Of a DNA stretch of 64,000 nucleotides, positions 1 through 64,000 are shown piece after piece. Below the pieces are notes generated by a model that was given only the letters and a program-made list of their open reading frames with translations, was not told the origin of the DNA and did no database searches. The stretch lies in the NCBI GenBank assembly GCA_028291545.1, contig JAQGHR010000052.1:62001-126000 (forward strand), written 5' to 3'. Within the stretch, counting starts at the first letter, position 1, and each line of letters begins with the position of its first letter. The position numbers and the translations under genes are program-made. Source of the DNA: Planctomycetota bacterium. GTDB lineage: Bacteria > Planctomycetota > Planctomycetia > Isosphaerales > Isosphaeraceae.

Positions 1-100
1 CCCGAAAGTGGACATCCCCAATACGCCGATGCCTCGCACCGTCATCTGCATCGACCTGTTGTTCAGGTCGATTTCGACCACAAAGCGGGAGGAGGGCAAG

Positions 101-1207
101 ATGTCCGACAGGCTTCCGCTGATCAGAGAGTTCCACGGGACGAGATCCTTCGGGACGAAGGAGAACCTCGTCCTCCAGGAGGAGAAGGCGGCGGAACTCT
201 ACCGAACGCTCGAACCCGAGGAGGCACGGGAACTCGCCCGGAGCGCCCTCGTGTCCTTCGACCCCAGCAAGTCCGGCGGCACGGAAGAGATCCTGCGCAA
301 CCTGGCCTGCCTCCGACCCGGAACCCTGGACGAGTTCCATTCAACCCTGGTCGGTCTGGGCATCTTCTACCCGCCCGTGATCTACCAGGGCGGCTCCACC
401 GAGGTCGTCGCACGGATCCTCGACGGACTGCCCGGCGAGAATCCGGACCACATGCTCCTCGCCCTGGCCTGGATCGGCGGCGACGGGGTGCGGGACGCCT
501 TCCGAAGCTGGCGGGATGCTCCGCCCGGATGGGCCTCCGGTCTCCACATCCCGCCCCATCGGTATGCGGAACAGGCGGGCTGGGAACTGACGGGCGAAGG
601 CACACGGCGAGACCTCTTCGTTCGGACCTGCCATCCTCTCGTGCAGCCGGGCGACGAGGTGAGGGATGCGGGCATCGCCGGGGTCGTGGCCGATCATGAG
701 GAGACGTGCCGCTGGTGCGACCGGGGCATGACCACGCTGCTCGACCTGGACCTCGCCTCCCCGGCCCTGGCGTACCTCGGCCTGGGAGGCCGTCGCCTCC
801 GGATCGCCACCTGCGACGTTTGCACCTGCTACGGGACGGTGTTCACCGACATCGACATGGACGGCGGGTCGTCGTGGCACGAGGGCAACCGGAAGCCGGG
901 CTACCTGCCCGATGGCACGGCCGATTGGCCCCGGATGAGGCACGACAGCCTCGGCTTCGGCGACGAGCCACGCCCCTGGCTCGAAGCGGCGGACTGGCTC
1001 GTGCCGGGCGTCCGCTTCTCGCAGGTCGGGGGATATCCGACCTGGATCCAGGACGCCGAATATCCTTGCTGCCCTAGCTGCGATCGGGCGATGCCATTCG
1101 TTGCCCAGATCTCCAACGACGACTGGGACGAGTACGCCGAGGGAATCCACTACATGTTCGTTTGCCGTGATTGCGGTGTGGCGGCCACCAGCTATCAGCA
1201 GAGTTGA
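101..1207 (+). CDS. DUF1963-like protein with zinc-ribbon cysteines
   Basis: Protein of 368 residues. The start at 101 is chosen because GGAGG lies 6-11 bases upstream; an earlier in-frame ATG at 8 would add 31 residues with no ribosome site. The C-terminal half has CRWC and CDVC pairs, the string GGYPTWIQ, then CPSC and CRDC pairs. The GG-x-P-x-W-I-Q string is the hallmark of the DUF1963/YwqG-like fold and the cysteine pairs suggest one or two zinc sites. The N-terminal part (HEAT-like, with leucine-rich helices) is not recognised. It stands alone, 120 bp upstream of a ribbon-helix-helix gene on the same strand. Function is unknown; the family is often next to contact-dependent or toxin-immunity genes, which I cannot show here. 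Confidence 0.7.
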   Translation: MSDRLPLIREFHGTRSFGTKENLVLQEEKAAELYRTLEPEEARELARSALVSFDPSKSGGTEEILRNLACLRPGTLDEFHSTLVGLGIFYPPVIYQGGSTEVVARILDGLPGENPDHMLLALAWIGGDGVRDAFRSWRDAPPGWASGLHIPPHRYAEQAGWELTGEGTRRDLFVRTCHPLVQPGDEVRDAGIAGVVADHEETCRWCDRGMTTLLDLDLASPALAYLGLGGRRLRIATCDVCTCYGTVFTDIDMDGGSSWHEGNRKPGYLPDGTADWPRMRHDSLGFGDEPRPWLEAADWLVPGVRFSQVGGYPTWIQDAEYPCCPSCDRAMPFVAQISNDDWDEYAEGIHYMFVCRDCGVAATSYQQS

Positions 1208-1328
1208 GGCGATCCCGATGGACCGATTCGTGAGAGCGTCGCAGCCGCAGGAGAGTTTCGGCCCAAAATCGGGATTACCCGCCGGGATTGTGCCATGAAA
1301 CATGGAGCGTTGCGACTATATTATTGCG

Positions 1329-1544
1329 ATGGCACGCACGGCGAATCCCAACACTGAGAAGCTCACCAGGCAGGTGATGTTCATGCTGCAACCCTCGCTC
1401 TACGCCGAGTTCGAGGGGAAGTGCCGGTCGCAGTACAGGACCGTCTCCGAGGTGCTCCGGGGCATGATCCTGGAATTCGTGCGTGAGGGAACGGATAATA
1501 GCGAGGCCGAGTCCGACGACGGTCACGGCAAGGAATCGAGGTGA
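1329..1544 (+). CDS. Small ribbon-helix-helix-like DNA-binding protein
   Basis: Protein of 71 residues with a strand-helix-helix pattern (TRQVMFMLQPSLYAEF, then RTVSEVLRGMILEFV) typical of CopG/Arc-type repressors that bind as dimers. The start at 1329 begins with MARTANPN; an in-frame ATG at 1302 is also possible, and neither has a clear ribosome site. A TATATT hexamer at about 1317 could be a -10 box. The stop overlaps the start of the following Rep-like gene (GTGA), so the two are almost certainly co-translated. By analogy with plasmid copy-control genes it probably represses the rep operon; this is inference from position. Confidence 0.6.
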   Translation: MARTANPNTEKLTRQVMFMLQPSLYAEFEGKCRSQYRTVSEVLRGMILEFVREGTDNSEAESDDGHGKESR

Positions 1545-3163
1545 ATGGATTGTCGCAGCATGGAAGCGTCTCGGCGTGCAAGGCACCAAGGAAGGCGGTC
1601 TGGAAGAAGACGAGAAAACGTAGGGACACGCCCCAGGCGTGGCTCAGGCGGCTGACCTGCCCGTTCGATTTCGGCCTGAAAGTCACGACGACCGACCCAA
1701 AGACGAAGAAGTCGTCCTCGCACCCGGTGCATTGCAACCGGAACCGGGACATCCTGGCGGCATTCCGGGACGACCGCCGCTGGAGGTACGTCGATCGCCT
1801 GAACAACGAGATGCTGGACGCCCACTGGGACGGCGACGAGACGTTCTACTTGACGGGTGCCGGGTCGTCGAAGTGCGCCCTGGCCCTCTTCAACTTCGAC
1901 ATCGACTGCCACGCCTCCGGCTCGCCCGAGGGTGCATCCGAGGCTGCCGAGTACCTCAAGGCCAACTTCTTCCTCGACCTCTACCACGAGCCGTCCACGA
2001 ACGGGCGAGGGCGCCACGGCTACTTCATCCTCGACAAGTTCGGCCTGAACGCCGAGGGCGTGAAGGAACTCCTGAAGGGCCTGGAGCGCCGCCTGAACGA
2101 GCATCTGCTCTCGAAGGGGTTCGACATCGAGTTGTTCGAGATCAAGGGGCTGCCGCCCGTCCTCACCTGGGGCGACGACGGCGAGGTCACGAACTACACG
2201 GCCGGCACCCTGGCGAAGATCCCCCGTGAGGTCCACCGGTTCGAGGAGTGGAAGCGGACGACCGTGGTCACCGACCGGGATGTCCGCAGGTTGATGTCCA
2301 GGCTCCGGACCACGGCACCGGCGGAGGTCTCTATCACGCCCAAGCCAGGCACGGCGAGGACCGTCGCCGAGATCGCCGTCCGGGGCTCAATGACGAGCGA
2401 GGTCTCCGCCAAGCCACGAGCTTCGGGCTCGATGACCGGCAAGGTGATCGGCGAGGGCGAGTTGGCGCAGCTTGCCGAGGGCGGCCACTACTGGAACGTC
2501 GCCGCCTCATTGATGGCGCATCACACGCTGAGGACTACAAGGCGCACGATCGTGAGGACCGAGGACGTGGCGATCTTCCTGGCGTGCCTGAAGTTCTTCA
2601 CGGGGCGGATGAACGCCGACGGCACCCTGCCGGTCGAGCGGTTCGAGGGCCTGTGGTCGGCGATGTACGAGTCTGGGGATGTCGGGAGGGCGTTCGATTG
2701 CCACCGGTTCAAGGCGATCAGGGACTACCTCTCCGGCCTGGGCCTGCTGGACTGGCAGGACAGGACGTTCGTGGCGCCGAGGTTGGACCGTTTCGGAACC
2801 AGGAAGAAGGGGCGGGCCTGCAAGTGGAGGGCGGGCGAGGCGCTCATGGAGATGCTGGCCTGGGAGAAAGGCGTCGAAGTCGTCGGTGCGACGCAGGGCG
2901 AAGACGTTCGGGATGAGCGACGGGAAGGAGAGGGAGAGGAGGAGGCATCCTTGGTAGGAACACACGCCTCTGACCCTTCTTCTCCCGTCTGCATGAAGCT
3001 CAACGAGGTCATCCGCTCGCTCACGAGGGTAGCCGAAGGCGAAGAGATCAGGCCAATCGAGCAAGTTGAAGGCGGGAGAAAGACTCTACGCCTCCCCTCG
3101 CCCGAGCAACTGACACTCATGGTGCTCGACTACGAGGATTCGATGGAGCGGCTCGCCGCCTGA
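1541..3163 (+). CDS. Plasmid-type replication initiator/primase-like protein (copy 1)
   Basis: Protein of 540 residues starting at a GTG that overlaps the TGA of the previous gene by 4 nt. Residues about 120-175 contain FNFDIDCH followed by HEPSTNGRGRHGYF, an Asp-x-Asp core and a glycine-rich strand as in archaeo-eukaryotic-type primase/Rep domains. The C-terminal 250 residues look like a helical winged-helix region (GHYWNVAASLMAHHT, YLSGLGLLDW). The protein at 39585-41219 shares the same core (CIDIDCH, STNGRGIHAY) and downstream EIKG-PPV string, so the two are paralogues. A likely role is initiation or priming of replication of a plasmid-like part of this island. No origin repeats were found beside it. 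Confidence 0.6.
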   Translation: MNGLSQHGSVSACKAPRKAVWKKTRKRRDTPQAWLRRLTCPFDFGLKVTTTDPKTKKSSSHPVHCNRNRDILAAFRDDRRWRYVDRLNNEMLDAHWDGDETFYLTGAGSSKCALALFNFDIDCHASGSPEGASEAAEYLKANFFLDLYHEPSTNGRGRHGYFILDKFGLNAEGVKELLKGLERRLNEHLLSKGFDIELFEIKGLPPVLTWGDDGEVTNYTAGTLAKIPREVHRFEEWKRTTVVTDRDVRRLMSRLRTTAPAEVSITPKPGTARTVAEIAVRGSMTSEVSAKPRASGSMTGKVIGEGELAQLAEGGHYWNVAASLMAHHTLRTTRRTIVRTEDVAIFLACLKFFTGRMNADGTLPVERFEGLWSAMYESGDVGRAFDCHRFKAIRDYLSGLGLLDWQDRTFVAPRLDRFGTRKKGRACKWRAGEALMEMLAWEKGVEVVGATQGEDVRDERREGEGEEEASLVGTHASDPSSPVCMKLNEVIRSLTRVAEGEEIRPIEQVEGGRKTLRLPSPEQLTLMVLDYEDSMERLAA

Positions 3164-3299
3164 TGCGTCGCAACCGAGTCCCGCCATCGCTGGGTTGCTC
3201 CGGCGTCGGGACGATTGACGAGTTCGTTGCGGTCCTGAGAAGCTGATGCGGTCTGACCGAAGTTGGACGCTCAAATTCTGCGAGCGAGCGAGGGTAAAT

Positions 3300-3851
3300 A
3301 TGGCGGACGACGGTCTCGGGCCGATCGACCTGACGGGGCGATGGGTCGGCTTCTACCGATACCGCCTACACGAACTCGGGACGTTCCCGATCACCGCCGA
3401 GGTCCGCCAGGAGTGCGACCGGATCACGGGCGAGATGTACGACCAGATCACCAGCCGTGAGGAACTCCTCGACACGCTCATCGAGGCCAACCGGGACGAC
3501 CTCTCCCCCGGCCGGAGGCTGCGGCTGGAGGCGTCGATCCGCCGGTTCGGCGTCGGGGAGGTCATCGTCAACTCCCGCCTGCCGGAAACGTCCGACATCG
3601 AGGGGAAGGTCGCCGACGGCCTGGTGGAGTTCACCAAGGCGTACCGGGGGGCGTCCGAGGTCGAGTGGTCCGTGGGCGGCAAGCAGATCGGATCGGAGAC
3701 GAGGCGTGGGCACAAGGTCCATTACTCCGGTCGGCTCGACCGGGAAGTGGGGTGCATCGCCGGGGAGTGGGTGATCCGAAGGAGGGGCCTGTTTGGCCGC
3801 TTCCTCCCGCCCGAGGCACGAGGCGGCTTCGAACTCTACCGGAAGTCGTGA
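3300..3851 (+). CDS. Hypothetical protein
   Basis: Protein of 183 residues starting MADDGLGPIDLTGRW; GAGGG lies about 10 bases upstream of the ATG at 3300. It begins with a strand (LTGRWVGFYRYR) and ends with alternating hydrophobic strands (VHYSGRLDREVGCIAGEWVIRR), suggesting a small beta-barrel of the lipocalin-like kind often seen in unknown proteins opening with TGxWxGxY. There is no signal peptide or membrane segment. It lies on the same strand as the Rep-like gene, 136 bp downstream. No function is assigned. Confidence 0.55.
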   Translation: MADDGLGPIDLTGRWVGFYRYRLHELGTFPITAEVRQECDRITGEMYDQITSREELLDTLIEANRDDLSPGRRLRLEASIRRFGVGEVIVNSRLPETSDIEGKVADGLVEFTKAYRGASEVEWSVGGKQIGSETRRGHKVHYSGRLDREVGCIAGEWVIRRRGLFGRFLPPEARGGFELYRKS

Positions 3852-4109
3852 GCAGGGTCGCCGAGCATGGCGACGAGGACCAGCGGGCCACCTCGAACCG
3901 CTTCAAGCCGGGGTCGCCCCCGATCGGGCTTGAGGGTCGTGGCACACCGCCAGGAAGGACCACAGGCGGTCCGGATGGCTCGTGCAGGGACGTGGCTCAC
4001 TTGAACCAACGACGGCTCCTGGACGACCCTGGAGCTTCTGGTGACATGATGACGGCGGCACGCCGACCGACAGCAACCGGTCCAGCGACGCCCACGGATC
4101 CGGCGTACA

Positions 4110-5291
4110 TCAGGATGACGCCACCGCCTCCCGCACCGCCCAGCCGATCTCGGGGCGCAGGGCGAGCGTCCCCGAGTCCTGGGCCACGCCCACGAAGCCG
4201 CCCAGGAACTCCATCGGGAAGGTCTTGTCGAGGTACTCCCAGCGGAATGGGGCGCACGACAGCCCGCCTGGGAACGACTCGATCGTCGGACCATGGGCGA
4301 ATGCCCGCCGTTCGTCCTCAAACGAATAGAGCATCTCCTCGACTCCTCGGCCCTCATCCTCGAAGAATCCCCCGATCGGCACGCTGGCGTGCCCCGTGCG
4401 ATAATCCTTCAAATAGGGGAAGAAGGCCGTGATCCAGCCGGTGATGACCGGGCCACCGCTCTGGTTGTTGATCTTGTACAACGACCGCCAGAACGCCACG
4501 TCCACGTCCCCTCGTGAGGCCCGGACGAACTGACGGAGGATCGGTCGCAGGAACTCGATCCACCTCGCCAGGCCGAACTCGGCGAACGCTTCGGCCCGCC
4601 CGGCGAGCGACTGCCAGTCCTCGGTCGTGCCTTCCAGGGCGATCGCCGGGATCCCGCAGAGGGTATGCAGGGCGTAATCGAAGTATGACCTCATGGCGTC
4701 GAGGAGCACGACCTCCGAGGCGGCCCGTTCCACAGGGCCGGTGGTCGAGAAGGTGGGCACGAACAGGTCGATCGCAGGCCCCACGTGGTCCCGCACCTTC
4801 TTCGAGAACTCGGCGAAGACCTCGGGCCACGGGTTCTCGGGCGACCCCTTCACGAAGTCGTCTCGCCGCACGTCGATCGTCAGCCGACCCGGATGGCGGA
4901 CCAGCCTCGGGCGCAACTCCTCGGCGTGGGCGTTGACGTGGTTGGCGACCGCCTGGGCGATCATGAGCCAGAGGGTATCCGGGGAGAGGATCAGGGGGCG
5001 GTGGTCCAGGAAGGCCCGGTGGACGGCGGCCACGACCGGGTGGAACGCCACACCTCCCAGCAGCCTGCCGTGATAGCGGGTGCAGGCTTCGACCGGCCGG
5101 GATGGTGGCGTCTCGGGCAGGGCGATCGAGAGTCCCCGCCTCGCCAGTGCTTCGACCCTCCGGCGGTGGTGCTCGGGGACGCCCCTGGTGAGCAAGGCTT
5201 CGACGGCCTGCTTGTACGAAACCTCGGGGAGGGGGCTCTTCGCCCGCACGACATCCGAGACCTCGAAGGTGGTCGCCGTGGTCGTCTTCAT
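4110..5291 (-). CDS. DUF4419 domain protein
   Basis: Protein of 393 residues reading right to left. Residues about 85-150 (PLILSPDTLWLMIAQAVANHVNAHAEELR) and 290-320 (INNQSGGPVITGWITAFFPYL) are the recognisable conserved blocks of the DUF4419 family. That family has no established biochemical function. The start ATG at 5291 is the first in frame and is followed by MKTTTATTFEVSDVVRA. The gene is flanked by gene-poor stretches on both sides, so it is probably its own transcription unit. No catalytic motif stands out. Confidence 0.8.
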   Translation of the reverse strand: MKTTTATTFEVSDVVRAKSPLPEVSYKQAVEALLTRGVPEHHRRRVEALARRGLSIALPETPPSRPVEACTRYHGRLLGGVAFHPVVAAVHRAFLDHRPLILSPDTLWLMIAQAVANHVNAHAEELRPRLVRHPGRLTIDVRRDDFVKGSPENPWPEVFAEFSKKVRDHVGPAIDLFVPTFSTTGPVERAASEVVLLDAMRSYFDYALHTLCGIPAIALEGTTEDWQSLAGRAEAFAEFGLARWIEFLRPILRQFVRASRGDVDVAFWRSLYKINNQSGGPVITGWITAFFPYLKDYRTGHASVPIGGFFEDEGRGVEEMLYSFEDERRAFAHGPTIESFPGGLSCAPFRWEYLDKTFPMEFLGGFVGVAQDSGTLALRPEIGWAVREAVASS

Positions 5292-5799
5292 CGGTTGCTC
5301 CGTTGCGGACCTCTGCGGAAGTGGCGAGGGTTCCGGCGTCGGGCCGTTTCCGCCTCACGCCATTGTATCGAGGGCCGGATGCCGCCGCCCGTCGGGGGAG
5401 GAGAGCCGCAGGTGCCGGCACATGTCTCGAACCTTGGCGCAGTGGCGCATTTTCAGCAGCGGCGATTTTTTCGGGACCTCGATCGTGGATATCTTGAGAC
5501 GTACACGGAGAAAATCGAAATCGCAAACAAATAGGAAGGCAACCACCGTTGTCAGTCCACCGACCGGGGGTAGGGAACCATTTTTTCACGATTCGTCCTG
5601 GATTTCTTGGGTCTTTTTGAATGTTGAACGACCCAATGTTCGGGCAGGTGTCATGTGCATCACCCTGCCGTGATCGGGGAGCCATGCACGAGTCGCCGCC
5701 GACTCGTGCATGGCAACTCGGAGATGATGCTCGTTCTCCGCACCATTCACGCCGGTGTCATCGGGGCGGCAGGTCATCCCGCCGCCCCACTCGAAATGT
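5292..5799. other. Gene-poor spacer with hairpins
   Basis: I find no convincing gene here. The stretch 5490-5640 is clearly more AT-rich than its surroundings. It contains a perfect 15-bp stem-loop (5681-5714), two copies of the TGACACC leader (GGTGTCA on + at 5647-5653 and 5754-5760), and a GC-rich hairpin just after the downstream gene's stop (about 5763-5795, GGGGCGGC / GCCGCCCC). Confidence 0.5.
5681..5714. terminator. Perfect 15-bp stem-loop
   Basis: GCCATGCACGAGTCG at 5681-5695, a 4-base loop, and its exact reverse complement at 5700-5714. There is no T-run on either side, so it is either a factor-dependent terminator or an RNA-processing/operator site between the minus-strand gene array and the DUF4419 gene. 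Confidence 0.4.
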
Positions 5800-6270
5800 T
5801 CAAGCCGCAAGGTCTTCGCTGGTCAAGCCGAACGCATCCAGTGCCGCCGCAAGCTCTGCCGGATCATCCGCACCGGCATCCACCGCCCAGTCCAGCCAGC
5901 CGTTGATCGGATCCGACCGTTCGGTTGGGTGGGGACGACCCTGGAAATCCATGTCGTGTCGGGTCATCCCGGCCCTGTAGTCGTAAACGTCAGGGCTTTG
6001 TCCTCGACCCCCTATCTTGCGGTCGTACCGAACCCACAAGATCGCCCATTTGAGCAGGGTGCGGATCATCGGCTCGGGGTTCTTGCCCCTGACGACCAGC
6101 CGGCTCCACTGGTCCCACATCTTGCCGATCATCTCCGCCACCGCATCGTCCCGCTTGCGTCGGTGCCACTTTCTAAAGGAATCGTGAGCCGCCGCCGTCG
6201 TCCGCTTGAACGCCAGCGCCATGAACCTGTCCTGCTCCGCCCGCCAGTCGATTCCGTCGATCATGTCCAT
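5800..6270 (-). CDS. Conserved hypothetical protein of planctomycete type (sigma-region-2-like helix bundle)
   Basis: Protein of 156 residues. The central block RRKRDDAVAEMIGKMWDQW followed by GKNPEPMIRTLLKWAILWVR is a pattern I know from a large planctomycete family whose helical N-terminus resembles an ECF sigma region 2 but which lacks an obvious region 4. GGAG occurs about 12 bases upstream of the ATG at 6270. It is the most downstream gene of the minus-strand array. It may bind DNA or RNA polymerase; this is not shown by the sequence. Confidence 0.6.
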   Translation of the reverse strand: MDMIDGIDWRAEQDRFMALAFKRTTAAAHDSFRKWHRRKRDDAVAEMIGKMWDQWSRLVVRGKNPEPMIRTLLKWAILWVRYDRKIGGRGQSPDVYDYRAGMTRHDMDFQGRPHPTERSDPINGWLDWAVDAGADDPAELAAALDAFGLTSEDLAA

Positions 6271-6385
6271 CGCCTGCGTCTCCGATCAGGGCCGTTGGTT
6301 GATTCCGACGGCCCTGACCGGGGTGTCAGGGATGGCGAGGCTACGGTTAGTCCGGGCGATCAGGCCGGTGGTCGAGGCGTCATCA

Positions 6386-6610
6386 TCAATGTGCGCTCAA
6401 GGGCTCCACCCCCAGGAGCCGCAGGCCATAGCTCCCGGCCTCGGCGAGTTGGACGATCAGTTCACCCGGCTCGTCGAAGACAGGCACGACACGCAACCGG
6501 TGACAGAGTGCGGGGGCCGACCGGAACCCGTAGAATCTACGGGCTTGGCGTGCGTCATCGTCGGCCCGGAAGCGGAACCCAAGCCCGTATAATCTACCGG
6601 CATGTCGCAT
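6386..6610 (-). CDS. Small hypothetical protein partly encoded by the palindromic repeat
   Basis: Possible protein of 74 residues. Its first half (GRLYGLGFRFRADDD, ARRFYGF) is encoded by two copies of the CCCGTAGAATCTACGGG-type palindrome and looks like repeat-derived sequence. The second half (RVVPVFDEPGELIVQLAEAG, then LLGVEPLSAH) reads like a normal protein. The true start could be internal. It ends 58 bp before a TGACACC copy. Either a short real gene extended by repeat insertion or a decaying fragment. Confidence 0.4.
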   Translation of the reverse strand: MRHAGRLYGLGFRFRADDDARQARRFYGFRSAPALCHRLRVVPVFDEPGELIVQLAEAGSYGLRLLGVEPLSAH

Positions 6611-6656
6611 GTCATCGTCGGCCCGATGAAGGAGCCGAACCCGTAGATTCTACCGG
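6527..6656. repeat. Three tandem copies of a 56-57-bp unit built on a palindrome
   Basis: CCCGTAGAATCTACGGG at 6527-6543, CCCGTATAATCTACCGG at 6584-6600 and CCCGTAGATTCTACCGG at 6640-6656. The segments between share GTCATCGTCGGCCCG. Single related copies occur at 11441-11457, inside a gene, and 42375-42391. The core GTAGAATCTAC is self-complementary. Confidence 0.75.
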
Positions 6657-6676
6657 TTCGGCCTTCGTCGGCGGTG

Positions 6677-6922
6677 TCAGGCGGGCTCGAACTTGAAGTA
6701 GAACCTCGGCGACCCTTGGAACTTCAGGCTGCCCTTCACGCCATCGCACTTGCGGCGCACCACGACCAGCGGGGCAGCGAAGCCGATCACGTCATAGTCA
6801 TCCTGGAGTTGCCCCGTGTCCCACACCTGCCCGTGCTTGTCTTCGAGGGCCTCTCGGCTGCCGGGGTCGGCGTTGATCTCGGCGATCATCTGGCGGCGGG
6901 CGGGCTCGGTCGGGTCGGTCAT
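6677..6922 (-). CDS. Small conserved hypothetical protein (planctomycete family)
   Basis: Protein of 81 residues starting MTDPTEPARRQM. The pattern EINADPGSREALEDKHGQVW followed by GFAAPLVVVRRKCDGVKGSL and a final PRFYF is one I recognise as a family of about 80-residue planctomycete proteins present in many copies on chromosomes and plasmids; no function is known. The upstream in-frame ATG at 6958 would add 12 residues and is less likely. The stop codon is the TGA of a TGACACC motif. All-beta C-terminus, no catalytic residues evident. Confidence 0.7.
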   Translation of the reverse strand: MTDPTEPARRQMIAEINADPGSREALEDKHGQVWDTGQLQDDYDVIGFAAPLVVVRRKCDGVKGSLKFQGSPRFYFKFEPA

Positions 6923-7014
6923 GGCTTGTCCTTTGTTGGTTGCGGACGTTGATCTCACACTGGTCTTGCCGGTGTCAGGTTGCGATGATCTGGTTCAGGT
7001 AGTGCCGGAGCGGG

Positions 7015-7326
7015 TCAATATTCGTCCGGCAACAACACCGTCGTGCTGGAGCGGCGTCCGTTGTCGTCGGCGGCCTCGGTGATGATCCAGAGCTTCTCTC
7101 CTCGCAGCGTCCTGTACGCCGAGAGCAGCCGGGAGCCGTCGATCAGGGCCTCGTCGTTGAGGAGTCGGTCTTCCTCGCAGAGATCGGCACCCCAATAGCC
7201 ATCAAGATGCGCCCCGAGGAAGACCTCGGGGCACTGGCCGCTGGCTTGCATGGCTTCCAGGGCACCGGGCGTAACGCCGATCCGGCCGGGGTGGAACTTC
7301 GCTCGGGTACTCTCGATCGTGCTCAT
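7015..7326 (-). CDS. Conserved hypothetical protein (plasmid/island family)
   Basis: Protein of 103 residues. The features are RIGVTPGALEAMQASGQ near residue 18, a HLDGYWGADLCEEDRLLNDE block and a C-terminal strand pair KLWIITEAADDNGRR / STTVLLPDEY. I know this pattern from many plasmid-borne proteins, sometimes misannotated as a type I restriction subunit; it has no methylase or nuclease motif. It belongs to the minus-strand accessory array and is preceded by a TGACACC leader (7373-7379). Confidence 0.7.
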   Translation of the reverse strand: MSTIESTRAKFHPGRIGVTPGALEAMQASGQCPEVFLGAHLDGYWGADLCEEDRLLNDEALIDGSRLLSAYRTLRGEKLWIITEAADDNGRRSSTTVLLPDEY

Positions 7327-7430
7327 CGTGTCGATCCTATTCGGAAGGGTGGCTGTTCATATCCTCCTCGCCGGTGTCACTCAGGGACGGTCAGGTGACC
7401 GTCCCTGAGTCATTCATTTGCCCAACGACT

Positions 7431-7673
7431 TCACAGGGAGCCACACTCCCGACAGAGCCAGATTTCCTCTCCTGTCTCATGGTTTTCGGCCCAGAGGTCC
7501 ACGTCAGGCGTGGCCTCGCCGCATTCGTCGCACCCGTGATGGACGTTGCGGAAGTGATCCCGAGGTCGTGCCGGTTTCCTCGCCGCCTCCTCCTCGAAGC
7601 CGAAGTAGATCTGACCCTCATGGTCGTGGATCTCGATCTCAAGGTGCGCCTGCCGTTCACACATTGTCCGCAT
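7431..7673 (-). CDS. Small zinc-ribbon protein
   Basis: Protein of about 80 residues (start MRTMCERQAHLEI at 7673; a second ATG three codons on is equally possible). The C-terminal half holds CDEC and, 23 residues later, CREC, giving a four-cysteine zinc ribbon. The N-terminal half (HLEIEIHDHEGQIYFGF) is a short beta segment. Part of the minus-strand array. A long inverted repeat (GGGACGGTCA / TGACCGTCCC) lies between its stop and the next TGACACC copy and may end or separate the transcripts. Function unknown. Confidence 0.6.
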   Translation of the reverse strand: MRTMCERQAHLEIEIHDHEGQIYFGFEEEAARKPARPRDHFRNVHHGCDECGEATPDVDLWAENHETGEEIWLCRECGSL

Positions 7674-8019
7674 CGTGCGTCCTCGCCTCGGGTCGCCTCG
7701 GGAGGGGTCGCTCGTTGCGACCCCGATGCCCCGAGTCACGGTGTCAGCCGGTCATCCTCTGCTCGGCGGGTTCGGCGAAGGTGCGGTCCCAGTAGCGGTC
7801 GAGGTTCTAGTCGCCCGGTTCCTCGCCACTTCGGAGCAGTCGTGAACATGGGTTCGATGAAGGCTTCAGGTCGCATGTGGTCGTTTTTCATACTGAGAGT
7901 GAGCAAAAGTGCTTTGGGCTCGACACCAAGGCCACAGAGTGCGGAGAATAGCCGCTATCACCCTCCAACCCGTCGAGGTGGCGGGATGTTCGCATCAAAC
8001 AAGATTTGGACTCGTAATC
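7674..8019. other. Divergent intergenic region
   Basis: No gene seen. It separates the minus-strand gene ending at 7431 from the plus-strand gene starting at 8020. It holds a TGACACC copy (7740-7746) and a GC-rich hairpin GGGGTCGC / GCGACCCC at about 7706-7726. Confidence 0.4.
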
Positions 8020-9057
8020 ATGGCCTTCGGCCCCGGACTTTGGGCTTCGTCCGCCGCTTATTATGACCATCTCCGCTTTCGTAACGACGGTGACTGGCTG
8101 GAGCGGGAGGGAGCCACGAGACACGGGCTTGACGTTTCACTCTCGAACTGCGAGAGGTTCTGGAAATACCACGTCACCCCTTCGACGAACCGCCCTCTGG
8201 ATCAGGACATGAGAGCATCTGCTAGTGATGAAACGCATTTTCTTGCACAACGGAGCTACTCAGTCTTTTATCATCTGGTGGAGGCGTCTGAATACTTGTC
8301 GTTGGCCCGCCGAGGGGAGTGGGGTGGGCCTCGCTATAGCAACTGGCATAACTCCATTGTGTATGGCGGGAACGCCTTGCAGCTTTTCCGTGGTCTCCAG
8401 GAGGCTGTAACGGATTATCTTGCGAGTCGCCTCCATCGAGCAATTCCACTCTTTTTGGACTGGGGTGCCACCTGGAAGCCTCGATACGATGCCATCTCGG
8501 GATATCGAAATTACTTGACGCACCAGGGCTTGCCCCAGACGTTGCTTGTCACCCAGCCAGACGGTTCGGTGAGCAAGGAGCCGATCGCCCTCAAGAAAGA
8601 GCATGTTCTCAACCACACTCCGCTTGCCTGGTCGCAGGCCGTACGGAATTATCGAAACGATCCGACGAAATGGTCCGGGCTTTTGGACGTTGGCACTGAT
8701 CTGCTGGACGAAACGATTGACTATCTGAATGACGCATATGGCCACATTTGCGCTACATTGAATCCCCTTCTTGTCGATGCGGCCTACCAGCAGCTTTGGG
8801 GATGGGATGCGACCCACGGCCCAGGGATTCTGTTCCCTGTCCCGCCTTTTGGCCCGGCTTCTATGGCAGCAGGACCACCGCCCTCTGCAACCTTGGGTTC
8901 GCAGGGTCCACAGGGGGCCATGGGAGTCGTAGTTCCCCCCCTAACGGGGATCCTAACCGCCCCCGCCTCACCCACATCGGTATCGCCAGGAGTCGGTTCC
9001 CCCGGTCCGGGTTCAGGAGTCCGCATTGTCGGACCTCTGCCCGGTGGAAATCCCTAG
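8020..9057 (+). CDS. Hypothetical protein with Pro/Gly-rich tail
   Basis: Protein of 345 residues if it starts at MAFGPGLWASS (8020); the frame is open from 7909. Residues 1-285 look like a folded alpha-rich domain with many aromatic residues (RSYSVFYHLVEASEYLSLA, YGGNALQLFRGLQEAVTDYL). The last 60 residues are Pro/Gly-rich (GSQGPQGAMG, SPGVGSPGPGSG) and look disordered. Base composition is lower in GC than the neighbours, and it is the only plus-strand gene inside the minus-strand array, so it was probably inserted separately. The helical core resembles HEPN-type or Cthe_2314-like proteins only loosely; I assign no function. Confidence 0.65.
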   Translation: MAFGPGLWASSAAYYDHLRFRNDGDWLEREGATRHGLDVSLSNCERFWKYHVTPSTNRPLDQDMRASASDETHFLAQRSYSVFYHLVEASEYLSLARRGEWGGPRYSNWHNSIVYGGNALQLFRGLQEAVTDYLASRLHRAIPLFLDWGATWKPRYDAISGYRNYLTHQGLPQTLLVTQPDGSVSKEPIALKKEHVLNHTPLAWSQAVRNYRNDPTKWSGLLDVGTDLLDETIDYLNDAYGHICATLNPLLVDAAYQQLWGWDATHGPGILFPVPPFGPASMAAGPPPSATLGSQGPQGAMGVVVPPLTGILTAPASPTSVSPGVGSPGPGSGVRIVGPLPGGNP

Positions 9058-9404
9058 CATACATGCGCACGTGGATCACGACGCTCAATCGCAGGTGACC
9101 AAGTGGGTTCGGTACGTGCTGTCGTCCAGTGCAAGGTCGGGCCTGAGTGTCCTGGGTCGTAGGGTACAGTCCGATGGCCTCCCCGTCGTCTTCTTCGTCC
9201 GGGGCATGATCTCGGACGGGGGCGAGACAGCGATGGGACGCTCGGCGGGGCCGCCTCTCCCTAGCACGCTGCTGTCGAAGTGGCGGACGTTCGACGTGAT
9301 GAACTCGCATGGTCGGCCTCTCTTTGGGGCGGTTGGATAAAGACCGAGGGACTAGCTGGGCAGCCGCCGAGGCGACGTGCACCTCGGCGGGTCATTACGG
9401 GGTG
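9058..9404. other. Intergenic region with hairpin
   Basis: No supported gene. It contains an inverted repeat CCGCCGAGG (9364-9372) / CCTCGGCGG (9382-9390) just before a TGACACC copy at 9401-9407, the same arrangement as in the other array spacers. Confidence 0.4.
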
Positions 9405-9737
9405 TCAGCCCTCGTCGTTGGGCAGATGGCGGGTCAGCACGGACGAGGGGATGTGGCTCGTCCCGCCGCCCTCGCCGTAGTCGTCGTACTTGAAGGTGCG
9501 ATCCTTCTTGCGCAACTCGGAGAGAGCGGCTCGTGCGTGCTCCCAGGTCTCCCACTGCTCCACGAACAGCCGCCTGGGTTGCCCGGCGAGGACGGAGCTT
9601 CGGTCGTAGACCGAGTGGACGTAGAGAACCGGCCTGGAGTGCCAGTAGGTCTCGCCCTTTCCTCGCTCCAACGAGAACGTGCAGCGTGGGCGGCAAGTCA
9701 TTCGGATGTCGTTGATGCGGTCGAGCAACTCGCTCAT
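9405..9737 (-). CDS. Hypothetical protein
   Basis: Protein of 110 residues (start MSELLDRINDIRM at 9737; an ATG at 9767 is the alternative and lies in the leader hairpin). It has an amphipathic N-terminal helix, a strand pair and a charged helix (WETWEHARAALSELRKKD), with a glycine-rich C-terminus. Its stop TGA is the first three bases of a TGACACC motif. Member of the small-gene array; no family recognised. Confidence 0.55.
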   Translation of the reverse strand: MSELLDRINDIRMTCRPRCTFSLERGKGETYWHSRPVLYVHSVYDRSSVLAGQPRRLFVEQWETWEHARAALSELRKKDRTFKYDDYGEGGGTSHIPSSVLTRHLPNDEG

Positions 9738-9819
9738 GCTGTCCTCCGGAAGGGGCGTCGTGTTCAACGCCCATCACCGGAGGTGTCAGCAGATCAGCGT
9801 CCGTGCCGACGGTCGTCCC

Positions 9820-10221
9820 TCAGTTGAACTGCCACGCTGCATAGCGGTGGGGTGCCATTCCGGAACGGGGCAGCGACTCCCCGTGATATCGCACAGGGAA
9901 CGGCTGGTCGCAGCCCTCCCGCCCGTGGACCAGGACGTGATCCAGGTCGATCACCCGCCCCGACCCGTCGTAGTGGCGGGAGTCCTCGGGATAGTCGCCG
10001 AGGTCCGACTCGGAGACGTGAAGCTGATGCCCGAAGGTCGGGTCGTCGCTGAGTTCGTCGATGGCGTCGGAGATCGTGTCGGCCTCGGCGACGAGGAAGA
10101 GCGGCGTATTGGAGCCGCCGATCTCGATCAGCCAGGTCTTGCCGAACCAACCGCCGGGGTTCAAGACGGGAACGTCCGTCAGTTCGTGATCATGGAGCGT
10201 GCACGAGGCCGTGATCATCAT
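9820..10221 (-). CDS. Hypothetical protein
   Basis: Protein of 133 residues starting MMITASCTLHDHEL at 10221. The frame is open much further upstream, but that part is the shadow of the neighbouring gene in another frame; the real start follows the hairpin leader at 10225-10270 and a GGAG. The middle reads LFLVAEADTISDAIDELSDD, an alpha/beta pattern, and the end holds RVIDLDHVLVHG. Part of the small-gene array, unknown function. Confidence 0.6.
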   Translation of the reverse strand: MMITASCTLHDHELTDVPVLNPGGWFGKTWLIEIGGSNTPLFLVAEADTISDAIDELSDDPTFGHQLHVSESDLGDYPEDSRHYDGSGRVIDLDHVLVHGREGCDQPFPVRYHGESLPRSGMAPHRYAAWQFN

Positions 10222-10267
10222 CGTCAAGACTCCGAGGAGGGTGTTCGTCACGCCCTCCTCCGGGGTG

Positions 10268-10870
10268 TCAGCCGACGACTTTCGCAGTCGTGCCCGCATG
10301 GCGGTCGATGAGCCGGCATGATTCGCCGGGGTCGGTCCGCAGGAAGGCTTCGGCCTGGACCAGACTCGTGAAGCCCCGGTAGTGCCGGCGCATCGTCGAG
10401 AAGCCGTCGATCGTGGCCTCTGCCTCCCACGAGACCTGATAGCAGGAATGCTCGATCTCCCTGTTCCGCACCCACTCCCAGCATTCCTGCTCGAAATCGG
10501 GATCGTCCTCACGACCCGCCCCATAGACGACATCGAGCCGGACCCGCCCGAGCACGTTATATGACTCGGCGGCGACCTCCAGGGCGGCGTTGGCGTGGTA
10601 GAGGTAGAGGCTCGGGACGGCCTTGAGATTACGGCTGCGGAGGTACTGGGTGTGCTCGCAGCCGAACATGTGGCCGTCCCGCCACATCCTCTTCTTGAGC
10701 AGGCCGTAGTCCCGTTGGTTGAGGATCTTCTGGACCTTGTAGAGCAGGCGTGACTCCGCCCCGTACCAGCCCGGTGCCGACCACGAGAGCTTGCTCCGGT
10801 TGGGGCGGAACACGGGGTCGCCGGGTTCACGGTATACGTAGCAGCGGCATCCGACGATCGAGACGATCAT
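10268..10870 (-). CDS. Hypothetical protein
   Basis: Protein of 200 residues starting MIVSIVGCRCYVY. It has a basic aromatic centre (LLYKVQKILNQRDYGLLKKR) and a C-terminal part with many Cys/His/Trp residues (CWEWVRNREIEHSCYQVSWE). The ATG overlaps the stop of the upstream gene (ATGA), so they are translationally coupled, and its own stop TGA begins a TGACACC motif. No domain recognised. Confidence 0.6.
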   Translation of the reverse strand: MIVSIVGCRCYVYREPGDPVFRPNRSKLSWSAPGWYGAESRLLYKVQKILNQRDYGLLKKRMWRDGHMFGCEHTQYLRSRNLKAVPSLYLYHANAALEVAAESYNVLGRVRLDVVYGAGREDDPDFEQECWEWVRNREIEHSCYQVSWEAEATIDGFSTMRRHYRGFTSLVQAEAFLRTDPGESCRLIDRHAGTTAKVVG

Positions 10871-11097
10871 GACTGTTCTCCGAGGTGGGGGCTGTTCGCC
10901 CTCACTTCGGAGGTGTCAGGTCTCGTCGCCGCTGCGCCCTCGTCCCCGGCCCCATGCGGCCGTCGGCATCGGGCGAAATACGTCCCGATGCCGGGGACGA
11001 TGCAGACCTCGTGATCCTCCGCATCGCCGCCGCATTCGGCGCAGTACTCGAACTCGAACAGGCGTTCGAGCCACTCCTCGGGCGTCTCATCCGACAT
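10867..11097 (-). CDS. Small hypothetical protein with Cys-x2-Cys
   Basis: Protein of 76 residues starting MSDETPEEWLERLFEFEYCAECGGDAEDHEV. It has one CAEC pair and an FARCRRPH string, so a zinc-binding knuckle is possible. Unlike its neighbours this frame reads through a TGACACC copy near 10913 and stops in a 4-bp ATGA overlap with the next gene. Either the motif is coding here or a small frameshift has fused the 3' end past its original stop. Start supported by GGAG upstream. Confidence 0.5.
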   Translation of the reverse strand: MSDETPEEWLERLFEFEYCAECGGDAEDHEVCIVPGIGTYFARCRRPHGAGDEGAAATRPDTSEVRANSPHLGEQS

Positions 11098-11149
11098 GTT
11101 CATCTCCGGTGCAGGGGTGTTCGTCACGCCCCCTTCGCCGGTGTCAGCA

Positions 11150-11551
11150 TCATCCCGCCAGCGGCAAGAGTCGCTGGATCGAGTCGTAGCGGGGGATGTC
11201 AGAGCAAGCATTCTCGATGAACGAGAAGGCCGCATGGTGCTCGACCTCCGACGACGCCTTCTCCGGCGTGAAGTCGTGCGAGAGCATGACGACGAGGGCG
11301 TAGAGCTTGCGGAGCATCGGGTAGGTCATCGTCGGATAGGTCCGATCCCAGTCCAGCCAGTCGTCCGTGCCGCTGCGATGCGGATTGCCCCGGAAGACCT
11401 CGTGCCAGTAATCCCGATCCTCGTCCTTCGAGAAGTCGAACCCGTAGAATCTACCGATCCCGACGTAGCCGCCGGAGCGCCCCATCCAGGTGTACTCGAC
11501 CTCGACCGGGGTGCCGTCGTACAGGCTGTTGGAGCAGTCGGAATCGGTCAC
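11150..11551 (-). CDS. Hypothetical protein
   Basis: Protein of 133 residues beginning at a GTG (VTDSDCSNSLYDG) that overlaps the stop of the upstream gene (GTGA). The central segment YVGIGRFYGFDFSKDEDRDYWHEV includes a copy of the CCCGTAGAATCTAC palindrome (11441-11457) used as coding sequence. The C-terminal half is helical (MLRKLYALVVMLSHDFTPEKA). Array member, function unknown. Confidence 0.6.
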   Translation of the reverse strand: MTDSDCSNSLYDGTPVEVEYTWMGRSGGYVGIGRFYGFDFSKDEDRDYWHEVFRGNPHRSGTDDWLDWDRTYPTMTYPMLRKLYALVVMLSHDFTPEKASSEVEHHAAFSFIENACSDIPRYDSIQRLLPLAG

Positions 11552-11871
11552 GAGGCGACCGGCGTCTTCCACGCCCAATCGAAGAGCTTGTCCTCGACCT
11601 CCTCGTACTTGGCTTGGGCCTTTTCCAGCCACTCGGGGTTGTCGAGCCAGGTCTCGCCGTCGCCGTAATAACCGGCGTTGCGGTAGACCTCGATCAGATG
11701 GTCAAAATCGAGATCGACCCCGTGGCACTTGACGTTGAAGGCGAAATAACTCCGACCGTCATGCCCGTAGGTTGAGTAGTAACCGCCGACCGAGGCGAGG
11801 TGGGCGGCGATGTCGCTGCGGGAGCGGAGCGGCGTGCGGTAATAACGGGGCGTGTTCGTCTTGCGGGGCAT
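11548..11871 (-). CDS. Hypothetical protein
   Basis: Protein of 107 residues starting MPRKTNTPRYYRTPL. It has a strand-rich middle (GHDGRSYFAFNVKCHGVDLDF) and a helical acidic end (WLEKAQAKYEEVEDKLFDWA). The stop overlaps the next gene's GTG, and a TGACACC leader hairpin (11880-11919) precedes it. Array member, no family recognised. Confidence 0.6.
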   Translation of the reverse strand: MPRKTNTPRYYRTPLRSRSDIAAHLASVGGYYSTYGHDGRSYFAFNVKCHGVDLDFDHLIEVYRNAGYYGDGETWLDNPEWLEKAQAKYEEVEDKLFDWAWKTPVAS

Positions 11872-11920
11872 GTCAGGACTCCGAAGGAGGTGTTCGTCAC
11901 ACTCCCTCCGGCGGTGTCAT

Positions 11921-12616
11921 TCAACCGATCGACTGGCACTCCTCGGCATCGACGAAGACCGTCCTGCCCGAGTAGGACCAGGGCTCGATGCCTTCGCCCT
12001 CGTCCATCGTGACGACCACGCCTTCGACGGCGTTATTCTGCTCGCCCGGCGGACAACAGCGGACGACCTTCCCGGTGCCCTTGAGGCGATCCCCGCTCGG
12101 CATCCGTGCATCGAGCCGGACACGCTCTCCCGGTTGGAACGTGTCGTCGGGATCGGGGTCGGTGTCAGGCGTGAGCGCTTCCGCCTCGACGATCTCATAG
12201 GCAAGATCGGCAAACTCCGAGAACTCGGAATGGAACGGCGACGGGTCGATCTCGATGCCCAGCTTCGCCCTGGCGGTCTCGATGTTGTCGTCGTAGTCAT
12301 CTTCGAGGCCGACCCCGTGTCCTCGGCAGCCCATGAGGACGTAGTAGAGGGCGTCTGCCCACTTGTCCTCGGGGATTTCCATCGAGGCGAACATCTCGCC
12401 GACGCCACGACCCCACGCCCGTGCCAGGTCGGCGACGTGGGGGCGGATCAATCCGAGGAGCTTCTCCCTGGACTGATCGGGGCAGATGTCCGTGATCTCC
12501 TGCCCGGCGGCGAAGCAGAAGCCCGCCTCTTCCCGTGCGTCCGCCCACTCGGAGGCGAAGAAATCCTGGGCGGCTTCGGCCATCACGTCGTCGCTCAGGT
12601 CGATCGTTGCGAGCAT
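11921..12616 (-). CDS. Hypothetical acidic protein
   Basis: Protein of 231 residues starting MLATIDLSDDVMAEAAQ. The start at 12616 follows a leader hairpin (loop GATGCACATAACA) and a CCGGAG; upstream extension is a shadow. It has an acidic helical N-terminal two-thirds (LLGLIRPHVADLARAWGRG, AYEIVEAEA) and a C-terminal small beta module with a GERVRLDARMPSGDRLKG / GVVVTMDEGEG pattern, resembling an SH3-like or KOW-like barrel. Stop lies one base before a TGACACC copy. Function unknown. Confidence 0.6.
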   Translation of the reverse strand: MLATIDLSDDVMAEAAQDFFASEWADAREEAGFCFAAGQEITDICPDQSREKLLGLIRPHVADLARAWGRGVGEMFASMEIPEDKWADALYYVLMGCRGHGVGLEDDYDDNIETARAKLGIEIDPSPFHSEFSEFADLAYEIVEAEALTPDTDPDPDDTFQPGERVRLDARMPSGDRLKGTGKVVRCCPPGEQNNAVEGVVVTMDEGEGIEPWSYSGRTVFVDAEECQSIG

Positions 12617-12675
12617 CTTCTCGGCTCCGGTCAGAGGGGTGTTATGTGCATCCCCTCCGCCGGTGTCATCCCTTG

Positions 12676-13281
12676 TCAGGAGGCGAGCCTGTAGCCGAGA
12701 GCGTTGAAGGCGTCCCGCAGGTCCGTCTCCTCGGGGTAGCCTCCCCGATCGTCCCGGTTCTCGACGGCGCTTTGGCGATGCTCCCGGAACCACGAGAACA
12801 CGTCGCCCTGCCAGCCTTCCGGCAGTTCGTAATCACGCTTGACCCGCCATGCGGCGTCGTCGATGTTCTCGATCGTGGCGTCGTGCTCCCGCTTGCCGTA
12901 GTCGCCCTCGTCAAGGATCGGATACTCGGCTAACCGCTCGGCGAGTCCGTGATAGGTCCGGAACGCTTCGGTGATGTCGCCGTCCTTGAAAACTCGGATC
13001 GAGAAGCCATCGACGTGGCCCACGGCCCAATGGCTGTGAGACTCGAAAACCACTTCGGGGTCGTCGCTTTCGCTGTATGGTGTCAGCGCCTTGGCGATGG
13101 CGGCGGCATTGCTCTCGTCGAGCAGGTCGCTGTCCCGGTTGTGGGTGTAGAGGATCGCCCAGTTGTCGGCGTCGTCCAGGTCTCGGGCTCGGTCCCACAC
13201 GAAGCAGGTGAACGTCCGCCAGTTGCCCGCCGCTTCCCGTGCAGCGTCCTCGATCGTCATCTCTCCGACCATCGTGCTCAT
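12676..13281 (-). CDS. Hypothetical protein
   Basis: Protein of 201 residues starting MSTMVGEMTIEDAAREAAGNW; GAGGA precedes the ATG at 13281. It contains WAILYTHNRDSDLLDESNA, then WAVGHVDGFSIRVF and a C-terminal RDAFNALGY. The order of segments (helix, strands with a GHVDG turn, helix) recalls antirestriction-associated hypothetical proteins carried by plasmids, but I cannot name a family. It lies directly downstream of the ArdC-like gene on the same strand, separated by a leader hairpin. Confidence 0.6.
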   Translation of the reverse strand: MSTMVGEMTIEDAAREAAGNWRTFTCFVWDRARDLDDADNWAILYTHNRDSDLLDESNAAAIAKALTPYSESDDPEVVFESHSHWAVGHVDGFSIRVFKDGDITEAFRTYHGLAERLAEYPILDEGDYGKREHDATIENIDDAAWRVKRDYELPEGWQGDVFSWFREHRQSAVENRDDRGGYPEETDLRDAFNALGYRLAS

Positions 13282-13369
13282 GTCGGTCCTCGATTCGGGG
13301 GGTTGAGTTGTTCTCGCCCCTTCATCGCCGGTGTCAGGGCGGCGTTCGTCCCGCCGCCCCTATCGCTTG

Positions 13370-14314
13370 TCAGCAAGCCATGACCGCTTCTTCTTCGGGC
13401 ACGTCTGCGGTCGGTCGGCTGAAGGACAGGAGATAGTCCGCCGCCTTCGAGGCTTGCGATGAGGCCGAGAAAATGAAGCGAGGGTCGCCCTTCATCGCCC
13501 GGAGCCAGTTCGCCAGGTAGGCGACGTGGTTGCCCAGGTTGTCCGACGCAGGGACGCCGAGTTCTCGTGCCAGGTAGCAGGCGCCGATCTCGGCGATCAA
13601 CTCGCCCATCGCATACGAGTTGTCCGCTTCCTTGCGGCTCCAGTTCAGCCTGGTCGAGTGCTCGGTGGCGTGGACAAGCTCATGGAGCACGGTTTCGTAG
13701 TAGTCGATCGGGGTGGTGAACGTGGGCTTCGGAGGCACCTGGATGTAATCCAGCGCCGGGTTGTAAAACGCCTGGCCACCTCCGTATCGGATGCTGATAC
13801 CCGTGGCGGCGATGGCCTCCTCGGCGGGCTCGTAGTCGATGACCGTGGCGTCGTCGCCGTCGGTGTCAGCCATGCCGGATCGAAGGTGGTCAAGTTGGCC
13901 ACCCTCCACCTGTTCGACGTTGAAGACGGTGTAGGACTTCATGATGAAGAAGCGGTCTTCCTCATCCTTGCCGGTGTCATCCTTGACTCTCTTCGTGATC
14001 GGGCTCCAGAAGACGATCTGAGTGCCCCACTGGCCCTCGGGCACGCCGTCGGGCCGTCGCATGACCTGGCCCCCCATATCCTTCCATTGCCGGAAGGTCG
14101 CCCACCAGCGGGATGTGAGGCCGTGACGGGCCGCCGCCATGTCGAGCAGGATCGGGTTGATCCCCCGGTACGGCTTCTTGCTCACGGCGTTGGCCGGTGC
14201 GCCGGCGTTGGGGCCGACCGGCCAGGGGCGACGCCAGGGCGGCACGTTTCCGGACTCAAAGTGGGCGACGATCTGGGCGGTGATCTTCTCACGCAACTGC
14301 TGCTGGTTGGCCAT
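13370..14314 (-). CDS. ardC: ArdC-family antirestriction protein (ssDNA-binding domain plus metallopeptidase)
   Basis: Protein of 314 residues. Residues 1-130 match the N-terminal ArdC ssDNA-binding domain (ITAQIVAHFESG, PPWRRPW, KKPYRGINPILL, YTVFNVEQ). The C-terminal zincin domain has HELVH at 211-215 and a downstream glutamate in GELIAEIGACYL near residue 242 as the likely third zinc ligand. ArdC proteins travel on conjugative plasmids and protect incoming DNA from host restriction. Here it is the first gene of the minus-strand array, with its own TGACACC leader at 14357-14363, and it lies 2 kb from the BREX operon. The name is by family; activity is not shown. Confidence 0.85.
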   Translation of the reverse strand: MANQQQLREKITAQIVAHFESGNVPPWRRPWPVGPNAGAPANAVSKKPYRGINPILLDMAAARHGLTSRWWATFRQWKDMGGQVMRRPDGVPEGQWGTQIVFWSPITKRVKDDTGKDEEDRFFIMKSYTVFNVEQVEGGQLDHLRSGMADTDGDDATVIDYEPAEEAIAATGISIRYGGGQAFYNPALDYIQVPPKPTFTTPIDYYETVLHELVHATEHSTRLNWSRKEADNSYAMGELIAEIGACYLARELGVPASDNLGNHVAYLANWLRAMKGDPRFIFSASSQASKAADYLLSFSRPTADVPEEEAVMAC

Positions 14315-14386
14315 GGCTGCCTCCGGTCGTCGGGTGGTGTTGACGACGGAGACGAAGGTGTCAGGACATGCTTGGAATCAGTTCCC

Positions 14387-14506
14387 TCGAATACGGTAGA
14401 GCGGCTGAACAATGAGTTGAAGCGGCGGACGAGCGTTGTCGGGCCGTTCCTGGACGACGGAACGGCGTTACGTCATGTGAGCGTCGTGGCGAGGGAGATC
14501 GACTAG
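14387..14506 (+). pseudogene. IS256-family (mutator type) transposase C-terminal remnant
   Basis: Reading on + gives SNTVERLNNELKRRTSVVG, then LRHVSVVAREID and a stop. This is the characteristic last 40 residues of IS256/mutator transposases. No matching N-terminal part, terminal inverted repeats or target duplication are visible, so it is a fragment of an old insertion. It lies just upstream of the Lit-like gene and within the 14315-14645 spacer, which has no other gene. Confidence 0.75.
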
Positions 14507-14645
14507 GGGCAGGAGACGAATCGCAAGTACCTGACGATGGAGCCGGACTGACCAGCCGAGCCTCAAGCGGCGAAATCACGGGAACTGGTTGTATCGCTGA
14601 CTTGTCTTGGCCAAGATTATTAGCGTCACCGACAGAATCGCCTCG

Positions 14646-15635
14646 ATGAACATTGTGCCCAATCGTGACTTCGCCCTAGCCGAGGCGGCCACGGGAGAAG
14701 CAGACGTGCAAGGCGACACACCCAACTACGAAGACGTGGATTTCCCCGCCCTCGTGAGGGCGATCCTCCCCGAACGGGCCACCGAGTTCGATGCGCTGCT
14801 ACGACAACTCGGGGGTGTGACCTTTCAGGTCGATGACACCGCCGAACGGATCAAGTTTCAAGCAGACCCCATCGGTGTCCGGGTGATTGTGGGGATCGCT
14901 TGCCTGGGGCGACTGTTCGTACATGCTCACACGGATTACACGGCCTTTGATTTTCTTCTGAAGTTGCATCACCAGGGCAGGACGAGCGCAGATCTTGCTC
15001 CGGAGGAGAGGGAAGCCCTCCGTGAGATCGACGAACTCCTGACCTGGGCCGTCACTATGGACGTGAACACGGCCGTGAAAATGATCAGACGATCCGATCA
15101 GGCACCGCCGCCTCCGGAGTCACTCGTCAGGCTACTGGATATAGATCCTGAATCGGTCTCCGAGCATGCGACACGTGCCGTATTCGAGAATGCCCTGACG
15201 TTTATCATCCTCCACGAGATCACTCACCTGAAGAACAGCGACGGGGCCTGTGTCGGCGATCGCTCTATCCAGCAGGAGAAGGATGCGGACCGTGGTGCCG
15301 CCGCATGGATGCTGGAAGATATCGAGTTCGATAACACCTTCATGCTACGTGCATTCGGGATCGCAGTGGCACTGACATGGCTGACTACTCTGGATGTCTA
15401 CCTCGGACCCAACGAAGGGAATACTCACCCGCCGGCATACGACCGTCTATCGCAGGTCATCGGCCAGTATGCCTGCGATGACGATGATCCGGCCTGCGAG
15501 ACCACTTGGGCTTTCATCTATTCCATCCTCATCATCCATCTGAGGAACCGACAGATTTTGTTGAGTCCAGATCACCTCATGGGGCCTTTCCGTGAGAGGG
15601 CAGAGTGCTGCATCAATCTGATCGCAAACCAGTAA
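14646..15635 (+). CDS. Putative Lit-like HExxH metallopeptidase (candidate phage-exclusion protein)
   Basis: Protein of 329 residues from the ATG at 14646; the frame is open from a TTG at 14607. ILHEITHL near residues 188-195 is an HExxH zinc motif, followed some 16 residues later by QQEKDADRGAAAWML, an E-x3-D element like the EKEAD third-ligand helix of M48/ImmA/Lit-type peptidases. This architecture and the spacing recall E. coli Lit (peptidase U49), which cleaves EF-Tu after phage infection, but I see no closer match to Lit than to other zincins. It lies 0.4 kb upstream of the BREX regulator on the same strand. Soluble, with no clear membrane segment. Confidence 0.55.
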   Translation: MNIVPNRDFALAEAATGEADVQGDTPNYEDVDFPALVRAILPERATEFDALLRQLGGVTFQVDDTAERIKFQADPIGVRVIVGIACLGRLFVHAHTDYTAFDFLLKLHHQGRTSADLAPEEREALREIDELLTWAVTMDVNTAVKMIRRSDQAPPPPESLVRLLDIDPESVSEHATRAVFENALTFIILHEITHLKNSDGACVGDRSIQQEKDADRGAAAWMLEDIEFDNTFMLRAFGIAVALTWLTTLDVYLGPNEGNTHPPAYDRLSQVIGQYACDDDDPACETTWAFIYSILIIHLRNRQILLSPDHLMGPFRERAECCINLIANQ

Positions 15636-16049
15636 GGATCGACTCACAACGACCGGATTCTCGCTGTCCATGAGGAAGTCCGGTGGCCTCGCCACGCTGG
15701 AGGAAAAGGGATTGATCGAGGATCAGGCGGCAGTTATGAGTACAGCATCCCCGTGCGAGATGGGGTGCTAACCTCCCGCCATAAATGTCGCCCCGAATGC
15801 CCACGAGGAGCGGATTCTCGTCGTCGATCGGATCCCGTGGGTGGTCTGAGAGCAGCACGTCCGGCAGGAAGGCAGCCTCGTTCTGGCTCCTACTGGAGGC
15901 GGGTGGTGCGGGTACGTGATCACGTTCTGCTTGCGGTCTCAAGGGCATCCACGGCGACGAAATTGAATGCGTCCGGCGGCAACGTCTTGCATCCCGTCAT
16001 GGGCTTGGTAAGGTTTGGCGGGGATCGTCGTCTCTCTAGGGATCGCTGC
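15636..16049. other. Intergenic region upstream of the BREX operon
   Basis: No supported gene. It should contain the promoter for the MerR-like gene and the BREX operon; I do not see a clear sigma-70 consensus. The stretch just before 16050 (TTGGTAAGG at about 16005) is the best candidate -35 area. Confidence 0.35.
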
Positions 16050-16262
16050 GTGACCAACCTGCGGGATTATCTCAGGATCTCGGAGGCGGCCGAGTACCTC
16101 GGGGTGGCCCCGAACACGCTCCGCAACTGGGAGAAGGCGGGGAAGATCATGACGCACCGTCATCCGGTGAATCGCTATCGGCTCTTCCGCCAGAAAGACC
16201 TCGACTCGATGTTGCGACAGGTGGAGCGGACCGCCCGCAGGGGTCGGCCCGCCTCGCCTTGA
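16050..16262 (+). CDS. MerR-type helix-turn-helix protein, BREX operon regulator candidate
   Basis: Protein of 70 residues from the GTG at 16050. LRISEAAEYLGVAPNTLRNW followed by NRYRLFRQKDLDSML is a complete MerR/excisionase-like winged helix without an effector domain. Its stop is 32 bp before the ATG of pglW, or overlaps a TTG start of pglW (TTGA), so the two are co-transcribed. Small HTH genes at the head of BREX or Pgl operons are plausible autoregulators; the role here is inferred from position. The frame is open further upstream to 15753, but that part has no protein-like pattern. Confidence 0.75.
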   Translation: MTNLRDYLRISEAAEYLGVAPNTLRNWEKAGKIMTHRHPVNRYRLFRQKDLDSMLRQVERTARRGRPASP

Positions 16263-16294
16263 AGAGAAAGGGCGGCTTGGGGCCGAAGCTCAGC

Positions 16295-19200
16295 ATGGAA
16301 TCTCCCCGCTGGAACATCATCACCCCCTCGAAGTTCGAGTGGGAACGGCGGGGCCTGGACTTCGTCCGCAAGGCGTTGCCCGACCACGATCCGTATCGTG
16401 CGTGGTCGAACTTCGAGTTCCAGGCCGACGACGGGGCGATCTACGAGGTCGATCTCCTCGTCCTCACCAAGCAGGGCTTCTGGCTGGTCGAGTGCAAGGC
16501 GTGGGAGGGCCGGATCTCCGGGGACTCGGGCTCCTGGTATCGCACCACCGGCGGCAAGGCGAGGTCCGAGGACAACCCCGTCGTCCTGGCCAACCGCAAG
16601 GCGAAGGCCCTGTCGTCGCTGCTCAAGTCCCGGCCCGCCGCCGAGAAGGTCAAGCTGCCCTGGCTCGACGCCCTCGTCTTCCTCTCGGCGGACGACGTGC
16701 AATGCGACCTCGCCGGCACCGCCCGCAACCGGGTCTGCCTGAAGGATCGTCCCGCCCAGGGAGATCGGCCCGAGCGCAAGGGCATCCTCGCCGCCCTGAT
16801 GGACCGTGACTGTCCGGGCGTGGATCCCGACCCCCGCTCGACGATCGACACGAGGGTTGCGAAGGCCCTGTCCCGTGCGATGGAGCAGGCCGGCATCCGC
16901 CCGTCGCAGCGGGCCCGCCGGGTGGGCGATTACGTCCTCGGCGAGTTGATCGCCGACGGGGCGGGCTATCAGGACTGGCTCGCCAAGCACACGTCGTTCG
17001 ACGACGTGCATTGCCGGGTGAGGCAGTATACGGTCGCCCAGGCGTCCTCGGAGGAGGACCGGCAGCGGCTGAGGCGGGCGGCGGCCCGTGAGTTCCAGAT
17101 CATCCAGACGCTCGACCATCCCGGCATCCTGCCCGTGCTCGACTACAAGGAGCACGAGAACGGCCCGGCTCTGCTCTTCCGCTACCTCGACCCCAATGCC
17201 GTCCGCCTCGACCACTACCTGGCGACCAACGCCGTCAAGCTCACCACCGACATGCGGCTCGACCTGCTCCGCCAGGTCGCCGACGCCATCCGCTACGCCC
17301 ACCGCAAGCGGGTGATCCACCGGGCGCTGAGCCCCCAGAGCATCCTGGTCACCGACGCCTCTTCGGCGACGCCCAGGCTTCAGATCTACAACTGGCAGGT
17401 GGGCGTGCGGGAGACCGCCTCGACCACGGGGCGGGCGACCGTGATCGAGGATCTGGTCGAGTCGCAAGCCTTCGTCTACATGTCGCCCGAGGCGATGGCG
17501 GACGGTCGGAAGGTCACCGAGGCGTCGGACGTGTTCTCGCTCGGGGCCATCGCCTTCCACCTGTTCGCCTCCCGGCCGCCCGCCACCGGGCCGACTGACC
17601 TGGCGAGGATCCTCCGGGAGCAGAAGGGTCTGAGCATCTCCTCGGTCCTCGACGGGGCCGGGCCGAAGCTGGAGGAACTGATCCGGTGGAGCACCCACCC
17701 GGACGTACTGACCCGCATCGGCTCGGTCGAGGACTTCCTGACGCTCCTCGATGATGTCGAGGACGAACTGACCGCACCGGCCCAGTCCGTCGTCCTCGAC
17801 CCATTGCAGGCCAAGAGGGGGGACCGGCTCGAACACGGGTTCGTCGTCCAGCGGGTGCTTGGCCAGGGTGCCACGGCGACGGCCCTGCTGGTCACGAAGG
17901 GCGACGAGGAGTTCGTCCTGAAGGTGGCGATGGCCGAGGATCAGGACGATCGCCTGCACGAGGAGGCCCAGGCCCTCCGCTCGATCCACAGCGAGTTCAT
18001 CGTCGCCATCGAGGACGAACTGGTCATCAACGGCAGGACCGTCCTCGTCCTCCAGAAGGCGGGCGACAAGACCCTGGCCGCCGTGCTCCGGTCCGAGGGC
18101 GTGCCCGGCCTGGAGATGCTCGCCCGCTACGGGGACGACCTACTCTCGGCGGTCTCCTCGCTGGAACGGCACGGGGTGGCCCACCGGGACATCAAGCCCG
18201 ACAACGTCGGCATCCGCTCCCTGACGAAGGGGCGGAACCAGTTGATCCTGTTCGACTTCTCGCTGGCGCACGCACCGCTGGACAACATCCGGGTCGGCAC
18301 CCCCGGCTACACCGACCCGTTCCTCGCCCACCGCAAGCCCCGGCGGTGGGACTTGCAGGCGGAGCGGTACTCGGCGGCGGTGACCCTCTACGAGATGACC
18401 CTCGGGGTGGGCGTGCTCCCCCGGTGGGGCGACGGCAAGTCGGACCCGGCGATGACCGAGGCCGAACTGGTCATCGACGCCGAGAAGTTCGACCCCGGAG
18501 TCCGGGAGGGCCTCGTCGAGTTCTTCCTCAAGGCGTTGCACCGAGACCCCAACGAGCGGTTCCACAACGCCGACGAGATGCGGTGGGCCTGGCAGAACGT
18601 CTTCAAGGAGGCGGAGCAGAGGAAGATCACGACCCCCGGCGGCGAGGAGGTCGATCTTCGGGTCTCGCTGGAGCAGGCGGACCTGACAACGCCGGTCGCC
18701 GCCCTGGGCCTGAGCACCCGTGCCCAGAACGCCCTGGAGCGTGCCGACATCCTCACCGTCCGCAACCTGCTGGAATACCCGATCGGCGACATCCACCTGA
18801 TGCGTGGTGTCGGCAATCAGACCCGTCGTGAAATCATCGAGTTCCTCACCGGCCTGCGTGGCCGGTTCCCCAACGTCGAGACCGGCCGGAACAAGGACCA
18901 GCCCCCCTCGGACCTGCCCTCCGGCCCTCCCGGCCTCGAATGGATGGAGCACCGGGCCGTCGGCGTGATGGTCCCCAAGAAGGACGCTGAGTGGCGCATC
19001 CGCACGGCCCTGCTCGGCGTGCCGGCTGTGGAGTCCACGCCCCCCGACCGCTGGCCCGGCCAGTCCGAGATCGCCGATCTGCTCGGCATCAGCCGGGCCC
19101 GTGTGGGGCAGGTCGTGACGGCCGACCGGATCCGCTGGAGCAAGGACGCCGCCATCACCTCGTTCCGCCACGAACTCTGCGAGCAGATCCAGCGGCTAGG

Positions 19201-20536
19201 CGGAGTCGTGTCGATCCCCGAGATCATCGACTTGACGATCCTAGTGAGGCCCTCCGCCGGCACACTGGAGCCGGTCCGGCAGCAGCGAGCGGCGTCGGCG
19301 GTGGCCAGGGCGGCGGTGGAGACCGAGACCTCGATGGCGGTCCCCCGCTTCCAGGTCCGTCGGGTCGGCGGCAAGGTCGTCGTGGCCTGCTCCCAGGAAC
19401 TGGCGGCGTTCGCCGAGGAGCTTGGACGGAAAGCCGACCGCCTGGCGGCATCGGACCCGCTGCCGCCCCCCTTGCGGGTGTTCCAGGAACTCTACGAGGC
19501 CAGCCCGCCGCAGCAGCCCCACGGCTGCCAGCCGCTCGGCAACGAGCGACTGCTGAAGCTCGCCGCCGCCATGAGCCGCACGGCCGCCGTGTCCTCCCGC
19601 CAGGAGCTATATCCCCGTGGGCTGGCGTCGGAACGTGCCTTGCGCCTGGGCATCGGGGCGTTGTCCGGGCTGGGGCTCGGCGACGGCGAGGAGGGCTTCA
19701 CCATCGAGCAGGTCCAGGATCGGCTGAGGAGCCGATATCCGGAAGCCGAGCCGCTGCCGAGCCGACCGGACCTGGACACACTGTTGCATCGGGTCGGCCT
19801 CGATGTCCGCTGGGACGACGAGAAGAAGGTCTATCGCCGCCGGGACGCCACGAACTTCGTCACCTCGGGCTCGTCGATCCCCAGGCGGCACACCACGGCG
19901 ACCTCGACCCGCAAGGTCGAGGTCACGCCCGACCTGGCGGAGGCACGCCAGTTCGAGGAGCGGTTGCGGCACGCCCACGGCGACGGCGGGTTCCTGGTGC
20001 TGACCGTCCGCCCCAGCCGGATGCGTCGGTGCGAGGACGAGCTTCTACGGCGGTTCCCCATCGAGCGGGTCTCGTTCGACGACCTCCTCTTCGAGGCCCT
20101 CCGCAGGGAAGCCGATGAATTGGAGATCGACTGGGCGATCATCGAGCACGCTGATGGGGCGGATTGGTCGGGCCAGGATTGGAACAACCTCCTGCATCTG
20201 GTCGCTCGGGTGGCCCCGAAGGTCGTCACCGAGTTGTGCGACCGCAGCGAGCACCTGCTGCTGGTCAATCCGGGGCTGATCGCCCGATACGACCAGATGG
20301 CGATCTTGGAGACGCTCCGGGACAAGGTCGGCCACGAGGTGCCTTGCCCCGGTCTCTGGGTCTTGGTGGCGACGGACGGGCAGCATGACCTGCCGATGCT
20401 CGACAACGCTGAGATCCCGCTGATTACGCCCGGCCAACGGGCCAGGGTGTCCGAGGCGTGGGTGGACAACGTCCACCGTGGCCATCCGAACGGGGCTGTC
20501 GCTCGTCCCGTCGCCGCCAAGAAGGGAGGCGGCTGA
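16295..20536 (+). CDS. pglW: BREX type 2 serine/threonine kinase PglW (NERD + pseudokinase + kinase)
   Basis: Protein of 1413 residues from the ATG (a TTG at 16259 would add 12). Domains in order: a NERD nuclease-related domain (about 15-130, VDLLVLT and ECKAW); a first kinase-like domain (about 220-500) where HRD is HRALSPQS and DFG is replaced by YNWQVG, so probably inactive; a second kinase domain (about 515-790) with HRDIKPDN at about 629 and DFSLA; a helix-hairpin module like the RNA polymerase alpha C-terminal domain (ALGLSTRAQNALERADI); and a sigma-region-4-like HTH (IADLLGISRARVGQV). PglW phosphorylates in the Pgl/BREX-2 phage-resistance system. First large gene of the operon; the next gene starts 2 bp after its stop. 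Confidence 0.9.
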   Translation: MESPRWNIITPSKFEWERRGLDFVRKALPDHDPYRAWSNFEFQADDGAIYEVDLLVLTKQGFWLVECKAWEGRISGDSGSWYRTTGGKARSEDNPVVLANRKAKALSSLLKSRPAAEKVKLPWLDALVFLSADDVQCDLAGTARNRVCLKDRPAQGDRPERKGILAALMDRDCPGVDPDPRSTIDTRVAKALSRAMEQAGIRPSQRARRVGDYVLGELIADGAGYQDWLAKHTSFDDVHCRVRQYTVAQASSEEDRQRLRRAAAREFQIIQTLDHPGILPVLDYKEHENGPALLFRYLDPNAVRLDHYLATNAVKLTTDMRLDLLRQVADAIRYAHRKRVIHRALSPQSILVTDASSATPRLQIYNWQVGVRETASTTGRATVIEDLVESQAFVYMSPEAMADGRKVTEASDVFSLGAIAFHLFASRPPATGPTDLARILREQKGLSISSVLDGAGPKLEELIRWSTHPDVLTRIGSVEDFLTLLDDVEDELTAPAQSVVLDPLQAKRGDRLEHGFVVQRVLGQGATATALLVTKGDEEFVLKVAMAEDQDDRLHEEAQALRSIHSEFIVAIEDELVINGRTVLVLQKAGDKTLAAVLRSEGVPGLEMLARYGDDLLSAVSSLERHGVAHRDIKPDNVGIRSLTKGRNQLILFDFSLAHAPLDNIRVGTPGYTDPFLAHRKPRRWDLQAERYSAAVTLYEMTLGVGVLPRWGDGKSDPAMTEAELVIDAEKFDPGVREGLVEFFLKALHRDPNERFHNADEMRWAWQNVFKEAEQRKITTPGGEEVDLRVSLEQADLTTPVAALGLSTRAQNALERADILTVRNLLEYPIGDIHLMRGVGNQTRREIIEFLTGLRGRFPNVETGRNKDQPPSDLPSGPPGLEWMEHRAVGVMVPKKDAEWRIRTALLGVPAVESTPPDRWPGQSEIADLLGISRARVGQVVTADRIRWSKDAAITSFRHELCEQIQRLGGVVSIPEIIDLTILVRPSAGTLEPVRQQRAASAVARAAVETETSMAVPRFQVRRVGGKVVVACSQELAAFAEELGRKADRLAASDPLPPPLRVFQELYEASPPQQPHGCQPLGNERLLKLAAAMSRTAAVSSRQELYPRGLASERALRLGIGALSGLGLGDGEEGFTIEQVQDRLRSRYPEAEPLPSRPDLDTLLHRVGLDVRWDDEKKVYRRRDATNFVTSGSSIPRRHTTATSTRKVEVTPDLAEARQFEERLRHAHGDGGFLVLTVRPSRMRRCEDELLRRFPIERVSFDDLLFEALRREADELEIDWAIIEHADGADWSGQDWNNLLHLVARVAPKVVTELCDRSEHLLLVNPGLIARYDQMAILETLRDKVGHEVPCPGLWVLVATDGQHDLPMLDNAEIPLITPGQRARVSEAWVDNVHRGHPNGAVARPVAAKKGGG

Positions 20537-20538
20537 AC

Positions 20539-23500
20539 ATGGTCGATATCAAGACGCTCGTGCCGCAGTTGCAGAAGCAGGTGGAACTCCTGACCGAAGA
20601 CCTGATCGGTCGATCCAGGAGCGTCCCGACGATCGAGACGTTTCTCCGGGAGAACTACCAGAAAGTCCACGAAACCGGGCGACTTTCGCAGAGCTACGAG
20701 GAGTGGTCGGAGGACTACCTCGAACAGGTCGCAGTGTCGTGGGTGCTCGCCTGCGTCTTCGTGCGGTTTCTGGAAGACAACCACCTCATCGACGAGTGCT
20801 GGATCGCCGGCCAGGGAGACCGAGGCAAGCTGGCGGACGGTTCCTACGAGATCTATTTCCGAAGTCGGCCTCACGAGACGGATCGAGAATACCTCAAGTT
20901 CGTCTTCCTCGAAGTCGGGAAGATTCCGGCCACGAAGGAGTTGTTCGACGACAACAACAAGAACCCACTTTGGGCCGTCGATCCGAGCGGTGACGCCGCA
21001 CGCCGGCTTCTGCTGTTCTTCAAGGAGATCGACGCCGATCGGGGCGGGTTGAAGCGACCATTCGACACCAGGGAAGTACGGACGCAGCCGCTCGTCGATG
21101 TATGTGAGCGGCTCGCACCACAGGCCCAGTTCCTCGGCGACCTCTATCAGGACTTGTCGGAACACGCCCGGAAGAAGTATGCCCTGCTCCAGACACCCGA
21201 GTTCGTGCAGCAGTTCATCCTCGATCGCACGCTGGAGCCAGCGATCAGGGATTTCGGGCTGAAGGGCCTGCGAATCATCGACATCGCCTGCGGGTCGGGG
21301 CACTTCTTGTTGGGAGCGTTCGACCGGCTGTTCGCCCGATGGATGAAGTCCGAGGAGGTCCGGGGGAATCCTGTCGTCGCCGCCCAGAATGCCTTCGACA
21401 GCATCTTCGGCGTGGACATCAACTCGTTCGCCATCGCAATCACACGTTTCAGGATGCTCGTCGCAGCGGTCCGGGCGTGCGGGATCGACCGGCTGCATCA
21501 GCAGAGCTATGCCTGGAAACTGAATCTCGCCGTCGGCGACAGCCTTCTCCGAGGGAGCCGACCGACCTATGGCGGCGGACGCCAGCGCATCTTGTCTCAG
21601 CGAGAGTTCGAGTTCGAGACCGCCCAGGAGCTTCGTATTGAAGATCCGGCCGCCGCCAACGAGATCCTCGACAAGGGGTATCACGTCGTCGTCGGCAATC
21701 CGCCGTACATCATCGTCCGTGACAGGGCACAGAACGCTGCGTATCGGCAAATATACTCGACCTGCCATCAGAAGTATTCCCTCGGCGTCCCCTTTACGCA
21801 ACGCTTCTGGGATCTGGCGATACGTAAGGGCGAGCGCATCGAACAGACCACCGAAGCAACCAGCCCCGATGCGGGCTACGTGGGAATGATCACCGCCAAT
21901 TCGTTCATGAAGCGGGAGTTCGGCAAGAAGTTGATCGAGGACTTTTTCCGCATCACAGACCTGACCCACGTCCTCGATACGTCCGGAGCCTACATTCCCG
22001 GCCACGGCACGCCGACGGTCATCCTGTTCGGCCGGGGTCGCAAGTCGGTAGGAGACACGGTGCGGGCTGTGCTGGGAATCAAGGGAGAGCCCAGCACACC
22101 CGAAGATCCGTCCCAGGGGCACGTGTGGCAGTCGATCATCAGCCAAGTCGATCGGCTGGGGTCCGAGGACGGTTTCACATCCTCGGTGGATATCCCCCGA
22201 ACCACGTTCAACACCCATCCGTGGAGCATCGGCGGCGGAGGGGCGGCAGAACTCAAGGAACTACTCGACGAGAATGCTTCCGCATCGCTGGGAGACCTCG
22301 CCTTCAGTATAGGCATTGCATCGGTCACGGGCGAAGATGACCTATATGTTCTACCCCGGAGTCTCGATGCGGCGAGGCTCCGGGCTCGGAATACCATCCC
22401 GTTGCTGATGGGGGACATGATTCGTGATTATTGGGAGGCCGAGCCGGTGACGGCTTTGTGGCCTTATGACTCCGACCTTCGCCTCCTTCCCGAGGAAGGC
22501 ATCTCCGACCTGATTCGCATTCTGTGGCCCTGCCGAGCATCAATCAGCCAGCGTCGACGGTTCGGTACTCCCATGCTTCAGAAGGGAGCCAAGTGGTATG
22601 AGTGGCAAGAACTTTACCATGATAAACTCCGCACGCCACTCTCGATAACCTTCGCCGAAGTCGCCACGCACAATCACTTCGTGCTCGACCGAGGCGGCAA
22701 GGTGTTCAATCGGACGGCCCCGATCCTAAAGCTCCCGGCCGAGGCCACCGAGGATGACCACCTCGCCCTGCTTGGCATTCTCAATAGTTCCTCCGCCTGT
22801 TTCTGGCTCAAGCAGGTCTGCCACAACAAGGGAAGTACTGTTGATATTCAGGGGGCTCGACAGCGAACTGCTCCGTTTGAAGATTTTTATCAGATGAACG
22901 CAACCCGAGTCGGGGAATTGCCCATCCCGGAACAACGTCCCGTTGCGCTTGCCCGTCTCCTAGACCGCCTGGCCAAGGACTGCGGATCATCGCTCCCCAA
23001 TGCAATCATGCAGCGGGGCATCCCATCGCAGACCGGCTTGGATGAGGAACGAGCGGCGGTGAGCCGAATCCGGGGCCGGATGATCGCCTTACAAGAAGAA
23101 CTCGACTGGGAGTGCTACCGACACTACGGCCTACTCGGCGTCGAATACCGGTACACCGGCGACGACCTGCCTGAATTGAAGTTGGGCGAGCGGGCCTTCG
23201 AGGTCGTCCTGGCACGACGGATGGTACAAGGCGAGTTGCGAACGACGTGGTTCGATCGGCACGGCTCCACTCCTATCACCGATATCCCGTCGGACTGGCC
23301 CGAGGCTTACCGAACGCTTGTTGAACGCCGCATTCAGGTCATCGAGTCTATCAAGGAGATCGGCCTTATCGAACGGCCCGATTTCAAGCGTCGCTGGAAC
23401 GACGAGCCGTGGCGGGAAAAGGAACAACGTGCCCTTCGCCGCTGGCTTCTCGACCGGCTCGAAGCCCCGAACTACCGCAAGGGCCCGAGGGGGAACGAGG

Positions 23501-24189
23501 CGACGTTGCAATCCACGGCCCAGCTTGCCGACACGGCCAGCGGCGACGGCGAGTTCCTCCAGGTCGCAGCCTTGTATCGTGGCCGCCCCGACTACGATGT
23601 GGCGGCCCTCGTCCGGGAACTGATCGAGTCGGAGTCGGTCCCGTTCCTGCCCATCCTTCGCTACAAGCCCACGGGGCTCCGTAAGAGAGAGGTCTGGGAA
23701 CGCACCTGGGATCTCCAGCGAAAGCAGGACGCCGGGGAGGACGTGGGCGACCTCCCCGTGCCACCCAAGTACGCTACTGCGGACTTCCTCAAGACCGACT
23801 ACTGGAGGCTCCGGGGAAAGCTCGACGTGCCGAAGGAGCGGTGGATCAGCTATCCCCACCTCCACACCGAGAGCGACCCCAGCCTGGTCGTGGGCTGGGC
23901 CGGGTGGGACCATCTCCAGCAGGCCACCGCCCTCGTGGCCTACTACGACGCCCGCAAGCGGGAGGGCTGGGACGGCAAGCGGCTGACGCCGATCCTGGCG
24001 GGCCTCGACCAACTCCTGCCCTGGATCCATCAGTGGCACCCCGAGATCGACCCCGAGTTCGGCGACACGGCGGGCCAGTCGTATCAGACGCTCCTTGAGA
24101 ACGACGCCCACGAGCTTGGCCTGATCCTGGACGACATCCGCAACTGGCAGCCTCCCCAGACCACGGCCCGGCGACGGGCGAGGACGTGA
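20539..24189 (+). CDS. pglX: BREX type 2 adenine-specific DNA methyltransferase PglX
   Basis: Protein of 1216 residues. The start at 20539 (MVDIKTLVPQLQKQ) lies 2 bp after the pglW stop. The SAM-binding motif DIACGSGHF is near residue 246 and the catalytic NPPY near 385, in the order of N6-adenine (gamma-class) methyltransferases. A long C-terminal region probably holds the target recognition domain (LGILNSSSACFWLKQVCHNKG). In BREX systems this enzyme marks host DNA as self and is needed for defence. Its stop overlaps the beginning of pglY. It also resembles class I restriction-modification fused enzymes, but no nuclease or helicase motif is present and the context is decisive. Confidence 0.92.
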   Translation: MVDIKTLVPQLQKQVELLTEDLIGRSRSVPTIETFLRENYQKVHETGRLSQSYEEWSEDYLEQVAVSWVLACVFVRFLEDNHLIDECWIAGQGDRGKLADGSYEIYFRSRPHETDREYLKFVFLEVGKIPATKELFDDNNKNPLWAVDPSGDAARRLLLFFKEIDADRGGLKRPFDTREVRTQPLVDVCERLAPQAQFLGDLYQDLSEHARKKYALLQTPEFVQQFILDRTLEPAIRDFGLKGLRIIDIACGSGHFLLGAFDRLFARWMKSEEVRGNPVVAAQNAFDSIFGVDINSFAIAITRFRMLVAAVRACGIDRLHQQSYAWKLNLAVGDSLLRGSRPTYGGGRQRILSQREFEFETAQELRIEDPAAANEILDKGYHVVVGNPPYIIVRDRAQNAAYRQIYSTCHQKYSLGVPFTQRFWDLAIRKGERIEQTTEATSPDAGYVGMITANSFMKREFGKKLIEDFFRITDLTHVLDTSGAYIPGHGTPTVILFGRGRKSVGDTVRAVLGIKGEPSTPEDPSQGHVWQSIISQVDRLGSEDGFTSSVDIPRTTFNTHPWSIGGGGAAELKELLDENASASLGDLAFSIGIASVTGEDDLYVLPRSLDAARLRARNTIPLLMGDMIRDYWEAEPVTALWPYDSDLRLLPEEGISDLIRILWPCRASISQRRRFGTPMLQKGAKWYEWQELYHDKLRTPLSITFAEVATHNHFVLDRGGKVFNRTAPILKLPAEATEDDHLALLGILNSSSACFWLKQVCHNKGSTVDIQGARQRTAPFEDFYQMNATRVGELPIPEQRPVALARLLDRLAKDCGSSLPNAIMQRGIPSQTGLDEERAAVSRIRGRMIALQEELDWECYRHYGLLGVEYRYTGDDLPELKLGERAFEVVLARRMVQGELRTTWFDRHGSTPITDIPSDWPEAYRTLVERRIQVIESIKEIGLIERPDFKRRWNDEPWREKEQRALRRWLLDRLEAPNYRKGPRGNEATLQSTAQLADTASGDGEFLQVAALYRGRPDYDVAALVRELIESESVPFLPILRYKPTGLRKREVWERTWDLQRKQDAGEDVGDLPVPPKYATADFLKTDYWRLRGKLDVPKERWISYPHLHTESDPSLVVGWAGWDHLQQATALVAYYDARKREGWDGKRLTPILAGLDQLLPWIHQWHPEIDPEFGDTAGQSYQTLLENDAHELGLILDDIRNWQPPQTTARRRART

Positions 24190-24191
24190 CG

Positions 24192-27100
24192 ATGGACAAG
24201 CTCATCAGCGAACTGCTGATCCTCCCCGAGCGGGTCCGCAAGGGCGACTTCGTCCTCAACCTCTCGAAGGGCGTCACCGAGCCCGAGAAGACGCTCGACG
24301 AGTACGTGGTCACGCCGCAACTCCTGGAATCGTTCGACGACGCCCTGGGCTTCATCCGCTCGGCCGTCGATGCCACCAACAGCAAGGCGTGCTACCTGCA
24401 CGGCAGCTTCGGTGCGGGCAAGTCGCACTTCATGGCCGTCCTGCACCTGATGTTGCAGCACGTCCCCGCCGTGCGGGCCAGGGACGACCTGGCGAAGGTC
24501 TGCGCCAAGCACGGCTGGGTCGAGGAGAAGAAGTTCCTGCTCGTGCCCTACCACATGATCGGCTCCCGCAACATGGAGTCGGCCATCCTGGGCGGTTACG
24601 TCGATCACGTCCTGGAGCATCATCCCGACGCCCCGCTGCCGGGCGTCTACCTCGCCGACGATATCTTCAAGAACGCCGTCACTTACCGCCAGCGGCTCGG
24701 CGACGAGAAGTTCTTCGAGGACTTGAACCGGGGCAACCAGGCGGCGGGCGGCACGGGCTGGGGCAAGCTCGCCTCGGGCTGGAATGCCGCCCGCTTCGAG
24801 GCCGCCCTGGAGGCTCCTCCTTCCAGCGAGGACAGGACACGCCTCGTGGGCGACCTCGTGCAGCACATCTTCCCCGCCTTCAAGGGGATCGCCCAGGGCA
24901 AGGACGAAGCCTACGTCGATCTCGACGTGGGCCTGAGCGTCATCAGCGCCCACGCCAAGTCCCTCGGCTACGACGCCCTGATCCTGTTCCTCGACGAGTT
25001 GATCCTCTGGCTGGCCACGCACTCGGCCGACGTGGGGTTCGTCCAGACCGAGGGGAACAAGCTGGCGAAGCTCGTCGAGTCCCGCAAGTCGGACCGGCCC
25101 GCCCCCATCATTAGCTTCGTCGCCCGCCAGCGTGACCTGCGAGACCTGATTGGTGAAAACGTCACCGGAGCCGAGTCGCTCAACTTCTCCGACGTGCTCT
25201 CGCACTGGGAGGGGCGGTTCCACACGATCACCCTGGAGGACCGCAACCTCCCGGTCATCGCCAACCGGCGGGTGCTGCGCCCCAGGGACGCCGCCTGCCG
25301 GGCGGAACTCGAAGCCGCCTTCGAGAAGACCGCCCAGGTGCGGCAGGAGATCCTCGAAGTCCTGCTGACCAGGGAGGCCGACCGGGCGATGTTCAAGCTC
25401 GTCTACCCGTTCAGCCCGGCCCTGATCCAGGCCCTGGTGGCGGTCTCCAGTGCGCTCCAGCGGGAGCGGACCGCCCTGAAGATCATGCTCCAGTTGCTCG
25501 TGAACCGGCGGGATACCCTGCGGCTGGGAGACGTGATCCCGCTGGGCGACCTGTGGGACGTGGTAGCCAACGGCGACGAGGCGTTCACCGACGTGATGCG
25601 GGTGAACTTCCAGAACGCCAAGAATCTGTACCAGAACAAGCTCCGCCCGATGCTGGAGCAGCAGCACCAGATCGACCTGGAGGTAGACCGGGAGCGGGCG
25701 GCGGACTCCGACGAGATCGCCACCCGGATCAAGCTCTTCGAGAACGACGACCGCCTCTTGAAGAGCCTGTTGCTGGCGGCCCTGGTCCACGGGGTCGAGG
25801 CCCTCAAGAACATGACCTGCGTGCGGCTGGCGGCCCTCAACCACGGCTCGATCCGCTCCCGCATCCCCGGACGTGAGCATCAGGTCGTCGCCCAGAAGCT
25901 CCGCACCTGGGCGGGGATGATCGGCGAGATCCGGGTCGGCGAGGAGCCGACGAACCCGACCGTCTCGATCCAACTCTCGGGCGTCGATACCGAGGGGATC
26001 ATCGAGGCGGGGCGGGTCTACGACAACCCCGGCAACCGCCAGTACAAGCTCAGGCAGATGCTCTTCAAGTCGATGGGCGTGCCCGAGCAGGACGAGATGT
26101 ACATCTCCCACACCTTCTGGTGGCGGGGCAGCAAGCGGTCCTGCGACGTGCTCTTCACGAACGTGCGGTCCCTCCCCGACGAGTCGCTGCGGTCCAGTGA
26201 CGACTGGAAGCTCATCATCGACTTCCCGTTCGATGCCGAGGGCCACTCGCCGATCGAAGACCTCGACCGCATCAACAAGTTCCGGGAGAAGAACGAGCGG
26301 CACCGGACGCTCGCCTGGCTGCCGTCGTTCTTCTCGCCCCGAACCCAGGCGGAACTCGGCAAGCTGGTCATCATCGAGCGGCTGCTGCTGGGCAACAACC
26401 TCGACCAGTACGCCCAGCACCTCTCGCTCCAGGACCGCCAGACCGCCCGGCTGCTGCTCCAGAACCAGCAGAGCGCCCTGTCACAGCGACTGATCCAGGC
26501 GGTCGAGGCGGCCTTCGCCATCCGCTCCGAGCCGACGCCCGGCACGCTGGACGCCGCCTACGACATGTCCGAGTCGCACTTCCAGTCGCTCTACCCCACG
26601 CTCGTCCTCCAGCGTCCTGTGGGGGCGAACCTCGGCGAGGCCCTGGAGCACCTGTTCGACCAGGCCTTGGCGCATCAGTTCCCGAAGCACCCGAAGTTCG
26701 GGCAGGAGATCAAGCCCGGCAAGGATCTCCGCCAGGTTCTGGAGGTCTGCCAGGAGGCGGCCCGCACGCCCGATGGCCGGGTCTTCGTCGAGGACAAGGC
26801 GGTCCGCCAGAAGCTCCGCAACGTCTGCAACCCGCTCGAACTGGGTCAGATGTCCGAGACGCACTTCAAGCTGGAAAACCTCTGGAAGAACCACTTCAAT
26901 CGCCTGCTGGCGGCCTCCGAGCAGCCGCACCCCACGGCGGCCGACCTGCGCAAGTGGATGGACAAGCCGGACGAGCGGGGGCTCCCCCGAGAGGTCCAAA
27001 ACCTGCTGATCCTCGTCTACGCCGACCAGACCAACCGCTCCTTCGTCCGCTACGGCGGCAATTACACGCCGGGCCTCGACGACCTGCCCAACGAACTTGA

Positions 27101-27890
27101 ACTCCAGGAGCAGGCCCTCCCCGACCTCAAGGATTGGCACGAGGCGGTGGCCCGCTCGGCCGACATCCTGGGCCACGCCGTCCCGAAGCTCTTGAACGCC
27201 TCGAACCTGGCGGCCCTGTCCTCGAAGGTGGGCGAGACCGTCAAGGAGCACCGCCCGGAGTGCGACGGGCTTCCCGATCGCCTGCAACTCGTGCTCAGAG
27301 ACCTGGGCGTGCCCGAGGAGGAGGCCGGCAAGGCGGACCGGGTCAGGACGGCGAAGGCCGTGAAGGCGTTGCTCGCCTCCTGCGACGGCAAGGAGCCGAC
27401 GAAGCTGGTCGGGGCGATGGCCCAGGCCCGGCTGGAGACGAACGCCACGACGATGGGCCGCAGCCTGAAGTCGGCGAAGGAGACGATGGAGTGCCTGCGG
27501 ACGACGCCGTGGGAGGTCTTCTCCCTGGTCGCCCAGCTTGATGACCATCGGGCGGGCGATGCGTCGGAACTCGTCGGGGAGGTGGTCGCCTGGATCAAGG
27601 CCGACGAGCACGCCCTGGCGGGCGGATTGCCGTCCAGGCTCTCCCAGGCTCGGGAGCGGGCGAAGGGACTCCTGTCGAAACCGAAGCCCGTCGAGCTGAA
27701 GCCGCCCAGGCCCGAGCCGTCCACCCCCGGACCCGGCGTGAAGCCCTGGTCGCCCGTCGGTTCGGGGCGTGTGGAACGCCTGTCGCCGCAGGACTGGTCC
27801 ATGATCGCACAGGAACTCCTCCGAAAGATGGAAGGGCATCCCCGCTACCGGCTCACGGTCGAGTGGACGATCGAGGAGGAGCCGCAATGA
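24192..27890 (+). CDS. pglY: BREX type 2 ATPase PglY (BrxC-related)
   Basis: Protein of 1232 residues from the ATG at 24192; a GTG at 24186 overlapping the pglX stop (GTGA) is an equal alternative. Walker A HGSFGAGKSHF is near residues 70-80 and Walker B ILFLDEL near 262. The rest is a large alpha-helical region typical of PglY/BrxC/DUF499-like ATPases. It is an essential BREX component of unclear mechanism, thought to work with PglZ. The stop overlaps the pglZ start by ATGA. The C-terminal 130 residues contain a proline-rich linker (KPKPVELKPPRPEPSTPGPG) before a final short domain. Confidence 0.9.
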   Translation: MDKLISELLILPERVRKGDFVLNLSKGVTEPEKTLDEYVVTPQLLESFDDALGFIRSAVDATNSKACYLHGSFGAGKSHFMAVLHLMLQHVPAVRARDDLAKVCAKHGWVEEKKFLLVPYHMIGSRNMESAILGGYVDHVLEHHPDAPLPGVYLADDIFKNAVTYRQRLGDEKFFEDLNRGNQAAGGTGWGKLASGWNAARFEAALEAPPSSEDRTRLVGDLVQHIFPAFKGIAQGKDEAYVDLDVGLSVISAHAKSLGYDALILFLDELILWLATHSADVGFVQTEGNKLAKLVESRKSDRPAPIISFVARQRDLRDLIGENVTGAESLNFSDVLSHWEGRFHTITLEDRNLPVIANRRVLRPRDAACRAELEAAFEKTAQVRQEILEVLLTREADRAMFKLVYPFSPALIQALVAVSSALQRERTALKIMLQLLVNRRDTLRLGDVIPLGDLWDVVANGDEAFTDVMRVNFQNAKNLYQNKLRPMLEQQHQIDLEVDRERAADSDEIATRIKLFENDDRLLKSLLLAALVHGVEALKNMTCVRLAALNHGSIRSRIPGREHQVVAQKLRTWAGMIGEIRVGEEPTNPTVSIQLSGVDTEGIIEAGRVYDNPGNRQYKLRQMLFKSMGVPEQDEMYISHTFWWRGSKRSCDVLFTNVRSLPDESLRSSDDWKLIIDFPFDAEGHSPIEDLDRINKFREKNERHRTLAWLPSFFSPRTQAELGKLVIIERLLLGNNLDQYAQHLSLQDRQTARLLLQNQQSALSQRLIQAVEAAFAIRSEPTPGTLDAAYDMSESHFQSLYPTLVLQRPVGANLGEALEHLFDQALAHQFPKHPKFGQEIKPGKDLRQVLEVCQEAARTPDGRVFVEDKAVRQKLRNVCNPLELGQMSETHFKLENLWKNHFNRLLAASEQPHPTAADLRKWMDKPDERGLPREVQNLLILVYADQTNRSFVRYGGNYTPGLDDLPNELELQEQALPDLKDWHEAVARSADILGHAVPKLLNASNLAALSSKVGETVKEHRPECDGLPDRLQLVLRDLGVPEEEAGKADRVRTAKAVKALLASCDGKEPTKLVGAMAQARLETNATTMGRSLKSAKETMECLRTTPWEVFSLVAQLDDHRAGDASELVGEVVAWIKADEHALAGGLPSRLSQARERAKGLLSKPKPVELKPPRPEPSTPGPGVKPWSPVGSGRVERLSPQDWSMIAQELLRKMEGHPRYRLTVEWTIEEEPQ

Positions 27891-30577
27891 GCGTCGGGGC
27901 GCTCAGCACGCAGCAGTTGCGGTCGATCGTCGAGGAGAAGTGGGACCGTGACGACGGGGCCATCGCCGTCGGACTCCACGTCGCCGCCCCCTGGGCCGGG
28001 CCGCCCGAGGTGGAGTTCGATTTCGGCACCGCCAGGGTCGTGCGTGCCGACACGGTGTTCGGGGTCCGGCAGGCGTTGCGGGACGCCGAGAGGGACCGGG
28101 GGCGGGTCGTCGTGCTCACCCGCTTGCAGCAGGCGGACCTGGGTCACGATGTCGTCGCCCGCCTGGCCCGCAGCCGCCTGTTCGCCATCGACCACTGGGC
28201 GACGCTGTGCGCCCTGTTCAGGGCGAAGGAACTCGACCCGACCGCCTGCGACCCGGCCCTCGCCCAGGCCCTGATCGAGCACGCCCCGCCGGACGGCTAC
28301 CCGCCCGTCTCGGCCGGCATCCTCGACGGCGGGACGGTCTGGCGTGCGATCGGACGCCACGTCTTCGAGATGGGGGAGAGCGAGCCCGACCTCGTGTCGC
28401 TCCTGCTCTGGGCGACCACGAAGGCGGGCTCGGCACGCTACCTCGTCGCCTCCCCCGAACTCCGGGCCAGCCTGCGGCGTCGCCTCGTCGATTCCCTGGG
28501 CGACGCCGCCGACTCCATCCTGCGGTTCGTCGAGGGGGGCTCAGGGCCCGACGCCCTGGCCCTCGCCGCCGCCTGCGAGGTCGTCTTCGGGGACGGGACC
28601 GGACCGACGCTCGAAGCCGCCGCCGCCCGGATGGAGCAGTACCACGGCAACCGGCCGATCCCCCCGTCGATCGGGCGATGCCTGATGCGGGTCGCCACCG
28701 ACGCCGTCGCCGACCTCGACCGCAGGGACGACCCTCAAGCCGCCCACCGGCACCTCCAGCGTGCCGACGAATTGCTGCGCCAGTTCCTCTGCGAGGAGCA
28801 CGCCCACCGCAGCCGCCTGACCCCCCTCGGCTACGAGCAGCGGCTGGCCCGGTTCGGGGCCGGGATCGACTCGGCCGTCATCACGCCGACCGGGGACGCC
28901 ATCCGGGGGTGCGAGCGACTCCGGGCCGAGATCACCGAGCATCGGGTCGCCCGGCTCGGCAGGAGGCGTGAGCAGATCGCAAGGACCGAGATGGCCCTCC
29001 GCCTCGTGCGCTGGCTCGGCCATCCCTCCCACGACCCCACCTCGTTCCCCGAGTTCGCCCACTCCTACCGGCGGGAGTCGTCGTTCGTGGACTGGGCACG
29101 GGAGTCCGTGTGCCGGGGCGAGGAAGTCGCCGGGCTCTCGAAGGCGTACCAGTCCCTCGATCGGGCCGTCCTGGAGCGGAGGGAGCGGTTCAACCGGCTG
29201 TTCGCCGTGGCCCTGGCGGACTGGACCTCCGTCGGCTCCGAGGCCGCCGGGGTCTGGGGCGTCGAGGACGTGGCGGGCCGGGTCGTCGCCGGTGCCGTCG
29301 AGGCCGGGAACCGGGTGCTCCTGGTCGTCCTCGACGGCATGAGTTGGGCGATCTGCCACGAGCTTCTCGACGACATCCGGCACGAGCACTGGTCGGTCTC
29401 GACCCTGGACGAATCCGCCGAGCCCCCGAGGCCCGTCGTGGCCGCCATCCCCAGCGTCACGGGCGTCTCCCGAGCCAGCCTGCTGTCGGGGACGCCGACG
29501 GTCGGGGATGCCGCCGTCGAGGCCCGCAACTTCGAGGCGAACCCGCACCTGAAGGCGTGCTGCGACAAGAAGCACCCCCCGGTGCTGTTCCACAAAAAGG
29601 AGGTCACCGAGGGGGCACGGGGGGCCGTCGGCGACGAACTGTCCGGGGCGATCCTGTCGCCGACCCGGAAGGTCGTCGGGGTCGTCCTCAACGCCATCGA
29701 CGACCGGCTCGCCGGTGCCCAGCAGATCCGGGACGACTGGACGATCGGGCGCATCGGCCCCCTGGGACCGCTCCTGAAGCTGGCCCGTGACTCGGGGCGG
29801 GTCGTCATCCTCGCCAGCGACCACGGCCACGTCTGGCATCGCCCGGACGCACGCCACGTCTCGGCGGAGGGCGGGGGCAGGTGGCGTCCGACGGGCGGGG
29901 CGCTCGCCGAGGACGAGATCCTCCTGGCCGGCAACCGTGTCCGGGACGGGCTCGGCGGCCACTCGGTCGTCGTCCCCTGGTCGGAGCGGGTCCGCTACGG
30001 GCGGCCCCAGAACGGCTACCACGGCGGCGCCACCCCCCAGGAGATGCTCTGCCCGCTGGTGATCCTGGCCGATCAGAGTAGTGCGTACTCCGGGCTCTTC
30101 CCGTGCGAGTACCCCAGGCCGGACTGGTGGTCGTCGGCACCGACGAAGTCCGCCCCCATCGCCGAGGAGGCGACGATCGCCCGGCCAAGCCCCCCGAAGC
30201 GTCCCCCGACCCTGTTCGACAACATCCGTGACGATGCCGACGTGCCGAAGGCCGGGGCGGCGAAGGGCGACGGCTGGCTCAATCGCCTGTTCTCCTCCCA
30301 GGTCTACAAGGACCAGAAGGGACTCATCCGCCGCCACGCCCCGGAGGACGAGGTCGTGCGTCGGGCACTCGCCGTCCTGGAGGCCGGGGGCGGCCTCATG
30401 ACGCCCGCCGCCTTCTCCAACGCCGCCGCCATCCCCGCCGCCCGCCTGGACGGCCTCGTGGCACGCATCCAGCGGCTGCTCAACGTGGACGGGTACGAGA
30501 TCCTCGACCTGAACCGCAGCGAGAACAAGATCGAACTCAACGTGGCCAAGCTCCGACGGCAATTCGACCTGGGTTGA
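27887..30577 (+). CDS. pglZ: BREX type 2 alkaline-phosphatase-fold protein PglZ
   Basis: Protein of 896 residues; the ATG at 27887 overlaps the pglY TGA. The phosphatase-superfamily core shows VVLDGMSW near residue 480, a central SVTGVSRASLLSG, ASDHGHVWHRPD near 643 (metal-binding Asp-His) and YHGGATPQEM near 710. PglZ is the signature protein shared by all BREX types. The C-terminal portion (LNRLFSSQVYKDQ to the end) ends in a winged-helix-like segment. The next gene starts 3 bp after its stop. The large open frame on the opposite strand is a GC-driven shadow. Confidence 0.92.
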   Translation: MSVGALSTQQLRSIVEEKWDRDDGAIAVGLHVAAPWAGPPEVEFDFGTARVVRADTVFGVRQALRDAERDRGRVVVLTRLQQADLGHDVVARLARSRLFAIDHWATLCALFRAKELDPTACDPALAQALIEHAPPDGYPPVSAGILDGGTVWRAIGRHVFEMGESEPDLVSLLLWATTKAGSARYLVASPELRASLRRRLVDSLGDAADSILRFVEGGSGPDALALAAACEVVFGDGTGPTLEAAAARMEQYHGNRPIPPSIGRCLMRVATDAVADLDRRDDPQAAHRHLQRADELLRQFLCEEHAHRSRLTPLGYEQRLARFGAGIDSAVITPTGDAIRGCERLRAEITEHRVARLGRRREQIARTEMALRLVRWLGHPSHDPTSFPEFAHSYRRESSFVDWARESVCRGEEVAGLSKAYQSLDRAVLERRERFNRLFAVALADWTSVGSEAAGVWGVEDVAGRVVAGAVEAGNRVLLVVLDGMSWAICHELLDDIRHEHWSVSTLDESAEPPRPVVAAIPSVTGVSRASLLSGTPTVGDAAVEARNFEANPHLKACCDKKHPPVLFHKKEVTEGARGAVGDELSGAILSPTRKVVGVVLNAIDDRLAGAQQIRDDWTIGRIGPLGPLLKLARDSGRVVILASDHGHVWHRPDARHVSAEGGGRWRPTGGALAEDEILLAGNRVRDGLGGHSVVVPWSERVRYGRPQNGYHGGATPQEMLCPLVILADQSSAYSGLFPCEYPRPDWWSSAPTKSAPIAEEATIARPSPPKRPPTLFDNIRDDADVPKAGAAKGDGWLNRLFSSQVYKDQKGLIRRHAPEDEVVRRALAVLEAGGGLMTPAAFSNAAAIPAARLDGLVARIQRLLNVDGYEILDLNRSENKIELNVAKLRRQFDLG

Positions 30578-30580
30578 ACG

Positions 30581-31897
30581 ATGGAAATCAGCCGGGAACG
30601 ACGCAGGGAGATCATCAACGCCCTCCGCCGGGGGACCGTCCCGCAGCGGGGGCTCGACTTCCTGTCCGTCGGCCTGGGCCAATTCGACGCCGTCGTCGCC
30701 GGGGAACTCGGGGAGGTGGCGCAGGGCGGCTCGTCGTTCAAGGCGGTCCGGGGCGACTACGGATGCGGCAAGACGTTCTTCGGACGCTGGGTGCAGGAGT
30801 GCGCCAAGAAGAAGGGCTTCGCCACCGCCGAGGTCCAGATCTCCGAGGCCGAGACGCCGCTTCACCGCCTGGAGACGGTCTACCGGCGTGCGATGGAGGG
30901 GCTGTCCACGTCCGAATGCTTCCTGGGTGCGTTCCGCTCCGTCCTCGACGGGTGGTTTTACGGCCTGGAGGAGGACGTGCTGGCCGAGGGCGACATCGCC
31001 CCGGACGACCAGGGGGCGTTGCAGCGGAGGGCGGACGACCTGCTCGAACGGCGGCTCGTGGAGGTCACCCGTGCCACGCCCCAGTTCGCCGCCGCCCTGC
31101 GGGCCTACCGGGCGGCCCAGCGGAGGGACGACCACGCCACGGCCGAGGGGCTGGCCGGGTGGCTCGCCGGGCAGCCGCACGTCGCCGCACCGATCAAGCG
31201 GGTCGCCGGGATCAAGGGGGACGTGGACCACTTCGCCGCCCTCAGCTTCCTCCGGGGGCTGCTCCTGATCCTCAAGGACTCGGGCTTCTCGGGGCTTGTG
31301 CTCGTCCTCGACGAGATCGAGACCCTCCAGCGGGTCCGGGGCGACGTGCGGGAGAAGGGCCTGAACGCCCTGCGGCAACTGATCGACGACATCGACGGCG
31401 GGCGGTTCCCCGGCCTCTACCTGCTCGTCACCGGCACGCCGGCCTTCTTCGACGGGCCGCAGGGCATCCAGCGGCTGGAGCCCCTGGCGCAGCGGCTGCA
31501 CGTGGACTTCCGCACCGACGCCCGGTTCGACAACCCCCGAGCCGTGCAACTCCGGCTGTCCCCCTTCGACCACGAACGCCTGGTCGAGGTGGGGACGAAG
31601 GTGCGTGACCTCTACACGTCCGACTGTTCATCACCGGAGCGGGTGCGGCGGCTGGCGACCGACGCCCTGGTGGCGGGCCTCGCACGGGGCGTGGCGGGGA
31701 AGCTGGGCGGCAAGGTCGGCGTCGCCCCACGGCTATTCCTCAAGAAGCTCGTCGCCGACGTGCTGGACCGGATCGACCAGTTCGAGGACTTCGACCCCGG
31801 ACAGCACTACCGCCTGACGCTGACGGTCGCCGAGATGACGGCCACCGAGCGGGAGGCCCAGGCGACCGGCGTGGACGACATCGAGCTTGACCTGTGA
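30581..31897 (+). CDS. brxD: BREX-associated ATPase BrxD
   Basis: Protein of 438 residues. It has Walker A GDYGCGKTFF near residue 56, Walker B LVLDEIETL near 241 and a sensor-like LVTGTPAFFDG, in the pattern of the BrxD family (also called DUF2791-type ATP-binding proteins) found with BREX types 2 and 3. It starts MEISRERRREIINALRRG, a sequence start typical of the family. The stop overlaps brxHI by GTGA. It probably acts together with the helicase encoded next. Confidence 0.88.
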   Translation: MEISRERRREIINALRRGTVPQRGLDFLSVGLGQFDAVVAGELGEVAQGGSSFKAVRGDYGCGKTFFGRWVQECAKKKGFATAEVQISEAETPLHRLETVYRRAMEGLSTSECFLGAFRSVLDGWFYGLEEDVLAEGDIAPDDQGALQRRADDLLERRLVEVTRATPQFAAALRAYRAAQRRDDHATAEGLAGWLAGQPHVAAPIKRVAGIKGDVDHFAALSFLRGLLLILKDSGFSGLVLVLDEIETLQRVRGDVREKGLNALRQLIDDIDGGRFPGLYLLVTGTPAFFDGPQGIQRLEPLAQRLHVDFRTDARFDNPRAVQLRLSPFDHERLVEVGTKVRDLYTSDCSSPERVRRLATDALVAGLARGVAGKLGGKVGVAPRLFLKKLVADVLDRIDQFEDFDPGQHYRLTLTVAEMTATEREAQATGVDDIELDL

Positions 31898-33984
31898 GCG
31901 CCTTCGACCGGCTGCACCCGGCCCTCCGGCACCACGTCGTCAATTCCCTGGGATGGGGCGAACTGAGACCCGTCCAGGATCTGGCCATCGACGCCTACCT
32001 CGACGGTGCTAACCTCGTCGTCCTGGCACCGACGGCGGGCGGGAAGACGGAGGCGGCGTTCTTCCCGATCCTCTCCGCCATGCTGACCGAGGCGTGGGCC
32101 GGGCTGAGCGTCCTGTACGTCAGCCCGATCCGTGCGCTGCTGAACAACCAGCAGGACCGCCTGGGACGCTACTTCGGCCTGGTGGGGAGGCGGGCCGCCC
32201 GCTGGCATGGCGACACCCCGCAGGGCGAGAAGAAGCGGACCGTCGCAGATGCCCCCGACTGCCTGCTGACCACCCCCGAGTCGCTGGAGGTGATCCTGAC
32301 CTCCGCCCGGATCGACCACCGGCAGTTCTTCCAGAACGTCCGGGCCGTCGTCATCGACGAGTTGCACGCCTTCGCAGGCGACGACCGGGGCTGGCACCTG
32401 CTGTCGGTCCTGTCCCGCATCGGGAAGCTCGCAGGCCGGGACATCCAGCGGGTCGGGCTGTCGGCGACGGTGGGCAACCCCCCGGAGATGCTGGAGTGGC
32501 TCTCGTGCGACTCGAAGCGTGAGAAGCGGGTCATCCGGCCGCCGTCCGGCGAGCGGAGAGAACCCGAGGTGCAGGTCGATTTCGTGGGGTCGCTCGCCAA
32601 TGCGGCCAGGGTCGTCGGGCTGCTGCACGGGGGCGAGAAGCGGCTGGTCTTCTGCGACAGCCGATCCAGGGTCGAGCAACTCGCCCTCCTCCTGAGAGAG
32701 CAGGAGGTCGTGACATTCATCTCCCACAGTTCCCTCGGTGCCGAGGAGCGTCGGCTTGCGGAGCAGGCGTTCGCCCAGCGGCAGGACTGCGTGATCGTGG
32801 CGACGAGTTCCCTGGAGCTTGGCATCGACGTGGGCGACCTCGATCGGGTGATCCAGATCGACGCCCCGGCGACGGTCTCGTCGTTCCTCCAGCGGATGGG
32901 CCGAACCGGGAGGCGGGAAGGGGCGGTCACGAACTGCCTCTTCCTGGCCACGAGCGACGAATCCCTCCTCCGGGCCGCCGCCCTGGTCCGGCTGCGCAGC
33001 CGGGGGTTCGTGGAGCCCGTGGTGCCCCCGCCGAAGCCCTACCACATCCTGGCCCAGCAGTTGATGGCCCTGAGCCTGCAAGAGCGTGGGGTCGGTCGCA
33101 GCGAATGGTTCGGGTGGGTCGAGGCGGTCCCCGCCTTCAACCGGATGGACGAGCGGAGCCGGTCGGCGATCGTGGACTCGATGATCGCCTCCGGGATCCT
33201 CTGGAGCGATGGCGGCATCCTCTCGTTCGCACCCGAGGGGGAGGCGAAGTACGGGCGGAAGAACTTCATGGAACTGCTGTCCGTGTTCACGTCGCCGCCG
33301 TTGTTCCGGGTGCTGTTCGGGAGGAAGGAGCTTGGGTTCGTCCACGAGTCCACCTTCTTCAACCGGGATGACGGCCCGGCGGTCCTCCTGCTGGCCGGGA
33401 GGCCCTGGCGGACGACCCATCTGGATTGGCGGCGGCGGGTCGCCCACGTCGAGCCCACCGACCTGAAGGGGAAATCACGATGGATCGGAGAGGGGCAGTT
33501 GCTGGGCCAAGCGGTGTGCCTGGCGATCCGAGACATCCTGGCGGGCGACGAAATCGAACCGTCCTGGTCACGGCGTGCGAGCGGCCGGATCGCCGAACTC
33601 CGTGATGAGTTTCCCTGGGTCCGGGACGACTCAACGGCGATCGTGAGCGACCCGAAGGGACAGGTGCGATGGTGGACGTTCGCCGGGGGCGTGGCGAACC
33701 GGCTCCTCGCCCATCACCTGAAGGGTCATGCGGAGGCTGTGTCCGACAACCTCTCGATCACGATCGAAGGAGGAGTGTCGATCGAGGCACTCCATGAGCA
33801 CCTAGCGTCGCTCACTGCCGATGAGATCAAGACCGAGCCCGACAGCAAGGCCATCGACGACCTCAAGTTCTCCGAGGCGTTGCCCAGGGCCCTGGCGGAG
33901 GATGTCTTCTGCGCCCGGTTCAACGACGACGAGGCGATCCGACGTGCCCTTTCGGAACCGATCCGACTTGTCTGCGAACAATGA
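31894..33984 (+). CDS. brxHI: BREX-associated DEAD/DEAH helicase BrxHI
   Basis: Protein of 696 residues beginning at a GTG overlapping the brxD stop. Superfamily 2 motifs: Walker A APTAGGKTEA near residue 44, TTPESLEV, the DELH box (VIDELHAF) near 152, LSATVGN, and the C-terminal helicase motif QRMGRTGRREG. It resembles Lhr-like helicases, as does the BrxHI family that accompanies BrxD in BREX type 2. It is the last gene of the operon; a 125-bp spacer follows before the next gene. Confidence 0.9.
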   Translation: MSAFDRLHPALRHHVVNSLGWGELRPVQDLAIDAYLDGANLVVLAPTAGGKTEAAFFPILSAMLTEAWAGLSVLYVSPIRALLNNQQDRLGRYFGLVGRRAARWHGDTPQGEKKRTVADAPDCLLTTPESLEVILTSARIDHRQFFQNVRAVVIDELHAFAGDDRGWHLLSVLSRIGKLAGRDIQRVGLSATVGNPPEMLEWLSCDSKREKRVIRPPSGERREPEVQVDFVGSLANAARVVGLLHGGEKRLVFCDSRSRVEQLALLLREQEVVTFISHSSLGAEERRLAEQAFAQRQDCVIVATSSLELGIDVGDLDRVIQIDAPATVSSFLQRMGRTGRREGAVTNCLFLATSDESLLRAAALVRLRSRGFVEPVVPPPKPYHILAQQLMALSLQERGVGRSEWFGWVEAVPAFNRMDERSRSAIVDSMIASGILWSDGGILSFAPEGEAKYGRKNFMELLSVFTSPPLFRVLFGRKELGFVHESTFFNRDDGPAVLLLAGRPWRTTHLDWRRRVAHVEPTDLKGKSRWIGEGQLLGQAVCLAIRDILAGDEIEPSWSRRASGRIAELRDEFPWVRDDSTAIVSDPKGQVRWWTFAGGVANRLLAHHLKGHAEAVSDNLSITIEGGVSIEALHEHLASLTADEIKTEPDSKAIDDLKFSEALPRALAEDVFCARFNDDEAIRRALSEPIRLVCEQ

Positions 33985-34109
33985 GTAGCGGCTCACCGAT
34001 CAACCGAGTCGCCCCGGCAGCATGAACTCACTGCGAGCAGTATTACCGATCTTCGGTATCATCTGGCTCTGTGACGATAGTCTGGAGAACGCCGAGGAGG
34101 TCGCTGCCG

Positions 34110-34886
34110 ATGGCCGAACTTATTCTGAAGCCCGCCACCCCGACGACCCGGTTCGGCTGCTACAGTGAGCGGGGATTGATGTCGTACTTCATGTTCGTCG
34201 CTCTGCCGACTCATGTCGGCGACTTCCTGGCCGACCTCAGATTCCCGGAAGGCGTCGCCAACCCCTTCGAGCATGAGCGGGCGACCCACCCTCAATCCAC
34301 AATCTTCAGCGAACTTAATTTCGGGAGCGAAGGGTTCGGCTGCCCTGACGGGGCAGTGTTCGTCGAGGGCCCCGACCCGTCAATGGTATTTCTCGAAACC
34401 AAGCTGAACGAGTCCTACGAGGCGAGTTGTCGTAAGTCGGACTACAACTCTACCATCCAAGGTCAGCTAGAACTCCGATGGCGCTTGACCGAGTTGCATC
34501 GGTCCAGGCGCCATCGTGTCCACGGAGGCACGACATATATCCAGGAAACCGCCGATTTCAGGGCGGTTTACGAGGAGGGCGATGCCGCCTTCTACAGACA
34601 TGAAAGCCGTCAGGACGAGGCGTGGCGAGGTTCTTGGCGGCGGTTGAGGATCCTCGACGGTGTGAAGGCGTTCCTCGACCTCCTGGCGCTCTGCGAGCAA
34701 AGGGTTTACTTCTGCGCCATCACGAAGGACGAGCGCAACCCGTTCGATGTCATAAGCTCAAGCCTGCGGCCTCGGTGCGGTAACGGCGATTGGGAGGATT
34801 CTCGACGACAATTCTGCTGGCTCCCAGTAGGACGCATTCTGGGTGCGACACCGGGTTCGGCAGAACGACTCAGCGCAGGCGGCTGA
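34110..34886 (+). CDS. Putative PD-(D/E)XK-fold nuclease-like protein
   Basis: Protein of 258 residues starting MAELILKPATPTTRFGCY. The series CPDGAVFVE, MVFLETKLN, and STIQGQLELRW reads as the Asp, Glu-x-Lys and Gln elements of the PD-(D/E)XK nuclease core, at about residues 82-135. Such small nucleases are common in defence islands. It begins 125 bp after the BREX operon, on the same strand, so it could be a cargo effector. The fold is a motif-based inference; a non-nuclease is possible. Confidence 0.5.
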   Translation: MAELILKPATPTTRFGCYSERGLMSYFMFVALPTHVGDFLADLRFPEGVANPFEHERATHPQSTIFSELNFGSEGFGCPDGAVFVEGPDPSMVFLETKLNESYEASCRKSDYNSTIQGQLELRWRLTELHRSRRHRVHGGTTYIQETADFRAVYEEGDAAFYRHESRQDEAWRGSWRRLRILDGVKAFLDLLALCEQRVYFCAITKDERNPFDVISSSLRPRCGNGDWEDSRRQFCWLPVGRILGATPGSAERLSAGG

Positions 34887-34943
34887 GACATCGCATTCGC
34901 TGTACAGAGGACATGAGATCCCTACGACGGGTGGAGGTGGAAA

Positions 34944-36179
34944 GTGGACTGGCTCTATCGGTTCACCATGAACAACCAGTACCCTGACCCGCTGGAGGAG
35001 ATCGACGCACTCTGCATGCTAGATTCGGAAGGCGAGCCGACGTTCCTGCTGCTCGCCGATCGTCAGTCTCCGCCACTTTCGGGCTCATCGTGCGGTGAGG
35101 TCGTTGGGCTCTGTACGTCGCAAGGTGGTCAACTAGTCCTGCACGGGACGGCCTTGGTGGCCGGAGAGTGTCTACGAGGCGACACGCCCCTGAGCGTGCG
35201 ACCCATCTACGGCGGTTTGGCCGGGCGGGTGTTCTGCCCCTTGAAGGACGTGGACCGTCTGCCCAGCGATGGCCTGCCCGCATCCATCCTGAGCCACACC
35301 GAGCAGAAAACCTTCTTGAAGGGACAGTCGTTCGTCAAGCGGCTTGGAAGTGGCGCTCCGTCCATCCGGCGTCCCGCTACCGCTTCCCTCGGCGGTGCGA
35401 CTGCTCCTTTGACCACGGTGACTTTTCCGACCTTGGTCTTCCCGCACAAGCTCCCGGCCTTCACCGTCGTCGGTCTGGACCCCACGGCGGGGACGTGGGA
35501 ATCCAAGATGACGGTCGGGCCGAAGGAGATGCCGTCCTTCGCCCTACGGTGGGAAGGCGACTGCTTCAGGCCGGAAGGCGACCCGCTGGCGTGGCATCTG
35601 AAGAACGAGGGATTCCGTTGCGAGGCGATCCGTCGGGAATCCGTTCTAACCTGCCTCGACGGCCCGTGCGGGACCAACGGTCCCAGGCTGCTGGCGGACC
35701 TTTCGGGCTGGGATGCAAACGGCTCGACGGGAACCCGAGGCGGCGAACTTCTGCTGTCCCGCCAGGGAGTCAACCTGTTCTGGACGACTCAGAATACGGT
35801 CATGAAGTTCGACGGGGCGAGTCGGTGGATCGCCCGGTCGCTGGTCCTATTTTCGGAAGACTCGAACCAACGGAAGATCGAGACGCATCCCCACGGGGCT
35901 TTCACATTTCTGTGGCAGCTATTCGGCGGCCGGGGGGCGCTCCCCAAGAAGTCGAAATCCTCTGGGCGGCGGGTACGGCTCGCCATCCTGCGGTCATTCA
36001 TCACAGGACTTTCCGACAGCATGGTCCCGAACCACGATGCCCTCGACGCCGCTTGCGCCGCACTTGTCGCCGGATTGCACCACCTGGGTCTCACGATTCC
36101 CTTCGGCAACACCAGCGATGGCGGAGAGCTATGGATGCCGGACCGAACGAGACTGGCGGCCTTCATGTCCTTTCTCTGA
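34944..36179 (+). CDS. DUF429 (RNase H-fold) protein with N-terminal extension
   Basis: Protein of 411 residues from the GTG at 34944, preceded by GGAGG about 8 bases upstream; an ATG 8 codons on is an alternative. The first 165 residues are an unrecognised beta-rich extension. The rest follows the DUF429 pattern: VVGLDPTAGTW, CLDGPCG, IETHPHGAFTFL, and NHDALDAACAALVAGL, the conserved acidic residues of a predicted RNase H-like nuclease. It lies 58 bp downstream of the nuclease-like gene, in the same orientation. A second DUF429 gene is at 37604-38704. Confidence 0.6.
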   Translation: MDWLYRFTMNNQYPDPLEEIDALCMLDSEGEPTFLLLADRQSPPLSGSSCGEVVGLCTSQGGQLVLHGTALVAGECLRGDTPLSVRPIYGGLAGRVFCPLKDVDRLPSDGLPASILSHTEQKTFLKGQSFVKRLGSGAPSIRRPATASLGGATAPLTTVTFPTLVFPHKLPAFTVVGLDPTAGTWESKMTVGPKEMPSFALRWEGDCFRPEGDPLAWHLKNEGFRCEAIRRESVLTCLDGPCGTNGPRLLADLSGWDANGSTGTRGGELLLSRQGVNLFWTTQNTVMKFDGASRWIARSLVLFSEDSNQRKIETHPHGAFTFLWQLFGGRGALPKKSKSSGRRVRLAILRSFITGLSDSMVPNHDALDAACAALVAGLHHLGLTIPFGNTSDGGELWMPDRTRLAAFMSFL

Positions 36180-36344
36180 GTCCGTTCCGCTCATGCGTGA
36201 ACGCTCCCTAGAAGAGAGGCCGTTCTTCGATCGACTCAACGCCCGCATCGACTCTCGGGATGATGAACGCCTGGTCCAATTAGTCAAAAATCTGGGATGA
36301 TGCCCTGATAGGGGATCGCCGAAGCTCGTGGGTGGTCTAGGCAG

Positions 36345-36668
36345 ATGAATGGGATCGACGACATCCACGATCGGCTGGCAGCCCTCGGAGACATCTCCTC
36401 CCGCCCCCTGTTCGGCGGCCACGGCCTCTACTGGGGCGAGACAATCTTCGGGATCCTGTTCAAGGGCAGGTTCTACCTGAAGGTGGATGAGCGGTCGAAG
36501 GGCGATTACCTGACCCGTGGCATGGAGCCGTTCCGACCGAATGAGCGGCAGACCTTGAAGTCGTACTTCGAGGTGCCGCCGGAGGTGCTCGGCGACCCGG
36601 AGGCGTTCCTGTCATGGGCCGGAGAGGCGATCCGGGCGGCGCAGTCCTCGGCGGGGCCGGCTGGGTGA
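36345..36668 (+). CDS. TfoX N-terminal-domain protein
   Basis: Protein of 107 residues. SSRPLFGGHGLYWGETIFGI and FYLKVDERSKGDYL match the TfoX N-terminal domain, and the protein ends soon after (LSWAGEAIRAAQ), so there is no C-terminal TfoX domain. The family includes competence regulators but most single-domain members are uncharacterised. Plus strand, 165 bp after the DUF429 gene. Length and pattern fit the family well. Confidence 0.82.
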   Translation: MNGIDDIHDRLAALGDISSRPLFGGHGLYWGETIFGILFKGRFYLKVDERSKGDYLTRGMEPFRPNERQTLKSYFEVPPEVLGDPEAFLSWAGEAIRAAQSSAGPAG

Positions 36669-36732
36669 CGCATGAGGAATTCGCTCACGCTCGTGACTTG
36701 TTGGAGAACGAGGGCAAGCCAGGAGGTCGTCC

Positions 36733-37548
36733 ATGCTGATGACTACCCCATCTGAACTCACGGATCAGGTCCGCCGGTTCTGCAACGAACTCGTGCCCGG
36801 TGCGAGCCCGGTCTGGGTCCATTTCGATCCGTAGGGCGCCGGCGAGGTCGATCAGTGCTACGAGAACGTCGAAGCGGTCGTGCGACGCCGAGGCGGGAAC
36901 TCGCTGCTCGGCTGGACGATATGGGAGTGGCCCGGCGTCCTGCTGGAGGCCATCTCCCATGGGGTGTGGGAGCGGAGCGACGGGGAATTGCTGGATCCCA
37001 CGCCGAAGGCCGACGGGGAGGAGACGACCCTCTTCCTGCCTGACCGCAACGCCGTCGATACCGGCGGGGTGGTCCTGGCTCGCCGGTGGCCTCTCGCCGA
37101 TTGGCCGGAGATTGCCGAATATACCGACGTGTGCCGGAGGGTCGGCGAAGCTCAACAGCAATATTACCCGACCCATGGGGGCGTACCGGGGCAGGTCTGT
37201 GGGCCGCTACTGCGATGGAGGGAAGACCTCGAAGCCGCCATCATCCAAAGGCAGGTTAGAGAGTCGGCACGGCGGGGACTCACGAAGGGCGTGGCGCTTA
37301 CCGAAGCCGAAGCGGCGAGCCGCTCCTCGGCGTCTCCCGACGACGTGGAAGCCAGCACCGCCCTGGCCCGACACTTGGCGGCCCGTGGCGACTTCGGCTC
37401 GGCGTTCTCTGCCCTCATCAGGACGGTGGAACTCGGCGGCGTGAGGGCCTCTCAAGTTCGGGAGGCGTTCCTCGAATTGTTCGAGGCTTGCGACGATCAG
37501 TCGATGGTGAACGAATACCGACGCCAATTTGCGATGCTGCTTTACTGA
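36733..37548 (+). pseudogene. Conserved hypothetical protein gene interrupted by an in-frame TAG
   Basis: An ATG at 36733 (MLMTTPSELTDQVRRF) with AGGAGG upstream reads 33 codons to VHFDP, then TAG at 36832-36834. The same frame continues GAGEVDQCYENVEAVVRRRG and LLGWTIWEWPGVLLEAISHG, a pattern (C-Y-x-N-V, W-x-I-W-E-W-P-G) I recognise from an uncharacterised bacterial family that is uninterrupted elsewhere. The C-terminal 130 residues are helical (ALARHLAARGDFGSAFSALI). A recent nonsense mutation is the simple reading; an ATG-less restart near 36880 could still give a 222-residue product, and a sequencing error is possible. Confidence 0.65.
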
Positions 37549-37603
37549 GGGCGCCTGCGCCGTGGCCGGGTGGCCCGAAGTGGCGACACCGGGGATCAGA
37601 TGG

Positions 37604-38704
37604 ATGACCGAACCAATGCGGGCTGTTCCTCGGAGGCCCAAGAAGCCACGGTACGCAGACGCAGCCAGACAATTCGAGGAGTCGCTGCTGAACAACGTGT
37701 TGCCGGGCATCACGTCGGCCGGGGCAAATTACGTCGCACTCGGGGTCGATATGGCGGCACAAGAGGGGAATTGGGGCCTCTCGGTCCTCGCCATCAACGG
37801 TGATCTGGGTAGCGGCTCCTTGCGGCTATTGCTGCCGCACCGCTTCGATCTCGATGAGTTCAAGAAGCAGCACGGGATCACCCCATCCGGGACGTTGATT
37901 GCCCGATTGGTGAGCGGGCTGGCCGACCACGGGATCCCGGCCGTCGTCGCCGTTGACGTTCCGTTCGGCTGGCCGCAGGAGCAATCGTCGTTCCTCAACA
38001 GTTGGTCGGCGGTCCCGATTCGGGGAAAGGCGATCTCGCCCCCGCCCAGGCATTGCTTCGAGTATCGCCTGTGCGACAGGACGATGATGGGAGTCCTGAA
38101 GCGTTCAGGCCGGTCTGCGTCGGTCCTGGCTGTCGGTGCGGACAAGATCGCATCGGCGGCGTTCCAGTGGGCAAACCGACGGATTGGGCTGCCCGGCTTC
38201 GAGCGGGTTGATGTTGGGTACGACCGACCGGAGGGGGGCGGGGTCGTCTACTTCGAGACGTACCCCTCGGCCTTCGTCCGCCTCAACTACCCCTCGTTAG
38301 CGGGCTACAAGACGCTGAAGGAAGCGGAGGAGGACGGCGAACAACCTCAAACCCAGACCTCCAAACGGGAGGTTCGACACGACCTCCTGGATGCGATCCA
38401 AGCCGAGTACCGCATCGAGACGGCTCACTGTGCGGGCGCCCTCGAAGCGGCCTGTGCAACTCCGGCGTCTGACGCCTTCGACGGACTCCTGTCGGCGATC
38501 ACGGCCTGGGACTATCTGAGGTGGCGGATCCAGAAGGCGGGGACGGTCCTCATGTCGTCGCCCACGGGACTGCTCGGCCCCCGTACTGCGGCGACCGAAA
38601 GGGCCCGCATCGAGAGGGAGGGCTGGTTCCTTGTCAGGATGCCGGAGGGCGCCGTAGCCACGAACGACGAGGGGGGCGACGACCCGGCTGCGCCGCCCTC
38701 CTGA
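37604..38704 (+). CDS. DUF429 (RNase H-fold) protein
   Basis: Protein of 366 residues starting MTEPMRAVPRRPKKPRY. Conserved DUF429 elements: GVDMAAQEGNWGL near residue 48, VVAVDVPFGWP near 112, CDRTMMGVLKRSG, YFETYPSAFVRLNYP, and the closing SDAFDGLLSAITAWDYL. The acidic residues in these strings correspond to the predicted catalytic site of an RNase H-like nuclease; biochemical activity of the family is unproven. It is distinct from the 34944-36179 protein and probably an independent acquisition. Confidence 0.72.
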   Translation: MTEPMRAVPRRPKKPRYADAARQFEESLLNNVLPGITSAGANYVALGVDMAAQEGNWGLSVLAINGDLGSGSLRLLLPHRFDLDEFKKQHGITPSGTLIARLVSGLADHGIPAVVAVDVPFGWPQEQSSFLNSWSAVPIRGKAISPPPRHCFEYRLCDRTMMGVLKRSGRSASVLAVGADKIASAAFQWANRRIGLPGFERVDVGYDRPEGGGVVYFETYPSAFVRLNYPSLAGYKTLKEAEEDGEQPQTQTSKREVRHDLLDAIQAEYRIETAHCAGALEAACATPASDAFDGLLSAITAWDYLRWRIQKAGTVLMSSPTGLLGPRTAATERARIEREGWFLVRMPEGAVATNDEGGDDPAAPPS

Positions 38705-38715
38705 ATCCAGGGAGA

Positions 38716-38797
38716 TGCTTTCATCCCGAAAGCACGCACTCCTCTCTCTTCCAGGAGACCGGACGGTGGCCACGAAAGCACTTTCGTCCCGAAAGTG
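38716..38797. repeat. Two similar small hairpins
   Basis: TGCTTTCATCCCGAAAGCA at 38716-38734 and CACTTTCGTCCCGAAAGTG at 38779-38797 share the loop ATCCC/GTCCC and stem CTTTC/GAAAG. They lie between the convergent genes ending at 38704 and 38814 and may form part of a terminator region. Confidence 0.5.
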
Positions 38798-38813
38798 GCG
38801 GCCCCCGTCCAGA

Positions 38814-39023
38814 TCAGCCCCCGGCCGGGGCGAACGACTCCTTTTGCGGCTCCGGACACCTCCCCTGGGCGAGCGACCTGGCGTACCTCGCCGCCTCGCC
38901 GAACGTCTTGAACTCGCCGGCCATCGTCCCGTCCACGAAGACGCAGGCGAGCCGCCCGGCGTGGCGGAGTCGCACCGGGAGGATCACGATCAGGCGACCA
39001 TCAGTACCTTGAATTTCACTCAT
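38814..39023 (-). CDS. Small hypothetical protein
   Basis: Protein of 69 residues starting MSEIQGTDGRLIVILPVRL at 39023. It has alternating strands (LIVILPVRLR, LACVFVDGTMAGEF) followed by a helix (FGEAARYARSLAQGR), a compact beta-beta-alpha pattern. It is divergent from the HTH gene at 39101, and the 77-bp region between them is AT-rich (TATATTGTATGAT), suggesting shared regulation. Unknown function. Confidence 0.55.
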   Translation of the reverse strand: MSEIQGTDGRLIVILPVRLRHAGRLACVFVDGTMAGEFKTFGEAARYARSLAQGRCPEPQKESFAPAGG

Positions 39024-39100
39024 GTTATATTGTATGATTGTGGCGATGATTTCGTGTCGCAAAACCGAAATCGCCCGCATACATAAGGCAAGGAGGCCCC

Positions 39101-39484
39101 ATGACGCACCATTTCCTTCTCGGCGAGGCCGCCAAGATCCTCGGCCGCCGACCGCATCAGGTCGCTTACTCGGTGACGAGCGGGAGAGTCCCGGAACCCG
39201 AGCGACGCATCGCCAACAAGCGGCTCTTCTCCGAGCGGGACATCGGGCGGCTGGCCCGCCTGTACGGGGTGACGCCCGACTGGTCCGCCGCCGGGCCCGA
39301 TGCCGGAGTCGGCGAGCCCGAGGCCGGAGAGGGCCTGGCGCTGAGGGCGCCCTTCGATGTGCTCCGGGTCGGGGAGGTCGGCCACGAGGTCCGGGACGGC
39401 GACGGGGCCGTGTTCGCATGGGCGAATGACAGGGCCAGGGCGCTGGTGATCGCCGGGCTCCTGGAGGCGGCGGCGAGGGGCTGA
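39101..39484 (+). CDS. MerR/excisionase-like helix-turn-helix protein
   Basis: Protein of 127 residues; AAGGAGG lies 8 bases before the ATG. LLGEAAKILGRRPHQVAYSV followed by NKRLFSERDIGRLARLYGV is a winged helix of the MerR type, with a C-terminal 65-residue segment of unknown nature (LRVGEVGHEVRDGDGAVFAWA). Immediately upstream of the second Rep/primase gene, as the ribbon-helix-helix gene is for the first one, so it is a candidate copy-number or operon regulator. Confidence 0.7.
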   Translation: MTHHFLLGEAAKILGRRPHQVAYSVTSGRVPEPERRIANKRLFSERDIGRLARLYGVTPDWSAAGPDAGVGEPEAGEGLALRAPFDVLRVGEVGHEVRDGDGAVFAWANDRARALVIAGLLEAAARG

Positions 39485-39525
39485 GCCCCCGACGCCCCGC
39501 CGGGATTTCAGGCCGAAAACAACGG

Positions 39526-39560
39526 GGGCGTCGTGGGGCCGGCAATGCCCCACGACGCCC
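39526..39560. terminator. 14-bp perfect stem-loop before rep copy 2
   Basis: GGGCGTCGTGGGGC at 39526-39539, loop of 7, and the exact complement GCCCCACGACGCCC at 39547-39560. No T-run follows. It lies between the HTH gene and the Rep/primase gene 25 bp downstream, so it may be an attenuator or part of a copy-control leader as well as a terminator. Confidence 0.5.
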
Positions 39561-39584
39561 GGTCGCATAACAAGGAAATTGACA

Positions 39585-41219
39585 ATGTATATTAGCGAGC
39601 AAGACTGCAATCCTGAGACGAAAATCCCGAGCGAGCGACAAGTCCTGACCTGGCTCCGGAAGCGGATCCACCCGTACTGCTGGGGCCAGTCGGACCGGCG
39701 CAAGGAGGGCTTCAGCCGGACGACCAGGTGCCAAGTCGTACGCTTCTTCGAGCGCCTCCGCTCCGGCCGTCCGGGGGGCTCCCTGCCCAGGATGAAGAAC
39801 TCCCTGATCATGACTCACTTCGCCGGGTGGCGCATCCTCTACTTCCAGGCCGACGGCCGGTACGACACCCCCGAGGTCATCGTCTGCATCGACATCGACT
39901 GCCACGGCAAGGGCAGATATGAGGGCGCCGTCGCCTGCGTGATGTGGCTGATCGACAACGGGTTCCCCGGCCTCTTCTGGTCGAAGAGCACCAACGGGCG
40001 GGGGATCCACGCCTACATCAGGGTGGACAAGGCGGGGACGAATGCCAGGGGCCTGGACACGGCGCTCTGCGAGTTCGAGCGGTGGCTGAAGCACCAGGCG
40101 TCGGTGCAGCGGTGGGACATCGAGGGGATCGAGGTCAAGGGACGCCCTCCGGTCTTCGACTGGGGCCTCGACAAGTACGAACTGCTCGGCCTGAAGATGG
40201 GGAGCCTGGCAAAGCTGCCGGTCGAGGCCCTGGACCGGCCGCTGGACTTGATGGGCACGACGCTCAAGCCGGTTGACGAATTGTGTCGCCTCGGCGAGTC
40301 CGTGCCGGGCGACCGGGTGCGGGAGAGAGGAGAAGATAACTGTACTACTTATAGTTTGCCATTAAGGGACGGCGCATTCGACGAGATCACCCCCGACGAT
40401 TTCACGCCCTTCGTCCCCGACCCCAGGAATCGGGAGTGGCCGCTCTGGGTCGAGCGGATGGCGAGGGTCGGCCTGGTCGAGGACGACACGATGGCCGAGG
40501 TCGTCTTCGAGCTTGGGAAGTGGCTGCTGTGGGTCGAGTTGTACGGCGACCACGACCGGGAGGCGAGGACGGTCGAACTGCTCCAGCGGTACGTCCTGGA
40601 CAAGCACAACGGCTGCGTGACACGGTTGAACGACGGCAAGGAAGCCGAGGTCTTCTCCCAGGTCGAGCGGATCATCCGAGGGGCCTGCGACATGCCGTCC
40701 GGGTCGAAGGAGCTTTTCCTCCGGATCCGGCAGAAGCGACAGCAGGGGCGTTACAGGCGGCGGATCGAGATCGTCCCCATCCTGGAAGGCGTCGAGGGTG
40801 AGCTTGCTGCCGGGGGGCCGGGGAAGGGAGAGTATGAGTGTACTACTTATAGTTTGCCATTTAGCGAGATCGCTCTCCCCCCGTCCATCGAGGACAATCT
40901 CGTCCGGTACGCCCGGACCCACAAGATGCGGAGGACGAAAGGGGAATACCCGATCGCCCGTTTTGCTCGGCAAGTTCTCGGCATCCTCTGGCACAACCGG
41001 GGGGCGGCACGAATCCACACCGATGATCTGACGGCGATGGTCGGTAACGTCCACCAGCAGAACGATTACAAGCAGGCTCTCCGGGGCCTCGGCCTCGTCG
41101 AGGACTGGACGGGGACGTACCGGGTCGGTGCGGCCTCGGCCCTCTATCGGCTCACCCACGAGGCGAAGCACGCCTTCGAGGAGGCGTACTCGCAGGAGAC
41201 GACCTCGGCGGCCGTTTGA
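39585..41219 (+). CDS. Plasmid-type replication initiator/primase-like protein (copy 2)
   Basis: Protein of 544 residues from ATG 39585 (a TTG at 39579 is in frame). Residues about 95-150 carry VIVCIDIDCHGKGRYEGA and WSKSTNGRGIHAYIRVDKAG, the same core as the 1541-3163 protein and likewise followed by GIEVKGRPPVFDWG. The C-terminal half holds a winged-helix-like region (LRGLGLVEDWTGTY). Two stretches of the protein, CTTYSLPLR and CTTYSLPFS, are encoded by an identical AT-rich 23-bp repeat. Probably a replication initiator or primase of a plasmid-derived segment. Confidence 0.6.
   Translation: MYISEQDCNPETKIPSERQVLTWLRKRIHPYCWGQSDRRKEGFSRTTRCQVVRFFERLRSGRPGGSLPRMKNSLIMTHFAGWRILYFQADGRYDTPEVIVCIDIDCHGKGRYEGAVACVMWLIDNGFPGLFWSKSTNGRGIHAYIRVDKAGTNARGLDTALCEFERWLKHQASVQRWDIEGIEVKGRPPVFDWGLDKYELLGLKMGSLAKLPVEALDRPLDLMGTTLKPVDELCRLGESVPGDRVRERGEDNCTTYSLPLRDGAFDEITPDDFTPFVPDPRNREWPLWVERMARVGLVEDDTMAEVVFELGKWLLWVELYGDHDREARTVELLQRYVLDKHNGCVTRLNDGKEAEVFSQVERIIRGACDMPSGSKELFLRIRQKRQQGRYRRRIEIVPILEGVEGELAAGGPGKGEYECTTYSLPFSEIALPPSIEDNLVRYARTHKMRRTKGEYPIARFARQVLGILWHNRGAARIHTDDLTAMVGNVHQQNDYKQALRGLGLVEDWTGTYRVGAASALYRLTHEAKHAFEEAYSQETTSAAV
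40341..40861 (+). repeat. Pair of identical AT-rich 23-bp direct repeats within the rep gene
   Basis: The 23 bases beginning TGTACTACTTATAGTTTGCC occur at 40341-40363 and 40839-40861. They are AT-rich in a gene of about 65% GC and identical at the nucleotide level, whereas selection for the peptide alone would allow synonymous differences. Confidence 0.8.
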
Positions 41220-41667
41220 GTGACCGGGACGCCTCGCTCGGCGAGAGGATGGCCGCATCGCCTCCTGGCCCATGTCCGACCTGGGCTCGGCAGGTGGGAC
41301 GGTCCAGCTTGTAGCCCCATCCGGCCGCCGGCACCACCCCAGCGCCGGTGCCCAACTCGGCTCGCCGATCTACTTTCGCTCGATCGGCTCGCCGTCCCGG
41401 CCGGCATCGGGAGGGACAAGTAGTCCTGCTGCTTGGATGGCTCGGGAGCGGACGTTGCACGAGCGTCGCCCTGTTATTAACGGGGTAGAGCGGGCGAAGT
41501 GGGCCCCGACGGATGTTGCGGTGATCGACGGTCGTCCCGGATCGTTGTCCCTGGCACGACACGGACGATGGCGATCGTCATGGGACGGCTCCCGTCTCCC
41601 GAGGGCACGACGATCGGCCGAGCAGTAGGGGCGTTCTCGCAAGCCACTCGTCGTGTCTGCGGCCCCC
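41220..41667. other. Intergenic region
   Basis: No supported gene between the Rep/primase gene and the convergent minus-strand gene ending at 41668. Short open frames exist on both strands but none has a protein-like pattern with a ribosome site. I see no strong terminator hairpin. Confidence 0.35.
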
Positions 41668-42207
41668 TTATCCCCGCCTGCGTTCCTTATTCTCATCGAC
41701 CATGCGCCTAAGCTCTTCCTGATCGAGCCCCTCCAGGGCCGGGGCGAACGCCTCGTAGTCCTCCTCGGTGAGGCCGCCCGCAGCCAAGTAGACGTAGTTG
41801 TCCCCGGCACGCACCTCGAACGATTTGATCTCCGTGCATCCTTTCTTGCGCAGGATTTCGGCGAACCACTTCCTGGTCCCCTCCGATGGCACCCTGGTGG
41901 CGATTCGAGCGAGCTTGGCTAGCTTCGCAAGCTCCTCCGCTTTATCCACTGCCTCCAAGTCCGAGCGAAACCGCCGCAGGAGATAGGCGAAGAGCTTCTC
42001 CCGGTTCTCGCCCCTCAAGGGGGGCCGAGACTCTCCCCCGCTCCGGTTACGGCGTCCTAGGTACCACCGATAGATCGCCATATAGCCGCTGCCCGACTCA
42101 ATCCCAGCCTCCTTAACCACATGACGGAGGCTTGTCTCTTCCTCCGCCCTCACGAGCAGGACTCGGAACCGCTCGTCCTCCCCGCTCCTCCGCCGCCTTC
42201 TCGCCAT
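41668..42207 (-). CDS. Hypothetical basic protein, possible DNA-binding regulator
   Basis: Protein of 179 residues starting MARRRRRSGEDERFRVLL. The N-terminal 50 residues contain TSLRHVVKEAGIESGSGYMAIYRW, a helix-turn-helix-like segment, and the rest is helical and charged, ending in a short domain with DNYVYLAAGGLTEEDYEAFA. Divergent from the 42419 gene; a perfect inverted repeat (42248-42276) lies between them and would be a natural operator for this protein. Confidence 0.5.
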   Translation of the reverse strand: MARRRRRSGEDERFRVLLVRAEEETSLRHVVKEAGIESGSGYMAIYRWYLGRRNRSGGESRPPLRGENREKLFAYLLRRFRSDLEAVDKAEELAKLAKLARIATRVPSEGTRKWFAEILRKKGCTEIKSFEVRAGDNYVYLAAGGLTEEDYEAFAPALEGLDQEELRRMVDENKERRRG

Positions 42208-42247
42208 CGTATCGCACCTCCGCTTTGCGAGTTTATCCCCGGCCGAG

Positions 42248-42276
42248 TTTTACCACAATGGGCCGAAGTGGTAAAA
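42248..42276. promoter_or_regulatory. Operator-like inverted repeat between divergent genes
   Basis: TTTTACCAC at 42248-42256, 11-base spacer, GTGGTAAAA at 42268-42276; a perfect 9-bp dyad in a locally AT-rich promoter region, 41 bp upstream of the minus-strand gene start. Confidence 0.5.
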
Positions 42277-42418
42277 TCATATGACCATTCGTTTGACGTT
42301 TCGGCATGGGCGTCGTATCATGATTATGACAGGGACGAAAGATGATCCGAATGGATGCGAAACCAGTCGAAGAGCCCGTAGATTCTGCGGGTTTTTCCAG
42401 GCGAAAGGGATCGAAGCC

Positions 42419-43531
42419 ATGAAGACGGGAATGAAGACGACAACGATGCGGGCGGGCCCTCCAACCCTTGCGGGGGGAGAGGACAAGACGGCGGATCTCG
42501 ACAGGCTCCACGGACTGGTGCGGGAGGCCAAGCATGAGGACGACATCTATCTCGCCCTCATGCGGAAGACGGCGGTCCACGTTTACCGATGCGGACGCAT
42601 GCTGCATGAGGCCCAAGTCCTGGCGAAGGATCTCAAGGTCGGCTGGTACTCGCTCCTGGCGGAGCACGAGATCGCCGAGTCCACGGCCCGGCAGGCGATC
42701 GCCCTGTTCGTGCAGGTCACCGCAGCCGGGTACGTCGAGGAGGACATCCAGGGTAAGCGCATCACCGAGGCGAAGGTCGAGTTCTCGGTGATCAAGTCCC
42801 CGAAGCAGCAGGAGGAGGCCAGGCGCATCAAGGAGGAGGAGCGCATCAAGAAGGAGCAGGAGGACCGCATCAAGGAGGAGGAGCGCATCAAGAAGGAGGA
42901 GGAGCGCATCAAGGAGGTCGATTCCGGTGGCAACGGCGGAGACGGGGGCGTTCGCAACGAACCGGTCTCGGATCCAGTGGGGGCTCCTCGATCCGCCGGG
43001 GCCGAGGCGCAGGAGGATGAGGGCGGGGGCCAAACCGAGGAGGCGGAGTGGGGCGAGATCCTGACCTCCGACCTGCTGATCTGCCGCCAGCAGCAACTCC
43101 ACGAGGAGTCGCTCCTGCGATGGAACGAGGGCCGGGTGCATCCCTACCCCGAGGACTACCTGCTGGTCCTGCTGGACCTGGGAGTCCTCTCGGTGGACGA
43201 CGGCCGGGTGCGTTACCTCCCCGACCGGGGGGATGACCGGGAGGAGTTGGCGGCCGTGCTCACGGACAAGCTCGCCCCGGTCCTGGAGCCGTGGACCACG
43301 CCCGACGACCTCATGGCGGCGCTCAGGAGCCTGATCTTCGCCGAGGACGCCGGGCGGGCACGTCCCGATGAAGCCGACGCCGGGCTCGGCCTCGTCGTCC
43401 TCGACGAGTATCCCGACGGAGGGGACGCCCGGCCCGATGCCGTCGAGCCCAAGCTCGGGGACGCCCAGGTTGGGAATCCACCCCGGAAGAAGTCCCGTCC
43501 ACGGCGTCCGGAGCGGGAGCAGAAGTCATGA
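42419..43531 (+). CDS. DUF3102-like protein with charged repeat tract
   Basis: Protein of 370 residues starting MKTGMKTTTMRAGPP; in-frame starts exist back to 42281 but the 42281-42418 stretch contains the CCCGTAGATTCTGCGGG palindrome and looks non-coding. Residues 40-115 (RCGRMLHEAQVLAKDLKVGW, STARQAIALFVQV) follow the helical DUF3102 pattern, found in proteins that bind DNA beside methylases or partition genes. Next comes a tract of tandem repeats based on RIKEEE (nt 42824-42917), then a linker and an acidic C-terminal domain. Stop overlaps the methylase start by ATGA, so the two proteins are co-translated. Confidence 0.5.
   Translation: MKTGMKTTTMRAGPPTLAGGEDKTADLDRLHGLVREAKHEDDIYLALMRKTAVHVYRCGRMLHEAQVLAKDLKVGWYSLLAEHEIAESTARQAIALFVQVTAAGYVEEDIQGKRITEAKVEFSVIKSPKQQEEARRIKEEERIKKEQEDRIKEEERIKKEEERIKEVDSGGNGGDGGVRNEPVSDPVGAPRSAGAEAQEDEGGGQTEEAEWGEILTSDLLICRQQQLHEESLLRWNEGRVHPYPEDYLLVLLDLGVLSVDDGRVRYLPDRGDDREELAAVLTDKLAPVLEPWTTPDDLMAALRSLIFAEDAGRARPDEADAGLGLVVLDEYPDGGDARPDAVEPKLGDAQVGNPPRKKSRPRRPEREQKS
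42824..42917 (+). repeat. Short tandem repeats encoding an RIKEEE coiled coil
   Basis: About five imperfect copies of an 18-21-bp unit CGCATCAAGGAGGAGGAG, coding for RIKEEE/RIKKEQED. They would extend a single charged helix; the array is prone to length change. Confidence 0.7.
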
Positions 43532-44370
43532 ACACCGGTAGCGATCGTCACGATCGTGAAGCGGGCTCGGACGGCGTGACCGCCCACCGCCCCCTCGTCA
43601 TCACCCGCTATCCCGGCGGCAAGTGGTTCCTCTTCGGGTGGATCATGGGGCACCTCCCCAGGGCTGCTCGCTACGTCGAAGGGTTTGCCGGTTCCGCAAT
43701 GGTCCTGCTCAATCGCATTCGGGCGGAGGAGGAGATCGTGATCGAGAGGAACCCGGACCAGGCCGCCCTCCTGCGGGTGATACGGGACCAACCGGAGGAT
43801 CTCATCGAGCGGCTGAAGCCGCTGCGCTGGGACCGACTGAACTTTATGGACTCCAGGTGGTTGCTGGAGGAGGGCTGCTATACCGACGACCTCGCCAGGG
43901 CGGCGCTGGTCTATACCGTCCGCAGGCAGAGCTTCGGGGGCATCGGCCGCTCGTTCTCGTTCATGTTCGAACGGAACCAGCAGAGATCGTGGGAGCAAGG
44001 GTTGAAGAGGCTGAAGTCGATTTCCGAGAGGCTTCGAGGGGTCCGGATCCTCGAAGGCAGTGCGCTCGACATCCTCCCGAAGATCGACGGACCGGAGACC
44101 CTGTTCTATCTCGACCCGCCGTACGTGAGGTCGGTCCGGGCCCCGAGCCCGCTGTACGGCGAGTACGAGATGTCCGACTTCGACCACCGCACTCTGTGCT
44201 CGGTGGTCCGGCGGCTGGAGGGCAAGGTCGCCCTCTCCGGCTACCCGAGCCCGCTGTACGACGAACTACTAGGAGACTGGAGGCGGGTCACACGTGAGGC
44301 GTATGCCTATGCCCGTGCCGGAGGAGGCCCGAGGAGCAAGAAGACCGAGGCTTTGTGGATGAATTTCTGA
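43528..44370 (+). CDS. Dam-type (D12 class) DNA adenine methyltransferase
   Basis: Protein of 280 residues, start overlapping the previous stop by ATGA. Motifs: ITRYPGGKWF (residues 25-34, the family's SAM-binding F/YxGGK-like element), VEGFAGSAMVLL, and FYLDPPYV near residue 195 (catalytic DPPY). These identify an alpha-class N6-adenine methylase related to Dam and phage/plasmid orphans. No cognate restriction enzyme is beside it, so it is probably an orphan methylase that masks sites in the mobile DNA. The target cannot be deduced, though Dam homologues usually modify GATC. Confidence 0.85.
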   Translation: MNTGSDRHDREAGSDGVTAHRPLVITRYPGGKWFLFGWIMGHLPRAARYVEGFAGSAMVLLNRIRAEEEIVIERNPDQAALLRVIRDQPEDLIERLKPLRWDRLNFMDSRWLLEEGCYTDDLARAALVYTVRRQSFGGIGRSFSFMFERNQQRSWEQGLKRLKSISERLRGVRILEGSALDILPKIDGPETLFYLDPPYVRSVRAPSPLYGEYEMSDFDHRTLCSVVRRLEGKVALSGYPSPLYDELLGDWRRVTREAYAYARAGGGPRSKKTEALWMNF

Positions 44371-44587
44371 CCCGAGATGAGGGTGGGCCATCCGGCCCTT
44401 CGCTACGGCAGTCGCAGCGATAGGGGTTCGGGACCGTGAGCGCCCCGCCCCCGGATGGGGACCGCCGGTCGCAAACTGGTCGGTTCGGCCATCCCGTCGA
44501 ATGAGGAATCCATCGTTGCGCCCGGTGCGTGGCCGGGCGAGGAGAGACCCTGCGCCTTGCGAGAACGAATCACCAGAGGAGACGAAT

Positions 44588-45229
44588 ATGCGTTGGAACA
44601 TCGACCTGCGGAACATGGACCAAGGGGCCCTCGTCGGATTCATCCGGCAACTCGGGGACGAGTTGACCTCGACCCTGGAGGATCACGAGAGGCGGCTGGC
44701 GACCGAGTGCCCCGGCGAGGACGGCGAGGGGCGGCACGAGTGGCTCAAGGTCGAAGCCGAATACCTGGACCAGCGCCTCGACGACCTTTTCGATGAGGCA
44801 CTGACCGAGTGCGGGCTCAGGGATAGGGGCGGGGAGGAGCGAGAGCCGATCCTCCGGCTGTTCGGCTCCGGGCCAGGCGAACCGCTCGTGAAGTGCCTCT
44901 GGTGCGGCGGGGTGGCCACCCGAGAGCAAGCCATCGAACTCGGGTGGGTGCCGTCGTTCTTCGTCGGCGAGGAAGGGGTCGATCGACCCGCCTGCTGCGA
45001 GTGCGCCGATCGCCATCTCGATCACGCACCCGACGGCGAGTTCGTGTTGCGAGAGGGCCACTCGTTGCCGCCGACCATGAGCGAGCGGCGGCCGATGACC
45101 GAGGGCGAGGTGGAGCAGGCGATCCGGCTCTTCGCCGGGAGGCAGCTTTGCGACCGATGCGACCTGGAACCCGCCGATGCGATGACCTACATCCACGACC
45201 ACGAACTCGGGATCGTCGAGGCCCTGTGA
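44588..45229 (+). CDS. Hypothetical zinc-knuckle protein, with coding potential past its stop
   Basis: Protein of 213 residues starting MRWNIDLRNMDQGALVGFI; GAGGAG precedes the ATG. It has CLWCGG near residue 100, CCEC near 135 and CDRC near 190, giving probable zinc-binding pairs. After the TGA at 45227-45229 the same frame goes on with EAVCNYALANPIVGEDDE and then stops. That stretch is short, but continues the Cys/Ala-rich pattern, so the original gene may have been about 19 codons longer. Readthrough is an alternative. No family recognised. Confidence 0.55.
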   Translation: MRWNIDLRNMDQGALVGFIRQLGDELTSTLEDHERRLATECPGEDGEGRHEWLKVEAEYLDQRLDDLFDEALTECGLRDRGGEEREPILRLFGSGPGEPLVKCLWCGGVATREQAIELGWVPSFFVGEEGVDRPACCECADRHLDHAPDGEFVLREGHSLPPTMSERRPMTEGEVEQAIRLFAGRQLCDRCDLEPADAMTYIHDHELGIVEAL

Positions 45230-45289
45230 GAGGCCGTCTGCAACTACGCCCTGGCCAACCCCATCGTCGGGGAGGACGACGAGTGAGTC

Positions 45290-45331
45290 GGGAGGCCCGT
45301 GGCGGCGGTCGCAACACGCCACGGGCCTCCC
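45290..45331. terminator. 15-bp perfect stem-loop
   Basis: GGGAGGCCCGTGGCG at 45290-45304 pairs exactly with CGCCACGGGCCTCCC at 45317-45331 around a 12-base loop. It lies 61 bp after the 44588-45229 gene and is likely its terminator or a transcript-stabilising hairpin. Confidence 0.6.
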
Positions 45332-45477
45332 CCGACCCCTCCAGGAGCCCCTCGCCCGCCTCGACCTGGGCCTTCCGCTCCGCCGGAATCGACGAGGTTC
45401 GAGACGTGGGAGCGGGCCGTCCGAGTCGGAGACGAGATCATGCAACCTGGGCTCAGACAACACCAGAGGAGGCACCA

Positions 45478-45606
45478 ATGTCCGATGAGGAACGCCGTTT
45501 CAGGCACATACTCGCCGAGGTCGAGTCATCGGTCCGGTTGGGCGACTCGGAACACCTCTTGAGGATGCTCCGGCTGATCCTCACGATCGTGTTTCCGGAT
45601 CAGTAG
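45478..45606 (+). CDS. Small hypothetical protein (42 aa)
   Basis: MSDEERRFRHILAEVESSVR and a hydrophobic helix LRMLRLILTIVFPDQ, then stop; AGAGGAGG lies 6-13 bases upstream of the ATG. The last 15 residues could be a short membrane-associated helix. It is followed by a strong hairpin at 45627-45668. Short, but with a good ribosome site and terminator. Confidence 0.55.
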   Translation: MSDEERRFRHILAEVESSVRLGDSEHLLRMLRLILTIVFPDQ

Positions 45607-45626
45607 CCGACGAGGCACCACGTCCG

Positions 45627-45668
45627 ACACGAGGAACGCCGGAGGATCCGCTCCGGCGTTCCTCGTGT
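45627..45668. terminator. 18-bp perfect stem-loop, convergent terminator
   Basis: ACACGAGGAACGCCGGAG (45627-45644) pairs exactly with 45651-45668. It sits between the plus-strand 42-aa gene and the 3' end of the minus-strand integrase, so it could end both transcripts. Confidence 0.7.
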
Positions 45669-45672
45669 TCAT

Positions 45673-47094
45673 TCAGCGGCTCGTTGCGAGCCCGTATTGC
45701 AGGCCAAGCCAACGGCACACCAGGACGAACTGGCTGTCGTCGGGCCGGCCATATCGCCGTTCCGTGAGCGACTGCGGGGCCTGGCCCAGGAAGAACTGGG
45801 CGTATCGGCCGAATGTCCCGTGACGCTCCAGCATCGTGGCCGAGGTCTTGCGCAACATCATCAAGGGGGTCGCCTTCTTGATCCCCAACCGGTCGCACAG
45901 CCGTTGATAGGCTTTCGTAATATTGTCCGTCCGGCTGACTCGATCGTTGGCCCGCAACGGCCGACGCAGCACAGCCCGCCCGTTGCGATTCGTAAGCGCC
46001 AGGGTCTCGTCATCACTTCGGTACTTGCTCAACAGGCGGAAGGTCTCGTCCCAGAGGAGATAAGTCACCTTCGGGACGTTCTTCTTCGTCTCGGTCTTGG
46101 TTCGTTTCCTCGTGATCGTGCCCGCCCGCCAATCGACCTGCGATTGCTTCAAGGCGGCAAGGTCGCTCTGGTAGTACCCGCAATTCAGCATGAGCAGGAG
46201 ATAGAGCCTCGTCCGTTCGCCCGCATTCTCCAGGAGCCGGTCGATCTCGCCGACCTCGAAGGTCCGGATTTCCTGGGTCTCGACCTTGATCGTCAGGCTG
46301 CCGAGGTTCCGGGGGAGGTGCTCCAGAACCCGGTCACGCCAGAGTTGTCGGATGAACGTCTTGCTCGCCGAGAGGATGTGGGCGGCGTATTGCGGCGACA
46401 TCCCACCCACCACCCTCTCCAGGAGATGAGCGTGGAACCTCGCTAGGGTCTTCTCGTCGAGCTTCGAGGCGTCCTTCTCGCCGCAGAAGGCCCGGAAGTG
46501 GGGGAGGCGTTCCTTGATGGGCTGATAGGATGTCAGGCGAATCTGACCCGACTCCGCCCTCGTCTTCTGATTGCGCAGGTATTCATCGACGGCCGTCGCA
46601 ACCGTGTGGGCGGGGATGTCGTCTTGCGCCCACCGCTTGTGGCTCCGTATCGAGCCCAGACGATCGAGCCACGTCAGCACGACGCCGGGCTTCTCGTCGG
46701 CGATCGGATCGACCCGGAGCCCGCCCGGCCTGTTCAACTCCGGCGGGCTGGGCCTGGCGAAATCCGCCTCCAGTCGCCCGACCTCCGCCAAGAGCCGTTC
46801 ACGCCAAGCCTTCAGATCCGGGTCCGTGTCGAGCCTCTCCGCTTCGAGGCCGATCCAATCGAGCATGTTCCGGCGAAGCCCGATCGCTTCCTCGTAGGCG
46901 TCCCGGTGCGGCTTCTGGGCCTCGGTCCGGGAATCAATCTCGGCACGCTTCCGGGTGAACTCTTCGAGGGCCCGCTTGTACCCGAGCGAGTCCGACTTCC
47001 CCGTCCCGAAGGGGAAGTAGAGGACACGCCCCTTGTAGATCTTCTTCCACCTCGACCCGGCCTTGTCCCATGTGAGCTTCAACGTCCGGGCCAT
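45673..47094 (-). CDS. Tyrosine recombinase (integrase of the left island), planctomycete type
   Basis: Protein of 473 residues from MARTLKLTWDKAGSRW at 47094; the frame is open to 47184. It has an N-terminal DNA-binding segment and SAM-like core-binding domain (HFRAFCGEKDASKLDEKTLA), then a catalytic domain with LLMLNCGYYQSDLAAL where most tyrosine recombinases have GxRxxE, a conserved lysine strand, MLRKTSATML (Arg near 415), FLGQ and RRYG with the nucleophile Tyr near 448. The lack of the first catalytic arginine is characteristic of a planctomycete subgroup I recall. It lies 113 bp from the tRNA-Arg fragment at 47207, so it is probably the enzyme that integrated the left island. Confidence 0.75.
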   Translation of the reverse strand: MARTLKLTWDKAGSRWKKIYKGRVLYFPFGTGKSDSLGYKRALEEFTRKRAEIDSRTEAQKPHRDAYEEAIGLRRNMLDWIGLEAERLDTDPDLKAWRERLLAEVGRLEADFARPSPPELNRPGGLRVDPIADEKPGVVLTWLDRLGSIRSHKRWAQDDIPAHTVATAVDEYLRNQKTRAESGQIRLTSYQPIKERLPHFRAFCGEKDASKLDEKTLARFHAHLLERVVGGMSPQYAAHILSASKTFIRQLWRDRVLEHLPRNLGSLTIKVETQEIRTFEVGEIDRLLENAGERTRLYLLLMLNCGYYQSDLAALKQSQVDWRAGTITRKRTKTETKKNVPKVTYLLWDETFRLLSKYRSDDETLALTNRNGRAVLRRPLRANDRVSRTDNITKAYQRLCDRLGIKKATPLMMLRKTSATMLERHGTFGRYAQFFLGQAPQSLTERRYGRPDDSQFVLVCRWLGLQYGLATSR

Positions 47095-47206
47095 GCCATC
47101 GCCCCTGATACGATTTCTGATACGATTTCGCCCCACGATCGTATCAAATCGTATCAAACTCCGCCAGAAACCGCTGGAAAACAAGGGTTATTTTTCAAGA
47201 GCAACG

Positions 47207-47250
47207 GTCTTCTAAACCGTAGGTCGTTGGTTCGAATCCAACCGGGCGTA
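47207..47250 (+). repeat. att site: 3' fragment of tRNA-Arg(TCT), copy 1
   Basis: The 44 bases begin GTCTTCTAAACCGTAGGTCG and end CCAACCGGGCGTA; they comprise the anticodon loop CTTCTAA (anticodon TCT), variable loop, T-arm and acceptor 3' strand of a tRNA-Arg. Just upstream, AGAGCAACG extends the match into the D-arm side, and ACGGT/ACCGT form the anticodon stem, but no D-arm or 5' acceptor (ACGCCCG expected) follows, so it is not a complete tRNA. The same 44 bases recur exactly at 59705-59748. Confidence 0.85.
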
Positions 47251-47361
47251 GTTTTCGCAAGTCGATAGTAAACTTGAACTTGCGCGCCAGATCGCGGTTG
47301 AATAAGATGGACGGAAACCCCCCACAAATCCGGTAGACTACCGGGTTCTGGAGATTTCCCC

Positions 47362-48555
47362 ATGCCATCCACCGCGCATCGCACCCCGTCTTACCGTCGT
47401 CACAAGGCAAGCGGGCAAGCAGTCGTCACGCTGAACGGGCGGGATGTCTATCTCGGCATCCACGGGACGCCAGAGTCCCGGGCCGAGTACGATCGCAGGA
47501 TTGCCGAATGGCTCGCAGCCGGGAGACACTCGGCACCGAAGACGGCATCAGACGAGGGGTCAAGCTCTGCCCTTTCGGTCGATCGGGTCATGCTGGCCTA
47601 CGTCCGCCATGCAGAGACGTATTACACGAAGAACGGCAAGCCGACATCGGAAGTCGGGAATATCAAGCTCGCGCTCCGTCCGCTCCGCAAACTCTACGGG
47701 CCGACGCCAGCGCGAGATTTTGGGCCGCTCTCCCTCAAAGCCGTTCGGAACGCGATGATCGAATCCGGCATCTGCCGCAACGAGGTCAACAAGCGAGTCC
47801 GGCATGTGCTCCGCATGTTCAAATGGGCGGTGTCCAATGAGATGGCGCCCCCGTCTCTCCATCATGCCCTCACGACCGTCTCCGGCTTGAAGCGTGGCCG
47901 ATCCGAAGCGAGGGAGACGGAACCCGTCAAGATCGTCTCCGATGCGTTCGTGGATGCCGTGCGGCCCTTCGTCAGCCCGCAAGTCTGGACGATGATTCAA
48001 CTCCAGCGGTTGACCGGGATGCGACCGGGCGAAGTCTGCCAGATGCGATCGTGCGACCTGGATATGTCGGGGAAGGTCTGGGCCTACACTCCAGCAAGCC
48101 ACAAGACCCAACATCATGGGAAGACGAGGACGATCTATCTCGGCCCACAAGCCCAAGAGATCGTCAAGCCGTGGCTTCGGACGGAATTGACCGCGTACCT
48201 GTTCAGTCCGCACGAGGCGATGGCAACCCGAAATGCGGCGCGGCGTACCGCCCGCAAGTCCCCCATGACTCCCTCGCATAGGGTTAGGCTCAAAAGGAAG
48301 GGCAAGAGTCGTCTCCCGGGCGAAGTCTACGCGGTGAGCGCGTACGGCCATGCCATCAAGACGGCCTGTAAGAAGGCCGGAGTCCCCCACTGGCACGCGC
48401 ACAGACTCCGGCACAATGCCGGTACTCAGCTTCGCCGAGAGTTCGGCCTGGACGTTGCCCGCGTGGTCCTCGGACATAGTTCGCTCGTGACGACCGAAAT
48501 CTATGCAGAGGCGGATAATGAGAAGGCGTCCGCCGCGATGGGGCGGATCGGCTAG
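47362..48555 (+). CDS. int: Tyrosine recombinase (integrase of the right element)
   Basis: Protein of 397 residues. It has an N-terminal arm domain (SYRRHKASGQAVVTLNGRDV), a core-binding domain and a catalytic domain with all expected residues: Arg in LTGMRPGEV near 218, Lys region SHKTQHHGKTR, HRLRH near 346, LGHSS and the nucleophile in TEIYAEA near 380. It starts 112 bp inside the left att copy and points into the element, the standard position of an integrase. A palindromic CCGGTAGACTACCGG (47330-47344) lies in its leader. Confidence 0.88.
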   Translation: MPSTAHRTPSYRRHKASGQAVVTLNGRDVYLGIHGTPESRAEYDRRIAEWLAAGRHSAPKTASDEGSSSALSVDRVMLAYVRHAETYYTKNGKPTSEVGNIKLALRPLRKLYGPTPARDFGPLSLKAVRNAMIESGICRNEVNKRVRHVLRMFKWAVSNEMAPPSLHHALTTVSGLKRGRSEARETEPVKIVSDAFVDAVRPFVSPQVWTMIQLQRLTGMRPGEVCQMRSCDLDMSGKVWAYTPASHKTQHHGKTRTIYLGPQAQEIVKPWLRTELTAYLFSPHEAMATRNAARRTARKSPMTPSHRVRLKRKGKSRLPGEVYAVSAYGHAIKTACKKAGVPHWHAHRLRHNAGTQLRREFGLDVARVVLGHSSLVTTEIYAEADNEKASAAMGRIG

Positions 48556-48582
48556 CGTTATTACCACCCCTAGCGCCGGGAT

Positions 48583-48629
48583 AATTCCAATTTAACGACA
48601 CTCATAATAAGAGTCGTTAAATTGGAATT
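48583..48629. terminator. AT-rich 17-bp stem-loop after the integrase
   Basis: AATTCCAATTTAACGAC (48583-48599) and its exact complement (48613-48629), followed by TATTTATTT. It is much more AT-rich than the surroundings and lies 28 bp after the integrase stop; a rho-independent-like, possibly two-way terminator. Confidence 0.65.
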
Positions 48630-48734
48630 ATTTATTTCTGCATATAACTCGTAGACCGCGCGCCATCTAAACCATAGAATCTCAGACGAGGACACACAAA
48701 CCCGTGTCTAAAGTGGCTCGAATGGAGGCCGGGA

Positions 48735-49052
48735 ATGGGAATCGAAATCGCCAGCGAAACACTCCTCACGATCAAGCAGTATTGCGAATTTCGCGGACCT
48801 GGACGTGGCGGAAAACCCATGAGCCCATTGACGGCTTACCGCCACATCAACATCGGCGTTCGTGGCATTCGGCTCGAACACACGAGAGTAGGCGGCACCG
48901 TGTACACGAGCGTTGAAGCCGTCCAGCGCTTCGCTGACGCTCTGACGGATGCCAAACTGAGGAAGTATGCTCCCGCCGCTATCGCCATTCCCGCCGCGCG
49001 TCGCCGCAAAGACGAGGCGGTTGCTCGCGAGCTTGACGCGCTAGGCGTCTGA
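48735..49052 (+). CDS. DUF1580 protein, excisionase-like helix-turn-helix
   Basis: Protein of 105 residues. LTIKQYCEFRGPGRGGKPMS followed by TAYRHINIGVRGIRLEHTRV and TVYTSVEAVQRFADALT matches DUF1580, a planctomycete-enriched family of small winged-helix proteins often beside integrases and resembling excisionases or Cro-like regulators. Here it sits between the integrase and the primase, 180 bp after the integrase and upstream of its own terminator hairpin (49102-49134). It probably directs excision or controls the primase operon. Confidence 0.78.
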   Translation: MGIEIASETLLTIKQYCEFRGPGRGGKPMSPLTAYRHINIGVRGIRLEHTRVGGTVYTSVEAVQRFADALTDAKLRKYAPAAIAIPAARRRKDEAVARELDALGV

Positions 49053-49101
49053 ATCAAATCGTCGGTAGGAGAAGGCCGCTCCCGGTAGGAATCACACCAA
49101 T

Positions 49102-49134
49102 GAGAAAAGCCAAGCGGGTAGGCTTGGCTTTCTC
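49102..49134 (+). terminator. Stem-loop terminator after the DUF1580 gene
   Basis: GAGAAAAGCCAAGC / GCTTGGCTTTCTC around a short loop, with a one-base bulge, 50 bp after the DUF1580 stop and before the primase start at 49160. Confidence 0.6.
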
Positions 49135-49159
49135 GGGAAGCATGCAGAAATCATGAGCG

Positions 49160-51772
49160 ATGACCTCAGTACAAGATACGATCCCCATGGGGATTCCGCA
49201 AGTCTGCGACCACTCGGCGACGATTCCGAGCCCGCAACAGTCGCCCCCGGCCGATCCCTTCAACCGGGCTCAAATCGCGGCATTCGTCAAGGCGATTACT
49301 GATTTCGATCAGGGTTGCATTGAGTTTCGGGTCTTCGATGCGAACCTTGCAAAAGACAATCGAATCATCGCGCACCCACAATACAAATCCACGGTGGGGG
49401 GATGGTTCGATTCGGTGGAAGCGATCGTCAACAATGTGACGAGACTCTACAGGATCAGCGGCTATCTGACCGTCAACCCGGTCAACCCATTATTCCTCGC
49501 ACGACGAAAGAACAAGGTCGCGAGGATCGACAGGGGTCAAGGCGCATCCGATAAGGACATCGTTTGCCTTCGGTGGGTGTTCCTGGACATCGACCCGAAG
49601 AAACCACTCCCGGACATCTCGGCCACGGAAACCGAGCGCCAGCACGCGATTGACCGTCGAGACAAGATCCTCACGGATCATCCCGACATCCGCGCGTGCT
49701 CGATCTGGGGTGGCTCCGGTAACGGCGCGTGGATTCTCGTGCGTCTTCCCGACTATCCCAACGATGAGGCGCACAACGCGATCGTGGGGCGGTTTATCGA
49801 CCACTTCCACGGTCGATACAGCGATGGTCTTGCGGAAGTCGATACGAAGACCCGCAACGCATCACGGATCATGGGGATTCCGGGAACCGTCAAATGCAAA
49901 GGGGAACCGACTGGCGGCCGCCTATGGAGGATGGCGACGTTCGATTCGATGGAGCTGGGCTGCACGTTGACACCGCCGCCCTTGGATCTTGCGGCTTGGG
50001 TGGATAGTCGCGCTCCGCAAGCCGCCCAGCAAGTTATGGAGATGAGCCCCGATGGATGTGTCGCGGTCGCCATCCCCTGTGCTGTCAGACCCGGTGCAGA
50101 CCTCGATTCGCGGATCGTGCGAGCAACCGCCTATCTCGCCAGAATCGCCCCGGCCATTTCGGGTCAAGACGGACACGGCCAGACCTTTGATGCGGCTTGC
50201 GCGCTCATCAAGGGGTTTAACCTCTCCATAGGCATCGCAAGGCCGATCTTGACCGATTGGAACACGCGATGCGTCCCTCCGTGGTCCGAGCACGAGATTG
50301 AGCACAAACTCCAGCAGGCCGATACGAAGGCCGACGACAAGCCGCGTGGCTACTTGTCGGGTAGCTCGAATGAAGTCCCGAGATTCGCGATCGAGCCCGC
50401 GTCACTCGGGACGAATTTCGCGTTGACGGACCTGGGGAACGCCGAACGATTCCGTGAGAGAAATCGAGGGCAAGTCAGGCACGTCACGGCGTGGGGGAAA
50501 TGGATTTCGTTCGACGGCCGACGATGGTCAGTCAATGATCTTGGCGATATCAACCAGCGCGGCAATCGGGTGATTCGCGCGATCGGCCTTGAAGCCGTCA
50601 ACGAGGGCAATGACGATCAGCGAAAGAGGATCTTGCGGCACGCGCTCGCGAGCGAATCCGCCGCGCGAATCGCGGCCATGCTCAAGATTTCCGCGACCGT
50701 CGAAGGCGTCCCGATCGCGCCCGAAGAACTGGATTGCGATCCCTACCTGTTTAATTGCTTGAATGGGACGATCGACTTGCGGACCGGGGGCCTGATCCCG
50801 CATCGCGCCGAAGACCTCATCACGCAACTCTGTCCGCTCGAATACCGCCCTGATGCCGAGTGTCCCCAGTGGCTTGGCACCCTGAATCTATTCTTCTCCG
50901 GTAATCCGGGGCTCATCCTGTATTTTCAGCGGATTCTCGGCTATGCGATGTTCGGCATCGTCCGAGATCACATTCTGCCAGTGGCCTATGGGATCGGGGC
51001 CAATGGCAAATCAACGATGCTCGGAACGGCGCTTGGAGTATTCGGAACCGATTATGCGATGAAAGCCCCACCCGAGATGTTCATGGCGAAGATCGGGGAT
51101 TCGCATCCAACTGACCGGGCGGACCTGTTCCGAAAGCGTCTCGTCGTGGCCATCGAGACCGAAGACGGCCGCAAGCTAAACGAGACGATGGTCAAGGAAT
51201 TGACCGGGGGCGATCCGATTCGAGCCCGCCGCATGCGCGAGAATTTTTGGGAGTTCCTGCCGTCTCATACGATCATCTTGGCGACGAACCACAAGCCAGC
51301 CATCAAAGGCACGGACGATGGCATCTGGCGACGTGTCCGATTGATCCCCTTCGCGGTCAAGGTCGATGGTGTGCAGGCCGACAAGTCGATGCCGGAGAAG
51401 CTACGGGCCGAGTATCCGGGAATCCTCGCGTGGTGCGTCCGGGGGGCGATGGATTGGTACGCCAACGGGCTTGTGGAACCAGAGGAAGTCAGGTCAGCCA
51501 CCCAAGAATATCGTGGAAGTGAGGATATCGTCGGATCGTTCATTTCTGAGAACTGCCAGGTCGGTTCCGGCGAAAGAGTTAAATCTGGCGACCTTTACGC
51601 CAGTTATCGCCAATGGGCGAATGGAACCATCGAGCCCGCTCTCAGTCAACGGAACCTTGGTTCCGCGATGACAGAAAAAGGATTTACGCGAATTACGAGT
51701 AACGGAACATGGTATATGGGCATCAGTTTGCGGAAATTGGACGAGGCGCAAGTGGTATGGCCAAACCTGTAG
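49160..51772 (+). CDS. P4-type phage/plasmid primase-helicase
   Basis: Protein of 870 residues. The N-terminal primase-like domain has WVFLDIDPKKP near residue 140 and GGSGNGAWILVRL near 190 (catalytic Asp-x-Asp and glycine-rich strand of archaeo-eukaryotic primases); a PriCT-like helical segment follows (SEHEIEHKLQQAD). The C-terminal superfamily 3 helicase with a D5-type N-terminal region has Walker A YGIGANGKSTML near 610, LVVAIETEDGR as Walker B, TIILATNHKPAIKG as motif C, and DGIWRRVRLIPF. Such proteins initiate and unwind the replication of P4-like satellites and plasmids. GGAACC/GGTTCC motifs cluster around its 3' end. Confidence 0.9.
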   Translation: MTSVQDTIPMGIPQVCDHSATIPSPQQSPPADPFNRAQIAAFVKAITDFDQGCIEFRVFDANLAKDNRIIAHPQYKSTVGGWFDSVEAIVNNVTRLYRISGYLTVNPVNPLFLARRKNKVARIDRGQGASDKDIVCLRWVFLDIDPKKPLPDISATETERQHAIDRRDKILTDHPDIRACSIWGGSGNGAWILVRLPDYPNDEAHNAIVGRFIDHFHGRYSDGLAEVDTKTRNASRIMGIPGTVKCKGEPTGGRLWRMATFDSMELGCTLTPPPLDLAAWVDSRAPQAAQQVMEMSPDGCVAVAIPCAVRPGADLDSRIVRATAYLARIAPAISGQDGHGQTFDAACALIKGFNLSIGIARPILTDWNTRCVPPWSEHEIEHKLQQADTKADDKPRGYLSGSSNEVPRFAIEPASLGTNFALTDLGNAERFRERNRGQVRHVTAWGKWISFDGRRWSVNDLGDINQRGNRVIRAIGLEAVNEGNDDQRKRILRHALASESAARIAAMLKISATVEGVPIAPEELDCDPYLFNCLNGTIDLRTGGLIPHRAEDLITQLCPLEYRPDAECPQWLGTLNLFFSGNPGLILYFQRILGYAMFGIVRDHILPVAYGIGANGKSTMLGTALGVFGTDYAMKAPPEMFMAKIGDSHPTDRADLFRKRLVVAIETEDGRKLNETMVKELTGGDPIRARRMRENFWEFLPSHTIILATNHKPAIKGTDDGIWRRVRLIPFAVKVDGVQADKSMPEKLRAEYPGILAWCVRGAMDWYANGLVEPEEVRSATQEYRGSEDIVGSFISENCQVGSGERVKSGDLYASYRQWANGTIEPALSQRNLGSAMTEKGFTRITSNGTWYMGISLRKLDEAQVVWPNL

Positions 51773-51869
51773 CGGCGGAACCTTTTTCAGATTTTGGGGG
51801 TTCAGCACGCTTTGTCATTCTCGTGAAGCCGTTTATAGGGGAAATAGGTTCCAAGGTTCCGTTGGTTCC
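51623..51869. repeat. Cluster of GGAACC / GGTTCC motifs, possible origin iterons
   Basis: Seven copies: 51623-51628, 51651-51656, 51659-51664 (a GGAACC-TT-GGTTCC dyad), 51777-51782, 51847-51852, 51855-51860 and 51864-51869. The last three are spaced 8 and 9 bases apart. The cluster straddles the end of the primase-helicase gene, a usual place for a satellite origin. Confidence 0.45.
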
Positions 51870-52095
51870 GTAAGTATACTTTGATGGAAATTTCACGCTA
51901 CCGGCATGGCCGTCTGGCGACTCGATATCGGACCTCGATCACGCTCAACTAGATCCGGCATGGTCGGATCGCAACCGCCGCTAAGACGGCAGACCCCTAC
52001 CCGACATGGTCGGCTAACGGGTTGACTCTCGGCCCCATGGGGGATTCGGGGGGATCGAAGACGTATCTACATCTTCCTTCCCGAGAGACCGAACA
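51773..52095. other. Intergenic region after the primase
   Basis: No gene. Holds the distal GGTTCC repeats and, further on, three related strings GGCATGG(C/T)CG, GGCATGGTCGG and GACATGGTCGG (about 51903, 51957 and 52002). An AT-rich segment at 51870-51895 (AAGTATACTTTGATGG) could be an unwinding region or promoter. Confidence 0.4.
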
Positions 52096-52299
52096 ATGAA
52101 GCTCGTGATTTGCGATCGTTGCGGCAAGCAACTTCAAGGCGCTCATCTCCAATTGGAGATCACGGTCCCGAGCGCGAAGCCGGATCTGAAATCCGCCCCG
52201 GGCTGGCCGATCTACGATCTTTGCGGCCCTTGCTTTTCCGCCGTCGAAAAATTCGCGACCGCGTTTTCCGCCAAGGCAAAATCCCGGCCCACAACCTGA
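52096..52299 (+). CDS. Small zinc-ribbon protein
   Basis: Protein of 67 residues. MKLVICDRCGKQLQGAHLQL and, 35 residues later, YDLCGPCFSAVEKF give a CxxC...CxxC zinc ribbon. A suitable GAGAGACC precedes the ATG. It is followed 26 bp later by the 222-residue gene. Similar tiny ribbons are common in phages; no function can be given. Confidence 0.65.
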   Translation: MKLVICDRCGKQLQGAHLQLEITVPSAKPDLKSAPGWPIYDLCGPCFSAVEKFATAFSAKAKSRPTT

Positions 52300-52325
52300 C
52301 CCATCACATCATCGGAGATTTCACC

Positions 52326-52994
52326 ATGTCTGCGAATCGCATCGAACAGCTCGTTACCGCCGTCCTGGAAAAGATGCGCCGCTCGGGCGAATTATTGCCG
52401 GGCGCCGCGGAGCAACTTGCCAAGTTTCATGAGGGTCACATGTCGCCGCCGAAGGCCGTCGGCGCGCTGTTCAAATTCTTCGCGACCGATGGAAAGCGAT
52501 TCCTCGATCCCGAGTACGCGGCCAGTGACGCTTCACCCTTCCGAGGGGTGCTCCGTCGGATGCCGTTGAGCGGCGAGGATTCAATCGACCAGCTCTATCG
52601 CGAGCTGGCCGTCCGGTTCGGGCATCTTGATGTGGCGACGATGGCGGAACGTGTCGTCATCCACCTTGAACGGCGCGAGAACTCCGAGCACTGGAAAGTT
52701 GATCTCCAACCGGACATGCCACTCGGCGAACGTCGCGTCCTGGAGGCGCTGAAGCACTTCAAACCCTTGATCGTTCGGGGCGCTCATCTGCCCGGTCTAG
52801 CTCGCGAGTGGGGACCGTCCCTCGGTACCTTCCCAGAGCACATCGTCGCCAAGCGGGTGGCGCAACGTCTGGAGTCCAGGCCGGATCTTCTCAAGTATGG
52901 GTTCGGGCCGGATTGCAACGATCCCATCTTCTCGCCAGCCAAGCTCACAGATGCGGAGAAATCAGCCTCGGGCCTGTCGCGGTCGAGTTACTGA
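52326..52994 (+). CDS. Hypothetical protein
   Basis: Protein of 222 residues from the ATG at 52326, with GGAG 8-11 bases upstream. The frame is open further upstream but that overlaps the zinc-ribbon gene. It is helical (ANRIEQLVTAVLEKMRRSG, VGALFKFFATDGKRF) with no cysteine pairs. No family recognised. Probably co-transcribed with the zinc-ribbon gene. Confidence 0.6.
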   Translation: MSANRIEQLVTAVLEKMRRSGELLPGAAEQLAKFHEGHMSPPKAVGALFKFFATDGKRFLDPEYAASDASPFRGVLRRMPLSGEDSIDQLYRELAVRFGHLDVATMAERVVIHLERRENSEHWKVDLQPDMPLGERRVLEALKHFKPLIVRGAHLPGLAREWGPSLGTFPEHIVAKRVAQRLESRPDLLKYGFGPDCNDPIFSPAKLTDAEKSASGLSRSSY

Positions 52995-53412
52995 AAAAAC
53001 CTCGAATCGGGGCGAGTGCGCGAAGGGATAGGGGGGTCTCTCTCCATCCCTCTCGCCTCTCGTTCCGGTTCCTCCTCTCGCCGCCTCGCTGCCGTTCCCC
53101 TGCCGTTTCCGGCCCCTTCACTGGCCCTGATCGTCGCGTCGTCAAAGATCGCTCCTAGGGCCGTCCAGGGGCCTTATGGAGCATGCCCTAAAACTACCTA
53201 TTAGGGTGGGTCGCTGATGCTGACTACTAGGCGCAACCCCTTTAATCATCACTAAGTTGTGTGTGATAGTGATGATTCGCCCCCCTCTCGACGCGCGCGG
53301 ACAATTGTCGGGGCTTACCCTATGCCACGGGTGGGGGGGCCTGGACGGATTCGGCCTTCCCGTAGCAAACAGACAGAAAACAACGCTAAGGTTGAGCATA
53401 GGAGGGCTCGAT
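52995..53412. other. Intergenic region
   Basis: No gene seen. It contains a CT-rich tract (53035-53100) and an inverted repeat AATCATCACT / AGTGATGATT at about 53242-53276. Confidence 0.35.
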
Positions 53413-53841
53413 ATGGACCCAAACTTGCCCACACGAGTTGTGCAATTCGTCTGTGAGTTCTGGCCAGTGCCTTCAGCCATGCTCCGGCCCGAGACCCGAT
53501 TAGATGAGGACTTGGGCATGACCGGTGACGATGCGGTGGAGTTCTTGGACGCATTCGCGGGAGCGTTTGAGGTCGATTTGACGGGCATCGAGTTTCACAA
53601 GCACTTTACACCGGAGTGCTTTCCCATTCTGTTCTGGCCTAAGGGACTCAAGGACGAGATGAAGGATCTTGGTAAGTATCCGGTAACAATCGGACATTTG
53701 ATTGATCTTGCGTCGGCGAAACGGTGGCTCTGTCCTCCTTACCACAGCTCAAAAAAGTGGCCGCCTTTACCCCCAGGTGGTGTTTGGGATCAAGAGCTGG
53801 ATGGTATCCCTGGCCCAAAGACTGACACGTCCACCTCATAG
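53413..53841 (+). CDS. DUF1493 family acyl-carrier-like protein
   Basis: Protein of 142 residues from ATG 53413 with GGAGGG 7-12 bases upstream. LRPETRLDEDLGMTGDDAVE followed by FLDAFAGAFEVDLTGIEFHK is the DUF1493 signature, a four-helix acyl-carrier-protein-like domain in which a D-D replaces the Ser-bearing DSL motif, so no phosphopantetheine site is expected. Members occur widely as single small genes with unknown function. Plus strand, alone between the hypothetical gene and minus-strand cluster. Confidence 0.75.
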   Translation: MDPNLPTRVVQFVCEFWPVPSAMLRPETRLDEDLGMTGDDAVEFLDAFAGAFEVDLTGIEFHKHFTPECFPILFWPKGLKDEMKDLGKYPVTIGHLIDLASAKRWLCPPYHSSKKWPPLPPGGVWDQELDGIPGPKTDTSTS

Positions 53842-54055
53842 CTGAGTCGAGGAGTCCCGTTCTGAACATCGTATTATATGATAATGTGCCGATAAGTGGA
53901 AAAGTCCATTTCTTCCCCAGTTTGCGGGCGGGGCCGAACCGGGGCCTCGGCCGATTGATTCCGTCCCCTCCCCACCCATGCACCCACCCATGGGACATCC
54001 ACGCACGCATTTACGGTTGACCCTCCCTGCGATCCTGTCCAGGACGGCGAGCAGG

Positions 54056-54087
54056 CATACGGATCAGGAATCGTCCTGATCCGTATG
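54056..54087 (-). terminator. 14-bp perfect stem-loop
   Basis: CATACGGATCAGGA (54056-54069), 4-base loop, exact complement 54074-54087. It lies 10 bp downstream of the minus-strand gene ending at 54097. Confidence 0.65.
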
Positions 54088-54096
54088 TCGGGTCGA

Positions 54097-54276
54097 TCAG
54101 CGAGCCTTTCGCTTGATTGCGTAGGCGGTCACAGTGGCCAGAATCACCAAAGAGGGGAATCCGACCTGGCCACTTGTGGCATAGAGCGCCGCGAGGATCG
54201 CGCTCACGTCCAAGGGGGCCGAATGATTGTTGCCACTCTTCTCTCGACCTGATTCAGGGATGGGTGCTAAACTCAT
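54097..54276 (-). CDS. Small membrane protein
   Basis: Protein of 59 residues starting MSLAPIPESGREKSGNNHSA at 54276, with GGAG about 12 bases upstream. The second half, ILAALYATSGQVGFPSLVILATV, forms one membrane helix followed by a basic end (KRKAR). A longer frame to 54381 exists but lacks a ribosome site. Single-pass small proteins of this type are frequent in phages (holin or membrane-regulator candidates); no function can be assigned. Confidence 0.5.
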   Translation of the reverse strand: MSLAPIPESGREKSGNNHSAPLDVSAILAALYATSGQVGFPSLVILATVTAYAIKRKAR

Positions 54277-54317
54277 CGCGGTTCTACTCCAGTTTTGAAT
54301 CCGGGGTGCGGGCCATC

Positions 54318-54350
54318 GGGCCGAGACGCGTTCACAGCGCGTCTCGGCCC
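54318..54350 (+). terminator. Rho-independent terminator (+ strand)
   Basis: GGGCCGAGACGCG / CGCGTCTCGGCCC with 7-base loop, followed by TCTTTTGTT. Orientation fits a plus-strand transcript, although no plus-strand gene ends nearby except the DUF1493 gene 480 bp upstream. Confidence 0.6.
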
Positions 54351-54503
54351 TCTTTTGTTGGTGTGGTACTCGCCATCCCAACGTGTCCGATTAGAGCATG
54401 TTTCCCCAACACGGAAACCCCAACTGGTGAGAAATTGGAGGAGGTAATATAGATAAGAGATTCTGGATAAAATGGGCGGTTGCGACGAAAGATCGTCGGA
54501 TCA

Positions 54504-54530
54504 AAAAGAAAAGCCCGCATGTGCGGGCTT
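54504..54530 (-). terminator. Rho-independent terminator of the recombinase transcript
   Basis: AAGCCCGCA / TGCGGGCTT (54511-54530) preceded on the plus strand by AAAAAGAAAA, which is a U-rich run on the minus-strand transcript. It ends the transcript carrying the serine recombinase and the small gene behind it; the stop codon of that small frame lies in the hairpin. Confidence 0.75.
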
Positions 54531-54786
54531 AATCGTCAATCGTCTTGTCGGGGGGGATCAAGTCTACGGGGCCATACAGACGGGCGAGACGGACCCGTTC
54601 TTCCGTGAGCTTCGCGAGGATTTCGCTCCATCGCTTACCGCCCACTGTTGCCTTCTCCAGATCCGCCCGTAGCGACTCTAGGCGGGATAGTACTCTCTTA
54701 TGCGGTTGCCGTCTCTGGGGTCTTAACACTCGTGATCCCCTCTCGTTGAAGAACCCGGCATACCTGCGCCGAAGTCCACTCGGCAC
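54529..54786 (-). CDS. Possible small coiled-coil protein overlapping the recombinase 3' end
   Basis: The only ATG is at 54786, inside the recombinase gene. The part beyond the recombinase stop (SRLESLRADLEKATVGGKRW, ILAKLTEERVRLARL) looks like a real charged helical protein, but has no good start of its own. Either it overlaps by 89 bp, or uses a rare start, or a frameshift joins it to the recombinase. The terminator directly at its stop supports translation. Unsure. Confidence 0.35.
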   Translation of the reverse strand: MPSGLRRRYAGFFNERGSRVLRPQRRQPHKRVLSRLESLRADLEKATVGGKRWSEILAKLTEERVRLARLYGPVDLIPPDKTIDD

Positions 54787-55426
54787 CCTTGGCGGTCTTA
54801 TGCCCTTCGGTGTTCAAGGCGTCGGCAATCGCTCGTTGGGTGCTACCCGATGCCTTCAATCGTAGGATTTCCGGGAGAAGGTCGGCAACGGAATTCCTCG
54901 CTTGGCTGACGAGCTTGGCATTGCCCTTGGCGGACCCTTTGGCCCTATCGGCGTCTGTCAGGCGGGAACCAACCAAAGCCGCCCCCAGCAAGCCGCCACG
55001 GGCCTTGTACGCGGCCAAGGCGGCTTTCGTCCGCTCGCTGATGCGGATCGCCTCATCTTCGGCGACGGCCGCGAGAATGTGAATCGTGAGCCGATTAGCC
55101 GTCGCGTTGTCGCAAGCCACGAAATCAACCTTGGATTCCATGAGACCCGAGAGGAAATGGACGTTGCGGGCAAGGCGGTCAAGCTTAGCGATGACGAGGG
55201 TAGCGCCGGACCGCCGCGCGTAAGCGATGGCCTTGGCGAGTTCGGGCCGATCGGCCCGCTTGCCGCTCTCGATTTCGGTGAACGATTTCAGGATCTCACC
55301 ACCAACCGCCCTGGCGTACCCTTCGACGGCGGTCTGTTGCCCTTCAAGACCGAGCCCGCTCTGACCCTGCGCCTTGGTCGAGACTCGGTAGTAGGCAACC
55401 ATCTTCGGATTGATCGTCGTGGCCAT
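54698..55426 (-). CDS. Serine recombinase (resolvase/invertase family)
   Basis: Protein of 242 residues. YYRVSTKAQGQSGLGLEGQQ places the nucleophile Ser at residue 16; ESGKRADRPELAKAIAYARR, VIAKLDRLARN and the later ERTKAALAAYKARG are the usual resolvase blocks. The C-terminal helix-turn-helix (STQRAIADALNTEGHK) binds DNA. It is short, so more like a resolvase or invertase than a large serine integrase. It could resolve multimers of the element or invert a segment such as the neighbouring tail genes. A perfect 14-bp inverted repeat (55463-55502) lies just upstream. Confidence 0.88.
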   Translation of the reverse strand: MATTINPKMVAYYRVSTKAQGQSGLGLEGQQTAVEGYARAVGGEILKSFTEIESGKRADRPELAKAIAYARRSGATLVIAKLDRLARNVHFLSGLMESKVDFVACDNATANRLTIHILAAVAEDEAIRISERTKAALAAYKARGGLLGAALVGSRLTDADRAKGSAKGNAKLVSQARNSVADLLPEILRLKASGSTQRAIADALNTEGHKTAKGAEWTSAQVCRVLQREGITSVKTPETATA

Positions 55427-55462
55427 GGCCGTTTCCCCCGTGGATTGTGTCTGACGAGGGCA

Positions 55463-55502
55463 TGCTACACTCCCTTCAATGTCCGGTCAAGGGAGTGTAG
55501 CA
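55463..55502. promoter_or_regulatory. 14-bp inverted repeat upstream of the serine recombinase
   Basis: TGCTACACTCCCTT (55463-55476) and AAGGGAGTGTAGCA (55489-55502) around a 12-base spacer, between the recombinase start and the tape-measure gene's stop. It may be a res/operator site for the recombinase or a terminator hairpin for the tail genes. Confidence 0.55.
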
Positions 55503-55546
55503 GAAAACGATCGGAATAATCTCTCCCGCCACAACGGCAGTCGGCA

Positions 55547-57733
55547 TTATGGGAATTGCGGATCAAGGTTCGGGAATCTCATATCATCCACGCTACCGTG
55601 GATCATATTGAGCCTCATCATCATCCGATCCTGAGAGGCTTGCATCTGGCGTTGAACGGCAAGGAATTTTTCCATCGCGGTCGCCATCGACTCGTTCAGC
55701 CCGTGGCCGCTCGCGTACATTGAAACGGCATCGTTGGCCATCTTCATTGCGGCTTGCGGGTTCGCCCCCTCGTTCATGAAGGCATTGCCCATTTGATTCC
55801 GCATGGCATCTTTGCGTTCGTTCGTCATCCGTCGCCCGGCCTTCACCTCTGCCTTCCCGGCCTTCGCCTGAGTGGCCTGTTGATCGGCATCGACCATGGC
55901 ACCGGCTGCACCCTGGAAATTGCTATCCGGGTCGATGGCCGATAGCTCGCCAGCAATCTTCCCGGTCTGTTTCGCCATCATCCGATCAACCATTTCATAG
56001 GCGACGTTGACTGCCTTCGCGGCCATGACGGGATCACTGTTCGCACCCTTGAATTCGGGTAGCTGGCCGATGATCTGCACGGCCTGGTCCCGCATGGCCT
56101 GAGCGATCACCTCGGGGTCTTGACCCTGCGCGGTCCGTTTCGTGATGGCGTCCCGCATCTGGTCGCCAAGATCGTTCTTGCCACCCAGGAGGGAGGTTGC
56201 ACGGGCCTTGGTGTCCTGTTCGTCTTCCCGCTCCTCTCGCGTCTTGGGTGGCCCATTGGCCTCTTGTCGTGTGAGCGATTCCTGATGGCGCTTCTCGGCC
56301 GCGATTTTCTCATTATGTTCTTTGAGGAGATCGCCCATCGCTTGTTGCGGCGTCAACCCTTTCTCTAACGCATGGTTCCTGACCTGGGCGATGAACTGCT
56401 TATTGGCGTCGGCGAAAACCTTGTCCAGGACGGACGCGTCCAGGTTCTTGAACCCGGCCCGATCTAGAGACTCCTGGACCTTCGCCTTGTCGATCGACTC
56501 GCCGCCCCATACCCGAGGGGCCATCTCTTTGAGGAGATGTTTCGCCATGTCGTCGGCCTGCTTTTTCCGCCGTTCCTTGCCCTTCTCTGTGAGTTCGTCG
56601 CTCTGCTTCTGATCTGCCTCATTGTCCTCTTTCTGTTGCTTCATCTCTTGCTGGCGTTCGGGGGTTGCTTCGTTGAGGTTCTGGACAATGTTCTTGTCGA
56701 ACGATCCAGGGGACTTGCTGATGTAGCCTTGGACCACCTTCATCTTGGTTGGATCGGTCTTGGCTTCGTCGAGTAACTGGGCTGCGCTCCTGACCAGATA
56801 GTCATTGGTCTTGTATTCGTTTTCCTTGATGAGTTTGGCAAGTTGTGTTTTCCATCGGTCGATCGTGTACGAGGATTCCATCCACGAGTTCGCGATAGAG
56901 TCTCGGTATTCCTGGATTTCCTGCTCTCGGTTGGCATCTCGGCCGAGACCTTGACCTTTCATCACCTCGGCAAGCTTGCCAGCGATCGGGCCAGCACCGC
57001 CCGACTCGGCATAGGCGCTATCGACCAGCGCCGCCCGGTCCTTCTCATCCTTGGATCGGCCCGCGAGGATCGCGTCCTGGTCGGCGTCCTGCTTCTTTCG
57101 GCGGGTCAACTCAGCCGTTTCCTCGGCCGTTTTATGCGTGATGTCGCCGAGTTGCTTGATCCGCTCTGCGTTCGACTCAAAGACGGTAATTCCCGAGGTC
57201 ATGGTCCCCTTGACCGCTTTGATCATGTTATCGTAATTCTTCCACGCATTGACCCCTAGCATGGTTCCCGCTGCGACGATGGCGATTCCGCTTGCGAGCG
57301 GACCGCTTCCCGCGAACGACGTGATGACGGGAACGACGTTATTCTGGACGGCTTGCAACCCATACTGTAAATCGTCCAGCGCGTAACTTAATTGGATCAC
57401 GCCTGCGCCCATGCCTCGGCTCGCCTGGTCGGCGGTCCGCATCTTGCGAACCATGGAATCTGTGATGATTCCATGGTTCTCCATGGCTGCGCTCGCGAGC
57501 CTGATCTGAGCGCCGAGTTCCGTCTGACGCCTTACGAGCGCGGCCGACGCTTGCTCATAGGCGTGAATGTTCCCCGTCGCCGAGTAGTTTATGGCCGCCG
57601 CTGCTAGCTGGGCATTGACCCTTCCAAGCTCGTCCTGAAGGTCAGTAATGGCCGTCTGACCGCGAACGTCGATTGCGTATTGAATCTGACGGATGGTCGT
57701 GTCGCCGAGTGATCCGAAGCCGCCGCTAATCAT
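55547..57733 (-). CDS. Phage tail tape-measure-like protein
   Basis: Protein of 728 residues with long coiled coils. Residues 1-145 are helical (LQDELGRVNAQLAAAAINYS), then a glycine/alanine-rich segment (PLASGIAIVAAGTMLGVNA) near 150-170 that could cross a membrane, then several hundred charged residues (RQQEMKQQKEDNEADQKQSD) and a helical end. This order, a coil, a small hydrophobic domain and a long helical stalk, is typical of tape-measure proteins that set tail length and span the membrane at DNA injection. The start overlaps the stop of the preceding tail gene by 4 nt. Confidence 0.65.
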   Translation of the reverse strand: MISGGFGSLGDTTIRQIQYAIDVRGQTAITDLQDELGRVNAQLAAAAINYSATGNIHAYEQASAALVRRQTELGAQIRLASAAMENHGIITDSMVRKMRTADQASRGMGAGVIQLSYALDDLQYGLQAVQNNVVPVITSFAGSGPLASGIAIVAAGTMLGVNAWKNYDNMIKAVKGTMTSGITVFESNAERIKQLGDITHKTAEETAELTRRKKQDADQDAILAGRSKDEKDRAALVDSAYAESGGAGPIAGKLAEVMKGQGLGRDANREQEIQEYRDSIANSWMESSYTIDRWKTQLAKLIKENEYKTNDYLVRSAAQLLDEAKTDPTKMKVVQGYISKSPGSFDKNIVQNLNEATPERQQEMKQQKEDNEADQKQSDELTEKGKERRKKQADDMAKHLLKEMAPRVWGGESIDKAKVQESLDRAGFKNLDASVLDKVFADANKQFIAQVRNHALEKGLTPQQAMGDLLKEHNEKIAAEKRHQESLTRQEANGPPKTREEREDEQDTKARATSLLGGKNDLGDQMRDAITKRTAQGQDPEVIAQAMRDQAVQIIGQLPEFKGANSDPVMAAKAVNVAYEMVDRMMAKQTGKIAGELSAIDPDSNFQGAAGAMVDADQQATQAKAGKAEVKAGRRMTNERKDAMRNQMGNAFMNEGANPQAAMKMANDAVSMYASGHGLNESMATAMEKFLAVQRQMQASQDRMMMRLNMIHGSVDDMRFPNLDPQFP

Positions 57734-58254
57734 GGTGAAGTCCAGAGGTTTCTGAATCGTTTGAAGATGCCCGAACCGCGCCCGGCCTCTTTCAGGCCCT
57801 CGGCTAGCTGATAGTCGGATTCCGCCACAACGATGGCGTCCAGGAGCGCAATCGTCATGGGCCGCATGCCGAGGATGTCACGGACCGGCAGACGTCCCGA
57901 TCCGTCTGCGTGATATTTGAGCCATTCGCAACCCGGCCACATGAGTCGGATTGACATTAGGTTAGGCTCAAATTCGAGGTCCACAACGAGGTTGCGGATC
58001 ACTCTGGCATCCGGTCCATGTTCGGCAAGAGGAGGTCCGGTCCCCTTCCGGCTTTTAAGCGTAGATGCCGCCAGTGGGGCCAGAGCGATCCCGTCCTTAT
58101 CCACCCCGTCCAGGCGATCGGCCCGGTTCGCATCGTGGATCGCATCGACGATCGTGGAGTGGATGGCTTCAAGGTCGGTCTGGAGATTGGCGAGATAGTC
58201 CAGCTCGCGAAGGATATCGACCGTTCCCGATTCTTCGACGTCGATGGAGTACAC
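57730..58254 (-). CDS. Phage tail completion/virion morphogenesis-like protein
   Basis: Protein of 174 residues (GTG start at 58254). DGIALAPLAASTLKSRKGTG followed by PPLAEHGPDARVIRNL is the pattern of Mu gpG-like/HK97 gp10-type tail completion proteins (PL-x-x-x-T-L, then a P-L-x-x-x-G stretch). It is directly upstream of, and coupled with, the tape-measure gene. With no head genes here, it supports tail-gene cargo on a satellite or a prophage remnant. Confidence 0.6.
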   Translation of the reverse strand: MYSIDVEESGTVDILRELDYLANLQTDLEAIHSTIVDAIHDANRADRLDGVDKDGIALAPLAASTLKSRKGTGPPLAEHGPDARVIRNLVVDLEFEPNLMSIRLMWPGCEWLKYHADGSGRLPVRDILGMRPMTIALLDAIVVAESDYQLAEGLKEAGRGSGIFKRFRNLWTSP

Positions 58255-58266
58255 GGGGAATCCTGG

Positions 58267-58485
58267 TCAGGGGGTTGTCGCGGTCAAATCTGCGATCCAC
58301 TCGCCATGCATCCCGAGGCGGTGTTCGTGGCCGCAAAGCATCTCTGTCAGCTCGGCCACCCGGCGCTCTAGAGCTTCAAGGCGCTCAATCTTGTCGCGAT
58401 TGCTCTCGATCAGTCTGGAGATCAGATCGTCTTGGGCAACGCGTCTGATTACGTCTTCGATCGAGACCCTGTCCCGAGTCATCAT
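58267..58485 (-). CDS. Small coiled-coil protein
   Basis: Protein of 72 residues, MMTRDRVSIEDVIRRVAQDD and IERLEALERRVAELTEMLCG, a coiled coil, then a GMHGEWIADL tail. It lies 13 bp upstream of the tail-completion gene and is co-oriented with it. No family recognised; possibly a tail-assembly accessory or a small regulator. Confidence 0.5.
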   Translation of the reverse strand: MMTRDRVSIEDVIRRVAQDDLISRLIESNRDKIERLEALERRVAELTEMLCGHEHRLGMHGEWIADLTATTP

Positions 58486-58491
58486 CAGTTC

Positions 58492-58683
58492 TCATCCTTC
58501 CTCGGTTAGAGCGTGCAGCTCGGCCAAAACTTGCTTGTATGCCTTGCGGACCGGATTCCGAAGAATCCTCGATAGGATCTTCACTGATGAGATTTTCTTG
58601 TGAGCGGACACGAGCCGAATCTGTGTCGCGATATCGCCGTCGATGCGGACCGCGACGTCTGCCCTTGCCTTAGCCTGGTTCAC
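58492..58683 (-). CDS. Ribbon-helix-helix-like small protein
   Basis: Protein of 63 residues starting at GTG 58683 (MNQAKARADVAVRI), with CGGAG about 11 bases upstream; a TTG at 58713 is less likely. ADVAVRIDGDIATQIRLVSA followed by SSVKILSRILRN is a strand-helix-helix pattern as in antitoxins and phage repressors. It is the first gene of the minus-strand tail cluster, so a regulator of that cluster is a natural guess. Confidence 0.55.
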   Translation of the reverse strand: MNQAKARADVAVRIDGDIATQIRLVSAHKKISSVKILSRILRNPVRKAYKQVLAELHALTEEG

Positions 58684-58764
58684 GATCAATCTCCGATGGT
58701 GGCAACGTGGCAATGTATTCCATCAGCGCGATTGAAACATAAACACACAGCGCGCGGCCCGACG

Positions 58765-58796
58765 GTTGTCGGCAAGTTGTCGGCAAGTTGTCGGCT
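58765..58796. repeat. Three tandem 11-bp repeats
   Basis: GTTGTCGGCAA at 58765-58775 and 58776-58786 and GTTGTCGGCT at 58787-58796. They sit in the promoter region between the minus-strand tail cluster and the plus-strand gene at 58979, so they are either operator/iteron sites. Confidence 0.65.
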
Positions 58797-58845
58797 AGGC
58801 GAGTCTGGATATTTTCACAACAGCCAAGTAAAAGTGTTCAACCTC

Positions 58846-58874
58846 TTGACATGAGACGATACAGTCCTTAGCTT
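58846..58874 (+). promoter_or_regulatory. Possible sigma-70-type promoter
   Basis: TTGACA at 58846-58851, 17-base spacer, TAGCTT at 58869-58874, upstream of the gene at 58979. The -35 is perfect and the -10 matches three of six positions. Confidence 0.35.
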
Positions 58875-58978
58875 AACCCCTCTCGGGACTGTGTCGTCCC
58901 GAAAATAGAATGGGGCGAGAGAGTGCTACGAACACTCGCCCGCCCCGGAAATCACCTTCTCAATCAAGGCGACTCCCG

Positions 58979-59440
58979 ATGAATTCTCGCATGCAGATCC
59001 GCCGCGTCAAGGCCGATGCCACGATCGAGCTATCCCGACTGGCGACGGGGCTTGACGACGCATGGGCCACCCAAGAGGCTTGGGTGGCTAGCCTTGACCC
59101 GATCGTGGGAGACACGAGCGATTCCCTTCCCGGACCCGTCGCGGCCGTCCTGGACGCCGAGGAGACCATGCGAGACGCGCTCCGATCGTCCGGCCGTCTG
59201 GCCACGATCTAGGGCGGAAGGCTCTACCTCGGTATCGAGGCGGTCAAAAAGCTCGGACAACGGGAATACGTCGTGGCACTGGCGATGAGCGATATCGTCC
59301 GATAAGACGATCTGGTCAATCGCTTCGACGGAACCGATGGGGAGGTCTTCGATGGAGAGGATATGGCCGTCTGGAATGCTGGCCGAATCGTTGCGGTTGT
59401 CCGCAGGGGGTTGGACGGCAAGCCGGTTGCCACCACGTTC
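58979..59440 (+). pseudogene. Small gene, possibly longer gene broken by in-frame stops
   Basis: From ATG 58979 (MNSRMQIRRVKADATIELSR) an intact 77-residue frame runs to the TAG at 59210-59212. In the same frame the reading continues GGRLYLGIEAVKKLGQREYV to a TAA at about 59303 and then DDLVNRFDGTDGEVFDGEDM to VATTF and TAA at about 59440. These segments look protein-like and the next terminator is at 59509, so a once longer gene may be decaying. A 77-residue gene followed by noncoding DNA is the alternative. Confidence 0.35.
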
Positions 59441-59508
59441 TAACCCATCCCCATCACTTCCACGACGAGGTGATCCCTGACCTACCCGCAATCGCCATTT
59501 TGAAGACG

Positions 59509-59540
59509 AGCCCCCCTGGCCTATAACTGGGGGGCTTTTT
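59509..59540 (+). terminator. Rho-independent terminator
   Basis: AGCCCCCC (59509-59516) / GGGGGGCT (59529-59536) followed by TTTT. It ends the plus-strand transcript near the right border of the element. Confidence 0.75.
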
Positions 59541-59704
59541 CATGCGCCGGAATCGACTACCGTTTCCTACCGTTTCGACTACCGGAATACTGCATAATCT
59601 CGACGTTTTTCGATCCGGTATAATAGTGTTTGCAAATGCGACGGCTTTCGGTAAGATGCTATGGCGTAAGTCTTTTTGTCGAGTTTAGGGGTTCCAAAAA
59701 GTCC

Positions 59705-59748
59705 GTCTTCTAAACCGTAGGTCGTTGGTTCGAATCCAACCGGGCGTA
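59705..59748 (+). repeat. att site: 3' fragment of tRNA-Arg(TCT), copy 2
   Basis: Identical to 47207-47250 over 44 bases. Upstream (AAAAAGTCC) has no tRNA character, so it also lacks the 5' half. Downstream begins sequence with chromosomal-type genes. It marks the right border of the right element. Confidence 0.85.
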
Positions 59749-59838
59749 CTCAGTTGTTAACCTTGCCGATTGCTGGACATGGCTCGCGTCTCGCGGTCGC
59801 TTTCGAGGTGATCGATCAAGACGCCACGACGATGATGT

Positions 59839-61692
59839 TCAGACACCGGCCCTGACGGTCTCCTCGATCGCGCCGTAGACGAGCGATTCCGTCTGGCGAC
59901 GATAGGTCCGTGCGTAGAGGCCGGCCTGACGCATCAGGTCGTCGTGTGTACCCGACTCGGCAATCTGGCCCGAGCACAGGACCACGATCCGATCGGCGTT
60001 ACGGACGGACGAGACCTTGTGCGAGACGACCACGCGTGTCCGGTCGGGTCGGTGCCTTGCGAGGGCGTCCTGGATGCGGGCCTCGGTCTCGGCATCGAGG
60101 GCGCTGGTGCAGTCGTCCAGGAGCAGGATGGCGGGCTCGGCGACGAGAGCGCGGGCCAGGGCGAGGCGTTGGCGCTGGCCGCCCGAGAGCGTGTGGCCGC
60201 GTTCACCGACCGGCGTGTCCAGGCCCAGCGGGAGCGAATCGATCAACTCAGCGAGATCGGCCGTCTGGACCGCATCCAGGATCGTCTTCCGGGTGGCCTC
60301 GGGATGAGCGTAGGTCAGATTCGAGCGGATCGTGCCCTCGAAGAGCAGGGCCTGTTGGGGGACCAGGGCCACGGCTCGACGGAGATCGGCCAGGGAGAAA
60401 TCGCGGATGTCCCGGCCACCCAGCAAGATCGACCCGTCTCCTTCGCCCAGGTCGTAGATCCGAGGGGCCAGGGCGAGAAGCGTGCTCTTCCCCGACGCGC
60501 TGGCACCGAGCACGCCGAGGGTCATCCCCGGCGAGATCTCCAGGTCGATCGCGGCGAGGGTCTTCCCTCTCGCCGGCCCGTAAGAGAAGGACACGCCGCG
60601 GTAGCTCAGCCCCCCGGTGAGACGATCGAGGCGGTGACGCGGGCCTGAGGTCACCGCAACTTCCGGTTCGTCGAGCACCTCGACGATCCGGCTCGCGGCC
60701 ACGGCCGTGGCGGCCATCGTGGGTTGGAATCCGGCGAGCCGGACGATCGGGTTGTACAGCTGGACCACCATCGCGTGGAACGCCAGCATCTCGCCCACGG
60801 TCATCTCGCCCCGACGGACCAGGACGACGCCCTCGACGACCACAAGGACGGTCCCGCAGCCGCCGATCAGGGTCGCAATGGCCCCCTGCCACGCGGATAT
60901 CCTGAGGCAGTCCCAGCCTATCTCTCGCTGAGCGTCGATCTGCCGATCCAGAGCCGCAAGCTCGACATCCTCCTTCGCGAAGGAGCGCACGACCCGGACC
61001 GCCGACAGACGTTCGCTCAAAAGCGAGCACAGAGCCGACGCCTGTTGTCGGGCGCGGCGCGATCGGTCCTGGATCACGGCCGCGAACTGGCGGTGGAAGA
61101 GTGCGTAAAGAGGTAGGACAACCAGGCAAGCCAGCGCCAGTTTCGGGCTCAACCAGAGCATCAACGCGGCGATCCCGACGCTCAGCACGAGGTCCGAAAT
61201 CAGGGTGAGCGAGCCGCCGTTGAGGAACAGGAGGAGCGACCCGACGTCGCCCGTCAGCCTCGCGAGGATCTGCCCGGTCTGGTGGCGGTCAAAGTACCGC
61301 ATCGCCTGTCTCTGGAGCTTGCGATGCAGGGCGTCCGTCAGGTCTCGAACGGCCTCCAGGGCGACGCGGGACATGATGGCCGCCGCCTTCCAGCCGAGCA
61401 GCATCCGACCGGCATGGCACGCGACCGAGGATGCCAGGACGGCCGCGAGCAGGCCGGCCAGCCTGCCGTTATCGGCGGAGGTACGAATCTCCCCGAGCCG
61501 AAAGAGCGGCAGCAGTTGATCGACGGCCCATCCTTGCAGGAGGGGGATGGGCAGGGCGAGGAGCGATTGAACAAGCATCACCACCAAGGCCCCCAGCATC
61601 GCAATTCGGTGGGGGCGGAGGAACTCGGACTCGACTCGACCGAGGGCCGACCAGGCCGGGCGAGTTTGACCGGCCGGCAAATCGTCGCGCAT
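59839..61692 (-). CDS. ABC exporter half-transporter (membrane plus ATPase domain)
   Basis: Protein of 617 residues. The first 320 residues are a six-helix membrane domain (LVLSVGIAALMLWLSPKLAL and others), followed by an ATPase with Walker A LGASASGKSTLL near 395, signature LSGGQRQRLALARAL near 500 and Walker B ILLLDDCTSALDAE. It is of the MsbA/multidrug or peptide exporter class. Its ATG overlaps the stop of the upstream ABC gene (TGATG), so the two form a heterodimer candidate. Substrate unknown. This is the first gene outside the mobile region. Confidence 0.92.
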   Translation of the reverse strand: MRDDLPAGQTRPAWSALGRVESEFLRPHRIAMLGALVVMLVQSLLALPIPLLQGWAVDQLLPLFRLGEIRTSADNGRLAGLLAAVLASSVACHAGRMLLGWKAAAIMSRVALEAVRDLTDALHRKLQRQAMRYFDRHQTGQILARLTGDVGSLLLFLNGGSLTLISDLVLSVGIAALMLWLSPKLALACLVVLPLYALFHRQFAAVIQDRSRRARQQASALCSLLSERLSAVRVVRSFAKEDVELAALDRQIDAQREIGWDCLRISAWQGAIATLIGGCGTVLVVVEGVVLVRRGEMTVGEMLAFHAMVVQLYNPIVRLAGFQPTMAATAVAASRIVEVLDEPEVAVTSGPRHRLDRLTGGLSYRGVSFSYGPARGKTLAAIDLEISPGMTLGVLGASASGKSTLLALAPRIYDLGEGDGSILLGGRDIRDFSLADLRRAVALVPQQALLFEGTIRSNLTYAHPEATRKTILDAVQTADLAELIDSLPLGLDTPVGERGHTLSGGQRQRLALARALVAEPAILLLDDCTSALDAETEARIQDALARHRPDRTRVVVSHKVSSVRNADRIVVLCSGQIAESGTHDDLMRQAGLYARTYRRQTESLVYGAIEETVRAGV

Positions 61693-63512
61693 CAGGCCAC
61701 CTCCGAGACATCCAGAAGGCGCGGGAGAGGACAGGCGACTCGCGATGAGATGCGCTCGCCCTCGCGCCGAGGAGCATGCGAGCCTCGGTCGCCGAACTGT
61801 CGGGCGCAGAGGGCGCGGTAGAGGCCGTCGCTCGCCAGGAGTTCGTCGTGCGTCCCGGTCTGGACCACGAGCCCGCCGTCCATCACGACGATGAGGTCGG
61901 CGTCGACGACCGTGGCCAGGCGATGCGCGATGATGAACGCAGTCCGGCCCTTGAGGAGGTTCCTCAGCGCGACCTGAATCAGGGCCTCAGTCGCGGTGTC
62001 GAGAGCGCTGGTCGCCTCATCAAGAACCACGATCGTCGGGTTGGCGCAGAAGGCGCGTGCAATCGCCACCCGCTGCCGCTCGCCCTGGCTCAGCCGACGG
62101 CCGCCTTCCCCGATGACGGTGGCATAGCCGGCGGGGAGCGAAATGGCCAGGTCGTGGATTAAGGCCGCGCGAGCCGCGGCCTCGACCCGAACATCGTTGG
62201 CGTCGGGTGCGCCGTAGCGGATGTTGTCGGCGAGGGTCCCGGCGAAGACGACCGGCTCCTGGAGCACCACGCCGGCCTGGCGTCGGAGGTCGGCGGTGGC
62301 GATCCGACTGAGGGGGACCCCGTCGAGTCGAACCTCGCCCCACGTCGGGTCATAGAACCGCAAGAGGAGATTCATCAAGGTGCTCTTGCCGCAGCCGGTC
62401 GGGCCGACGATTGCAACGTGCATTCCCGGCTTGATACGCAGCCGAACGTCCCAGACGACCGGCTGGCCCGCGTTGTATCCGAACCCGACACGATCGAACT
62501 CGACCAGGCCGCTAGCCCGCCCGAATGGCACCGGGTTTACCGGCTCCAGCACGTCGGGTTTCATGTCGAGGATCTCGCCCAATCGATCGGTGCTCGCCGC
62601 CGCTTGCTCGAAGACGCTGGCAAGGTCGGCCAGCCGGGCCACAGGCGCGAAGAGCAGGCCCGCGAGGGCCGCGGCCGAGACCGCGCCGCCGGGCGTCATC
62701 CGCCCGTTCATGACCTCGATCGCGCCGACCGCGAACACCAAGGCCGACCCGATCCCGCCCAACGCGACACTCAGATTCGAGAAGGCCGCGCCGAGCCGGC
62801 CGAGCCGGACCCGCGGCGCGTGTGCCGCGCCGATCCACCCGGCGAATTCGGCGATCTCGGCGTCTTCCCGGGCGCACGCCTTAACCACGAGCATGCCGTC
62901 AATCCGCCCCTTCAGATGCCCGAAGATCCTGTCCAGGCGATCCCGAATCTCGACGCTGCCGGCCCGGATGCGTCGAGTAAAGAACCGGAAGGTGACCGCG
63001 TAGGCGAGCAGGACTAGCGTTAAAACCAGGGCGAGTCGCGCGTTCATGTGGACCATCACGACCGCGATGATCGCCGTCGTGCCCAGGTCGGTCAGGATCG
63101 CGATGGACTGGCCGGACACGAGCGACTGGATCACGTCCACGTCGTCGGTCATCCGGGAGAGGATCACGCCGGTGGGTGTGCGATCAAAATATGCCAGCCC
63201 GAGCCCCTGGAGCCGGGCGTACAACGCGTGGCGGAGGTCACGGACCACCGCCAAGCCGACCGGTCCGACCACCCGCGCGGTCGCGAGCGAGACCGCAGCC
63301 TGGGCGAGGAAGACCGAGAAGGCGCCGACCCCGAGGCCGGCGAGCGCCCATCGCGTATCGAGCGAGGACGACCGGTCGACCACCTCCCGGATGAGCAGCG
63401 GTACCGGGACGTTCAGCGCGCTCGCCATCGCCGCGAGCAGGATGCCGAGCAACAATCGACCCCGATGGGGGGCGACGAGGATGAGGAGGCGACGTGTGGG
63501 ATTCAAGGACAT
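61692..63512 (-). CDS. ABC exporter half-transporter (membrane plus ATPase domain)
   Basis: Protein of 606 residues from MSLNPTRRLLILVAP at 63512; the frame is open to 63569. Membrane domain in the first 310 residues (LLLGILLAAMASALNVPVPL, VVMVHMNARLALVLTLVLLA), then Walker A VGPTGCGKSTLMN near 369, signature LSQGERQRVAIARAF near 472, VVLDEATSALD. Here the signature is LSQGE. With the next gene it probably forms a heterodimeric exporter. Confidence 0.92.
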   Translation of the reverse strand: MSLNPTRRLLILVAPHRGRLLLGILLAAMASALNVPVPLLIREVVDRSSSLDTRWALAGLGVGAFSVFLAQAAVSLATARVVGPVGLAVVRDLRHALYARLQGLGLAYFDRTPTGVILSRMTDDVDVIQSLVSGQSIAILTDLGTTAIIAVVMVHMNARLALVLTLVLLAYAVTFRFFTRRIRAGSVEIRDRLDRIFGHLKGRIDGMLVVKACAREDAEIAEFAGWIGAAHAPRVRLGRLGAAFSNLSVALGGIGSALVFAVGAIEVMNGRMTPGGAVSAAALAGLLFAPVARLADLASVFEQAAASTDRLGEILDMKPDVLEPVNPVPFGRASGLVEFDRVGFGYNAGQPVVWDVRLRIKPGMHVAIVGPTGCGKSTLMNLLLRFYDPTWGEVRLDGVPLSRIATADLRRQAGVVLQEPVVFAGTLADNIRYGAPDANDVRVEAAARAALIHDLAISLPAGYATVIGEGGRRLSQGERQRVAIARAFCANPTIVVLDEATSALDTATEALIQVALRNLLKGRTAFIIAHRLATVVDADLIVVMDGGLVVQTGTHDELLASDGLYRALCARQFGDRGSHAPRREGERISSRVACPLPRLLDVSEVA

Positions 63513-63642
63513 CCGTGTGGTGGAGGGCCTGCGACTCGACCTTGTGCCGACGCTATGCGGGGCCAGCACATCATATCAGCTCTAAAACATTCTTCAAGCT
63601 ACTAGCCGGAGAATGTTTCGGTCAAGACGAACCCGGCCAGGG

Positions 63643-64000
63643 TCAAAATGTGCCCGAGTAGATCGCGCAAGACCGGCAAATCTCCGGCGGGGTCTCGGAT
63701 GACAGGGCCTCGCGGAACTCGCGATAGGGCCGGCCATTCCAGACGGCGTCGACTCCGGACTCGGCCATGTTGCCGAGGCTCAGGCGGTCCGGGGTCGCGA
63801 CCATGCAACAAGGCATCGCCAGGCCTTGATAGCTGACGTAGGCCCCGCGCCACGGCCAGTCGCAGCGCGAAGGGCCGGGCGTCCCGGGCGGGTGCACCCT
63901 CGGCCGAGTGAGCGGCAGCCGGAGCTCAACGCCGAGTTCCCGGGCGGTCGACCTTGCCTCGCGGAAGTACCGCTCGATCCGGTCCGGGTCTTCGGCCCCG
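63643..64000 (-). CDS. Radical SAM/SPASM protein, C-terminal part (cut by window edge)
   Basis: The frame is open to the right edge of the window. The visible 118 residues include RCDWPWRGAYVSYQGLAMPC, then CMVATPDRLSLGNMAESGVD and EICRSCAIYSG, the SPASM pattern of cysteines (C, CC, CxxC) that bind an auxiliary iron-sulfur cluster. The radical SAM core itself lies outside. Two ABC half-transporters follow, so a peptide-modification and export cassette is possible but not shown; no precursor-peptide gene is visible. Confidence 0.8.
   Translation of the reverse strand, partial: GAEDPDRIERYFREARSTARELGVELRLPLTRPRVHPPGTPGPSRCDWPWRGAYVSYQGLAMPCCMVATPDRLSLGNMAESGVDAVWNGRPYREFREALSSETPPEICRSCAIYSGTF

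What the first reader, a model, noticed from the sequence alone, without database searches (positions are those of the whole stretch)
5647..14363. A repeated TGACACC-hairpin leader between small minus-strand genes
Sixteen copies of TGACACC (minus strand) lie in the spacers of one small-gene array, all in one orientation. About 0.5 would be expected by chance in 8.7 kb for a 7-mer on one strand, somewhat more in GC-rich DNA. Beyond the heptamer the spacers share a layout: G-rich arm, a loop close to GTGACGAACA or GATGCACATAACA, C-rich arm, CCGGAG, ATG. Several stop codons are the TGA of the motif. This looks like a shared leader that would coordinate the whole set of unknown genes with ArdC. 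Some in-gene Asp-Thr codons also give TGACACC, so the hairpin and position are needed to call a copy.
Basis: seen in the sequence. Interest (0 to 1): 0.8.

Follow-up and report, generated by a model that had tools for sequence, protein, structure and literature searches.

The report
Element-specific start boxes in gene arrays
In this planctomycete and several relatives, most genes of an array headed by an anti-restriction gene carry the same two-part DNA word about 50 bases before their start codon; its spelling differs between arrays even inside one genome, so it likely works as each mobile element's private switch for turning its genes on together.

Summary
The heptamer is real: TGACACC occurs 20 times on the minus strand of the array and never on the plus strand there; 16 copies lie in spacers. 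It is the first half of a bipartite box, GRCACC-N12-GT, about 52 nt before a start codon. "GT" sits at exactly offset 18 in 20 of 37 copies from four related arrays (shuffle mean 1.4, largest 8 of 2000) and in 26 of 54 copies from ten further planctomycete arrays (mean 2.2, largest 9). Flanks differ by array, not by host: three genomes hold arrays of two spellings. The hairpin is secondary: strong in 8 of 13 window copies, weak before g12 in four species, no pair shared over 36 aligned copies, no G-U bias. The gene set resembles plasmid establishment regions, but most array genomes lack the two relaxase families searched. Best reading: an element-specific leader box that likely co-controls translation of the array genes. 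A per-gene promoter/operator is a close rival; sequence alone does not decide. I found it neither in Rfam nor in the papers searched. Closest known kinds are mycobacteriophage SAS/ESAS and pLS20 EGeRS.

The parts
14315..14363 (-). box and leader of g01 (ArdC)
   Evidence: GACACC 48 nt before ATG; hairpin z -4.0
13370..14314 (-). g01, ArdC (N-terminal ArdC plus MPTase-PolyVal)
   Evidence: Pfam PF08401 E 3.8e-34, PF18818 E 9.1e-38
13282..13336 (-). box and leader of g02
   Evidence: 54 nt; model R1 hit
12676..13281 (-). g02, unknown, shared with many related arrays
   Evidence: 4 of 45 genomes of the order and 6 of 343 of the phylum, own genome counted; 2532 database homologues among 8000 scored candidates
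12617..12668 (-). box and leader of g03
11921..12616 (-). g03, unknown
   Evidence: homologue in L021
11872..11919 (-). box and leader of g04
11548..11871 (-). g04, unknown
   Evidence: open frame
11150..11551 (-). g05, starts in a GTGA overlap with the g04 stop and has no box of its own
   Evidence: sequence; no Pfam match
11098..11146 (-). box and leader of g06
10867..11097 (-). g06, 76 aa, stop overlaps the g07 ATG
   Evidence: translation; no Pfam match
10871..10918 (-). box and leader of g07, inside the g06 reading frame
   Evidence: hairpin z -5.6
10268..10870 (-). g07, unknown
   Evidence: 65-66% identity in G032
10222..10270 (-). box and leader of g08; stop of g07 is the TGA of the box
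9820..10221 (-). g08, unknown
   Evidence: homologues in L020, L021, L023, L024, L034, L037
9738..9788 (-). box and leader of g09
9405..9737 (-). g09, unknown
   Evidence: homologues in L021, L023, L024
9401..9407 (-). TGACACC overlapping the g09 stop, no start codon at the usual distance
   Evidence: sequence
7674..7746 (-). box and longer leader of g11
   Evidence: 72 nt; hairpin z -2.5
7431..7673 (-). g11, small CxxC protein
   Evidence: homologues in L021-L024
7327..7379 (-). box and leader of g12, no strong hairpin
   Evidence: z +0.35
7015..7326 (-). g12, unknown, wide family
   Evidence: 25 of 392 phylum genomes, own counted; 125 plasmid records
6923..6977 (-). box and leader of g13
   Evidence: hairpin z +0.26
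6677..6922 (-). g13, unknown; its stop is the TGA of the next box
   Evidence: homologues in L020, L034, L037
6611..6679 (-). box before a 74-aa gene (6386-6610)
   Evidence: gene has a match in L022, E 4.7e-8; not included in the box counts
6271..6328 (-). box and leader of g14
   Evidence: hairpin z -6.9
5800..6270 (-). g14, unknown
   Evidence: open frame, no Pfam match
5712..5760 (-). box and leader of a 41-aa frame (5586-5711)
5647..5653 (-). last TGACACC, followed by an inverted repeat, no start at the usual distance

Best explanation
The repeated element is a bipartite, array-specific start box (GRCACC-N12-GT, then a G-poor A/C-rich tract and the Shine-Dalgarno site) that stands about 50 nt before the start codons of an array of ArdC-associated genes, and it likely acts in the mRNA leader, where a predicted factor of the mobile element would bind it and switch on translation of the array genes together. 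Shown: the box, its fixed internal spacing, its tight distance to the start codon, its frequent position at or just after the stop of the gene before, its presence before ArdC and before a divergent gene, and different spellings in different arrays of one host. Inferred: that it works in RNA rather than DNA, that an element-encoded factor reads it, that it controls expression, and that the set serves establishment in a new cell. The hairpin in many copies is probably an aid and not the recognised feature.
For: Box to start, in 96 of 118 genes of 14 arrays where a box was found: median 52, quartiles 49.75-54, 81 of 96 within 45-58 nt. In 11 window genes the spread is 3.2 nt to the start against 29.8 nt to the stop of the gene before. 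GT at offset 18: 20 of 37 and 26 of 54, far above shuffles. Of 91 boxes, 78 have a recognisable upstream frame; it enters the box by more than 6 nt in 5, and in 17 it ends at +2, its stop codon being built into the box, which fits a stretch kept free of ribosomes. Between L094 and L096, 90 columns just upstream of the leading box are 87-93% identical, then 40-60% after it, so the array promoter may lie above the first box. No sigma-70 site in the array beyond chance: 1 found, on the other strand, against 1.4 expected. Same genome, two spellings: G032 (L021 and L022), G394 (L107 and L108), G282 (L094 against L103 and L104). Divergent genes at L023:14099 and L024:8301 carry the box too.
Against: Stems between box and start show no sign of RNA selection: G-T against A-C mismatches are 26 against 27, and 39 against 45 over all sets; sense and antisense fold equally well (-18.0 and -18.2 kcal/mol, p 0.93). 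A fixed 12-nt gap between two half-sites is as natural for DNA binding. The g07 box lies inside the g06 frame. The contrast above the first box seen in L094/L096 is not seen in L104/L108 or L023/L024. No reader gene is identified: the ParB-like protein is 80% identical between L022 and L023, whose boxes differ, and the window lacks it. A sequence model made without the window finds only 3 of 12 window boxes plus one in-gene site, and the model with the window finds no box in the arrays of other spelling except one weak L020 hit. Of 20 further g12 loci, the commonest 7-mer exceeded 60 shuffles in 5; in 3 it equalled them and held GACACC; in 12 there was no such word. L022, L035-L037, L039 and L106 have words that do not fit GRCACC well; they were read by eye and left out of the counts of 54 and 96. 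L020 ardC has no box at the usual distance. The starts of the four TGACACC arrays were picked partly because a box was visible.
Confidence: 0.42

Rival explanations
1. The box is a DNA site: each copy would be that gene's own promoter or operator, read by an element-encoded sigma-like factor, polymerase, activator or repressor, as in EGeRS2 plasmids or T7-like phages.
For: Two half-sites at fixed spacing; box before the first gene and before a divergent gene; a G-poor tract 20-34 nt after the box start would suit a melted region with a start point close to the Shine-Dalgarno site; no wobble signature; overlapping g05 has none.
Against: The spacing is about 5 nt too short for a -35/-10 pair (recalled geometry); leader lengths are unusually constant for a promoter set; an extra conserved block lies above the first box in L094/L096; no sigma-70 or RNA-polymerase domain among the array proteins scanned with Pfam, though not every array protein was scanned.
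Confidence: 0.36
2. The box-hairpins are single-stranded-DNA promoters of a conjugative leading region (Frpo- or N4-like), each firing when the element enters as one strand.
For: ArdC is needed in the recipient (start of the abstract of PMC7213743, seen); related genes lie beside MobF in the Paludisphaera plasmid PALBO2 and on the strand opposite the tra operon in a conjugative Shewanella plasmid; arms vary while complementarity stays, without wobble bias.
Against: Arms of 8-21 nt are short for a -35 and -10 pair; hairpins are weak or missing before g12 in four species and z < -2 in only 13 of 47 copies of nine other arrays; TrwC is found in only 2 of 12 array genomes, in neither G000 nor G030, and PF03432 in 1 of 11.
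Confidence: 0.09
3. The box-hairpins are recombination sites of gene cassettes, as attC sites of integrons.
For: One orientation, small genes, a palindromic spacer before many genes, the stop codon often flush with the box.
Against: Gene order is largely kept between species; by eye the box has no inverted partner at the far foot; the integrase seen in the RuvB-type arrays matches only 2 of 14 arrays counted for boxes, L100 and L107; the box is tied to the following start, not to the preceding gene.
Confidence: 0.04
4. Chance or codon-usage artefact of GC-rich spacers.
For: Four in-gene copies exist (Asp-Thr codons in three of them).
Against: Twenty against zero by strand, fixed offset in independent arrays, de novo recovery.
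Confidence: 0.01

Closest known systems
SAS/ESAS of cluster K mycobacteriophages (PMC3203893 and PMC12699233, passages read)
   Same: Short asymmetric word repeated before many small genes mostly in one orientation, about half with an adjacent inverted repeat; inverted-repeat consensus differs by subcluster; function not settled
   Different: SAS is a different word close to the start codon; ESAS arms have a consensus sequence, here the arms vary freely; different host phylum, here with ArdC and outside recognised phages
EGeRS1/EGeRS2 of pLS20-family plasmids (PMC8708921, passages read)
   Same: Repeated sequence before ardC and other establishment genes, type differs between related plasmids
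   Different: EGeRS1 is 420-750 bp and EGeRS2 holds a promoter and a Reg operator; here about 20 nt, and before single genes rather than operons
Frpo/ssi single-stranded promoters (PMC11541004 and PMC9849209, passages read)
   Same: Noncoding stem-loop before anti-restriction and other leading genes
   Different: Frpo stem-loops rebuild -35 and -10; here the box is mostly unpaired and the hairpin is not shared
T7-type phage promoters (recalled)
   Same: About 20-nt sites before many genes, spelling differs between related elements around a shared core
   Different: No polymerase gene seen; no sequence similarity claimed

Membership tests
SAS/ESAS | GGGATAGGAGCCC (up to two mismatches) at translation starts | tested here: not met
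   Five matches in 14 array loci on both strands (window 1, L023 3, L104 1), positions not checked, against 96 boxes; the box is another word, about 52 nt before the start
SAS/ESAS | inverted repeat arms with a shared consensus | tested here: not met
   0 common pairs in 36 copies, arms differ
EGeRS1/EGeRS2 | over 60% identity to the plasmid sequences | not tested
   Their sequences were not fetched
EGeRS1/EGeRS2 | repeated before ardC and neighbouring genes | tested here: met
   Box before ardC in window, L023, L024, L034, L094, L096, L101, L104, L107, L108; not at the usual distance in L020
Frpo/ssi | stem-loop that rebuilds -35 and -10 boxes | tested here: not met
   One sigma-70-like site in 9.3 kb against 1.4 expected, on the other strand; arms of 8-21 nt
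Frpo/ssi | lies in the leading region of a conjugative element | tested here: inconclusive
   Related genes near a relaxase in PALBO2 and the S. baltica plasmid, and about 43 kb away in G031; no TrwC in 10 of 12 other array genomes; oriT not located
Integron attC | paired core sites and a neighbouring intI | tested here: inconclusive
   No inverted partner of the box by eye; integrase of the L037 type in 2 of 14 box arrays; neither an attC nor an IntI model was run
Known RNA families (Rfam 15) | match at gathering score | tested here: not met
   Only a tRNA hit at 47185 in the window; none up to E 0.5 in L094, L100, L107
Intrinsic terminator | GC stem followed by a T run | tested here: not met
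   Two array-strand terminator-like sites in the scan, neither in a box spacer

The most novel reading that the evidence does not exclude
Planctomycete mobile elements run private expression dialects: each element puts its own roughly 20-nt start box before most of its genes and encodes the matching reader, so that two elements in the same cell control their establishment and anti-restriction genes independently.
Probability: 0.35. Interest if true: 0.8.

Novelty: new variant of a known kind. Interest (0 to 1): 0.6.

Why it matters
It would mark, by sequence alone, whole sets of unknown genes that act with an anti-restriction protein across planctomycetes, a phylum whose mobile-element regulation is little known to me. 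It also gives a second case, in another phylum, of the unexplained start-associated repeats of mycobacteriophages.

Tried and rejected
Rejected: conserved hairpin as the defining feature (RNAalifold 0 pairs); the second model, meant to hold structure, came out without pairs. By a simple stem score the hairpins also separate only moderately from shuffles: 27 of 37 real spacers against 160 of 370 shuffled reach 18. Rejected: sigma-70 promoters, known RNA families, intrinsic terminators. Held unlikely: attC cassettes. Considered and dropped for lack of fit, by eye: ECF-type -35/-10 (gap too short), sigma-54. Not tested: nut-like antitermination, CsrA-like GGA loops. Led nowhere: viral contigs (two loci; only g02 matched there), g02 and g08 in plasmids (none), ArdC in plasmids (3053 records; none of the 30 listed rows planctomycete, the rest not seen), papers (no report of this box in the listings). 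Loci without an enriched word: 12 of 20 (L093, L095, L097, L098, L099, L102, L105, L106, L109-L112); several hold few genes. In L106 GGACC stands at the usual distance before several genes, by a pattern I chose. One spacer (L021, start 13436) was anchored on the wrong GACACC, and on the right one later.
Full report
1. The observation. TGACACC occurs 22 times in the 64 kb window against a shuffle mean of 7.3 (largest 14 of 100); 20 of the 22 are on the minus strand between 5647 and 14363. In the 9.2 kb array strand it ranks first for over-representation among the 400 commonest heptamers, 20 against 0.64 expected, with none on the other strand. The array genes run from ArdC (13370-14314; PF08401 and PF18818) to 5800; the others scanned reach no Pfam cut-off. 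One gene, g05, begins in a GTGA overlap with the g04 stop and has no box.

2. Relatives. g07 matches 2 of 45 genomes of the order and g02 4 of 45, the own genome counted in both. I fetched their surroundings. Gene order is largely kept: ArdC, g02, then variable genes, g08, g09, g11, g12, with a ParB-like gene before g11 in L021, L023 and L024. L021, L023 and L024 use GACACC/TGACACC before mostly the same genes. L020 uses GCGGACACC, often with the stop TAG overlapping, and L022 a word ending in ACCCTG, read by eye and not among the top heptamers. L022 and L021 lie in one genome, G032.

3. The wider set. A g02 profile hit 6 of 343 phylum genomes and a g12 profile 25 of 392, own genome counted. 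I fetched 6 and 20 further loci. In L034 the seven genes listed have CACCCGC. In the 20, a blind count of 7-mers in the 85 to 12 nt before automatically called genes exceeded the maximum of 60 shuffles in 5 (L094, L096, L100, L107, L108); in 3 (L101, L103, L104) the top word equalled it and held GACACC; in 12 no such word rose. The eight hold G[A/G]CACC. L035, L036, L037, L039 and L106 seem to have other related words, by eye only. G394 and G282 each hold arrays of two spellings.

4. The box. Aligned on GRCACC without gaps, GT stands at offset 18 in 20 of 37 copies of the TGACACC arrays (shuffle mean 1.4, largest 8 of 2000) and in 26 of 54 copies of ten other arrays (mean 2.2, largest 9); arrays of other spelling (L022, L035-L037, L039, L106) were left out. 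Offsets 20-34 are poor in G (0.19 and 0.11). A box was found before 96 of 118 genes of these 14 arrays; its distance to the start is median 52, quartiles 49.75-54, 81 of 96 between 45 and 58. In 11 window genes the spread to the start is 3.2 nt and to the stop before it 29.8 nt. Of 91 boxes, 78 have an upstream frame; 5 are entered by more than 6 nt and 17 have the stop built in at +2. The starts in the TGACACC arrays, L020 and L034 were chosen by hand, partly because a box was visible; those in L094-L108 were called automatically. A sequence-only model of 36 copies finds 10 of its 12 window copies and one in-gene site, and one weak hit (L020) in 48 other sources, so it does not recognise the other spellings; made without the window it finds 3 of 12 boxes and the in-gene site.

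5. The hairpin. Between box and start, z < -2 in 20 of 37 TGACACC copies (8 of 13 in the window), 5 of 8 in L020, 1 of 10 in L022, against 4 of 60 control stretches, and 13 of 47 in nine other arrays. Before g12 it is weak or absent in all four species. Aligned on the box, 36 copies share no pair. Mismatches in stems are as often A-C as G-T (27 and 26; all sets 45 and 39), and sense and antisense fold equally. So the hairpin is commoner than chance but in no common register, and nothing marks it as an RNA structure.

6. What carries it. Of 41 sources compared, 21 hold one of three modules and none holds two: ParB-like (L021-L024), a AAA-like protein (eight loci; no Pfam match, naming by eye), or a RuvB-like protein (nine loci), in seven of them with a tyrosine integrase (domains). 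The window has none, nor do eight other stretches of its contig, about 156 kb; the ParB slot holds a plus-strand frame instead. Upstream of the window's ArdC lies a Transposase_mut fragment, so this copy is likely cut off from its natural front. Related genes occur beside MobF in plasmid PALBO2 and opposite the tra operon of a conjugative Shewanella plasmid; G031 has MobF about 43 kb from its array, but G000 and G030 have none. TrwC is found in 2 of 12 other array genomes and PF03432 in 1 of 11, so a conjugative home is not shown for most arrays.

7. Mechanism. The tight distance to the start codon, the stop often flush with the box, the extra conserved block above the first box in L094/L096 (not seen as a contrast in L104/L108 or L023/L024) and the lack of sigma-70 sites favour a leader element acting on translation. 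The fixed half-site spacing, the divergent copies and the lack of wobble bias favour a DNA site. I commit to the first at 0.42 and hold the second at 0.36. Different spellings in one host point to an element-encoded reader; none is identified.

8. Known kinds. SAS/ESAS of cluster K phages (PMC3203893, PMC12699233; passages) match best in layout; EGeRS (PMC8708921; passages) match in gene set; Frpo (PMC11541004, PMC9849209; passages) in gene set only. The searches listed no report of this box.

Noticed in passing
window 16259-33984: BREX-like defence genes beside the array: NERD/kinase protein, DUF7008/Eco57I methylase, DUF6079-like, PglZ, DEAD helicase. In G282 arrays also lie near BrxA, BrxC and a methylase, with a Shedu-like gene on the other side.
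   Followed up: partly
window 14396-14503: 3' end of a Mutator-family transposase on the plus strand, directly upstream of the ArdC box.
   Followed up: partly
window 7909-9057: Plus-strand frame of 382 aa without Pfam match sits where relatives have the ParB-like gene; it looks like an insertion.
   Followed up: partly
window 5684-5711: Palindrome with 12-base arms and a 4-base loop starting at the first codon of the 41-aa frame after the 5760 box.
   Followed up: no
window 6525-6660: Several GTAGATT-TACGGG palindromic repeats downstream of the 6679 box.
   Followed up: no
window 47185-48555: tRNA match next to a tyrosine integrase and a D5_N primase (49160), possibly an integration site; ARAGORN reports no tRNA.
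   Followed up: no
L041 (NC_011665.1) upstream of 23080, 25960, 27647, 29646: A repeat of about 100 bases before four leading-region genes of the Shewanella plasmid, EGeRS- or Frpo-like in placing.
   Followed up: no
L094 and L096 upstream of ardC: Two tandem boxes and a conserved 90-base block above the first, holding the palindrome TTCTCATTTGAGAA in L094 (one base changed in L096).
   Followed up: partly
L021, L023, L024 and window, before g02: A second hairpin with a GGGACGAAC-type loop just upstream of the box, kept in four species.
   Followed up: no
L021 and L024 g02; L023 ardC: g02 holds a stop in L021 and is split over two frames in L024; the L023 ardC frame is only 95 aa, so these arrays look partly decayed.
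   Followed up: no
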